37,451 bases of DNA from an uncultured Alphaproteobacteria bacterium (lineage in GTDB: Bacteria; Pseudomonadota; Alphaproteobacteria; Caulobacterales; Parvularculaceae), in the NCBI GenBank assembly GCA_902826095.1, contig CADEDN010000034.1, positions 1 to 37,451 of the forward strand, in the 5' to 3' direction. The notes under the pieces are model-generated. The model was not told where the DNA came from and made no database searches. It was given only the letters and a program-made list of their open reading frames with translations. The translations under genes were made by a program, and so were the position numbers. Shown one piece after another: positions 1 to 37,451 of the stretch (position 1 is its first letter; each line of letters starts with the position of its first letter).

Positions 1-25
1 AGGGGGAGGCGAAGGGGCGGCGGTT

Positions 26-57
26 GAGAGATCAGGCTGAAACAGCCCCAATCCCCC
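26..57 (+). repeat. 32-bp direct repeat, copy 1
   Basis: This copy begins GAGAGATCAGGCTGAAACAG and ends in AATCCCCC. It is identical to 322-353, and the two copies are about 296 bp apart. They bracket the palindromic repeats between them, so the whole block may be a composite repeat unit. Confidence 0.85.
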
Positions 58-321
58 CTGCCCCCCTTTCCAAGGGGGGTGAAGAAAAGAGGCCCGCGCG
101 GACTCCCTCCCCTTGAAAAGGGGAGGGCAGGGTGGGGATTGGTTTTGATACGGACGAATGGCGCCACGCGTCCGGGATCCCGTCCGGCAGGAGCGCCGTC
201 GAACTCCCGGGATCCCGGATCAGCGCCGCAGCCCTCATCCTGAGGAGCCGCCGTCAGGCGGCGTCTCGAAGGACGCGTTGCGGCGCGTCCGGGATGACAG
301 GGGGAGGTGATGGAACGGCTG

Positions 322-353
322 GAGAGATCAGGCTGAAACAGCCCCAATCCCCC
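322..353 (+). repeat. 32-bp direct repeat, copy 2
   Basis: This is the second exact copy of the 32-bp sequence at 26-57. It lies just 59 bp beyond the stop codon of htrA, which is transcribed leftward. Confidence 0.85.
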
Positions 354-412
354 GCCATTCGAGTCGAAAGCCGCGATGCAAGTTCCGTATGCGGCGCAAA
401 CGCCGGGGGCGC

Positions 413-1783
413 CTACGGGCGGAGCGACTCGTAGAAGAGGAGCTCGCCGCGCTGGACGTAGATCTGCACCGGCCCGGAATTGAGGTTGCGCAGCTTGTCG
501 AGTTTGGTGACGGCGGCCTCGGGACGCGTCATCCGCTCCCAGCCGATTTCGAGAATGATGTCGCCGGGCCGCAGCACGATCGCCGCCTGGCTGTCCGGAT
601 CGACGGCGGTGACGACGACGCCTTCGACATCGGGCGCAAGGCCGAAGGATTCAATGACGTCGCGCGTCGGGCGCTCCAAAGTGAGGCCGGACGCTTTTAG
701 GCCGCTCGCCGGCGGGGCGCCGACAGCGCTCGCCAGGACGCGGGTTTCACGCCGGTCGACCGTCACTTTGAGAACGACGCGCTTTCCCTCGCGCAGCACC
801 GTCATCGGCACGGTCGCGCCGACCGGCGTGTCGGCGACGGCGCGCGTCAGATCGCGAACGGTGTTCACGGGACGCTTGTTGAAATCAAGAATGACGTCAT
901 TGGGCTGGACGCCGGCGTTCAGCGCCGGGCTGTTCGGGCGGACGACCGACACGACGGCGCCGCGCGGCCGGTCAAAGCCAAGTTCGGTTGCAAGCTTCGG
1001 CGTCATCTCGTCGATCGAGACGCCGAGCCAGCCGCGCCGCGTTTCGCCATGCGTCAAGAGCTGGTCGACGACGATGCTGGCGAGATCGGCGGGCACCGCG
1101 AAGCCGACGCCGACCGAGCCGCCGGTCTGCGAATAGATCGCCGTGTTGATGCCGATCACCCGGCCCGCCATGTCGAACAGCGGACCGCCGGAATTGCCGC
1201 GGTTGATCGCCGCGTCCGTCTGGATGAAGTCGTCGAAATTGCCGGCGTCGATGTCGCGGTTGCGCGCTGAAATGATGCCGACCGTCACCGTGCCGCCGAG
1301 GCCGAACGGATTGCCGATCGCCAGCACCCAGTCGCCGACCCGCGCGACATTGGAATCGCCGAAATTCACAAAGGGAAGTTTGGCCGGCGTCGTTTCGAGC
1401 TGCAGGATGGCGATATCGGTTTCGCGATCAACCGCGCGGATCGCGGCCTTGAATTCGCGCCCGTCATGCAAGGTCACCGTCACCTGATCGGCGTTGTCGA
1501 TGACATGGTTGTTGGTGACGACGATGCCCTTGGGATCGACGATGAACCCCGAACCGAGCGACACCGCTTGCGGTGAGAATTTTTTCTGAAGCTGCGAATT
1601 GTCGCCGCCGGGCTTTGCGCCGTTCACTTTCTGGGCGGATGAAATATTGACGACCGCCGGCGAAAGCCGCTCGGCGAGATCGGCAAAACTCTCCGGCGTG
1701 CCGCGCGGCGCCGCGTTCGCCGCCGGAACCGTCATCATCATCGCGGCGGCCGCCGCCGCCGTCGCCAGGAATTTGAACGCCAT
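413..1783 (-). CDS. htrA: Periplasmic serine protease, HtrA/DegP (Do) family
   Basis: This 456-aa protein is a trypsin-like protease that degrades or refolds misfolded envelope proteins in the periplasm. The N-terminus (residues 1-24, ending ANA) is an Ala-rich signal peptide. The catalytic triad is visible as His93 in TNNHVID, Asp123 in RETDIAIL and Ser198 in GNSGGPL. Two PDZ domains follow: one near residues 245-335, and a second C-terminal one from about 360. Its length is close to that of E. coli DegP/DegQ. A GGCGAGGG ribosome-binding site precedes the ATG. It is third in the order hflK-hflC-htrA, an arrangement common in proteobacteria, but a 159-bp spacer with an inverted repeat separates it from hflC, so it may also have its own promoter. 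DegP and DegQ cannot be told apart here. Confidence 0.95.
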   Translation of the reverse strand: MAFKFLATAAAAAAMMMTVPAANAAPRGTPESFADLAERLSPAVVNISSAQKVNGAKPGGDNSQLQKKFSPQAVSLGSGFIVDPKGIVVTNNHVIDNADQVTVTLHDGREFKAAIRAVDRETDIAILQLETTPAKLPFVNFGDSNVARVGDWVLAIGNPFGLGGTVTVGIISARNRDIDAGNFDDFIQTDAAINRGNSGGPLFDMAGRVIGINTAIYSQTGGSVGVGFAVPADLASIVVDQLLTHGETRRGWLGVSIDEMTPKLATELGFDRPRGAVVSVVRPNSPALNAGVQPNDVILDFNKRPVNTVRDLTRAVADTPVGATVPMTVLREGKRVVLKVTVDRRETRVLASAVGAPPASGLKASGLTLERPTRDVIESFGLAPDVEGVVVTAVDPDSQAAIVLRPGDIILEIGWERMTRPEAAVTKLDKLRNLNSGPVQIYVQRGELLFYESLRP

Positions 1784-1863
1784 ACCCTCGCCTTTTGCGC
1801 CGCTCTAGAGGCGGGCCCCGCTTGTTGAACGCCGGCAAGGTTACCGGAAATTTCGGTTTGGGA

Positions 1864-1920
1864 CTAGGGATTAGGGCTTAGGGATTTCCACCGAGCGCCG
1901 ACGTGATGCCTAATCCCTAG
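1864..1920. repeat. 12-bp inverted repeat with TTAGGG-like iterations
   Basis: CTAGGGATTAGG at 1864-1875 is exactly inverted as CCTAATCCCTAG at 1909-1920, with a 33-nt spacer. The arms sit in short iterations of (C/T)TAGGG on the left and CCTAATCCC on the right, the latter continuing to about 1938. The block lies between hflC and htrA. It could form a hairpin that weakens or separates transcription of htrA from hflKC, but no T-run follows. Confidence 0.7.
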
Positions 1921-1942
1921 GGCCTAATCCCCAATCCCCAAC

Positions 1943-2815
1943 CTACCGCCGTCCCCGCACGTCGTTGAGATAGCGCAGGAATTCGCTGTCCGGCGACAAC
2001 AGGATCGTCGAATCGCCGGCTTTCAGCGCCGATTCATAGGCGATCAGCGACCGGTAGAAGGCGAAGAATTCCGGGTCCTTGCCATAGGCGGCGGCGAAAA
2101 CGGCGTTTCGCTCGGCGTCGGCCGTGCCGCGAAGCTTTTCGCTTTCCTCCGTCGCTTTGGCGCGGATTTCGGTCGCGGCGCGGTCGGCCTGGGCGGTGAT
2201 CTTTTGCGCCTCTTCATTGCCTTGCGCGCGGATCTGCTGGGCGAGCTGGCTGCGCTCGGTGATCATCCGCTGGAACACCGCCTGGCTGTTCTGGAGCGGA
2301 AGGTCGGCGCGGCGGATCTTGACGTCGATGATCTCGATGCCGAGTTGGCGCGCGCTCGCCCCAAGCAGCTCGCGGATGCGCTGCATCAACTCGCCGCGCC
2401 GTCCTGAAACGATGTCGTCGACGGTCGCCTCGCCGAGCACGCGGCGCACGGTCTGGTTCATTTGCGTGTTCAACCGGTCGTCGCCCGCTTCTTCGGTGCG
2501 GACCGACTGGTAGAACTGCAGCGGGTCGACAATGCGGTAGCGCGCGAAGGCGTCGACGAGGAGACGCTCCTGATTGGCGACGATCACCTCGATCGCGTCC
2601 TGATCGAGCTCGCGGTTGCGCTTGTCGATCAGAATGTAGTTCTCGACGAACGGCGCCTTGAACTTCAACCCCGCTCTGCTGTGCTGGGTCTGCGGATCGC
2701 CGAAGCGCAAGACGATCGCCGATTGCGATTCCCTGACGACGAAGACGGAGTTCAGAAATATGAAAAGGCCGATGGCGACGGCGGCGATGAAAGCTGCAAT
2801 GGGCGTGTTGCGCAT
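1943..2815 (-). CDS. hflC: HflC, membrane SPFH/prohibitin-family regulator of FtsH
   Basis: This 290-aa protein has one N-terminal membrane segment (about residues 6-26) followed by an SPFH/band-7 domain. The family marker VVRESQSAIVLRFGDP lies just after the membrane segment. The C-terminal half is a charged, Ala-rich coiled coil, with the family-typical AAYGKDPEFFAFYRSLIAYE near the end. HflC pairs with HflK on the periplasmic face of the inner membrane, where the complex encloses and modulates the AAA protease FtsH. Its ATG overlaps the hflK stop by one base (TAATG), which indicates translational coupling. Its length matches the usual family length. Confidence 0.97.
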   Translation of the reverse strand: MRNTPIAAFIAAVAIGLFIFLNSVFVVRESQSAIVLRFGDPQTQHSRAGLKFKAPFVENYILIDKRNRELDQDAIEVIVANQERLLVDAFARYRIVDPLQFYQSVRTEEAGDDRLNTQMNQTVRRVLGEATVDDIVSGRRGELMQRIRELLGASARQLGIEIIDVKIRRADLPLQNSQAVFQRMITERSQLAQQIRAQGNEEAQKITAQADRAATEIRAKATEESEKLRGTADAERNAVFAAAYGKDPEFFAFYRSLIAYESALKAGDSTILLSPDSEFLRYLNDVRGRR

Positions 2816-3981
2816 TATTGCACGCTCTTCTTGTTGAGTTCATTGAGCGGAAGATAGGGCACGACGCCGCGGCTCGCCCCCTCCTCCATGATGATCTTGT
2901 TCATCGGCCCCAGAACGCGTTCGGCGGTTTCAAGATACATGCGCTGGCGCGTCACTTCCGGGGCCTTTTGATATTCGCCGTAGATCGAATCGAAGCGCGC
3001 CGCCTGGCCGCGCGCGTCCGCCGTCACCTGCGCCTGATAGGCTCTGGCGTCTTCGAGCGTCTTCTGGGCGAGACCACGCGCTTCGGGAACGACCTTGTTC
3101 GCGTATTCGCGCGCGCGGTTGATATATTGCTCGCGGTCCTGCGCCGCCGCGATGACGTCGAGAAACGCCTGGTTCACTTCCTCCGTCGGCGGATCGGCTT
3201 TTTCAAGGTTGACCGATTCGATGAGGATGCCGGTCTTTTGCGCGTCAAGGGTCTGCTGCATCAAGGCGCGCGTTTCGTCCATGACGACGGCGCGCCCGTC
3301 GGTCTGGACGAAGTCGAGTTTGTTCTTGCCGACGACTTCCCGGATCGAGGCTTCCGCGACCGTGCGGACGAGCGTTTCCGGCGCCTGGATCATCAGCTTG
3401 AAATTCGCGACGGCCGGCAATTCGCCGGGCGGGGCCGTCAGCTCCTGTTTGATCCGCCATTGAACCTTGAGACCGATGTCGACGATGTTCTTGTCGCCGG
3501 TGAGCATGAGGCCGCCCGACTGGCCGCGCTCGGCGCTCGTCGCCGGCACCAGCTCCTCGCGAACGCCCGTCACATTCTCCATACGGACGGACTGGACCGG
3601 AAACGGCACGCGCCAGTGAAGGCCGGGCCCGGCGACCGACTCATATTTGCCGAAAGTCGTGACGACGCCGAGCTCTTGCGCGCCGACCTGGTAAAAGCCG
3701 CTGAGCGCCCACAAGACGCCGATCCCCGCCGCGCCGAGCATCATCGTCTGGCGATTGATTTCCGGCGCGCGGCCGCCGCCGGAGCCGCGCGGGAAAGCGC
3801 GCTTCAGCCGCTGCTTTGACGCCCGCAGCAATTCGTCGAGATCGGGCGGCTCGCCGCCCCGTCCGGGACCGCGCGGGGCCCCGCCATTGTCGCCGCCGCC
3901 CGGGGGCTTGGGGGGCTGTCCCCACGGCCCGCGCACGGGGCCGCGACCGCCGCCTTTTCCGGAATTGTCCTGCCAGGGCAT
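2815..3981 (-). CDS. hflK: HflK, membrane SPFH/prohibitin-family regulator of FtsH
   Basis: This 388-aa protein is the first gene of the hflK-hflC(-htrA) unit. The first 70 residues are Gly/Pro-rich and cytoplasmic, as is typical of HflK. One membrane segment lies at about residues 78-96, followed by the SPFH domain. The conserved stretch with AAQDREQYINRAREYANKVV leads into the C-terminal coiled coil. It forms the HflKC cage with HflC around FtsH. The start at 3981 (MPWQDNSGKGGG) is the family-typical beginning. A 145-bp region separates it from the divergent mrp gene and should hold both promoters. Confidence 0.97.
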   Translation of the reverse strand: MPWQDNSGKGGGRGPVRGPWGQPPKPPGGGDNGGAPRGPGRGGEPPDLDELLRASKQRLKRAFPRGSGGGRAPEINRQTMMLGAAGIGVLWALSGFYQVGAQELGVVTTFGKYESVAGPGLHWRVPFPVQSVRMENVTGVREELVPATSAERGQSGGLMLTGDKNIVDIGLKVQWRIKQELTAPPGELPAVANFKLMIQAPETLVRTVAEASIREVVGKNKLDFVQTDGRAVVMDETRALMQQTLDAQKTGILIESVNLEKADPPTEEVNQAFLDVIAAAQDREQYINRAREYANKVVPEARGLAQKTLEDARAYQAQVTADARGQAARFDSIYGEYQKAPEVTRQRMYLETAERVLGPMNKIIMEEGASRGVVPYLPLNELNKKSVQ

Positions 3982-4126
3982 TCGTTGTCCTTCATCATGG
4001 TTGGGGGGCGGCCCGCGATGTCAAACGCCGAGGGCTCGCCAAAGGATTGAGCGGTATATATGTCAACGCTTTCGGCGGGCGCAATGCGAACGCCGGAATT
4101 TTAGCAATCCCCGTCATGGACTTGCG

Positions 4127-5203
4127 ATGTCCGACGCCGCCCTGCTGATGAAGGTTCGCGCCGCTCTGAAGACGGTCGCGACGCCGAAGGGCGGCGATCT
4201 CGTGACGTCGGGCGCCGTCGAGGGGCTGTCGGCGACGAGCGACGGCGTCGTCCGCTTCACGCTCAACGCGGAGCGCGCCGGCGGCGATCCCGAAACGGTC
4301 CTTGGCGCAGCGCGCGCCGCGGCGGGCGCGGTGCCCGGGGTCGCGCGCGTCGCCGCGGTCGCGACCGCGCACAGGAAGCCCGCCGCTGGCGGCCATGACA
4401 ATCCGCTCGGCCTCAAAAAGGAATCGCGCATCGAAGCGGCGGCGAAGGAGCTCAAAGACGTCAGGAACGTCATCGCGGTCGCAAGCGGCAAGGGCGGCGT
4501 CGGCAAATCGACGGTTGCAGCGAATCTCGCGGTGGCGCTCGCGCGGCGGGGATTGAAAGTCGGCCTCCTTGACGCGGACATTTACGGGCCCTCGCTGCCG
4601 ACCCTGTTCGGGCTCTCCGGCCGCCCGGAAATGCGCGGGGAGAAAATCGCGCCGGTCGAAAAATTCGGCCTGCGGATGATGTCGATCGGCCTTCTCGTCA
4701 ATGAGGATCAGGCGCTCGCCTGGCGCGGCCCGCTGGTGATGGGGGCCTTGCGCCAGCTCATCAGCGACGTCGACTGGGGCGCGCTCGACGTCCTTATCGT
4801 CGACACGCCGCCCGGCACCGGCGACGCGCATCTGACGCTCGTCCAGTCGAAATTGCTGACCGGCGCCGTCATCGTGTCGACGCCGCAGGAAATGGCGCTC
4901 GCGGACGTGCGCCGCGGCGTCGAGCTGTTCAAGAAGGTCAATGTGCCGATCATCGGCATCGTCGAGAACATGGCCTTTCTCGACGACGGCAAGGGCGGTC
5001 GCAATTATCTGTTCGGCAAAGGCGGCGCCGAGCGCGCGGCGGCGGATCTCGGCGTTCCCTTCCTCGGCGCGCTGCCGATTTATCCAGACCTGCGCGTCGC
5101 CAGCGACGAGGGCGTCCCCGTCGCGATTCGCAATCCGGCCGCGCCGGAAGCGCAGGCGTTCGAGCGCCTCGCCGCGACGATTTCTGGCGGATTTATTCGG
5201 TAG
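4127..5203 (+). CDS. mrp: Mrp/ApbC (NBP35-type) Fe-S cluster carrier ATPase
   Basis: This 358-aa cytosolic P-loop ATPase binds and transfers Fe-S clusters to apoproteins. It has an N-terminal MIP18/DUF59-like domain (about residues 1-82), then the deviant Walker A loop SGKGGVGKST at 120-129 and the LLDADIYGPSLP segment. The ATG at 4127 fits the family N-terminus; an in-frame open stretch back to 3755 runs antisense to hflK and is not used. The cysteine pair that many homologues carry after ENM is absent: the sequence there reads ENMAFLDDGKGGRNYLFG. I recall other alphaproteobacterial homologues also lacking it. The stop overlaps the convergent neighbour by 11 bp. Confidence 0.93.
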   Translation: MSDAALLMKVRAALKTVATPKGGDLVTSGAVEGLSATSDGVVRFTLNAERAGGDPETVLGAARAAAGAVPGVARVAAVATAHRKPAAGGHDNPLGLKKESRIEAAAKELKDVRNVIAVASGKGGVGKSTVAANLAVALARRGLKVGLLDADIYGPSLPTLFGLSGRPEMRGEKIAPVEKFGLRMMSIGLLVNEDQALAWRGPLVMGALRQLISDVDWGALDVLIVDTPPGTGDAHLTLVQSKLLTGAVIVSTPQEMALADVRRGVELFKKVNVPIIGIVENMAFLDDGKGGRNYLFGKGGAERAAADLGVPFLGALPIYPDLRVASDEGVPVAIRNPAAPEAQAFERLAATISGGFIR

Positions 5204-6281
5204 GCGGAGCGTCGGCGACGCGCGTTTCCTGCACGATCCGCCAGCGGCCGTCGATCCGCTTCATGACCAAAGTGACGACGCCGGAGGAGGCGCCGGCCGA
5301 TCTTTCGAGCCCATAGCGCCCTGTCGCGGTTGCGACGTCCGCGGCGGTCAGCTGAATGTCGAGCGTGTCGAACGACAATCGCCCCATTTCGCCGCCCGCG
5401 GCGATGTCTTCGCCATAGGCCTTTCGCACCTGCGACCATCCTTTGGCGACAGCGCCGTCCTTGACGAGCGAGACATCGTTGGCGTCGGCGTAGCCGCTCA
5501 TGAACGCGTCGAGATTGCCTTCGTTCCAGGCCGCGGCGTTCGCCGCGAGGACGCTGCGAATGATGGCGGCGGGATCGCGCGCGGGGATGCCGGCGGCGGT
5601 CGCGGCGGCGAGTTTTTCGCTCGGAACGGCGTGCGTCGGAAGCGGCGGCGGCGATGAACTCGCGGCGACGTCGATAATGTCTTCGATCGACGGCTGCGCG
5701 CCGACAAGACGTCCGGCGCCCGTCGTCCTCGACGGGCGCGGCGCGCGAAAACTGCTCGGGCGGACATCGGCCGCAAGATGCACGGGCGCTGCTTCCGCCG
5801 ACGGGAGCGGCGCCGGCTCCGGCGATGCGGGCGCCGGCGCCGCGGCGATCTGTTCTGGCTGCGCGAGCGTTTCGAGCGCTGCTGCGCCGCCTCGCGCATT
5901 ATCCTGATGCTCCGCCAACTGAGCGTTCAGACTTTCCGGCGCCGCGGCGGCGGGCTCGGCCTTTCCGCCGGCGAGCGAAGCCTCGACCGCCTGCGACGCC
6001 GCGGTTGAACACTCAAAACCGTCGGCGATCAGCGTCGCGGCGAGCTCGGCGGCGCGCGCCCGGCAGAAATTGCTGTCGCTGTTCGCGTTGTAGGGAACCG
6101 TGACATTCGCGCCGCCGTCGCGGACATATCGCACGTCGCAGGCGGCCCCGACGGCGCCCGGCGCGACGATCTCGATGACGCGAAGATCAGATCCCTTGCG
6201 ACAGGATTCGGCGCGCGCGATCTCGGCGCCGGCGTCAGTCGCAGCAAACGCGCCTGCGGTCAGCAGGACAACGAACTTCAT
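5193..6281 (-). CDS. Secreted protein with C-terminal NTF2/SnoaL-like (DUF4440) domain
   Basis: The predicted protein has 362 aa. MKFVVLLTAGAFAATDAGA is a signal peptide. The next ~100 residues contain three cysteines and resemble a small folded domain. Residues from about 115 to 235 are a low-complexity Ala/Pro/Ser linker. The last ~120 residues match the NTF2-like fold used in DUF4440/SnoaL proteins: a helix with WNEGNLDAFMSGYAD near its start and a closing strand containing RWRIVQETR. I chose the ATG at 6281 because GGAGGGGG lies just upstream; the ATG at 6293 would sit before that site. Substrate and role are unknown. The domain may bind a small ligand or have lost activity. The combination of a cysteine-bearing head, a long linker and an NTF2-like tail is not one I can name. 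Confidence 0.8.
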   Translation of the reverse strand: MKFVVLLTAGAFAATDAGAEIARAESCRKGSDLRVIEIVAPGAVGAACDVRYVRDGGANVTVPYNANSDSNFCRARAAELAATLIADGFECSTAASQAVEASLAGGKAEPAAAAPESLNAQLAEHQDNARGGAAALETLAQPEQIAAAPAPASPEPAPLPSAEAAPVHLAADVRPSSFRAPRPSRTTGAGRLVGAQPSIEDIIDVAASSSPPPLPTHAVPSEKLAAATAAGIPARDPAAIIRSVLAANAAAWNEGNLDAFMSGYADANDVSLVKDGAVAKGWSQVRKAYGEDIAAGGEMGRLSFDTLDIQLTAADVATATGRYGLERSAGASSGVVTLVMKRIDGRWRIVQETRVADAPPTE

Positions 6282-6434
6282 GGCCCCCTCCATGCGAATG
6301 GCCGCGCCTTAGCCTTGTTCAGGCGTCAGCGAAAGAGCGGCGCAGTTTCGCAAGCCCATCGTAAACGGAGGATTAGGAGCGGCAACCGGTTTTTAGCGAT
6401 CTCCGGACCGCCTTACTTCCCGAAAATCAGCGAC

Positions 6435-6938
6435 TTACCGGCGGTCCAGGATGAAAAACCCGCAATTGTGCTCATTGCGCGACGATCGCTCCGCGGTCCC
6501 GACGCTCTTTTTCTGCCATTCCGCCGCCGACAGGGCGGGAAAATGGACGTCGCCGTCGACGGATGCGTCGACCTCAGTCAGATGGATCCGGCTCGCGAGC
6601 GGCAAGGTCGCCGCGTAGATCTCGGCGCCGCCGATGACAAAGATCTCTTCAGCGTCGAGATGCGCGGCCGCTTCCGCCGCAAGCCGCAGCGCTTCCTCGA
6701 CACTCGCCGCGATGACGACGCCGGGCGTCGGCGCCATTGAGCGGCTGACGACAATGTTGACGCGGTCCGGCAACGGCCTGCCGATGCTGTCAAAGGTCTT
6801 GCGGCCCATGATGACGGGATGGCCGGTCGTCAGCGCGCGAAAGCGCTTCAAGTCGTCGGAAATCTTCCAGGCGAGACCGCCGCCCTTGCCGATGACGCCG
6901 CCTTTCGCGACAGCGACGACGAGCGAAATGCGCATCAT
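6435..6938 (-). CDS. folA: Dihydrofolate reductase
   Basis: This 167-aa cytosolic enzyme reduces dihydrofolate to tetrahydrofolate with NADPH. The N-terminal ISLVVAVAKGGVIGKGGGLAW contains the Met20-loop region with the conserved Trp. It is followed by the substrate-site Asp (SDDLKRF) and the NADPH-binding segments VIMGRKTFDSIGRPLP and FVIGGAEIYA. Its ATG overlaps the stop of the acetyltransferase gene by 4 bp (ATGA). It is the last gene of thyA-GNAT-folA: thymidylate synthase makes dihydrofolate and this enzyme recycles it, so co-transcription is metabolically sensible. Confidence 0.97.
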   Translation of the reverse strand: MMRISLVVAVAKGGVIGKGGGLAWKISDDLKRFRALTTGHPVIMGRKTFDSIGRPLPDRVNIVVSRSMAPTPGVVIAASVEEALRLAAEAAAHLDAEEIFVIGGAEIYAATLPLASRIHLTEVDASVDGDVHFPALSAAEWQKKSVGTAERSSRNEHNCGFFILDRR

Positions 6939-7417
6939 CCCTCGCTTGCGAGCGCGTCAAGCGCGCCGCCTGACAGGCGATAGATCGTCCACTCGTCCAT
7001 CGCAACGGCGCCGAGCGCTTTATAGAAGGCGATCGACGGCGCGTTCCAATCGAGCACGGACCATTCAAAACGGCCGCAGTCATTTTCCTTCGCGATCCGC
7101 GCGAGCCGCGCAAGCAGCGCTTTGCCGATCCCCCTCCCCCGATGGCTCTCGCGCACGAAGAGATCTTCGAGATAGACGCCATGCTTGCCGACGAAGGTCG
7201 AAAAATTGAAGAAATAGAGCGCGAAGCCGCAAGGCGCGCCGTCCCATTCCGCGATCAGCGCGAAGACGCGCGGCGCCGCGCCGAAAAGGGCGCGATCGAT
7301 ATCGGCGACGCCGGCGACGGCGGCGTCCGCGAGCTTTTCGTAGACCGCAAGCTCCCTGATAAACTGGAGAAGGAGCGGACCGTCGCCGCGCACGGCGTTG
7401 CGAATGGACAAGCTCAT
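6935..7417 (-). CDS. GNAT-family N-acetyltransferase
   Basis: This 160-aa protein shows the acetyl-CoA-binding motif [20 protein letters not shown], preceded by the strand YLEDLFV. The later [19 protein letters not shown] segment is characteristic of the diamine/polyamine acetyltransferase-like branch of GNATs. It lies between thyA and folA with 4-bp ATGA overlaps at both ends, so all three are translated from one message. The substrate cannot be read from the sequence; an amine or amino-acid substrate is plausible from the subfamily. No direct link to folate chemistry is evident. Confidence 0.9.
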
Positions 7418-8208
7418 ACGGCGATTGGCGCCTTTATCGACGGCTGGGCGACATAATTCCGGACCTCGATGTCGTCATAGGTGAAATCAAAGAGGCTCTT
7501 GACGTCCGGATTGAGATGGAGGCGCGGCAGCGCGCCCGGCCGCCGCGTCAGCTGCTCGCGCGCCTGGTCGAAATGATTGTGATAGAGATGCGCGTCGCCG
7601 AGCGTGTGGATGAACGCGCCCGCCTCAAGCCCGACTGACTGCGCGACCATATGCGTCAGCAAGGCGTAGGAGGCGATATTGAACGGCACGCCGAGAAAAA
7701 TATCGGCCGAGCGTTGATAGAGCTGGCAGGAAAGGCGCCCCTTCGAGACGAAAAACTGGAAAAGACAGTGGCAGGGCGGCAGCGCCATATCGGCGATCTC
7801 CGCCGGATTCCACGCGCTCACCAACAGGCGGCGCGACGACGGATTGCGCTTCAACTCGCCAACGATCCAGGCGAGCTGATCGATCGTCTTTCCATCCTGC
7901 GCCGGCCAGGACCGCCATTGCCGGCCATAGACAGGTCCAAGCTCGCCGTTTTCGTCAGCCCATTCGTCCCAGATGGTGACGCCGTGTTTTTTGAGATAGG
8001 CGATATTGGTGTCGCCCGCGATGAACCACAGCAATTCGTGGACGATCGATTTCAGATGCAGCTTCTTGGTCGTCAGCAGCGGAAAGCCGGCGCCGAGGTC
8101 GAAGCGCAGCTGATGCCCGAAAATCGAGCGGGCGCCCGTGCCGGTCCGTTCGGTCCGGTCGTCGCCCTCGTCGAGGACGCGCTGCAACAGGTCCAGATAT
8201 TGTCTCAT
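7414..8208 (-). CDS. thyA: Thymidylate synthase
   Basis: This 264-aa homodimeric enzyme methylates dUMP to dTMP with methylene-tetrahydrofolate. The start [15 protein letters not shown] aligns with the family N-terminus and gives exactly the length of E. coli ThyA. An upstream in-frame ATG at 8220 would add four residues; GAGG lies just before 8208. The active-site region [12 protein letters not shown] carries the nucleophilic Cys. The dUMP-binding [20 protein letters not shown] segment and the C-terminal IKAPIAV are intact. It is the first gene of the coupled thyA-GNAT-folA operon. Confidence 0.97.
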
Positions 8209-8327
8209 CCCGCCTCGCATCTCCGGCCCCGTCCCCGGCCCCGGGAATTTTATCGCCTGGCTCGCCCGCTGTCGCGGCTCGGTCTTCGCCGGGGATTGTG
8301 ATAGGGTCCCGGGCGAGGGGTCGGGGT

Positions 8328-9875
8328 ATGACTGGCAAGGCGAAAAAACAAGCGGCGGCGGAGCCGGCGGAAAGCGGGCGGGGGCTTGGCCTCTTGAGCC
8401 TCATCGTCGGCCTTGCGGCCGGCGGTTTCACCTATCTGATCATCGATCGCTGGATCGACGCCTCGACGCCGACGCCGCTTTCGGTGGTGACGCTGCAGTC
8501 GATCATCGCTTTCAGCGCCGGATGGCTCTTGCTGTCGGAGCGGCGCGATTTCCTGCGGCCGATCGTTCCGGCGGCGATCATCGCCGCAATCCTCGCCGGC
8601 CCGACCTGGTTCATGATGCAGGTCGCGGCCGACAGGCAGCCCGAATTGGCGGCGTTCCCGGCGTATTTCTGGTTTTTCCTGTCGGCGCCGCTCGCCTTCT
8701 ATCTGATGCTGGCGCTAGCCAAGGCGATGCTTGAGACCGGCGCCCCGCCGAAATACCCGTCCTTGTTCTTCCACGGCCTGACTTTGCCGCTGGTCGCCGG
8801 CGGCGCAAAGCTCTTCGCCGGTCTCGCGCTGATCCTTCTTTTCGCCTGGGCGGCGCTGCTCAAACAGATGGACGTCAATTTCTTTTCGGAACTCTTCGAC
8901 GAGCCCTGGTTCATCCTCCCCTTCCTCGGCGCCATCGGCGGATTGTCGATCGCGATGATCCGGGGCCAGCAGGCCGTGCTCGGCGCGCTTCGATTCATGC
9001 TGCTGCTTTTTTCGCGGATCGCGACGCCGATCATGGCGCTTTTCTCGCTCACCTTCCTGATCGCTCTCACGCTGAAGGGCCCCGGCGCCATTCTCGATTC
9101 TGAAATGTTCTTCGGACGGCCGGGCGGCGTCATCTTGTTTCTGGCGCTGTTCGGCATGCTGATCTTCAACGGCGTCTACCAGAATGGCGAGGGCGATCCG
9201 CCGGCGGCGTGGCTGCGCGTTGCGACAGCCGTCGTGATCGCGACGTTTCCCGTCTACACGGGTCTTGCTTTCTATGCGCTGTGGACGCGCATCGGCGATT
9301 ATGGGCTGACGCCGCCGCGCATCGGCGGGCTCGCGATGATCGCCCTCGCCTTCGGTTACAGCGCCGTGCTGATCGCGGGCCTTTTGACCGAATTCAACTG
9401 GAAGGCGCGGCGCTTCATGCCGCTTGTCGCGCCGCTCAACATTGTGATGGCGTTCATCTGGGTGATCACGCTTGTCGGGCTTTCCTCGCCGCTCTTCAAC
9501 ACCTGGGCGATGAGCGCGAAGAGCCAGGAGCAGCTCTTGATGTCCGGCAGGATCGACGCCGCGACATTCGATTACGGCTATCTGCGCTTCCGGCTCGGCA
9601 AGGACGGCGAAGCGGCGCTGACCCGCCTCGAAAACGCGACGGCGCACAGGGAGGCTGACGAAATCCGCGTCGGCGTCGCGCGCGCGCGAAAGGCGCTCAG
9701 CTACTGGGAGTATCAAAACCCGGCGCTGACTGACCCTGTTCCGGAAACGCCCGGGGCCGCCAACAATTCCGAAAGCGATGGCGCGACGCAAGGACCGATG
9801 GATCTCGAACTGAACCCGGACGGCGCGCCCGATGGCGATGCGGCGGATGCCGGCGATTCGGCGCCGCGCCCCTAA
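8328..9875 (+). CDS. DUF4153-type multi-pass inner-membrane protein
   Basis: This 515-aa protein has about a dozen hydrophobic segments between residues 25 and 390, then a soluble C-terminal region of ~125 residues ending in an acidic Asp/Gly/Ala tail. The pattern of long hydrophobic stretches, with motifs such as [12 protein letters not shown] and [13 protein letters not shown], fits the DUF4153 family, whose function is not established. The ATG at 8328 begins MTGKAKKQ; a GTG ten codons earlier is possible. It is divergent from thyA. Its stop overlaps the convergent XRE gene by 4 bp. Transport or envelope functions have been guessed for the family, but nothing here shows one. Confidence 0.8.
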
Positions 9876-10156
9876 GCCGCCGCGCCGGCGTCCGGCGTAT
9901 TGTCCTTTTCCAGTTCCTTTTTCAGCTTTTCATCGCGCCGTTTCAGCTTTCGATGCGGGCCGTTGTAATCTTCAACGCCTTCGGCGAGCGCAAAGCAGGC
10001 AAGCCGCACCGAGCGCGGAATTTCGACTTTCGAGCCGTCGCGCTCGCCTTTTTCGTAATATTGGATCATCCGGCGCTTCAGGCCGAGCGAGCGCGCGGCG
10101 TCTTTCTGCGAAAGTTTGAGGGCCTTGCGCCACTTCCTGAAATCGCCCGCCTCCAC
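9872..10156 (-). CDS. Small XRE-family DNA-binding protein
   Basis: The predicted protein has 94 aa. Residues 6-38 form a Cro/cI-type helix-turn-helix (FRKWRKALKLSQKDAARSLG, then RRMIQYYEKGER). The rest is a short charged tail with KLKRRDEKLKKELEKD, probably helical. There is no second domain, so it is either a minimal regulator or a small chromatin-like protein. It is convergent with the DUF4153 gene and diverges from ssrA across a ~136-bp region that contains TTGACA-like elements. Its target is unknown. Confidence 0.8.
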   Translation of the reverse strand: MEAGDFRKWRKALKLSQKDAARSLGLKRRMIQYYEKGERDGSKVEIPRSVRLACFALAEGVEDYNGPHRKLKRRDEKLKKELEKDNTPDAGAAA

Positions 10157-10262
10157 CGCCGCCTCCCTCGCGAGCGCCCGAAAGCGCGCTCATTGCGGCA
10201 TCGTTATGAGGCGCATGTAACAAGGGTTTGACAGATCAACGAAAGTTTCGCGTCAATAGGGC

Positions 10263-10291
10263 TTCAATTGTCAATCATTCGCCCCTATCTT
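10263..10291 (+). promoter_or_regulatory. Candidate promoter for ssrA
   Basis: TTCAAT (10263-10268) and TATCTT (10286-10291) are separated by exactly 17 bp and sit just before the first predicted helix of the tmRNA. The match to sigma-70 boxes is moderate. Confidence 0.4.
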
Positions 10292-10292
10292 T

Positions 10293-10620
10293 GACGGGCC
10301 GGCTTGCCGGCTATGGCGATAAACGGCCCGTGCAATAAGCGGTTCGGACCCGGGGGCGGTGCCCGGCGGCTCCACCAAAGGCTCTAACGGGGGCTTTCGG
10401 CGGGGCCGAAACAGGATCGACGGACGTGTAAAGACGACGCTTTCTCCCGGATGGTCTCCGTTATTGGACCAACCTTGATAGTTGCCAACGACAACTACTC
10501 GGAAGAGTTCGCTCTCGCTGCGTAAGCGGCTGAGCTGCTCAAATGCTAAGTCCTGACCCTTTCCAAGGTCAGGCGGGGCCCCCCGGCGCCTGGCAACAGA
10601 AGCCGGGACTTTATTTATGC
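10293..10620 (+). ncRNA. ssrA: tmRNA, circularly permuted two-piece form
   Basis: The 3' acceptor piece comes first. Its strand CGGCTCC (10367-10373) is followed by A and the encoded CCA at 10375-10377. The coding piece follows after a short spacer, starting GGGGCCG at 10402-10408, which pairs perfectly (one G-U) with 10367-10373. GGATCGACGG follows, as expected for the 5' tRNA-like domain. The tag reading frame is 10484-10525, encoding ANDNYSEEFALAA and then TAA; with the alanine carried by the charged tmRNA this gives the usual alphaproteobacterial tag type. A hairpin near 10551-10573 and the conserved CTGGCAACAGAAGCC pseudoknot strand complete the coding piece. Outer ends are estimated. 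It rescues stalled ribosomes and tags the product for ClpXP. Confidence 0.93.
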
Positions 10621-10826
10621 GTTAAACGGCGCCGGGATCATCGCCGATCGGATTCGCCGACCGGGGGCATAGTGATCGCGCCCATGAATTTTCCCCAGAA
10701 GCGCGTCGCGCTGCCGGCGATAGTGCAACGGGCGTCGATTTGATTTAGGTTCCGCCGCGATGCGCGCGGCAAGGGGAGCCTTGCGCCGGGGATGATGCTG
10801 CAGCGGACAACGCAGCGGGGACTGAT

Positions 10827-11294
10827 TTGACGGACGTTGAGATCGATTACGACTTCCTGACCCAGCAGGCGTTGAAGCGGGTCGTCCGCGACGTGCTGCA
10901 GATGACCGAAGAGCTCGGCGCGGCGCCGGGCGATCATCATTTCTACATCGAGTTCGAGACGCAGGCCGAAGGCGTCGCGATCCCCGATCATCTGATCACC
11001 ACTTATCCCGTGCGCATGACCATCGTCCTGCAGCACCAGTTCGACGACCTTGAAGTGCGCGAGGATGATTTCTCGGTGACGCTCTGGTTCAAGGGCCAGC
11101 AGGCGCGATTGACCATTCCGTTCGAGGCGGTGACGAGTTTTGCCGATCCGAGCGTGCAGTTTGGCTTGCGCTTTGACGCGCCGGCGGAGCCGCCGAAAGC
11201 AAAGCCGGCGGTCGCTGACCAAAAGCCGGAAGCGGACGCCGCGCCGCGCGCGTCCGGCGCCGTCCTGCAGCTCGACGCGTTCCGGAAGAAGTAG
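10827..11294 (+). CDS. sspB: SspB, alpha-type ClpXP adaptor protein
   Basis: This 155-aa protein matches the alphaproteobacterial SspB family: a β-rich substrate-binding domain (about residues 1-112, with YPVRMTIVLQHQFDDLEV and IPFEAVTSFADPSVQFGL), a flexible Ala/Pro/Lys linker, and a short C-terminal tail ending LQLDAFRKK that should dock to ClpX. SspB captures ssrA-tagged polypeptides and tethers them to ClpXP. No in-frame ATG fits, so the start is TTG at 10827, with GGGGA about 6 nt upstream. It lies about 200 bp after the tmRNA gene on the same strand, which links tag and tag reader. Confidence 0.93.
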   Translation: MTDVEIDYDFLTQQALKRVVRDVLQMTEELGAAPGDHHFYIEFETQAEGVAIPDHLITTYPVRMTIVLQHQFDDLEVREDDFSVTLWFKGQQARLTIPFEAVTSFADPSVQFGLRFDAPAEPPKAKPAVADQKPEADAAPRASGAVLQLDAFRKK

Positions 11295-11321
11295 GGCGGA
11301 AAGCGGCGGCCGCGCGGTCGA

Positions 11322-12818
11322 TTATTGGACCGGCCTTGCGGCAGGACTTGCCTCCTCGCTCAACGCCGCCTCGATCTGCAGCAGCGCCTCCGCATCGTCC
11401 GCGCCGGCGGCTTCAAGCAGATCCTGCGGCAAGCCCTTCGACGTTTTCGCTCCCATCGCTTTCAGGATTTCCGTCTGGCGCACCAGATTGCCGGCGCCCG
11501 ATTTCAGCTTGCCGAACGCGTCGCCATAGGCTGATTGCGCCTGATCGAGCCGCTCGCCGATCCTTTTCATGTCGCCGACGAAACCGTTGAATTTGTCGTA
11601 AAGCGCCCCGGCGCGCGCGGCGATCGCCTCGGCGTGCTGATGCTGGCGTTCGACCTTCCACATGGCGGCGATCGTCTGGATCGTCGTCGTCAGCGTGGTC
11701 GGCGTCGCGATCGCGACTTTCTGATCGAGCGCGTCGAGGGTCAGCGTGTCGTCGCCGGCGATCGCCGCGCCGAGCGCCGCCTCGATCGGCACAAACATGA
11801 CGACAAAGTCGAGCCGCGTGCCGACCTTCGCGTGATAATCCTTCGAGGAGAGGCCCTTCACATGCGCGCGGAGCGATCTTGCATGCGCGGCGCGGTGCGC
11901 GGCGCGCGCCTCGTCATCGACGGCGTTCACGTATTTCTCATAATCGACGAGCGAGACCTTGGAATCGATGACGACGCAATCGCCTTGCGGCAGCCGGAGA
12001 ATATAGTCGGTGCGCGCCCGCCCGGCCGCGTCGGTGAAAGACTCCTGGCGCGAATATTCAACCCCCTCGCGAAGGCCAAGGCGTTTTAGGATCGTGTCGA
12101 CGATCATCTCGCCCCAGGCCCCCTGCAGCTGGACGTCGCCCTTGAGGGCGCGGGTCAGATTCTCGGCCTCCTTCGAAACCGCGGCGGATTGTCTGCCGAG
12201 CTGTTCGAGCTGTTCTTTCAGAGAGCCGTGCTGTTCAAGCGTCTTTCCGTGCGCGTCGACGAGCGATTTCTTGAAGGCGTCGATGTCGTTCTTCAGCGGC
12301 GTCAGCAAATGGCCGATCTGCTCGGAATTCTGCGCCTTAAAATTCTCGCTGTGCTGCGTGAGGAGCGCGCTCGCGGTCTCGCCGAAGGACTGGCGCATCT
12401 GCTCCTTCGCCTCTTTCAGATCGGCGATCTGCCGCTCAAGCCCCTTGGCTTCGGCGCGTTCGCGCTCCAGCAGGCGTTCGGCGGCGCCCTTCTCCTCGCG
12501 GAGCGCGCGCAATTCGTCCGCGCTGCGCCCGACGTCGCCGAAAAGCGCCGCGATCCGGGCCTTGGCGTTCTCGACATCCGCCGACAAAGCCGCCGTCTGG
12601 CGGCCGGCGCGATCAAGATCGGCGCGCGCAATCGCAAGATCCGCCGCCGCGGCCTCGCCGATTTTCGCGCGTTCCTCCGCCCGCGCATAAGCGGCGACCG
12701 CCTTCGCCCGCCCCCGCTCGGCGCGGATGATGAGAAAGGCCGCGAGCGCAAAGAAGATCAGCGCCGCCATGACGGCTGCGATCAGGATGTCCGTCGGCAT
12801 CGCCGCGCTTGTCTGCAA
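11322..12818 (-). CDS. rmuC: RmuC-family DNA recombination/nuclease-like protein
   Basis: The protein has one N-terminal hydrophobic segment (ILIAAVMAALIFFALAAFLI), a long Ala/Glu/Arg-rich coiled coil (about residues 35-180), and the RmuC domain. The domain shows LQGAWGEMIVDTILKRLGL, YILRLPQGDCVVIDSKVSL and FVPIEAALGAA, the nuclease-like core of this family. RmuC limits inversions and recombination at short inverted repeats. I place the start at TTG 12818 because GGAGG lies 5 nt upstream, giving 498 aa. Alternatives are GTG 12851 and ATG 12800. It is convergent with sspB and about 70 bp downstream of a small XRE gene. Confidence 0.93.
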   Translation of the reverse strand: MQTSAAMPTDILIAAVMAALIFFALAAFLIIRAERGRAKAVAAYARAEERAKIGEAAAADLAIARADLDRAGRQTAALSADVENAKARIAALFGDVGRSADELRALREEKGAAERLLERERAEAKGLERQIADLKEAKEQMRQSFGETASALLTQHSENFKAQNSEQIGHLLTPLKNDIDAFKKSLVDAHGKTLEQHGSLKEQLEQLGRQSAAVSKEAENLTRALKGDVQLQGAWGEMIVDTILKRLGLREGVEYSRQESFTDAAGRARTDYILRLPQGDCVVIDSKVSLVDYEKYVNAVDDEARAAHRAAHARSLRAHVKGLSSKDYHAKVGTRLDFVVMFVPIEAALGAAIAGDDTLTLDALDQKVAIATPTTLTTTIQTIAAMWKVERQHQHAEAIAARAGALYDKFNGFVGDMKRIGERLDQAQSAYGDAFGKLKSGAGNLVRQTEILKAMGAKTSKGLPQDLLEAAGADDAEALLQIEAALSEEASPAARPVQ

Positions 12819-12887
12819 ATCCGCCTCCAGGAAAGAACAAACGATGAACACTCATCCGCGCCGACCGCGGAGTCAAGCCGGGGCGGC

Positions 12888-13076
12888 TCACGGCTCGAAA
12901 ATGTCCTCAATCCGCTTCTTGAACAGCGCCGCCAGCGTGAAGGCGAGCGGCAGGCTCGGATCATATTTCCCCGATTCGAGCGCCTGGATCGTCTGGCGCG
13001 AGACGCCAGCGAGTTCGGCGAGGCGCGACTGGCTCCACCCTTTTTCGGCCCTGAGCTCCCGGAGGCGGTTGTTCAT
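12888..13076 (-). CDS. Small XRE-family regulator, third gene of a membrane-protein operon
   Basis: This 62-aa protein consists almost only of a helix-turn-helix: LRELRAEKGWSQSRLAELAG, then VSRQTIQALESGKYDPSLPL. It belongs to the minimal YozG-like class often paired with a small membrane protein. Its ATG overlaps the stop of the preceding membrane-protein gene by 4 bp (ATGA). The start at 13076 (MNNRLREL) is preferred over longer in-frame extensions, which run into that gene. It is the natural candidate for binding the palindromic operator at 13764-13818 and autoregulating the operon (inference). Confidence 0.88.
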   Translation of the reverse strand: MNNRLRELRAEKGWSQSRLAELAGVSRQTIQALESGKYDPSLPLAFTLAALFKKRIEDIFEP

Positions 13077-13504
13077 CGATAGCGCAGCGAAATCAGCGTG
13101 CGGATGATCGCGTAGGACGCCGAAAACACCGGCGCGATGAAGGCGAGCGGGAAATCCGCCCATCCGAGGAAAGCCTCGGCGAGGCCCCAAGCGGCGGCGA
13201 ATAGCACCGCAACGCCGCCGGCGAGCGCGACCGCTTGAAGCTCGTTCGCGCGTTCGAATTCATCGAGACTGCGATAGGTCGCGTAATATGCGAAAAACCA
13301 CGCCGCGAGAACGCCGACCGCAAGCGCGACGCAAAACCGCGCCAACCCGATCGACGGCGGGTCCGCCGCGCCGAAGCGATCCGCGCCGAAGATCGCCGCG
13401 ACAAAGGCGGCCCCCAAGGCGAGCTCGACCAGCCAGCGGCGCATCCGCCTGGCGCGGCGCGCCGCTGCAGCTTCATTCGATTCATCCTCGAATTGCGGAT
13501 TCAT
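13073..13504 (-). CDS. Four-helix integral membrane protein of an XRE-linked operon
   Basis: This 143-aa protein has a charged N-terminus (acidic, then RRARRMRRW) and four hydrophobic segments (starting near residues 25, 48, 88 and 112). I do not recognise a named family. Small 4-TM proteins encoded beside a ~65-aa XRE regulator are a common arrangement, and the partner may modulate or be controlled by the regulator. The start MNPQFEDESN lies 7 nt after the stop of the upstream gene, and the 3' end overlaps the XRE gene by 4 bp. Confidence 0.75.
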   Translation of the reverse strand: MNPQFEDESNEAAAARRARRMRRWLVELALGAAFVAAIFGADRFGAADPPSIGLARFCVALAVGVLAAWFFAYYATYRSLDEFERANELQAVALAGGVAVLFAAAWGLAEAFLGWADFPLAFIAPVFSASYAIIRTLISLRYR

Positions 13505-13511
13505 GCGCCTT

Positions 13512-13751
13512 TCATCCGTTTCGCCGAAAAGGGCTCGCCAGAAAACGAAACACGGCTTTGCGGCTTTGCAATAGCGTGATTCCAAGCGCCGCCGCGGTGA
13601 TCCAGAACGCCGCCTCAAGCGCCAGCGCGCCGGCCGTGACCGCGATGGTCCATTCCTTCAACGACGGATCTCCGACGGCCTTGTAGCCGAAGATCACGAT
13701 CCAGACGAGGATCACAAGCGCCCAGGCGAGGCCGACGACGGTCTTCTTCAT
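13512..13751 (-). CDS. Small two-helix membrane protein, first gene of the XRE-linked operon
   Basis: This 79-aa protein has two hydrophobic segments (VVGLAWALVILVWIVIFG and AVTAGALALEAAFWITAAAL) and a basic C-terminus. The start at 13751 is well set: GGAGG lies 5 nt upstream. It heads a three-gene unit whose promoter and operator lie at 13764-13818. I do not recognise a family. Confidence 0.72.
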   Translation of the reverse strand: MKKTVVGLAWALVILVWIVIFGYKAVGDPSLKEWTIAVTAGALALEAAFWITAAALGITLLQSRKAVFRFLASPFRRNG

Positions 13752-13763
13752 GAGGTCCTCCAT

Positions 13764-13818
13764 TGACAAGTTTCCTTGACATAAGACGCATACCAGCATA
13801 TGTCAAGCATACTTGTCA
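13764..13818. promoter_or_regulatory. Symmetric divergent promoter/operator with nested inverted repeats
   Basis: Outer arms TGACAAGT (13764-13771) and ACTTGTCA (13811-13818), and inner arms TTGACATA (13776-13783) and TATGTCAA (13799-13806), share the same centre at 13791. On the plus strand TTGACA (13776-13781) is followed after exactly 17 bp by TATGTC (13799-13804). By symmetry the minus strand carries the same promoter. The -35 box of one direction is therefore the complement of the -10 of the other. A dimeric repressor binding these arms would close both promoters. The left edge is 12 bp from the ATG of the 79-aa membrane-protein gene. Confidence 0.75.
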
Positions 13819-13834
13819 TTTGCGGAAACCCTTG

Positions 13835-13960
13835 ATGCGCGCCCGCGCCGCTCTGCTATTGTTTGCCGCCCTTTGCGCCCTGTTCGGGCAGTCGCTCTTG
13901 CGGGCGAACCCGGCGCGCCTTGATCCGGAATATCCGCCCCGCTTCATCGTCATATTCTGA
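13835..13960 (+). CDS. Possible 41-aa secreted or membrane peptide
   Basis: The frame reads MRARAALLLFAALCALFGQS and continues to PRFIVIF. It consists of a signal-peptide-like hydrophobic segment plus a ~20-residue Pro/Arg tail. It lies directly downstream of the plus-strand half of the symmetric promoter at 13776-13804. The ribosome-binding site is weak. No homologue is recognised, so it may be only a chance frame. Confidence 0.35.
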   Translation: MRARAALLLFAALCALFGQSLLRANPARLDPEYPPRFIVIF

Positions 13961-14037
13961 CCGGCGCCCGTTCGCCGCTTGCGGGCGCGCTGTCGCGCCG
14001 GTAAAGGCTCGCAGCGCAACTGAAACGAAACTCAGCG

Positions 14038-15426
14038 ATGAAAAAAACCCGCACCGAGACCGACAGCTTCGGCCCCATTGAAGTCGACGCGACACGTTAC
14101 TGGGGGGCGCAGGCCGAACGCTCTCTCGGGAATTTCAAGATCGGTTGGGAAAAGCAGCCGGCGGCGATCATCCGCGCGCTCGGGATCATCAAGCGCGCGA
14201 GCGCCGAGACCAACATGGCGATGGGACGGCTCGATCCGAAAATCGCCGAGACGATCGTCAAGGCCGCGCAGGAAGTGATCGAAGGAAAGCTCGACGCGCA
14301 TTTCCCGCTCGTCGTCTGGCAGACGGGCTCGGGCACGCAATCGAATATGAACGCGAACGAGGTCATATCGAACCGGGCGATCGAAATGCTTGGGCAAGAA
14401 ATGGGCTCGAAGAAGCCCGTCCATCCCAATGACCACGTCAATATGAGCCAGTCGTCGAACGACACGTTTCCGACGGCGATGCACATCGCTTGCGCCGAGG
14501 AGATCGATCATCGCCTCCTCCCCGCGCTGCAAAAGCTCCGGAACGCGCTGAACGACAAGGCCGGCGCCTGGAAGTCGATCATCAAGATCGGCCGCACGCA
14601 CACGCAGGACGCGACGCCGCTGACGCTTGGCCAGGAATTTTCCGGCTACGCCAAACAGGTCGAAAACGGGATCGCGCGCATCGAACAGACGATGCCGGCG
14701 CTGATGGAATTGGCGCAAGGCGGCACCGCCGTCGGCACCGGCCTCAACGCCCCGGCCGGCTTCGCCGAAAAAGTCGCCGAGCGCATCGCCGCGATCACGC
14801 GGATGAAATTCACCTCCGCCCCCAACAAGTTCGAGGCGCTCGCCGCGCATGACGCGATGGTGATGAGTCACGGCGCGATTGCGACTGTCGCGGCGTCGCT
14901 GTTCAAGATCGCGAACGACATCCGCTTTCTCGGCTCGGGCCCGCGCAGCGGTCTTGGCGAATTGTCGCTGCCTGAAAACGAGCCGGGGTCGTCGATCATG
15001 CCGGGGAAAGTGAACCCGACGCAGTGCGAAGCGATGACGCAGGTCTCAGCCCACATCATGGGCAACAACGCCGCGATCGTCTTTGCAGGATCGCAAGGCC
15101 ATTTCGAGCTCAACGTCTTCAACCCGATGATGGCCTATAATTTCCTGCAGTCGGTCCGCCTGATGGCCGACGCCGCTGTCTCCTTCACCGACAATTGCGT
15201 CGTCGGGATCGAGCCGCGCCTCGACAACATCAAGGAAGGCGTCGAACGATCGCTGATGCTCGTCACCGCGCTTGCGCCGAAATACGGCTATGACCGCGCC
15301 GCGAAGATCGCCAAGAACGCCCACAAGAACGGCACGACCTTGCGCGAAGAAGCGATCAAGGACGGCGTCCCCGCGGCCGATTATGACGCGATCGTCCGTC
15401 CAGAGACCATGATCGGGCCGGGTTAA
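14038..15426 (+). CDS. fumC: Class II fumarate hydratase
   Basis: This 462-aa cytosolic homotetrameric TCA-cycle enzyme interconverts fumarate and malate without an Fe-S cluster. The superfamily signature [11 protein letters not shown] lies at residues 317-327, with the catalytic Ser in the SS pair. Substrate-site motifs [13 protein letters not shown] (97-109), [12 protein letters not shown] (136-147) and [10 protein letters not shown] (185-194, catalytic His188) are intact. Its length equals that of E. coli FumC. Being oxygen-stable and iron-free, it works in either oxygen regime. It is convergent with the cbb3 assembly genes, overlapping fixS by 4 bp. Confidence 0.97.
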
Positions 15427-15578
15427 GCGCCGGGCGGGAGATCATCGTCGAGCAGCACGCGTTCGGCGGCGCCGTCGAGGTCTTCGTACTGGCCGGATCG
15501 GAGCGACCACAAAAACGCGGCGAGGCCGAGCCCGCCGAGGAAGAGCGCGATCGGGATCAAGAAGATGATGATGGTCAT
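15423..15578 (-). CDS. fixS: FixS/CcoS, cbb3 oxidase maturation protein
   Basis: This 51-aa protein begins [20 protein letters not shown] and has one membrane helix, then [19 protein letters not shown], the hallmark of CcoS (a helix followed by QYEDLDG), and an acidic tail. CcoS is needed for incorporation of heme and copper into the CcoN subunit. Its ATG overlaps the fixI stop by 4 bp and its stop overlaps the convergent fumC by 4 bp. It is the last gene of the long fixNOQPGHIS unit. Confidence 0.93.
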
Positions 15579-17818
15579 GCGCGCGGCGCCGATTTTGCGA
15601 GGCGCAGCGCGTTCAATGTGACGATGACGGAAGATCCCGACATCGCAAGGGCCGCGATCAGCGGCGTCACGAATCCGAAAGCGGCGAGCGGCGCGGCGAA
15701 CAAGTTGTAAAGCGCGGCGAAAGCGAAATTCTCCAGCATCAGCCGGCGCGTCTTGCGCGCGACATCGAAGGTCTCGACGATCGGCGCGAGGCCGTCGCCG
15801 AGATAGATGAAGTCGGCGGCGGCCTGGCTCGCACCCGCCGCGGTTCCGGGCGACATCGATACGTGCGCGGCGGCGAGCGAGGGCGCGTCATTGAGCCCGT
15901 CGCCGATCATGGCGACGCGCGCGCCGCCGGCGGCCATCGCTTCGAGCGCCTCGACTTTCCGGCGCGGCGTCAGGCGCGCGCGCCAGTCGACGCCGCCAAC
16001 CGCCTCGGCGATTCTGGCGGCGGGCGCTTCGAGATCTCCCGAGAGAATCGTGACCGGAAGATTGCGCGTCTTGAGCGCCGCGACGGTCTTGGCGGCATCG
16101 GCGCGGATCCGGTCGTCAAAGACGAACCGGACGGGTGCGTCGCCCTCGCGGCGAAACCAGGTCGCGGAGCGGCCGTCGTCGATCGCGGCGACAATGTCGA
16201 CGCCGCACCAGTCGGCGCGCCCGAGCCGCGCTCTGCGCCCGTCGACGACGCCTTCAATTCCGGCGCCGTCGGTTTCGGCGATTTCGGCGGCGAGCGTTCC
16301 TTCGCCCGCCGCGTCGGCGATCGCTTGCGACATCGGGTGGCGGCTGGCGCGCGCAAGGCTCGCCGCGCCGATGAGCGCCGCGGCGGGGATCTCGTCGCGG
16401 TTCGAAATCTCGAGCCGCGCATGCGTCAGCGTTCCCGTCTTGTCGAAGACGACGCGCGTCGCCTGCGCAAGACGCTCCAGCGCATCGCCCGACTTGACGA
16501 GAACGCCGGAGCGGAAGAGCCGGCCGCTCGCGACGACCTGAACGACCGGGGCCGCAAGGCCGAGCGCGCAGGGACATGTGATGATGAGAACCGCGATCGC
16601 GTTCATCAGCGACACGCGCAATCCCGCGTCAAGCGCGAAATGCCAGACGCCGAACGTCATCAGCGCAAGGCTGTGAACGACCGGAACATAGAGCGAGGCC
16701 GCCTTGTCGGCGAGCCGCACATAACGGCTTTTCGTCTGTTCGCCAGCTTCAATGAGGCGCGCGAGATCGGCGATCAGGGAATCGTCGACGCCCGCGGTGG
16801 TGCGCATGACAAGGCGCTGGGAAAGGTTGAGCGCGCCGGCGTCGATCCGGTCGCCCGGTTTCAGTTTCGCCGGCGCGCTTTCGCCGCTGATGATCGACAG
16901 ATCGACGCTGGAGGCGCCTTCGATGACATCGCCGTTGACCGGTGCGCGGTCGCCGGGGGAGAGCAGCAAGACGTCGCCCGGTCTGATGTCGCGCGCCGCG
17001 ATCGATTTGACGACGCCGTTCGCCGCAAGCCGGCTCGCCAGCGGCGCCTGCAGCGCCAGGAGATCGCGCGCCGCGCTCCTCGCCGCCGCCCGCAGGCGAT
17101 GATCGAGAAAGCGGCCGATCAGCAGGAAAAAGAGCAGCATCACCGCGGCGTCGAAATAGGCGTGCTCGCCGCCCTTCAGCGTTTCATAGAGGCTGAATGA
17201 CAGCGCGAGAACGACCGCGAGCGAGATCGGAACGTCCATATTCGCCCGGCCCGCCTTCAGCGAGGCGAGCGCCGACCGGAAGAAGGGCCGACCCGCATAG
17301 GCCGCCGCCGGGATCGCGATCGCCGCCGACACAAAGTGCAGAAAGTCGCGCGTCGCCGCGCCCATTTCGGCGCCCGATTCTCCGCCGCGCCCCGCCCAGA
17401 CGGAGATCGACAGCAGCATGACGTTCGCGGCGGCGAAGCCGGCGACTGCGAGCGCGCGCAGGAGATCGCGTCCTTCATGGTCGCGCTGCGCGGCGACGCT
17501 TGTCGGATCGAACGGCGCCGCGCGATAGCCGAGCTCGGTGATTTTCCCGACGATCGCGCGCGGGTCGACGGCGCCGCCGGACCAGGCGATCGCGAGCTTG
17601 CCGGTTGAAAGATTGAGCCGCGCCGACGAGACGCCGTCGATCGCCGCGACGCCCTTTTCTATCCTGGCGATGCACCCGGCGCATTTCGCGCCGAACACGG
17701 CGAGTTCAAGCGTCGACGCCGCACCCTTGCGCCGGACAAAGGGTGAAGGATCGGGCGCGCGCGTGTCGCCGACTGCGCTCCGGCCCGTCGCGCCGATATC
17801 GATCGCCGCAAGCGTCAT
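15575..17818 (-). CDS. fixI: FixI/CcoI, copper-transporting P1B-type ATPase
   Basis: This 747-aa protein exports copper across the inner membrane for assembly of the cbb3 oxidase. An N-terminal heavy-metal domain carries CAGC in FGAKCAGCIARIEKG (about residues 50-65). Membrane helices follow, then the actuator motif SGES, the metal-site CPC in ITCPCALGLA, the phosphorylation site DKTGTLT, SRHP, and GDGLNDAPSLA in the hinge. All catalytic motifs are intact. It overlaps fixH and fixS by 4 bp each, so expression is coupled with the oxidase assembly genes. Confidence 0.96.
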   Translation of the reverse strand: MTLAAIDIGATGRSAVGDTRAPDPSPFVRRKGAASTLELAVFGAKCAGCIARIEKGVAAIDGVSSARLNLSTGKLAIAWSGGAVDPRAIVGKITELGYRAAPFDPTSVAAQRDHEGRDLLRALAVAGFAAANVMLLSISVWAGRGGESGAEMGAATRDFLHFVSAAIAIPAAAYAGRPFFRSALASLKAGRANMDVPISLAVVLALSFSLYETLKGGEHAYFDAAVMLLFFLLIGRFLDHRLRAAARSAARDLLALQAPLASRLAANGVVKSIAARDIRPGDVLLLSPGDRAPVNGDVIEGASSVDLSIISGESAPAKLKPGDRIDAGALNLSQRLVMRTTAGVDDSLIADLARLIEAGEQTKSRYVRLADKAASLYVPVVHSLALMTFGVWHFALDAGLRVSLMNAIAVLIITCPCALGLAAPVVQVVASGRLFRSGVLVKSGDALERLAQATRVVFDKTGTLTHARLEISNRDEIPAAALIGAASLARASRHPMSQAIADAAGEGTLAAEIAETDGAGIEGVVDGRRARLGRADWCGVDIVAAIDDGRSATWFRREGDAPVRFVFDDRIRADAAKTVAALKTRNLPVTILSGDLEAPAARIAEAVGGVDWRARLTPRRKVEALEAMAAGGARVAMIGDGLNDAPSLAAAHVSMSPGTAAGASQAAADFIYLGDGLAPIVETFDVARKTRRLMLENFAFAALYNLFAAPLAAFGFVTPLIAALAMSGSSVIVTLNALRLAKSAPRA

Positions 17819-18297
17819 CGCAGCAGCAGCCGTTTGACGAGATCGAAGCGCGCGCCGTCGGCTCCGGTCGCGCTCGCTTTCAGATCCCAGACGCCGACGC
17901 CGACGCCGGGCGCCGTCGCGAGATAGGCGCCGTCCGCGCGCTGCGCGAACAGGAGCCGCTGATCGGCGCCGGCGTGCGCCGGCCGCTCAAGCGTCGCCTC
18001 GACGACTAGTCCGTAAATCGGGGCGCCGTCGGCGCTGCGGAATGTCAATTCGATCGCCGCGCCCTCGCTGGTGCGCGCGGCCTTGTTGATTTCGGCGGTC
18101 CATCGCAGCGTTTCCTGCGCGGCTTTTCGCGCGAGCGCGTCATTATAGCGAACGCCCTGGAAATAGGGCTTTTCCACCGCCTGCCCGGGGAACGATCGGA
18201 TCGCCAGCGTGATGAAGACCGCGTTGACGGCGGCGACGGCGAAAAAGAACGCCAGCAGCGCGTAGAGGACGTGACGGCCGCGGATTTCACCCGTCAT
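17815..18297 (-). CDS. fixH: FixH/CcoH, cbb3 oxidase assembly protein
   Basis: This 160-aa protein has one N-terminal membrane helix (LYALLAFFFAVAAVNAVFITLA) and a periplasmic β-rich domain. It includes the FixH-typical segment FQGVRYNDALARKAAQE followed by an Ig-like fold ending GVWDLKASATGADGARFDLV. FixH is needed for stability of the cbb3 complex and works with FixG and FixI. It overlaps both neighbours by 4 bp. Confidence 0.93.
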   Translation of the reverse strand: MTGEIRGRHVLYALLAFFFAVAAVNAVFITLAIRSFPGQAVEKPYFQGVRYNDALARKAAQETLRWTAEINKAARTSEGAAIELTFRSADGAPIYGLVVEATLERPAHAGADQRLLFAQRADGAYLATAPGVGVGVWDLKASATGADGARFDLVKRLLLR

Positions 18298-19778
18298 TTC
18301 CGCCGCTCCGTCAGGAAAGTCGTCTCGCGGCGGGCGGCCTCGCCGGTCGCCGGGTCAAGGACGCTGATCGCGATTGGGAAGGTTGCCGACGACGACGAGC
18401 GCGGCGGCGCTGTGACGAAAACGCGAACCGAGCGCACGCCGTCGGCGTCGGCGGAGACGGTCGCCGCGCCGCCTTGGAATTCTTCGCCGATCGCCGACAA
18501 TGCGACCGGCGTCTGGCTATCGACCGACAGCGTCAGCGCGCGCGTCGAATTTTCGCGATTGACGATCTTGACGGTGAAGGCGTTGCGGATCGATCCGTCG
18601 GAGAGGCGCACGAAGGGCGGCGTCCGGTCGCGCAGCACGTTGACCTGCAAGGTGGCGCGCGTCGCGAGACTGTAGGCCATCAGCCCGCCGACAAGCGAAA
18701 GCGCCGCCGCGTAAATGATTGTGCGCGGACGAACCAGCCTGACCTTGGGTTTCTCCCCGGCTTTCCGGCGCGCGAGATTCTTGTCGGTGTCATAGCCGAT
18801 CAGCCGCAGCGGACGACCGACCTTCGCCATCACGTCGTCGCAGGCGTCGATGCAGAGCGCGCAGTTGATGCACTCAAGCTGAGCGCCGTCGCGGATGTCG
18901 ATGCCCATCGGACAGGCGGCGACGCAGGAATTGCAGTCGACGCAGTCGCCCTTCCCTTCCCAGCTCTCGCCCTTCTTGTGGGCGCCGCGCGGCTCGCCGC
19001 GATCGGTCTTGTAGGTGACTTGCAGCGTTTCGGCGTCGGTCAGCGCCGCCTGGATGCGCGGCCAGGGGCACATATAGGTGCACACCTGCTCGCGCATCGA
19101 ACCGGCGAACAGATAAGTCGTCAAGGTCAGGAGGCCGAGGAAAAAATAGGCGGTGAACGGCGCCTCGCCGCGAAAGAGCTGCGCGGCGACGGTCGGCGCG
19201 TCGTGGAAATAAAACATCCAGGCGCCGCCGGTCGCCGCCCCGATCAGGATCCACAACGCGTGCTTGACGATCTTCTTGCGGATCTTGTCCGCCGTCCACG
19301 GCTCTCTTGCGAGCTTGATGCGCTGGTTGCGGTCGCCCTCAATCAATCGCTCAACCGCGACAAAGAGATCCGTCCAGACGGTTTGCGGACAGGAATAACC
19401 GCACCAGACGCGGCCGAACAGCGACGTCGCCAGAAACAGGCCGAGCGCCGCGATCACCAGAAGGCCGGTGATGTAATAGAGTTCGTCCGGCCACAACTCG
19501 ATATTGAAAAAGTAGAACCGGCGGCCCGGAAAATCGACGAGGATCGCTTGGTCGGGCTCATTCGGACCGCGGGGCCAGCGCACCCACGGAAGGATATAAT
19601 AGACGCAGAGCGTGAAAATGAGCATCGCCCATTTCAGCTTGCGGTAAGTCCCGTCGACGAGTTTTGGATAGATCGGCTCGCGCGCCTTATAGAGCGAGCG
19701 GCGCGCGGCGCTGTTCACCGCTTCAACATCATAGCGCGCGATGTCGGCTGCCGGCTGCGTCGTCAATTTCGCGTCCAT
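18294..19778 (-). CDS. fixG: FixG/CcoG, polyferredoxin of cbb3 oxidase assembly
   Basis: This 494-aa membrane protein has several helices in the first 230 residues, followed by a double [4Fe-4S] domain with CVDCNSCVAACPMGIDIRDG and CINCALCIDACDD, another helix, and a periplasmic Ig-like C-terminal domain (FixG_C). It contains WCGYSCPQTVWTDLF, typical of the family. CcoG is thought to reduce Cu(II) to Cu(I) for CcoI and the oxidase. It starts 16 bp after the fixP stop, so it probably shares the fixNOQP transcript. Confidence 0.96.
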   Translation of the reverse strand: MDAKLTTQPAADIARYDVEAVNSAARRSLYKAREPIYPKLVDGTYRKLKWAMLIFTLCVYYILPWVRWPRGPNEPDQAILVDFPGRRFYFFNIELWPDELYYITGLLVIAALGLFLATSLFGRVWCGYSCPQTVWTDLFVAVERLIEGDRNQRIKLAREPWTADKIRKKIVKHALWILIGAATGGAWMFYFHDAPTVAAQLFRGEAPFTAYFFLGLLTLTTYLFAGSMREQVCTYMCPWPRIQAALTDAETLQVTYKTDRGEPRGAHKKGESWEGKGDCVDCNSCVAACPMGIDIRDGAQLECINCALCIDACDDVMAKVGRPLRLIGYDTDKNLARRKAGEKPKVRLVRPRTIIYAAALSLVGGLMAYSLATRATLQVNVLRDRTPPFVRLSDGSIRNAFTVKIVNRENSTRALTLSVDSQTPVALSAIGEEFQGGAATVSADADGVRSVRVFVTAPPRSSSSATFPIAISVLDPATGEAARRETTFLTERRK

Positions 19779-19794
19779 GCGCGGCGACCCTTGA

Positions 19795-20664
19795 TTACTG
19801 GCCCCCGCCGAGGTCGTGAACGTAAACGGCGAGCGCGGTGATCTGGTCTTGCGTCAATCGCCCCTCCCACGCCGGCATGACGCCGGCGCGGCCGTTCGTC
19901 AACGTCGTATGAATGCTCTTTCGGTCGCCGCCATAGAGCCAGATCGCGTCGGTGAGATCGGGCGCGCCCTGCAACGGGTCGCCCTTGCCGGCCGGGCCAT
20001 GGCAGGCGGCGCATTGCTGCTGAAACACCGGCGCGGCGCGCGCCGCCGCCGCTGCGTCCGCCTCGCCGCCCGACAGGCGGATGACGTGGGCGACGAGATC
20101 GCTGATTGTCTCCGGCGGCAACAACCCGTCGCGGCCAAAGGCCTGCATGACGCTGACATGCGCTTTTTCGTGACCCGATCTGATTCCGTAGCGGATCGTC
20201 TGCTTGATGTCGGCAAAGCTTCCGCCCCAGAGCCAGGAATCGTCGTTCAAATTGGGATAGCCTGGAAAACCCTGTCCGCCTGACCCGTGACAAGTCGCGC
20301 AATTGTCGCCGAAGATCGACGCGCCCGCCGCCAGGGTGAACTGCAGGAGATCGGGATCGTTCTCCACTTCTTCAACGCGCGTGACCGCGGCGAGACGTTT
20401 GATTGATGCGCCGCGCGCCGCCTCCAGCCTCGCAATGTCGGCGGCGACATTGGCGCGCTCGGAGTGATTGCGCAGCCCTTTCGTATAGCCCGTCAGTCCC
20501 GGCCAGGCGGGCATGAAGACCCAATAAACGATCGCCCAGACGACCGTCGCGTAAAACGTCAACACCCACCAGCGCGGCAGCGGGTTGTTGAATTCCCTGA
20601 TGCCGTCCCATTCATGGCCGGTCGTGTCGTCCGTCGCCGGACCGCGCTTGTCATTCCTCGCCAT
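19795..20664 (-). CDS. fixP: FixP/CcoP, diheme cytochrome c subunit of cbb3 oxidase
   Basis: The protein has 289 aa from the ATG at 20664, which has GAAGG 8 nt upstream; an earlier ATG at 20679 would have almost no spacer. The N-terminal part has one membrane helix (about residues 35-55, WWVLTFYATVVWAIVYWVF). Two cytochrome c domains follow, with heme motifs CATCH and CAACH. Conserved distal segments such as WLWGG occur in both halves. CcoP passes electrons from cytochrome c to CcoO. The start lies inside fixQ, giving translational coupling. Confidence 0.96.
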   Translation of the reverse strand: MARNDKRGPATDDTTGHEWDGIREFNNPLPRWWVLTFYATVVWAIVYWVFMPAWPGLTGYTKGLRNHSERANVAADIARLEAARGASIKRLAAVTRVEEVENDPDLLQFTLAAGASIFGDNCATCHGSGGQGFPGYPNLNDDSWLWGGSFADIKQTIRYGIRSGHEKAHVSVMQAFGRDGLLPPETISDLVAHVIRLSGGEADAAAAARAAPVFQQQCAACHGPAGKGDPLQGAPDLTDAIWLYGGDRKSIHTTLTNGRAGVMPAWEGRLTQDQITALAVYVHDLGGGQ

Positions 20665-20818
20665 CGGCGTCGCCTTCATCCTTCAGCGGAATTTCGCTGG
20701 CTTCCTTGAATTTCCGGCTGTTCGACGGCGCGAGCGCGTAAGCGAGCGTTAGCGCGAAAGCGAGGACGAACAGGACCAGGCCCCAGGTCTGGGCGAATTT
20801 TGCGAGCGCTTCGTACAT
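20651..20818 (-). CDS. fixQ: FixQ/CcoQ, small subunit of cbb3 oxidase
   Basis: This 55-aa protein, MYEALAKFAQTWGLVLFVLA then FALTLAYALAPSNSRKF, has one membrane helix followed by the family-typical N-x-KF segment and an acidic tail. CcoQ stabilises CcoP in the complex and protects the oxidase under oxygen. It starts 2 bp after the fixO stop and overlaps the fixP start by 14 bp. Confidence 0.93.
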   Translation of the reverse strand: MYEALAKFAQTWGLVLFVLAFALTLAYALAPSNSRKFKEASEIPLKDEGDADGEE

Positions 20819-20820
20819 GA

Positions 20821-21549
20821 TCAGCGATAATTCTCCTCGGCTTCATAGGTTGAGAAGTCGACCATGGTTCCAAGAACCTGAAGATAGGCGATCATCGCGT
20901 CCATCTCGGAAACTGCCGACGAATCGCCGTCGAAATTGCGAATCTGCGCCTTGGGATAGCGGGCGAGCAGGGCGTCATAATCGGCGGAAAACGGATCGAC
21001 CTGCGCTTCAAGGTCCGATTTCGCGTTTTCAATCATTTCGTCAGTATAGGGAACGCCCTCAAGGCGAAGCGCCCGCAGTTTGTTCTCGATGTCGTGGTAT
21101 GCGAGGCGGTTCTTGTCGAGCAGGGCGTAAGGCGGCATCACCGATTCAGGGACGACGCTGCGCGGATCGATCAGGTGCTGGCGTTGCCATTCGTCGGAAT
21201 ATTTGCCGCCGACCCGCGCGAGGTCGGGCCCGGTGCGCTTCGAGCCCCATTGGAAAGGATGATCATACATGCTCTCCGCGGCGAGCGAATAATGGCCGTA
21301 GCGTTCGACCTCGTCGCGCAGCGGGCGGATCTGCTGGCTGTGGCAGGTGTAGCAGCCCTCGCGGATATAGATGTCGCGGCCGGCGAGTTCGAGCGGCGAA
21401 TAGGGGCGCACCCCCTCCACTTTCTCGATCGTCGATTCGAGATAGAAGAGCGGCGCGATCTCGACAGCGCCGCCGACGGCGACGGTCACGAGAATGGCGA
21501 CCGTGAGGACGAGGCTGTTCTTTTCAAGGAACTTGTGCCGATCAAGCAT
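20821..21549 (-). CDS. fixO: FixO/CcoO, monoheme cytochrome c subunit of cbb3 oxidase
   Basis: This 242-aa protein has an N-terminal anchor helix ([19 protein letters not shown]), then the heme motif in [40 protein letters not shown] and VMPPYALL follow; Met in the latter is the probable distal heme ligand. The start [11 protein letters not shown] at 21549 matches the family. The longer in-frame extension to 21618 runs through the end of fixN and is Arg-rich. CcoO carries electrons from CcoP to the catalytic subunit. It starts 10 bp after the fixN stop. Confidence 0.96.
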
Positions 21550-21559
21550 CGCTCGTCTC

Positions 21560-23206
21560 CTATTCCGCCGGCGCCGGCGCGAGCGCGCCGCCTTGCGCCC
21601 GCTCCTTTTCGCGCACATCGCCGCGCGCCGTCCGCCACAAATTATAGGTCATGATGAGCGCGCCGGTCAGGAACAAAAGGCCGCCGCACATCCGGATGAC
21701 GTAATAGGGATGCATCGCCGCGACGGTTTCGACGAATGAGCTTTCGAGGAAACCGAATTGATCGTAGGCGCGCCACATGAGGCCCTGCATCACGCCAGAC
21801 ACCCACATCGCGGCGATATAGAGCACGATGCCGATCGTCGAAATCCAGAAATGCCATTCGACGAGCGCGTTGGAATAGAGCCGCTTGCGGTTCCACAGCC
21901 ATTGCGTCAGGCAATAGAGCGCGCCGAACGACACATAGCCGACCCAGCCGAGCGCGCCCGAATGGACGTGTCCGATCGTCCAGTCGGTGTAATGCGACAG
22001 CGAATTCACCGCGCGGACCGACATCAGCGGCCCTTCAAAGGTCGACATGCCGTAGAAGGCGACGGAGACGACCATCATCCGCAGTACGGGATCGGTTCTA
22101 AGCTTGTCCCATGCGCCCGACAGCGTCATCAGGCCGTTGATCATGCCGCCCCAGGACGGCATCCACAGCATGATCGAGAATGTCATGCCGAGCGTTTGCG
22201 CCCATTCCGGAAGGGCGGTGTAATGAAGGTGATGCGGCCCCGCCCAGATATAGATGAAAATCAGCGACCAGAAATGCACGATCGAAAGGCGATAGGAATA
22301 AACCGGCCGCTCGGCCCGCTTCGGGATGAAATAATACATGATCGCGAGAAAACCGGCGGTGAGGAAGAACCCGACGGCGTTGTGTCCGTACCACCATTGG
22401 GTCAGCGCGTCCTGCACGCCGGCGAACAGCGAATAACTTTTGCTGCCGACGATCGAGACCGGGATCGCCAGATTGTTGACAATGTGCAGCATCGCGATCG
22501 TCACGATGAAGGCGAGATAGAACCAGTTGGCGACGTAGATATGCGGCTCTTTGCGCTTTAGCACCGTGCCAAGAAACACGACGAGATAGACGACCCAGAC
22601 AATCGTCAGCCAGAGATCGGCGTACCATTCCGGCTCGGCGTATTCCTTCGATTGCGTGACGCCCATCAAATAGCCGGTGGCGGCGATCACGATGAACAGA
22701 TTGTAGCCCCAGAACACGAACCAGGGCGCGACGCCGCCGAATAGGCGCGCGCGGCAAGTCCGCTGGACGACATAGAAAGACGTCGCGATGAGGACATTGC
22801 CCCCGAAAGCGAAGACGACCGCCGATGTGTGCAACGGGCGCAATCGCCCGAAACTCGACCAGGGCAGGTCAGGGAAGTAAAACAAATTCGGAAAAGCGAG
22901 CTGCGCCGCGATGATGACGCCGACCAGGAATCCGGCGAGCCCCCAGAACACCGAGGCGATGACGCCGGCGCGGACAACGCCGAAATCGTAGGGGCCCGCC
23001 TCGCGCGGCGTCGACACGTATTGCGCGAGAGCGAAAGCCCCGGCGACAAAGGCGGCGAGGAACATCATCGCATGAGCGGACATCAAGGGGTCGGCCGTTC
23101 TCGCCGCGGTGAACACGGCCGACAGGACGCCGACGAACAATCCGGCCGCCAAAAGCATGACATCGCCGCCGCGCTGCTCAGCATGATGAAGATCGCTCGC
23201 AGCCAT
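21560..23206 (-). CDS. fixN: FixN/CcoN, catalytic subunit I of cbb3-type cytochrome oxidase
   Basis: This 548-aa heme-copper oxidase subunit has about 12 membrane helices and binds heme b and the heme b3-CuB site. Visible cbb3 marks are [20 protein letters not shown] (CuB ligand His and the cross-linked Tyr region), [10 protein letters not shown] (two adjacent CuB-ligand His), and [17 protein letters not shown] (heme ligands). It reduces O2 to water at very low oxygen and conserves energy as proton-motive force. I place the start at 23206 (MAASDLHH): GAGGGG lies upstream, and the ATG at 23287 would put a regulatory box inside the gene. First gene of fixNOQPGHIS. Confidence 0.97.
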
Positions 23207-23263
23207 AGCCGCCCCTCGCTTTTCTCGTCGCGCCACCTTCTGACGCGGCGGCGGAATCGCGGT

Positions 23264-23277
23264 TTGACTTATGTCAA
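23264..23277. promoter_or_regulatory. FixK/FNR-type box 1, upstream of fixN
   Basis: TTGACTTATGTCAA is a perfect 5-bp inverted repeat with a 4-bp centre. It ends 57 bp before the fixN ATG, the distance expected of a class II FNR/FixK-activated promoter (box near -41). Confidence 0.88.
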
Positions 23278-23369
23278 AAAGCGCCATGCATTATCGATGC
23301 GCCTCGTTCGCCGCAGCCCTCAAACCGCGCGAGATGAATAGGGCGAGGCCGCCCCCCGAAATCGCCGGG

Positions 23370-24008
23370 TCAATCGCCCTTGGTCGGCGCTTCGGACGCC
23401 ATGCTGGTCAGAACCGTCATCCGGACAAGCTCGGCGAAACTCGACGCTTCGACTTTCGCCATGATGTTCCGTCGATGCACCTCGACGGTCCTGGGGCTGA
23501 GGCCGAGGTCGCGCGCCACCGCCTTGCTGGAACGGCCGTCGACGATTTCGGCGAGCACCTCGCGTTCTCGGGGCGTCAAGGCCTCAAACCGCCGCCGATA
23601 TTCGCCGGGCGCGTCGAATGCGCGCGGCTCATTCGACGCCGCCGCCGACAGCGCCCGATCCAGCGCCGACGTCAATTCATCGGCGGAGAAGGGCTTTTCA
23701 AGAAAATCGACGGCGCCGTCGCGCATCGCGTTCACGGCCATCTGAATGTCGCCATGCGCGGTCATGATGATGACCGGGACGGCGACGCCTATTTCGACGA
23801 GTTTGCGCAGCAGCTGCGGCCCCTGCATGCCGGGCATGCACACGTCGACGAGCACCACCGCCTGCGCCCGGTCAAGGTCGGGGACGGCGTCCAGAAAACT
23901 CTCGGCCGATCCGAATGCCGTCGGCCGATAATTCGCCGCAGCGAGCAGCGCGCCGACGCCGCGCAGCACGGCGGCGTCGTCGTCGATCAGATATACGCGC
24001 CCCCTCAT
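23370..24008 (-). CDS. fixJ: FixJ, oxygen-responsive two-component response regulator
   Basis: The protein has 212 aa from MRGRVYLIDDD. The receiver domain (1-120) shows the acidic DDD pocket, the phospho-acceptor Asp in VVLVDVCMPGMQG, Thr in VIIMTAHGD and Lys in FLEKPF. The C-terminal LuxR/FixJ-type helix-turn-helix includes LTPREREVLAEIVDGRSSKA and LSPRTVEVHRRNIMAK. It is phosphorylated by FixL at low oxygen and then activates fixK. An upstream in-frame extension to 24116 overlaps fixL and is not used. It lies 25 bp after fixL. Confidence 0.95.
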   Translation of the reverse strand: MRGRVYLIDDDAAVLRGVGALLAAANYRPTAFGSAESFLDAVPDLDRAQAVVLVDVCMPGMQGPQLLRKLVEIGVAVPVIIMTAHGDIQMAVNAMRDGAVDFLEKPFSADELTSALDRALSAAASNEPRAFDAPGEYRRRFEALTPREREVLAEIVDGRSSKAVARDLGLSPRTVEVHRRNIMAKVEASSFAELVRMTVLTSMASEAPTKGD

Positions 24009-24033
24009 CAAACAATCGTCCTTACTGCCCCCG

Positions 24034-25512
24034 TTACGCCGGCAGGTTGACCTGGAACACCGCGCCCTGCGGATTGTTGTCCAGAATGAGAATTTCGCCT
24101 TGATGCGCGTCAACAATCGACCGCGTGATCGCTAGGCCGACGCCGAGGCCTTCCGGCTTATCCGTTTGAAATGGTTCGAAGATTTTCGACTTCATGCCGC
24201 CGGCGATTCCGCAGCCCGTGTCAGCCACCGAGATTTCGACCCGTCCGGTCCGCCGCGCCGTCGAAATGGTCAGCCGTTTTTCCGGCGAATCTTTCATCGC
24301 ATCGACGGCGTTCCTGATGAGATTTGTCATCACCTGCTGGATCTGGAGCCGATCGATATTCGCGGCGCCGACATCCTCGCCCAGCCGGAATTCGACTTTG
24401 ACGGCGCCCTCGACGCCGATCAGCGCGATCGCGCTGGCGTCTTCGATGATCTTGTTGATGTCGTGAAGACTCTTCGCGGTTTTGCGCTTTTTCGCAAACT
24501 CGCGCATCTGGTGAATGATTTCGCTGGCGCGCTTTATTTCGCTGACGGCCTCGTCGATCAGCGCCCCCGCTTCCCCCGCGGCGGCGATTGCGGATTTCCG
24601 CACGATGAGCGAGGCGGCGCCGGCGAGGCTGGCCGCCGCGGTCAGCGGCTGGTTGATTTCATGAGCGATCGACGTCGCCATCTCGCCGAGCGCCCCGAGG
24701 CGGGCGGCGTGCTGCAATTGCGCCTGCGTTTCAGCGAGGTGTTGATCAGTCACTTCCTGACTCGTGATGTCTTCGGCGAAGCCGACAAACACCCGCTTGC
24801 CGTCGACGAACTCGCGGATGGTGAGCAAAATCGGAAAAATCTCGCCGTTCTTGCGCAGCGCCCTAATTTTTCGCGGCTGTCCGATGATCCGCCGCTCGCC
24901 TGTCTCCAGATAGCGCCGGATATATAGGTCATGCAGCGAATGATCAGGCTCCGGCATCAGACAATTGACGTTCGCGCCGATCATTTCGGCTTCGCTATAG
25001 CCGAATGTCTCCGTCGCCGCCCGACTGAAGCTCATGATGCGGCCCTCCGCATCGATTGTGATGACGGCGACGGGGCAGGCGTCGATCGTCGCGCGCCGGA
25101 ACGCCTCGCTTTCAGCAAGCGCGATCTCGGTTTCCTTGCGCTTGGTGAAGTCGTGACTGAACATCAAGAGGCCGCCGATCGAGCCTTGCGGCGTGCGCCA
25201 GGGCTTCACTTCCCAGCGCAACCAGTGGCGCCGCCCGTCGCTGCGAACGAACTCGTCCTCGTTCGCGCTGATGGTCTCGCCGCCGAGCGCACGGCGATTT
25301 ATTTCGCGCCAACGCTCCGGAACTTCCGGAAAGACCTCGTAATGCGATTTGCCATGGATATCAGCGCCGTCGAGACCATAATCTTCCAGCCAGCGACGGC
25401 TGACGCTCAGATACCGCATTTGCGCATCGACGATCGCGAGCGCGCAGGGCGCCTCCTCGACGAACTGATGAAGCCCAAGATCGAACTGGACGGCCATTCG
25501 CTCACAATACAC
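24034..25512 (-). CDS. fixL: FixL, heme-PAS oxygen-sensing histidine kinase
   Basis: This 492-aa soluble kinase has no membrane segment. PAS 1 covers about residues 15-125. PAS 2 (about 135-250) is the heme domain: LMPEPDHSLHDLYIRRY places the proximal heme-ligand His at 194, and Arg214 in GQPRKIRALR corresponds to the oxygen-sensing Arg known from rhizobial FixL. The kinase core shows the phospho-acceptor His284 in SIAHEINQPLTA, NLIRNAVDAM, DTGCGIA and GLGVGLA. Bound O2 switches the kinase off; low O2 releases it to phosphorylate FixJ. The start is GTG 25512; ATG 25497 would remove five residues. Confidence 0.95.
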   Translation of the reverse strand: MYCERMAVQFDLGLHQFVEEAPCALAIVDAQMRYLSVSRRWLEDYGLDGADIHGKSHYEVFPEVPERWREINRRALGGETISANEDEFVRSDGRRHWLRWEVKPWRTPQGSIGGLLMFSHDFTKRKETEIALAESEAFRRATIDACPVAVITIDAEGRIMSFSRAATETFGYSEAEMIGANVNCLMPEPDHSLHDLYIRRYLETGERRIIGQPRKIRALRKNGEIFPILLTIREFVDGKRVFVGFAEDITSQEVTDQHLAETQAQLQHAARLGALGEMATSIAHEINQPLTAAASLAGAASLIVRKSAIAAAGEAGALIDEAVSEIKRASEIIHQMREFAKKRKTAKSLHDINKIIEDASAIALIGVEGAVKVEFRLGEDVGAANIDRLQIQQVMTNLIRNAVDAMKDSPEKRLTISTARRTGRVEISVADTGCGIAGGMKSKIFEPFQTDKPEGLGVGLAITRSIVDAHQGEILILDNNPQGAVFQVNLPA

Positions 25513-25553
25513 GCTGATCGCGCGCGCCGCATCCCCGCGGAAGGGCGGCGCGC

Positions 25554-25668
25554 TAAGTAAAATCGCGTAGGCCTCGAACCGCTTTCACGCGCTTCGGCGA
25601 TGAAATGCCGCCGCGACGGGCCAACCAGGCATCGCCCAACGCCGCCGACAATTGCGTCTTTAAGTAAA
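25554..25668. promoter_or_regulatory. Two TAAGTAAA sites in the fixL-fixK intergenic region
   Basis: TAAGTAAA occurs at 25554-25561 and again at 25661-25668, between divergent fixL and fixK. The second is about 80 bp before the fixK ATG. Rhizobial FixJ sites contain a similar TAAGTA/TACGTA core, so these are candidate FixJ sites. The match is short and AT-rich motifs stand out in GC-rich DNA, so this remains a guess. Confidence 0.35.
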
Positions 25669-25746
25669 GGCGCCAAGTCGCATTCGCCGCTATCGACGCC
25701 CATGTTCGCAACGCGATCAGTTTCGACCTTCATTCATCGGGAGAAC

Positions 25747-26436
25747 ATGATGCCAGCCGCTGTCGAACACCTCACGACCAGCCCCTTCAATTCGGAAAGC
25801 GCCAAGAGCGCCGGCGCCGAATTGTCCAGACTTTCGAGCGCGGCCGTTGTTCGACGCCTCACGCCCGGCGAGACTCTGGTCGCCGAAGGAGAAAATGCGC
25901 GATATTGCTATCAGATCCTCAGCGGCGTCGTAAAAGAATACAATACGCTGGAGGACGGCGTCCGCCAGATCACCGATTTCTACGGCGCGGGCGAGTATGT
26001 CGGCTTCGCCGGCGCGGCCGAGCAGCGCCAGACCGTCGAGGCGGTGACGGAGTGTTCTGTCCGCTGCATTTCCCGCGACGCGCTCGCGCGGGCGGTCGCG
26101 ACATCGACGCAAATGTCGGGCGCGCTGATTGATCTTCTTCTCAATCGCCTTGATCGCGCGCAGGAACGCATCATCGCAATCGCGCGCAAAACCGCCGGGC
26201 AGCGGGTCGCCGCATTCCTTGTCAGAATGCTGGAGGAACAGGGGCGGTCAGATTTCGCCGCCCTGCCAATGAGCCGCCAGGACATCGCGGATCATCTTGG
26301 CCTCACCATCGAAACAGTGTGCCGCTCTTTCACGGATTTCAAGGAAGAGGGCGTCATTTCAATGCCGACGTTCCGGCGCATCGTCATTGAGGATCTCTCC
26401 GCTCTATTCGCCGCGGCGGGCGAGCGGGCGCATTAG
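25747..26436 (+). CDS. fixK: FixK-type CRP/FNR family transcription factor
   Basis: This 229-aa regulator has a cyclic-nucleotide-binding-like β-roll (about residues 25-140, LTPGETLVAEGENARYCYQI), a long dimerisation helix (LLLNRLDRAQERIIAIARKT) and a winged HTH with MSRQDIADHLGLTIETVCRS. The recognition helix keeps Glu and Arg at the positions that read TTGA half-sites in FNR/FixK. The N-terminal cysteines that hold the FNR Fe-S cluster are missing, so it should not sense oxygen itself and probably depends on FixLJ. The start is ATG 25747 or 25750 after GGGAG. Eight matching boxes lie within 11 kb. Confidence 0.92.
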   Translation: MMPAAVEHLTTSPFNSESAKSAGAELSRLSSAAVVRRLTPGETLVAEGENARYCYQILSGVVKEYNTLEDGVRQITDFYGAGEYVGFAGAAEQRQTVEAVTECSVRCISRDALARAVATSTQMSGALIDLLLNRLDRAQERIIAIARKTAGQRVAAFLVRMLEEQGRSDFAALPMSRQDIADHLGLTIETVCRSFTDFKEEGVISMPTFRRIVIEDLSALFAAAGERAH

Positions 26437-26625
26437 CATCATCATTGGCCGCAAGCAGGCTTTGCTCGGAGGCCTAAGGCTCCTGCGAAAGCCGCGCCTG
26501 TCATTCGCAAATCGTCATTCGCCAGAACTCACGCCATGGCTTTGGACCATGGCGCGACGCATTTTGGCAGGAGATGCGCAATCTCGCGCGCGCGACGAAG
26601 AACGCGCTTGCATCGTCCGCGACTG

Positions 26626-27120
26626 TTACGCCGTCTTGATCTCGATCTTCCGCTCGCTTTCCCTGGCGGCCGTCGATTTCGGCAGCCTGACGGTGAGGAC
26701 GCCGTTCTGGAAGCGCGCGTCGATTTTGTCCTGGTCGACTTCGCAGGGCAGCGGGATCGACCGGCTGAACGCGCCATAGGAGCGTTCGGCCCTGTAATAA
26801 TTTTTCTTCTTTTCCTCGCTCTCGTGGCGCCGTTCGCCCCGAATCATCAAATTGCCGTTGCGAAGCGTGACGCTGATGTCCTTTTGGTCGATGCCTGGAA
26901 GGTCGGCGTTGACCTCGACGGAATCATCCGTTTCGCCGACATCGACAGAGGCGAAGAGACCTTGTCGCAGCTCGGACTCCTTCGCTGTCGCCGCTTCCGG
27001 CAGGAATTCATCGAACAGCCGGTCGATCTCTTCGTGCATGCGTTCGAACGGACCGGCGACGGCGGACGTTAGGCTCGGTCGGCGGCGCAATCGAAACGGG
27101 TTGAGCGCTGGCAAGTCCAT
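26626..27120 (-). CDS. Hsp20/α-crystallin small heat-shock protein (copy A)
   Basis: This 164-aa holdase chaperone has an N-terminal arm with FERMHEEIDRLFDEFLPEAA. The α-crystallin domain (about residues 57-155) contains VEVNADLPGIDQKDISVTL, the YRAERSYGAFSRSIPLP strand and GVLTVRLPK. The start at 27120 has AAGGAG just upstream. FixK-type box 2 ends 66 bp before it, so induction at low oxygen is likely. It is the first gene downstream of fixK, convergent to it. A second, diverged copy lies at 31447. Confidence 0.94.
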   Translation of the reverse strand: MDLPALNPFRLRRRPSLTSAVAGPFERMHEEIDRLFDEFLPEAATAKESELRQGLFASVDVGETDDSVEVNADLPGIDQKDISVTLRNGNLMIRGERRHESEEKKKNYYRAERSYGAFSRSIPLPCEVDQDKIDARFQNGVLTVRLPKSTAARESERKIEIKTA

Positions 27121-27186
27121 GACGGGCTCCTTTCGTTGAGAGGGCTTCCATGCCTTGAAGATTTTCACAACCAGCGAGACGGCGCT

Positions 27187-27200
27187 TTGACATCGGTCAA
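27187..27200. promoter_or_regulatory. FixK/FNR-type box 2, between hsp20 A and the phasin gene
   Basis: TTGACATCGGTCAA, with flanking T and A extending the symmetry to 6 bp per arm. It is 66 bp from the hsp20 ATG and 129 bp from the divergent phasin ATG. The hsp20 distance fits direct activation; the phasin could share it. Confidence 0.85.
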
Positions 27201-27329
27201 ACGATGTTTCCGCCGGCGCGGCGCTTTCCGGCCGCGGTCGCGCCGCTGTTGATCTGCATCATATCGCTGCGATCGTTTTCCGGCGATTTTCCCGCCCTGC
27301 AAAAGTTGTGAGCAATGGAGAATGCATCG

Positions 27330-27722
27330 ATGTCTGGAAACGGCATGGAGAAGTCTGAGAAGGCGGTATTCAGCTCTGACGACGGAGCCGCCCGCGAGCA
27401 TCAATTTTTCCCCTTGTTCGATCCGGGAGAGTTGACGAAACTTGGCAATCGGAACTTTGAAGTCATGTCGCGCGCCGCGCGCGCCTATTTCAACGGCGCG
27501 ACGGAAATGAACAGGCATTTCGCTGAATTCATGAATCAGCGGATGAAGAAGGACTTCGAGTCCGCGCGCGCCTTCATGGCGTCAAAAAACAGCGAGGACG
27601 CCTTCAACACACAGGCGGAATTTGTCGAAAGCGCCTTCCGCGACTACGCGGAGGAGACGACAAAAGTCTTCAACCTCGCGGCCGATCTTGCGCGAGAGGC
27701 GCTAAAGCCGGCCGAGCACTGA
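27330..27722 (+). CDS. Phasin-family granule-associated protein
   Basis: This 130-aa helical, amphipathic protein lacks cysteine and has the phasin-type core LGNRNFEVMSRAARAYFNGATEMNRHFAEFMNQRM, continued by FVESAFRDYAEETTKVFNLA. Phasins coat polyhydroxyalkanoate granules and control their size. Convergent phaC is next to it, which supports the call. The start at 27330 follows GGAG by 9 nt; ATG 27315 is an alternative. Confidence 0.85.
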   Translation: MSGNGMEKSEKAVFSSDDGAAREHQFFPLFDPGELTKLGNRNFEVMSRAARAYFNGATEMNRHFAEFMNQRMKKDFESARAFMASKNSEDAFNTQAEFVESAFRDYAEETTKVFNLAADLAREALKPAEH

Positions 27723-27747
27723 AGACGCCGGCTCTCCCGCGAACCGC

Positions 27748-29679
27748 CTACGGCGCAAAGACATAGGTCCCGGGCGCCGGCGGCAGGGATTTTGACAGCT
27801 TCTTGCGATCTTGCGGCCCGGCGCCGACCCAATGCGGCGTCGGCGCCGCGCCGCCCTCGCTTGAGCGCTGGGAGAGCCACGCTTCCCAGACCGGCCACCA
27901 GGGTCCGTCGGTTTTTTCCGTGTGCGCGACCCAAAGCGAAGGGTCGAGGAAGAAATCCTCGGCGGCGGAGACATTCACTTGATATTGCTGCTGCGGATGG
28001 CCCGGTTCGCTGACAATTCCGGCGTTGTGCCCGCCAGCCGCGAGCAAAAACGTGACCTCCGTGTCGGTCAACATGTGAATCTTGAAGACGGACCGCCAGG
28101 GCGCGACATGGTCGCGCGTCGTTGCGACCGCGAAAACCGGGATCCTGACGTCGGACAGCGCGACAATTTCGCCCGTGACGTCAAATCGTCCTTCGGCGAA
28201 ATCATTGTTGAGATAAAGCCGCCGCAGATATTCCGAGTGCATTTTATACGGAAGGCGCGTCGCGTCGGCGTTCCAGGCCATGAGGTCGGTCATCGGCCGG
28301 CGCTCGCCCATCAGATAATCATGTTCCAGTTTCGACCAGATGAGGTCGTTTGAGCGAAGCAGCTGAAATGCGCCCGCCATCTGCTTCGTGTCGAGAAATC
28401 CCTGCTCCCACATGACGTCTTCGAGAAACGTGATCTGGCTTTCATTGATGAAGAGCCCGAGTTCGCCCGGCTCGGAAAAATCAAATTGCGCGGCGAGAAA
28501 GGTCAAGGTCTTGAAGCGATCATCCCTGGCGCGCGCCATCGCCGCCGCCGCCACGCCGAGCAACGTGCCGCCAAGGCAATACCCGACGCCGTGGACGCGC
28601 GCCTTGGGGGAGATCGCCTCGATGGCGTCGAGCGCCGCCATCACGCCCTGCGACCGATAGTCGTCAAAACCGACATCCCGGTCTTCGGGGTCGGGATTTT
28701 TCCAGGAGATCATGAACACCGTATGGCCGCTGTCGACGAGGAATTTCACCAGCGAATTTTGCGGCGAGAGATCGAGAATGTAATATTTCATGATCCAGGC
28801 CGGCACGATCAGGATCGGCTCGGCCTTCACCGTCCGCGTCGACGGCGCGTATTGGATGACCTCCATCAGAGCGTTGCGAAACACGACCGACCCGGGCGTG
28901 ATCGCGACGGTTTCGCCGGGCTTATAAGCCTCCGCGCCGACGGGCGGCCTCCCGGCGGTCGCGCGCTCGGCGTCTTCGAGAAAATTCCTCCATCCGCGCA
29001 GGAGATTGGCGCCTTGCTCCTCAGCCGTCTTTTTCAGGACTTCCGGATTGGTGAGAATGAAATTCGAGGGGGAGACGACATCGAGTATTTGCCGCGATAC
29101 GAATTCGACGACGCGTTCATGTTGCGGCGTCACGCCCCTGACGCTGGTCGTCGCATTGTGCCACCATTGCTGCGTCAGCAAAAAACTCTGGGAGATGAGA
29201 TTGAACGGCCAGGCGCGCCAGGACTCATCGGAAAATCGCCGGTCCTGCGGCAGCGGAGCGATACAACACTCATCAGAGGCCGCAAATCCGCATCGCATCG
29301 CGTAATTTTGAAATCGTATCGCCTTTCGCGCCGCCTTTTGCGCCAGCTGCGCCGGTTTTCCGACGGAGAACGCAAGATGCGTCATCCAGTCGAAATAGGA
29401 CGCGGCGAGCGCGCCGGGGGAAACGCCCGCCGTCATCCGGCCGACAGACGCATGCCAGGCGCGGTCCATGATCTCGACAATCGCGGTCGACGCAAATGAA
29501 TCGCGCGACCATTGCTGGCGGGCCGAGTCCGACAACGACGCCTGTATCGGCCTTGGCGAACGCCGCGCGCCTTGCGGCGGCTCGCCGGCCGCAAGTCTCG
29601 GCAGGATCGAACTGACGGGAGCCTCTCCAGCTTCCGCCGCAGACGGCGTCTGGATCGCTGTTTTTCCTTGTTGTGGCAT
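27748..29679 (-). CDS. phaC: Poly(3-hydroxyalkanoate) synthase
   Basis: This 643-aa synthase has an N-terminal PhaC_N region with SYFDWMTHLAFSVGKPAQLA and WWHNATTSVRGVTPQHE, and an α/β-hydrolase core. The nucleophile Cys (about residue 368) lies in the lipase-like box GVGYCLGGT. The Asp (TTRDHVAPW) and His (AGGHNAGIV) of the Cys-Asp-His triad are present. It polymerises hydroxyacyl-CoA into storage granules, an electron sink when respiration is limited. I put the start at 29679 (MPQQGKT): the ATG at 29739 overlaps a FixK-type box, and AAAGGG lies before 29679. Confidence 0.94.
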   Translation of the reverse strand: MPQQGKTAIQTPSAAEAGEAPVSSILPRLAAGEPPQGARRSPRPIQASLSDSARQQWSRDSFASTAIVEIMDRAWHASVGRMTAGVSPGALAASYFDWMTHLAFSVGKPAQLAQKAARKAIRFQNYAMRCGFAASDECCIAPLPQDRRFSDESWRAWPFNLISQSFLLTQQWWHNATTSVRGVTPQHERVVEFVSRQILDVVSPSNFILTNPEVLKKTAEEQGANLLRGWRNFLEDAERATAGRPPVGAEAYKPGETVAITPGSVVFRNALMEVIQYAPSTRTVKAEPILIVPAWIMKYYILDLSPQNSLVKFLVDSGHTVFMISWKNPDPEDRDVGFDDYRSQGVMAALDAIEAISPKARVHGVGYCLGGTLLGVAAAAMARARDDRFKTLTFLAAQFDFSEPGELGLFINESQITFLEDVMWEQGFLDTKQMAGAFQLLRSNDLIWSKLEHDYLMGERRPMTDLMAWNADATRLPYKMHSEYLRRLYLNNDFAEGRFDVTGEIVALSDVRIPVFAVATTRDHVAPWRSVFKIHMLTDTEVTFLLAAGGHNAGIVSEPGHPQQQYQVNVSAAEDFFLDPSLWVAHTEKTDGPWWPVWEAWLSQRSSEGGAAPTPHWVGAGPQDRKKLSKSLPPAPGTYVFAP

Positions 29680-29730
29680 CCGCTGACCCTTTCGCCATAC
29701 GGGAAGTCGCATTGCTGTCGCATCCCGGCA

Positions 29731-29744
29731 TTGACCCACGTCAA
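29731..29744. promoter_or_regulatory. FixK/FNR-type box 3, between phaC and the SDH-family protease gene
   Basis: TTGACCCACGTCAA. It ends 51 bp before the phaC start chosen here and 85 bp before the divergent protease ATG. The phaC distance is typical of an activated promoter; both genes could be served. Confidence 0.85.
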
Positions 29745-29829
29745 GCGTTGCGGGCCCCGTCGCCTCTATTTCGCGGGGCGCGGCGGAGATCCGAGGCGGG
29801 AGCGCCGCGAGCGCATTGAAGGGAGCCGT

Positions 29830-30657
29830 ATGGATTTCAGCGCGCTGCTCATCCTTTATTTCATCCTGATTTCGCTGCAGCCTCTCGTTCAGCAGCGAGC
29901 GCTCGAAATCATGCGGCGCCGAAAGATCTCCGCGATCGAGCGTGAGCGGGGGTCACGAGTCATTCTGCTTGTTCACCGGCAGGAGACCATGCGCCTGCTC
30001 GGATTCCCGATTTTCCAGTTCATCAACATGAACGACACGGAGGAGATCATTCACGCCATCAGGATGACCGATCCTGATTTGCCGTTGGATATCATTCTTC
30101 ACACCCCGGGGGGCGTCGCTCTCGCCGCCCTCCAGATCGCCCGCGCCTTGCGGGATCATCGGGGACGCACGACCGCATTCGTCCCGCACTACGCGATGTC
30201 CGGCGGCACGCTGATCGCGCTCGCCGCCGACGAGATCGTGCTCGGCCCGCACGCCGTTCTCGGGCCGATCGACCCGCAGATCGACGGCATGCCTGCGGCG
30301 GCGATCATCGAGGCGGTCTCGCGCAAACCCGTGGCGGAAGTCGACGATGAAACCCTCATTCTCGAAAGCATCAGCCGAAAAGCGATCGCCCAATTGCAGG
30401 CGGCGATCGTCAGTCTCGTCTCGGAGGAGCTCAGCCTCGAACGCAGGCGCGAGATTGCGGTCAGATTGACGAGCGGATCCTGGACGCATGATTACGGCAT
30501 CACGCCGCAAGAGGCCAGAGAGATCGGCTTTCGGGTCGGCGTCGATCTGCCGCCGCTGATTTACGACTTGATGCGCCTCTACCCGCAGCCGCTCAGACGG
30601 ACGCCGAGCGTCGAGTACCTTCCTTTCCGGCACGAAAGAGAGACAAAGCCCAAGTGA
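29830..30657 (+). CDS. SDH-family membrane serine protease (ClpP/SppA-like fold)
   Basis: This 275-aa protein has an N-terminal membrane helix (ALLILYFILISLQPLVQQ) followed by a ClpP/crotonase-like domain. LDIILHTPGGVALAALQIAR and FVPHYAMSGGTLIALAADEI contain the candidate nucleophile Ser in MSGG, and VLGPHAVLGPIDPQIDG follows. This is the pattern of the SDH_sah (serine dehydrogenase proteinase) family, related to signal peptide peptidase A. GGGAG lies 5 nt before the ATG at 29830. Substrates are unknown; a role in membrane-protein quality control under low oxygen is an inference from context. Confidence 0.88.
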   Translation: MDFSALLILYFILISLQPLVQQRALEIMRRRKISAIERERGSRVILLVHRQETMRLLGFPIFQFINMNDTEEIIHAIRMTDPDLPLDIILHTPGGVALAALQIARALRDHRGRTTAFVPHYAMSGGTLIALAADEIVLGPHAVLGPIDPQIDGMPAAAIIEAVSRKPVAEVDDETLILESISRKAIAQLQAAIVSLVSEELSLERRREIAVRLTSGSWTHDYGITPQEAREIGFRVGVDLPPLIYDLMRLYPQPLRRTPSVEYLPFRHERETKPK

Positions 30658-30774
30658 CGGCAAGGCGAGAACAAATTTAGGGTCGATCGATGGCGAAGCC
30701 GCTTTTCGCAGCCGGCGCTTTCTCCGGCGGCGGAATGCGGAAAGGCCCGGCGCTCCGGCGGTCGCCGATCTTCT

Positions 30775-30788
30775 TTGATCACCGTCAA
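30775..30788. promoter_or_regulatory. FixK/FNR-type box 4, upstream of the CBS-pair gene
   Basis: TTGATCACCGTCAA, with one mismatch in symmetry at the fifth position. It lies 132 bp before the CBS-domain ATG, longer than at the other genes, so a long leader or an intermediate promoter is implied. Confidence 0.75.
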
Positions 30789-30920
30789 TGCGGGCGCCGT
30801 CGATGAATGATTCACTTTCCAAGAGGCAAGCGAGCGCCTTGTTGGAAATCGGCGAGGTTTTGTTCCGCCTTTTTCGCGCGCCGCGCTGGGCGGAAAACGG
30901 TCGACACATTGGAGAGCGAT

Positions 30921-31337
30921 ATGAAAGTCCGGGAAGCAATGCACAAAGGCGTTCAGACAAGAGAGCCGTCAACCTCAATCGCGCAAATAGCGGCGCTGAT
31001 GAAGGCGGACGACATCGGCGCTGTGCCGATCGTCGAGAAGGGACAATTCCTCGGAATGGTCACCGACAGGGACATCGCCGTACGCGCGGTCGCCGGCGGA
31101 CGCGATCCGAACAGCGCCGTGGCGCGGGAGATCATGTCGACCGGGCTGACCTGCTGCAAGGAAGACGATTCCGTCGCTGACGCCGTCCACCTCATGGAGA
31201 AGAAAGCGATTCGTCGATTGCCGGTCACCAATGCAAGCAACGAACTCGTCGGAATGCTGAGCCTCGGCGACATATCCAACGCTGCGGGAAAAAACATTTC
31301 CAGCGAACTGGTGAGGGCGGTGACGGCTCACCATTGA
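30921..31337 (+). CDS. CBS-pair domain protein
   Basis: This 138-aa protein is made only of two CBS repeats. The first is about residues 6-60, with IAQIAALMKADDIGAVPIV and LGMVTDRDIAVRAVAGG. The second is about 68-125, with DAVHLMEKKAIRRLPVTNAS and LVGMLSLGDIS. Such stand-alone pairs bind adenine nucleotides or NAD and act as energy sensors. GGAG lies 8 nt before the ATG at 30921. It has the architecture of mycobacterial Hrp1, a dormancy protein. Ligand and partner are not evident. Confidence 0.92.
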   Translation: MKVREAMHKGVQTREPSTSIAQIAALMKADDIGAVPIVEKGQFLGMVTDRDIAVRAVAGGRDPNSAVAREIMSTGLTCCKEDDSVADAVHLMEKKAIRRLPVTNASNELVGMLSLGDISNAAGKNISSELVRAVTAHH

Positions 31338-31381
31338 ATGACGCGGCCTGCGAGCCCGGTCTCGATTTCGGGCGCGCGCAT

Positions 31382-31395
31382 TTGACCGGAGTCAA
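31382..31395. promoter_or_regulatory. FixK/FNR-type box 5, upstream of hsp20 B
   Basis: TTGACCGGAGTCAA, flanked by T and A and so symmetric over 6 bp per arm. It ends 51 bp before the hsp20 B start, the same distance as phaC. Confidence 0.87.
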
Positions 31396-31446
31396 ATGAG
31401 CGGTCGCCAAAGCATTTAGACGATGGATGCAAACAGGGAGAAATCT

Positions 31447-31923
31447 ATGAGCAAGGCGATGATCAAGACCACCGCTCGCGACGGCCGCGGATTGCTGGAA
31501 CCGCTCGACGCCGCCTATGAAGACATGGAGCGCTTTTTCAACGATCGACTGCGGCGGCTGCAACTGCCGCATTGGGGCGTCGGCGAAGGCCGCAATTTCG
31601 CCAGCCTCGACATCGGCGAGGTCGGCGACGAAATCGTCGTCGAACTCGACGCTCCCGGCGTGAAGCGTGAAGACATCGATATCTCGCTGTTCGACAACGC
31701 GCTTCGCATCAAGGGCAAACGCGAATTTCGCAAGGAGGAGAAAAACAAAACGCATCACCGCGTTGAGCGCGAATATGGGGAATTCGACCGGCGCGTCGCC
31801 CTCCCCTGCGAAGTGGACGCCGATCGCGTCCACGCCGCATTGAGGGACGGCGTGCTGACGATCAAATTGCCGAAGTCGGCGCGCGCCAAGGAGAACGAGC
31901 GAAAAATTGAAGTCCATACTTGA
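31447..31923 (+). CDS. Hsp20/α-crystallin small heat-shock protein (copy B)
   Basis: The protein has 158 aa. The N-terminal arm (AYEDMERFFNDRLRRLQL) and α-crystallin domain (VVELDAPGVKREDIDISL, HHRVEREYGEFDRRVALPCE and DGVLTIKLPK) are complete. It shares the AFSR/FDRR-LPCEVD strand with copy A but differs elsewhere, so it is an old paralogue rather than a recent duplication. The start at 31447 follows AGGGAG by 8 nt; the ATG at 31423 has no such site. Confidence 0.94.
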   Translation: MSKAMIKTTARDGRGLLEPLDAAYEDMERFFNDRLRRLQLPHWGVGEGRNFASLDIGEVGDEIVVELDAPGVKREDIDISLFDNALRIKGKREFRKEEKNKTHHRVEREYGEFDRRVALPCEVDADRVHAALRDGVLTIKLPKSARAKENERKIEVHT

Positions 31924-31970
31924 CTTGACCGATCCCCGCCCTTCGCGAAAGGCCCCCGCGAAGGCGACGT

Positions 31971-32011
31971 CTGGGCGGCCTTTGTTCTCCCCGAAGAACA
32001 AGGCCGCCCAG
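31971..32011 (+). terminator. Strong hairpin after hsp20 B
   Basis: The left arm at 31971-31988 and right arm at 31995-32011 pair over 17 bp with a single bulged T and the loop CCCCGA. Only three Ts follow shortly after, so it may stabilise the hsp20 mRNA or attenuate read-through into the next gene rather than act as a classic terminator. Confidence 0.6.
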
Positions 32012-32079
32012 CCTGTTTCGCTGGAAATCGCCGAACGTTCTGCGCGTGAAGCAAACTGGCGCAAATCGCCCGCGCGCAG

Positions 32080-33048
32080 GTGTTGAAGAAGGCTCGCCTG
32101 TTCGCGCTCGGGGCCAGCCGGCCGCTTGGCGAAAAGTCGGCTGCGCTCCTCGGATCGGCCTTGAGCGCTCACGAAGAACGAAGGTTTGAAGACGGCGAGC
32201 ACAAATTCAGACCGATTGATCCTGTCCGCGGCGCCGACGTATTCGTCATTCACAGTCTCTTTGCAGACGCAGCCGCAACGGCGAACGACAAGCTCTGTGA
32301 GCTGCTTTTCTTTCTCGGCGCGGTTCGCGACGCCGGCGCGGCGCGAGTGTCGGCGATCGCTCCCTATCTCGCATACGGCCGCAAAGACCGCCGCACCAAT
32401 CCGCAAGATCCCTTGACGGCGCGCTATGTCGCGCAGCTTCTTGAAGCCATGGTGATTGACGCCGTCGTCACAATCGACGCGCACAATCTCAGCGCATTTG
32501 AAAACGCCTTCCGTCGGCCGGTCCTTCATCTTGAAGCGCGCGTGCAGATGGCTGAGCGTCTTGCGCCCAGGCTCGGCGCCGCGCCCGTCGTTGTCGCGTC
32601 GCCTGATCCCGGCGGCGTCAAGCGCGCCCAATTGTTTCGCGAGACGCTTGAGAAAACGCTTGGTCGACCCGTCGAATTCGCCTTGCTGGAAAAGCGTCGG
32701 GCCGGCGGCGTCGTCAGCGGCGATTTGATGGCGGGGAATGTCGGCGGCGCGGATGTCTTGATCGTCGACGATCTAATCAGCACGGGCGGAACCATGGCGC
32801 GCGCCGCCCGCGCCTTTCGGGGGGCCGGCGCCAACCGCGTCTTTTCTGTCGCCACGCATGGCCTGTTCGTCGGCGATGCTTGCGCCGCGCTGGCGGATTC
32901 CGCCATTGAAAAAACATTCATCACCGACACGATCGCGCCCTATCGCCTCACTGACGCCGTCATCAAGGACCGCCTCGAAATCGTCAGCGCGGCGCCGCTG
33001 ATCGCCGGCGCGATTCGCGCGCTTTGTTGTGATGAACAGTGTCGTTGA
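32080..33048 (+). CDS. Ribose-phosphate pyrophosphokinase (PRPP synthetase) paralogue
   Basis: The 322-aa protein has the two phosphoribosyltransferase-fold halves of the Prs family. YLAYGRKDRRTNPQDPLTAR corresponds to the ATP-binding flexible-loop region, VVTIDAHN to the metal-binding histidine segment, and VLIVDDLISTGGTMARAA to the PRPP-binding loop. It makes PRPP from ribose-5-phosphate and ATP. It starts at GTG 32080 (or TTG 32083). It diverges from typical housekeeping Prs in the first half, so it is probably a second copy specialised to this stress island. A phosphoribosyltransferase lies 3.3 kb downstream. Confidence 0.88.
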   Translation: MLKKARLFALGASRPLGEKSAALLGSALSAHEERRFEDGEHKFRPIDPVRGADVFVIHSLFADAAATANDKLCELLFFLGAVRDAGAARVSAIAPYLAYGRKDRRTNPQDPLTARYVAQLLEAMVIDAVVTIDAHNLSAFENAFRRPVLHLEARVQMAERLAPRLGAAPVVVASPDPGGVKRAQLFRETLEKTLGRPVEFALLEKRRAGGVVSGDLMAGNVGGADVLIVDDLISTGGTMARAARAFRGAGANRVFSVATHGLFVGDACAALADSAIEKTFITDTIAPYRLTDAVIKDRLEIVSAAPLIAGAIRALCCDEQCR

Positions 33049-33053
33049 ACTTT

Positions 33054-34109
33054 CTACGCCTGAAGCCTGATCGCGGCGGGCGCCGCCGCCTTGGCATAGG
33101 CGCGCGCCTTTGCAACCCATCGTCCTGTCTGCCCGCGGCGCTCATCCGCGATGTGCCCGAGCGCCAGACGCGCTCTGACTGCGGCTCGGTAGGCCGCGTA
33201 AAAATCAAGCAATCGCTGACTGGGGCGCGACGCCGCCCGCTTCGCATAATGTGCGATCAGATCGGTCCCGATCTTCGCGGCTCCTAGCAGCCGGCATTCC
33301 AAGGCGAGATAGCTCAGCTCATCGAACGGGTCGACCAGTCGAAGCTCTCGGCTGAACTCCAGGCAATCGATGATCGCGGGCGGGCGCGTCAAGCAAATGT
33401 GCTCGGGCCTCAAATCGCCGTGGCCTTCGATAATGCGACGGCTTTCGAGCGGCTCCAACAACCATTGAGGCTTTGAGTCAATCACGCGCGTCACCGGATC
33501 CGCAAGGAGCGCCAACTCCGCGGCCGACTGCTCGCCGCGACATCGCGCAAATATTTCCCGGTTTTCCTGTTGTTGTGCCGCCAGGATCGACAGATATCGA
33601 TCCTCGTCCATGTCGACCGGCGGCGCTTTAGAGAAAAACTCGAACAGGAGATCGAGGGCGGGCTCAATGTCGATGAATGAGAAGTCTGCCCCGACGATCG
33701 CCCGGTCAAGCATCAGCGCCGGCGGCAGGCGGCGCATTTCGACAAGCCATTCGACAGGAATCCCTTCGCCGTTCAGCGAGAGAGCGCCGTCCGTACGCCG
33801 GGTCACCGGGACGACCCGAACATAGACCGACGCCGCGAGGCGCTTGTTCAAACGCAGTTCCTCGCGACAAAAATGCTCACGACGAGCGAGCGTTGCATAG
33901 TCGAGAAACGACGCGGTGACGCTTTTCTTGAATTTGTAGACCCGGCGCGGCGTCAGGAAGACCCAGGACATATGGGTCTCTTTCGCTTCGACGACGCCGC
34001 TCTCAAGACCATAAGTCGAGGGCTGCGACAGATACGCGACAAGCTCGGATGTCGACGCTGATCTCAGTTCCGCCTCAGTTCGGTCAGCGGCGTCGCCGTC
34101 TTCGGCCAT
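33054..34109 (-). CDS. COG2187-type kinase-like (aminoglycoside phosphotransferase-fold) protein
   Basis: This 351-aa protein shows an N-terminal lobe with ETHMSWVFLTPRRVYKFKKS and the catalytic-loop-like GHGDLRPEHICL, followed by AIIDCLEFSRELRLVDPFDE (metal-binding region). These are hallmarks of COG2187. Many COG2187 proteins are bifunctional, with a C-terminal P-loop ATPase. That second half is missing: the frame ends in an Ala-rich tail at 33054. The substrate is unknown. ATG 34109 (MAEDGDAAD) is used; no clear ribosome-binding site is visible. It is convergent with the PRPP synthetase gene. A mycobacterial relative, Rv2004c, is a dormancy-regulon gene. Confidence 0.85.
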   Translation of the reverse strand: MAEDGDAADRTEAELRSASTSELVAYLSQPSTYGLESGVVEAKETHMSWVFLTPRRVYKFKKSVTASFLDYATLARREHFCREELRLNKRLAASVYVRVVPVTRRTDGALSLNGEGIPVEWLVEMRRLPPALMLDRAIVGADFSFIDIEPALDLLFEFFSKAPPVDMDEDRYLSILAAQQQENREIFARCRGEQSAAELALLADPVTRVIDSKPQWLLEPLESRRIIEGHGDLRPEHICLTRPPAIIDCLEFSRELRLVDPFDELSYLALECRLLGAAKIGTDLIAHYAKRAASRPSQRLLDFYAAYRAAVRARLALGHIADERRGQTGRWVAKARAYAKAAAPAAIRLQA

Positions 34110-34213
34110 TGTCGCCAATCGATGAAAACGCCTGACACACCGGCCGGCGCCGGCATGCGCAAGAGTGAGAGAACCGCGGCGCCTTCCACAGATTGTCGAT
34201 TATCCGCAAAGGC

Positions 34214-34240
34214 GCCGGGAGGTCATACCGACCTCCCGGC
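34214..34240 (-). terminator. Perfect 11-bp hairpin downstream of the BON gene
   Basis: GCCGGGAGGTC and GACCTCCCGGC pair perfectly around a 5-nt loop. It lies 60 bp after the BON stop in the minus direction, followed by GCCTTTGC rather than a real T-run. It could serve as a bidirectional roadblock between the BON and kinase-like genes. A second inverted repeat, TCATGAAGTC (34241-34250) with GACTTCATGA (34297-34306), overlaps the BON stop codon. Confidence 0.55.
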
Positions 34241-34300
34241 TCATGAAGTCGGATCAATGCGGAACGGGCAACGCGGACACGCCCGCCGCTCGCCGAGACT

Positions 34301-34951
34301 TCATGAAATCCGAAGATTGTCGACGACCTCGGTGACGCCGGGCGCCGCCCAAACCGCGTCTTCAACGATCTTGCGCTCATACCAGGCTTTGACATCGCCT
34401 TTCAGCGTGACCCGCCCGCCGTCGACATTGACTTTCACATGCGACGCTTCGATATCGGCGTTCCGGTGCAGCGCGCGCGTGATCGCGCGCGTGACGTCCG
34501 TCGGGAGGACGCGGGCCTTGACGTTGATCAGATTGGAGACCGCCGAAACGCCTTTGACGCCCGCGACCAGATTCTTGGCGAGATCGCGCTGGTAATTCCA
34601 GTCGACCGAGCCCGTTAGCGTGACGTACCCCGTACGAACCTCCGCCTTGATTTCATTTTCCGCGAGGCTGCTGTTCCATTTGTAGAGACTTGCGATGCGT
34701 TCGGCGATCTGTTCATCGTCCACGGTCGTATCTGAGCGAAGCTTCACCCTTATTTCTTCCGCAATCGCCCGTACGCCTTTGACGCGCCGCGCTGCGTCTT
34801 CGGCTGCGATTTTTTCCGCATAGCTCGACACTGTGCCGGTTAGAGTGACGGCGCCGTCTTTGACAGTCACGCCGATATCGGTCGATTCAACGCGCGGCTC
34901 CCAGTCAATCTCGGCGAGAATGTCGTCACGGATTTCCTGATCGGTTCTCAT
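34301..34951 (-). CDS. Triple-BON-domain protein
   Basis: This 216-aa protein has no signal peptide and carries three BON domains (about residues 1-70, 75-145 and 148-216). Each has the pattern of a strand, a Gly-x-V-TL-G turn and a helix: DGAVTLTGTVSSY, TGYVTLTGSVDWNY and GGRVTLKGDVKAWYER. BON domains bind membranes or ligands; OsmY-like proteins are stress-induced but periplasmic, whereas this one should stay in the cytoplasm. The start at 34951 follows GAGGAG. FixK-type box 6 lies 59 bp upstream. It is divergent from the hibernation-factor fusion. Confidence 0.92.
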   Translation of the reverse strand: MRTDQEIRDDILAEIDWEPRVESTDIGVTVKDGAVTLTGTVSSYAEKIAAEDAARRVKGVRAIAEEIRVKLRSDTTVDDEQIAERIASLYKWNSSLAENEIKAEVRTGYVTLTGSVDWNYQRDLAKNLVAGVKGVSAVSNLINVKARVLPTDVTRAITRALHRNADIEASHVKVNVDGGRVTLKGDVKAWYERKIVEDAVWAAPGVTEVVDNLRIS

Positions 34952-35010
34952 TTGAGGCTCCTCTAAAGCTGCGATCGACGCAATGATCGCGTGCGCCGAA
35001 GAGCCCCGCA

Positions 35011-35024
35011 TTGACGAACGTCAA
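35011..35024. promoter_or_regulatory. FixK/FNR-type box 6, between BON and hibernation-factor genes
   Basis: TTGACGAACGTCAA. It lies 59 bp from the BON ATG and 67 bp from the hibernation-factor ATG, so this one site is well placed to activate both directions. Confidence 0.86.
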
Positions 35025-35041
35025 AGCCGTTCGCCGCGTCG

Positions 35042-35055
35042 TTGATCGATATCAA
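35042..35055. promoter_or_regulatory. FixK/FNR-type box 7, perfect FNR consensus
   Basis: TTGATCGATATCAA matches the E. coli FNR consensus TTGAT-N4-ATCAA exactly. It lies only 36 bp before the hibernation-factor ATG, so binding here would either give a nearly leaderless transcript or overlap a promoter fired from box 6. Confidence 0.85.
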
Positions 35056-35091
35056 GCTCAGCGCGCGGCAAGGCCGCTACAAGCGCCGACA

Positions 35092-35640
35092 ATGGAAACA
35101 GAACCGCATATTTCGTTCGAGAATATCCCGGCCTCAGCGGCCGTGCGCGACCGGGTTCAGCGCGAAGTCGACAGGCTGGAGCGGTTTTTCGGCCGCATCA
35201 CCGCTTGCCGCGTCATTGTGCGCCGGCCGCAGGCGCGCCGGCGGCATGGCGATCTCTACGCAGCTTCAGTTCACCTGACCCTTCCCGGCGGGCGAGAGGT
35301 CCACGCGGATCGCAATCCGCCGGACGATCACGCGCATGAAGACGCACTTGTGGCGATTCGCGACGTGTTCGCCGCCGCAAGGCGCAAGCTGCAGGACGAC
35401 GTCAGGGTAATGAGGGGCGACACGAAACTTCATGCCGATCAGAATATCGCCGTCGTTCGATCGCTAGTCGCTGAAGACAATTACGGCTTCCTCGAGACCG
35501 ACGACGGGCGCGAAATCTACTTCCACCGCAATTGCGTCGCGAATTCCGGGTTTGACGATCTCCGCGTCGGAAACCGCGTCGTCTATTCGGAAGAGGCTGG
35601 CGAAAAAGGCGCGCAGGCGACCTTCGTCAGACAGCTTTAG
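35092..35640 (+). CDS. Ribosome hibernation factor (HPF/RaiA) fused to a cold-shock domain
   Basis: In this 182-aa protein, residues 1-105 match the S30AE/HPF fold: ISFENIPASAAVRDRVQREV, then RLERFFGRITACRVIVRRPQ, and a helix with HEDALVAIRDVFAAARRKLQ. Residues about 115-182 form a cold-shock/OB domain with DNYGFLETDDGREIYFHRN, carrying both RNA-binding aromatic motifs. HPF binds in the mRNA/tRNA channel of the 30S subunit and silences ribosomes. The usual C-terminal dimerisation domain of long HPF is replaced by the RNA-binding domain. There is no good ribosome-binding site before ATG 35092. Boxes 6 and 7 imply low-oxygen control. Confidence 0.9.
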   Translation: METEPHISFENIPASAAVRDRVQREVDRLERFFGRITACRVIVRRPQARRRHGDLYAASVHLTLPGGREVHADRNPPDDHAHEDALVAIRDVFAAARRKLQDDVRVMRGDTKLHADQNIAVVRSLVAEDNYGFLETDDGREIYFHRNCVANSGFDDLRVGNRVVYSEEAGEKGAQATFVRQL

Positions 35641-35654
35641 AAAGGCTGAAATCC

Positions 35655-36086
35655 ATGAGCGAAACGACCGATTATCAGCTTCAGCTGTCGATCAGCCCCG
35701 AAAAAGCGTTCTACATACTCGTAAAGGCGCGCGAATTCGAAGAAAAAACCGAGACGGCGGACATGGAGGAAGGCTCCAACGCCGCCGACGACCGCGCGGT
35801 CGCAATCCTTGAGGACAATCCGGAGGATGCGACCGAAGAGGAATTGCGCGCAGCGCTCGATTCGCTGAATGAGGACGAGCAGCTCGACATGATGGCGCTC
35901 ACATGGATCGGCCGCGGCGACTTCTCCATTGAGGATTGGGATGCGGCGCGCGAGGAAGCGCGGGCGATGTCCGACCGGCACATCTCGTCATATCTGGCGG
36001 GCGACCCGCTCTTCAGCGATTACCTGGAAGAGGGGCTTTCGCTGGCTGGTTTCAATCTCGATGAATTCGAGCGAAAACATTTCTGA
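35655..36086 (+). CDS. DUF3775 family protein
   Basis: This 143-aa acidic protein begins TDYQLQLSISPEKAFYILVK and continues with VKAREFEEKTETAD. The middle is acidic, then LNEDEQLDMMALTWIGRGDF and ISSYLAGDPLFSDYLEEGLS follow, which fit DUF3775. Function is unknown. There are no membrane segments and no cysteine. It starts 14 bp after the hibernation-factor stop, so it is co-transcribed and probably belongs to the same response; a helper or inhibitor role is speculation. Confidence 0.85.
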   Translation: MSETTDYQLQLSISPEKAFYILVKAREFEEKTETADMEEGSNAADDRAVAILEDNPEDATEEELRAALDSLNEDEQLDMMALTWIGRGDFSIEDWDAAREEARAMSDRHISSYLAGDPLFSDYLEEGLSLAGFNLDEFERKHF

Positions 36087-36099
36087 AAACCTCATTCAG

Positions 36100-36113
36100 T
36101 TGACGAAGGTCAA
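36100..36113. promoter_or_regulatory. FixK/FNR-type box 8
   Basis: TTGACGAAGGTCAA. It lies just after the DUF3775 stop and 104 bp before a 46-codon frame that precedes the phosphoribosyltransferase gene, so the last two genes of the island can form a separate unit. Confidence 0.83.
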
Positions 36114-36217
36114 CGAAAGCGCGCTCGCGATAAGCCAGAATGGATATGCTGCAGAGGTGAGCCGACCTGGCGAAGCCAAACTGAGAAATGTCCGAAAGAT
36201 ATGGATCAGGAGTCGCG

Positions 36218-36358
36218 ATGAATCAGGAAGGCGTTGACCCGATGCGACGGAGCCCGGGGTCGTTCGGCGAAAGCGCGCAAAAGGGAGACCTTAGCGTGGA
36301 GCGCCGCCGCCCCGGGCTTACCATATTCGGCCGCGGCGGTCCGTCGGCGTCGCCTTAA
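36218..36358 (+). CDS. Possible 46-aa basic small protein
   Basis: The frame starts MNQEGVDPMRRSPGSFGESA and ends GRGGPSASP. AGGAG lies 5 nt before its ATG, one of the best ribosome-binding sites in the region, and it ends 11 bp before the next gene. It is Arg/Gly/Pro-rich and probably disordered. No family is recognised. It may be a real small protein or a leader peptide for the phosphoribosyltransferase gene. Confidence 0.5.
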   Translation: MNQEGVDPMRRSPGSFGESAQKGDLSVERRRPGLTIFGRGGPSASP

Positions 36359-36369
36359 GATCTGAATTC

Positions 36370-37086
36370 ATGTCGCGGCATATGTTCGAGGACCGTCACG
36401 CAGCCGGAAAAGCCCTCGCCGGGCGGTTGCGAGATTATTCGAAGCCGGCGCCGATCGTCTTTGCGCTCCCGCGCGGCGGGATTCCGGTTGCAGCGGCGGT
36501 CGCGGAAGCGCTGGACGCCCCGCTTGACGTCATCCTCGTTCGCAAGCTCGGGGCGCCCGGTCACGACGAGCTCGCGATCGGGGCGATCGTCGACGGCGGC
36601 TCGCCGACAATTGTGCTTTACAAGGATGCTGTCGATGAGACGGGCGCGAGCGAGGGGTTCATTGAGGCGGCGAAGTCGGCGGCGCTAAGCGAAATTGAGC
36701 GACGGCGGCGGATTTTTCTCGGCGATGCGAGCCCCGCGTCGCCGGCCGGCCGGAACATTATCATCATCGATGACGGCTTGGCGACCGGCGCCACGATGGA
36801 GGCGGCGATCGACGCGATGCGCAAAGTCGGCGCCAGCCACATCACCGTCGCCGTTCCGGTCGCGCCAGCGGAAGCGGCGGCGCGCTTCCGGCGCCTCGCT
36901 GATGATTTCATTTGCCTGGAGACGCCTTCGATGTTCTGGGCGGTCGGCCAGCAATATCGAAATTTTCGCCAGCTGACGGACGCCGATGTCGTCGCCATAC
37001 TCAAGGACGCCGCCAGACGCACAAGCCGGCGCGGCGACTCGACGCAAGTCGCCAACGGTTCAGCTTCGCCTTCAGATCGCACTTGA
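36370..37086 (+). CDS. Phosphoribosyltransferase-domain protein
   Basis: In this 238-aa protein, the type I PRT fold is visible: IVFALPRGGIPVAAAVAEAL, the PPi loop region VILVRKLGAPGHDELAIGAI, and the PRPP-binding loop NIIIIDDGLATGATMEAA. This subtype (FALPRGG, then RKLG-P-ELAIGA) is found alone or fused to erythromycin-esterase-like or hydrolase domains in stress islands, including mycobacterial Rv0571c and Rv2030c. The base it uses is unknown. The C-terminal ~25 residues are a polar tail that ends at the polX remnant, and may be extended by that junction. Confidence 0.9.
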   Translation: MSRHMFEDRHAAGKALAGRLRDYSKPAPIVFALPRGGIPVAAAVAEALDAPLDVILVRKLGAPGHDELAIGAIVDGGSPTIVLYKDAVDETGASEGFIEAAKSAALSEIERRRRIFLGDASPASPAGRNIIIIDDGLATGATMEAAIDAMRKVGASHITVAVPVAPAEAAARFRRLADDFICLETPSMFWAVGQQYRNFRQLTDADVVAILKDAARRTSRRGDSTQVANGSASPSDRT

Positions 37087-37087
37087 T

Positions 37088-37260
37088 CCAGGTGTTGAGG
37101 ACTTCGTCCTTGGGCTGAGCTGTGTTGCGCTGTGCGCATCGGTCGACAGGACAAGTTTGACGCCGCGTTCTCTCGCTATCCGGCCGCAAGAGTCATTGAG
37201 GTCGAAGCGTTCCGGCTGTCGGTTCGTTTCCAGAAAACATCCGCGCTCGCGCGCGCCGGC
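37088..37260 (-). pseudogene. Decayed C-terminal PHP-domain remnant of a PolX-type DNA polymerase
   Basis: On the minus strand from 37260 the frame reads AGARERGCFLETNRQPERFD, then LNDSCGRIARERGVKLVLST followed by DAHSATQL. These are the conserved PHP-domain segments GCFLE-N-QP-R-DL and GVK-V-STDAHS of family X polymerases. After ATQL the reading shifts frame, and 37111-37088 gives KDEVLNTW, the normal end motif of PolX. About 15-20 residues are missing between the two. Upstream, the frame meets a TGA near 37300 and family similarity is lost. It is therefore a truncated relic with an internal deletion. PolX genes occur in similar low-oxygen islands, so an intact copy may once have belonged here. 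Confidence 0.75.
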
Positions 37261-37451
37261 ATCCCGGTTCGGACCTGCATCGCAAACTGGTGCTGAAACT
37301 CACTTTTGCCTAGCGTTTGAGCGATTCTCGGAAAACCGGGTTTTCGAACCCGAAATTTTCCTTGCAGTTCAAGATGTTGAGCCCCGCACTGTGAAACTGA
37401 GCTTCCCGAGACATAGGTGACGCTCCATTCCGGACACATGGGTAACACTTT
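37261..37451 (-). mobile_element. Possible end of an insertion sequence or foreign junction
   Basis: This last stretch has no gene and lower GC than its surroundings. Two imperfect 22-bp repeats, 37402-37423 and 37427-37448, match at 16 positions with a 25-bp period; on the minus strand they start G(T/C)GT(T/C)ACC. I recall similar GTGTTACCCATGT repeats just outside transposase genes of IS481/IS3-like elements, but no transposase is in the window. A 6-bp hairpin with a TTCG loop (37337-37352, CGGGTT/AACCCG) lies inside. It borders the truncated polX relic, which suits insertion-driven damage. Confidence 0.35.

Follow-up and report, generated by a model that had tools for sequence, protein, structure and literature searches.

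Gene content of the island

Within the stretch of DNA that we analyzed (37,451 nucleotides, hereafter called the window), positions 26626-37086 hold a gene island that begins with an Hsp20 chaperone gene on the minus strand (copy 1, 26626-27168, ATG at 27120; PF00011, E 8.5e-27). It is followed by genes for a phasin on the plus strand (27315-27722; PF09361, 58.3 bits), the PHA synthase PhaC on the minus strand (27748-29739, ATG at 29679; PF07167, 198 bits) and, on the plus strand, an SDH-type Clp-fold serine proteinase (29830-30657; PF01972, 337 bits, with NF047768 over its cut-off), a CBS-pair protein (30807-31337, or 30921-31337 in the feature list; E 4.8e-26) whose second-best PDB match is Rv2626c (1y5h), and another Hsp20 chaperone (copy 2, 31423-31923; PF00011, E 3.2e-27). 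A second PRPP synthetase, or ribose-phosphate diphosphokinase (32080-33048, plus strand; TIGR01251, 233 bits, cut-off 113), keeps the PRPP motif and is 37% identical to the genome's copy on contig C13. It lies tail-to-tail with the gene for a short COG2187-type kinase-like protein (33054-34118, minus strand), which has a predicted APH fold and carries the sequences HGDLRPEH and IDCLEF.

The remainder of the island encodes a protein with three BON domains (34301-35011, minus strand, ATG at 34951; PF04972, 161.7 bits) and, on the plus strand, an HPF protein (35011-35640, or 35092-35640 in the feature list), a DUF3775 protein (35655-36086; PF12616) and a phosphoribosyltransferase (PRT; 36370-37086; PF00156, 67.2 bits), which keeps its PRPP motif and which we take to be COG1926-like. 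The HPF protein is a predicted ribosome hibernation factor by its PF02482 match (43.8 bits, cut-off 23.7), and its best PDB match, the ribosome hibernation promoting factor 9t0z, spans both this domain and a C-terminal cold-shock domain (PF00313; E 3.4e-28). An earlier note on this DNA had placed two Hsp20 copies, a CBS pair, a PRT, a COG2187-type protein and an HPF-domain protein together here. Profile and fold matches agree, with the refinement that the last of these is fused to a cold-shock domain.

No universal stress protein (USP) was found in the island. The one USP gene detected in the genome resides on contig C6, with its first domain match 67 bp downstream of a FixK box, the start codon not being fixed. 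The contig that carries the island ends in a repeat. Continuation of the island at the start of contig C6 was considered and rejected, as the same queries gave matches to the USP and FtsH alone over the opening 16 kb.

Oxygen regulators and FixK boxes

The cbb3 oxidase operon adjoins the island. FixO and FixN (20821-23287, minus strand) match PF02433 with 321 bits and PF00115 with 397 bits, and the rest of the fix cluster (15575-20679) comprises FixI, a P-type ATPase (PF00122), and FixH-like, FixG-like and FixP-like proteins that were assigned by eye from translations. Between oxidase and island lie genes for the response regulator FixJ (23370-24116, minus strand), the sensor kinase FixL (24034-25512, minus strand) and the CRP/FNR-type activator FixK (25600-26436, plus strand, likely start ATG 25747 or 25750). 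The hallmarks of a FixLJ-FixK system are present. FixJ matches receiver and GerE/LuxR domains, and FixL has two PAS domains, the second of heme type, with HisKA and HATPase. In an alignment with solved FixL heme PAS domains, FixL retains His in ‘HDxYI’ and Arg in ‘IIGxxR’, presumably the heme ligand and the pocket Arg, which bears out the earlier proposal of a heme-PAS FixL beside the island. The best PDB match of FixK is FixK2 (4i2o, E 2.2e-32). The cysteines of the FixK frame are at positions 3, 103, 152, 156 and 241, and the four-cysteine FNR cluster looked for in this frame is absent, with no N-terminal cluster.

Exact matches to the FixK/FNR box pattern TTGAYN4RTCAA number nine in the window versus 0.09 expected from shuffles. 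The 3.79 Mb genome contains 34 (two for the reversed-pattern control), such that 1% of the genome holds nine of the 34 boxes. Seven exact boxes fall inside 26626-37086. The box TTGACATCGGTCAA (27187-27200) is centred 74 bp before the start codon of Hsp20 copy 1, and a near-match with one mismatch (27249-27262) lies 74 bp before the phasin gene. A box between PhaC and the SDH protease (29731-29744) is 58 bp from the former and 92 bp from the latter, and boxes before the CBS pair (30775-30788), Hsp20 copy 2 (31382-31395) and the PRT (36100-36113) have centre-to-start-codon distances of 140, 58 and 264 bp. Two more (35011-35024 and 35042-35055) occupy the space between BON and HPF, at 66 and 98 bp from the BON gene and 74 and 44 bp from the HPF gene.

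The predicted FixK targets carry such boxes, except that the exact-pattern scan of the window found none directly before the COG2187 or PRPP synthetase genes. These two would therefore need co-transcription with BON and Hsp20 copy 2, respectively, and the earlier statement that the island genes lie under FixK-type boxes holds for the island but not directly for COG2187. A search for DosR-type boxes with the pattern GGGACTNNAGTCCC gave no matches in the window at up to two mismatches versus 0.87 expected.

A short COG2187 protein with a predicted APH fold

The short COG2187 protein yields no significant Pfam match and no NCBIfam match. However, profile comparison with hhalign links it to long COG2187-type proteins (100%, E 2.9e-57), and its model adopts the aminoglycoside/choline/methylthioribose kinase fold (pLDDT 90.2, Foldseek probability 1.00). 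Its 354 amino acids align to columns 11-330 of the 526 in the long form, and the C-terminal P-loop kinase domain of two-domain COG2187 proteins, which join an APH half to a P-loop half, is absent. The catalytic Asp of the HGD loop (D235) and a second, downstream Asp (D251) are invariant in 30 of 30 short sequences, as expected for a putative APH-fold kinase, and the position of an invariant Asn in the long form is an invariant His240 in the short one. The assignment to COG2187 made in the earlier note is thus upheld at the level of family and fold, although the protein belongs to a short subfamily that lacks the P-loop half, unlike the apparent two-domain type of Rv2004c.

Co-occurrence of the families across genomes

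With the short COG2187 alignment as a genome-wide anchor, we examined the best 80 of 507 confirmed loci, a sample that is not random. Of these loci, 55 exceed 19 kb and 25 are shorter, and the class of each was taken from record titles. Controls were 40 random, partially overlapping windows from 10 alphaproteobacterial genomes (776,674 distinct of 800,000 bases), which serve as a loose control for gamma- and betaproteobacterial loci. Each family was searched by tblastn (E 1e-5) using one or two queries, which makes the family counts minimum values; several of the queries had been picked for recurrence in the same 80 loci, and this biases the comparison with the control windows in favour of those families.

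Among these best 80 of 507 loci, the PRPP synthetase is present in 75 and the PRT in 42, compared with none of the 40 controls, in line with the clustering that the earlier note had anticipated. USP (18 of 80), nicotinate PRT (PncB) and CapA (15 each), RtcB and archease (13 each), Hsp20 (12), CBS (11), and HPF-cold-shock and P-type ATPase (9 each) are likewise absent from all 40 controls. CapA and archease are counted among DosR families. PhaC (1/80), phasin (0/80) and the SDH protease (0/80) do not travel with the short COG2187 gene in this best 80 of 507. When one locus is taken per genus, the PRPP synthetase accompanies short COG2187 in 54 of 58.

The five families named in the earlier note never occur together within ~10 kb either side of the anchor in the best 80 of 507 loci; four are found in 3 loci and three in 12, with the COG2187 anchor counted in each. 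A fixed five-family module is rejected on this count, and the proposal that the same protein set had been assembled survives as a pool of genes around a tight core.

FixK boxes number 116 in 745 kb of the alphaproteobacterial loci within this sample (reversed control 1) versus 4 in the 800 kb of controls, and in 19 of 42 of these loci a box stands 61-210 bp before the start of the COG2187 match. The box enrichment does not extend far into the gammaproteobacterial loci of the same best 80, which are box-poor (17 boxes in 450 kb, spread over 6 of 25 loci), and none was found in the eight Halomonadaceae loci. Clustering is far above chance in alpha-, beta- and gammaproteobacteria, and boxes are strongly enriched in alphaproteobacterial loci. 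Chance adjacency was rejected, being contradicted by family co-occurrence in the best 80 of 507 loci relative to the 40 control windows and by the box enrichment.

Plasmids, relatives and possible gene movement

The most complete of the loci seen is on an Azospirillum brasilense plasmid and encodes PhaC, two USPs, COG2187, PRPP synthetase, nicotinate PRT, Hsp20, PRT, PpsA, HPF and a ‘BCAM0308 family protein’, BCAM0308 being an lxa locus tag. It adjoins a Crp/Fnr regulator and a kinase, and its 25 kb hold no FixK box, even with the looser TTGAN6TCAA. In five genomes of the same family that have a close FixK, the same 20 kb contain CBS and USP in all five, long COG2187 in three and Hsp20 in two. 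Thirteen pattern matches in viral contigs included none that was confirmed, and no relative. Plasmid copies and between-class tree branches favour gene movement and, with it, the portability claimed earlier, but 14 of 16 plasmids are predicted to be non-mobilizable and the set is not fixed.

One account of the likeness to DosR, compatible with the reading preferred below, is that actinobacterial DosR-type genes and such islands swap operons, making the likeness one of common descent and not of families assembled independently. We regard this orthologous transfer as somewhat unlikely. Among 11 alphaproteobacterial relatives, 7 have a long COG2187 gene directly downstream of USP (one cut by the contig start), and a Streptomyces plasmid carries the same pair with Hsp20, nitroreductase, nicotinate PRT and a P-type ATPase. 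Rv2005c (USP) and Rv2004c are also neighbours in the DosR list, with order and strand deduced from locus tags in the available part of PMC4090907. However, USP directly precedes COG2187 on only one of three actinobacterial plasmids (two Rhodococcus plasmids lack the arrangement), an Azospirillum thermophilum plasmid has USP after COG2187, and the island's short COG2187 occurs in no actinobacterial record among 16 plasmid records and the best 80 of 507 loci.

A probable low-oxygen survival island

We consider it probable that 26626-37086 is a low-oxygen survival island run by FixLJ-FixK in an alphaproteobacterium and related to the lxa locus of Burkholderia, and it is equally likely on this reading that the island and the mycobacterial DosR regulon draw on one gene pool. 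What was computed is gene content, boxes and their spacing, heme-pocket residues, co-occurrence versus controls and the predicted kinase fold; regulation in the Parvularculaceae host, the survival role and the COG2187 kinase substrate are what we infer. A drop in oxygen would lead heme-FixL to activate FixJ, which would raise FixK, and FixK would then switch on the cbb3 oxidase and, via the island's own boxes, the island. Hsp20 would protect proteins, the HPF-cold-shock protein would park ribosomes, PhaC and phasin would store carbon and reductant as PHA, and the CBS pair would sense adenylates. The second PRPP synthetase, the PRT and the APH-fold COG2187 kinase may keep open a PRPP-based salvage route, with perhaps a ribose-type small molecule as the kinase substrate.

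The same genes could instead form a cluster for microoxic growth, in which low-oxygen respiration genes (oxidase, PHA electron sink, chaperones) sit beside fixLJK without serving dormancy and the resemblance to DosR comes from stress families that are common anyway. The adjoining cbb3 operon fits such a cluster, as does the induction of the Bradyrhizobium diazoefficiens counterparts at 0.5% oxygen, a growth condition (PMC9104804, in the portion available). Yet a protein for ribosome hibernation and an extra PRPP synthetase would be odd for growth, the enrichment in the best 80 of 507 loci over 40 controls covers RtcB, archease, CapA and nicotinate PRT, and the lxa locus is tied to anoxic persistence in the accessible text of PMC6127331; on balance, both parts of this explanation appear improbable. 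Least credible by far is that unrelated genes landed beside fixLJK by chance or as recent insertion debris, because, although FixK (E 1e-30) and COG2187 (E 1e-10) were not found in 8/8 and the PRT (E 1e-15) in 6/8 same-genus genomes searched and a repeat lies at the contig end, the association recurs across many genera and FixK boxes are enriched in the window and in alphaproteobacterial loci.

Within the survival-island reading, we tentatively suggest that the short COG2187 kinase, the tail-to-tail second PRPP synthetase and a PRT, often accompanied by a nicotinate PRT, may constitute an undescribed metabolic unit. It is similarly conceivable, though held with some doubt, that this unit belongs to a pool of hypoxic-quiescence genes that spans phyla and couples to whichever oxygen regulator is present in the host (FixK, Anr/FNR or DosR-type). 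The COG2187-PRPP synthetase pair was not met in the portions available of the DosR, lxa and FixK literature, which is no proof of its being unpublished. This tight and conserved pairing offers a concrete biochemical lead for a family of unknown function. Should the gene pool prove portable, studies of harmless soil bacteria that carry FixK islands could reveal the roles of poorly understood dormancy proteins, namely COG2187, PRT and HPF variants.

Comparison with known systems

The low-oxygen-activated (lxa) locus of Burkholderia cenocepacia, BCAM0275-BCAM0323, is induced at low oxygen, with FixLJ and FixK discussed as regulators, and its authors likened it to DosR (PMC6127331, as far as available). 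According to the same partial source, it shares with the island Hsp20, a BON protein and a PHA/PHB-pathway gene (phbB in lxa), and it comprises about 50 genes, six of them for USPs, whereas the island has no USP. Unlike lxa as described in print, the island has an adjoining cbb3 operon and HPF-cold-shock, SDH protease and DUF3775 genes. Set against the USP, Hsp20, BON, PHA and salvage genes expected of an lxa-type locus, this candidate has Hsp20, BON, PhaC, phasin, PRPP synthetase and PRT genes and no USP. B. cenocepacia H111 without lxa still survives anoxia, so such loci are not always needed (PMC9104464, in part).

In B. diazoefficiens, FixK2-dependent expression is described for Hsp20, CBS, USP, PpsA and PhaC2, with genes in blocks bll4634-blr4655 and bsr6066-blr6074, boxes before Hsp20 (hspC2), USP, PpsA and the adjacent phaC2 (bll6073) and CBS (blr6074), and a strong drop in expression in the fixK2 mutant (PMC9104804, available sections). 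Unlike the island, this regulon is scattered over several places, and those sections do not name short COG2187, PRPP synthetase or PRT. The predicted core FixK regulon of Alphaproteobacteria lists Hsp20, a CBS protein, a putative kinase, FixL and FixJ, as here; HPF, PRT and PRPP synthetase do not appear in the list as shown (PMC2908626, in part).

The DosR regulon includes HspX, Hrp1, RafH (Rv0079), COG2187 (Rv2004c) and a PRT (Rv0571c) in the accessible parts of PMC5309233, PMC4090907 and PMC1950094, and RtcB, PRT, CtpF, Hsp20, USP and Hrp1 all appear in published DosR lists, including PMC4090907. All five families (HspX, Hrp1, Rv2004c, RafH, PRT) are common to regulon and island at the family level only, and the COG2187 subfamily differs. 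Both systems are topped by a sensor kinase and a response regulator, and the DosR-system kinase binds heme. The island's activator, FixK, is a different DNA-binding protein from DosR. However, DosR/DevR is described as a NarL-subfamily response regulator (PMC3029386, in part) and FixJ joins a receiver to a GerE/LuxR domain, so the ‘unrelated regulator’ of the earlier note is true for FixK only, FixL-FixJ above it being of the same general two-component type. The island's HPF is fused to a cold-shock domain, unlike the DosR-set protein; in the DosR lists as available, a triacylglycerol synthase takes the place of the PHA synthase, and the genes, which include USPs, lie in nine blocks rather than one.

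The idea is therefore largely in print, the DosR parallel having been drawn for Burkholderia (PMC6127331) and FixK control of similar genes being known in Bradyrhizobium (PMC9104804, PMC2908626), as far as these sources are available. The cluster type is already known from both genera, and the present island resembles the tuberculosis dormancy set as a proteobacterial cousin would.

Gene content and regulators of the island

All genes named in the earlier note, which likened the island at 26626-37086 to the mycobacterial DosR dormancy regulon, were found, and its observation is confirmed; its interpretation is partly supported. The cbb3 oxidase genes (some subunits named by eye), FixJ, FixL and FixK span 15575-26436. 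They are followed by genes for Hsp20, phasin, PHA synthase (PhaC), an SDH-type Clp-fold proteinase, a CBS pair, a second Hsp20, PRPP synthetase, a COG2187-type protein, a three-BON protein, an HPF and cold-shock domain protein (HPF-CSD), DUF3775 and a phosphoribosyltransferase (PRT). The window is the entire contig C34 of a 3.79-Mb genome on 58 contigs, and includes a tmRNA gene reported as tmRNA*, which we take to be the permuted form typical of Alphaproteobacteria. A 20-mer at the contig end (37432-37451) recurs at four genome places, each at most 1 base from a contig end. This is probably an insertion-sequence end, presumably IS481-like, and therefore the island may extend past the contig. 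A 4-kb contig of a same-genus genome (L219, contig C84) encodes phasin, an SDH protease with 76% identity and PRT, and represents part of a comparable island from a sister species.

As predicted from its sequence, FixL is the heme-PAS kinase that had been proposed upstream: its second PAS domain can be aligned to the heme domains of solved FixL structures and retains the His and Arg residues that have roles in the heme pocket. The claim that the regulator is unrelated to that of the DosR system stands only for FixK, a CRP/FNR family member and the predicted box-binding protein here. FixJ has receiver and GerE domains, and DosR/DevR is a NarL-subfamily response regulator according to excerpts of one account (PMC3029386), so the two systems are of the same general type at the top. 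FixK (25600-26436) has Cys at frame residue 241 in its DNA-binding helix (ETVCR), where solved FixK2 has Ser (ETVSR). This Cys is common to five FixK proteins of the family, and the site of the FixK2 redox Cys183 is Ser in the window's protein. Judging from these residues, the helix Cys may be a moved redox switch.

The COG2187 protein gave no significant match to Pfam (best E 0.24) and none to NCBIfam. Profile comparison with long COG2187-type proteins of nine relatives yielded probability 100, with an alignment confined to the first part of the long form; the window's short form lacks the C-terminal P-loop half. Rv2004c has been described as a COG2187 protein that partially overlaps gluconate kinase (PMC1950094), in keeping with the long form. 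With the AlphaFold model (pLDDT 90.2), Foldseek retrieves aminoglycoside, choline, methylthioribose and maltose kinases (probability 1.00, TM about 0.4-0.5), a likeness of fold to resistance enzymes that has no bearing on resistance. The catalytic Asp and a second Asp are invariant in 30/30 short proteins, and the invariant Asn of the long form is replaced by an invariant His.

Short COG2187 genes are mostly paired with PRPP synthetase

A genome_contigs scan with the short COG2187 alignment returned at least 507 confirmed relatives, of which the best 80 were used with at most 10 kb per side (by record titles 42 alpha-, 25 gamma- and 8 betaproteobacteria and 5 others). Controls were 40 windows of 20 kb drawn at random from ten alphaproteobacterial genomes. 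Among these best 80 of at least 507, PRPP synthetase (75), PRT (42), dienelactone-type hydrolase (35), universal stress protein (USP; 18), nicotinate PRT and CapA (15 each), RtcB and archease (13 each), Hsp20 and DUF3775 (12 each), CBS and DUF2267 (11 each), and HPF-CSD, cation ATPase and FtsH (9 each) all compare with 0/40 in controls. Differences were not significant for BON (7/80 vs 0/40, p 0.053), FixK (5/80 vs 0/40, p 0.13), PpsA (10 vs 2, p 0.17) or GroEL (10 vs 1, p 0.066), and FixL-like kinases were not enriched (11/80 vs 6/40). PhaC (1/80), phasin (0/80) and SDH protease (0/80) do not travel with short COG2187 in this set. Counting one locus per genus from the same 80 leaves PRPP synthetase at 54/58 and PRT at 33/58, with Hsp20 at only 4 and HPF-CSD at 7. 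Families of the proposed module of Hsp20, CBS pair, COG2187, HPF and PRT exceed controls, but the complete set occurs in 0/80 of these best loci; four families occur in 3, three in 12, two in 41 and one in 24, the anchor COG2187 included.

Among the best 80 of at least 507 loci, 75 have both COG2187 and PRPP synthetase genes, and in 59 of these the two genes converge tail-to-tail with under 400 bp between their match ends. The window holds the same arrangement (32080-34118), with 5 bases separating the stop codons. Such a conserved convergent gene pair is unusual. The pair would imply a PRPP-based salvage role.

RtcB RNA ligase and archease genes stand together beside short COG2187 in 13 of the best 80 of at least 507 loci, including L092, L101, L105, L113, L116, L127, L133, L143, L149, L151, L155 and L159.

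A complementary view starts from HPF-CSD, which is present in 35/192 genomes drawn across the class, own genome counted. In 20 stretches, from 40 places in other genomes, its neighbors include nicotinate PRT (5), short COG2187 (4), PRPP synthetase (4), PRT (3), Hsp20 (3), USP (1) and CBS (0); therefore, most HPF-CSD genes lie outside such islands. Other genomes in the draw with short COG2187 (E <=1e-55, a line set after viewing scores) carry HPF-CSD in 8/10 cases vs 34/191 overall (hypergeometric 1.6e-5, kinship ignored).

FixK boxes in the island and in related loci

Exact matches to TTGAYN4RTCAA number 9 in the window vs 0.09 expected from shuffles, and 34 genome-wide vs 2 for the reversed pattern. 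Seven of the 9 fall inside the island. They lie 44 to 140 bp upstream of both Hsp20 genes and of the PhaC, SDH protease, CBS, BON and HPF genes, and 264 bp upstream of PRT; the island's COG2187 and PRPP synthetase genes have no exact box of their own. The box at 24100, within the end of fixL, may serve fixJ. Another at 23264 is 16 bp inside the longest fixN frame, and thus the true fixN start is probably further in. A DosR-type pattern, allowing two mismatches, was found 0 times in the window vs 0.87 expected. Only one USP gene, with a tandem domain, was found in the genome (G000:C6:4764-5701, on another contig); a FixK box lies 67 bp upstream of its first domain match.

Among the best 80 of at least 507 short-COG2187 loci, boxes number 116 in 745 kb (30/42 loci; reversed control 1) for alphaproteobacteria, 17 in 450 kb (6/25) for gammaproteobacteria, 10 in 144 kb (5/8) for betaproteobacteria and 6 in 74 kb for the remainder, vs 4 in 800 kb of control windows. 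A box lies 61-210 bp upstream of the COG2187 match start in 19 of these 42 alphaproteobacterial loci; none was found at the Azospirillum plasmid locus. Box control therefore appears strong but not universal in alphaproteobacterial loci, and weaker in gammaproteobacteria.

Distribution of COG2187 genes

In the COG2187 tree, eight Halomonadaceae rows group with two Paracoccaceae rows (99/89) and a Rhodoferax MAG with a Filomicrobium MAG (98/87), and well-supported branches force at least 3 label changes for alphaproteobacteria. MAG contamination could be behind single cross-class cases. The window's own protein takes no settled position in this tree. Relatives occur on 16 of 72,556 plasmid records (14 of the 16 predicted non-mobilizable), one being an Azospirillum brasilense plasmid with a large gene set.

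None of 8 other genomes of the genus to which the window belongs (5 at least 90% complete) yielded FixK or COG2187, and in 6 of the 8 PRT was not found either. In all five same-family genomes that have a close FixK, CBS and USP genes lie nearby, and 3/5 have long COG2187 there, so the short and long subfamilies may fill the same place. Long COG2187 is immediately downstream of a USP gene in 7/11 relatives. On a Streptomyces plasmid this pair is accompanied by Hsp20, nitroreductase, nicotinate PRT and P-type ATPase, and on an Azospirillum thermophilum plasmid USP is downstream of COG2187. Two Rhodococcus plasmids have no USP directly upstream; neighbors are PfkB, PpsA and CBS on the first, and P-type ATPases, a GAF-domain kinase, a response regulator and a more distant USP on the second.

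Comparison with known systems

The parallels below are drawn from excerpts of the published accounts. DosR contains homologues of genes in the low-oxygen-activated (lxa) locus of Burkholderia, for which FixLJ and FixK have been pointed to (PMC6127331). For Bradyrhizobium FixK2, hspC2, USP, ppsA, phaC2 and the CBS gene blr6074 have boxes and show strong loss in a fixK2 mutant, and in-vitro transcription is said to validate hspC2, ppsA and phaC2 (PMC9104804). Several genes of this type are induced at 0.5% oxygen at both transcript and protein levels (PMC6515984), and a predicted FixK regulon includes Hsp20, CBS and a putative kinase (PMC2908626). Horizontal transfer of DosR genes has also been proposed (PMC5309233). 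Therefore, the island belongs to an already known kind of cluster. The conserved COG2187-PRPP synthetase core was not encountered in the portions searched of the literature on DosR, lxa and FixK parallels, and this pair, with the PRPP-based role it would imply, is the most useful new point. RtcB is also listed among DosR genes. In the Mycobacterium tuberculosis DosR list, the USP Rv2005c has the locus tag next to that of Rv2004c (PMC4090907).
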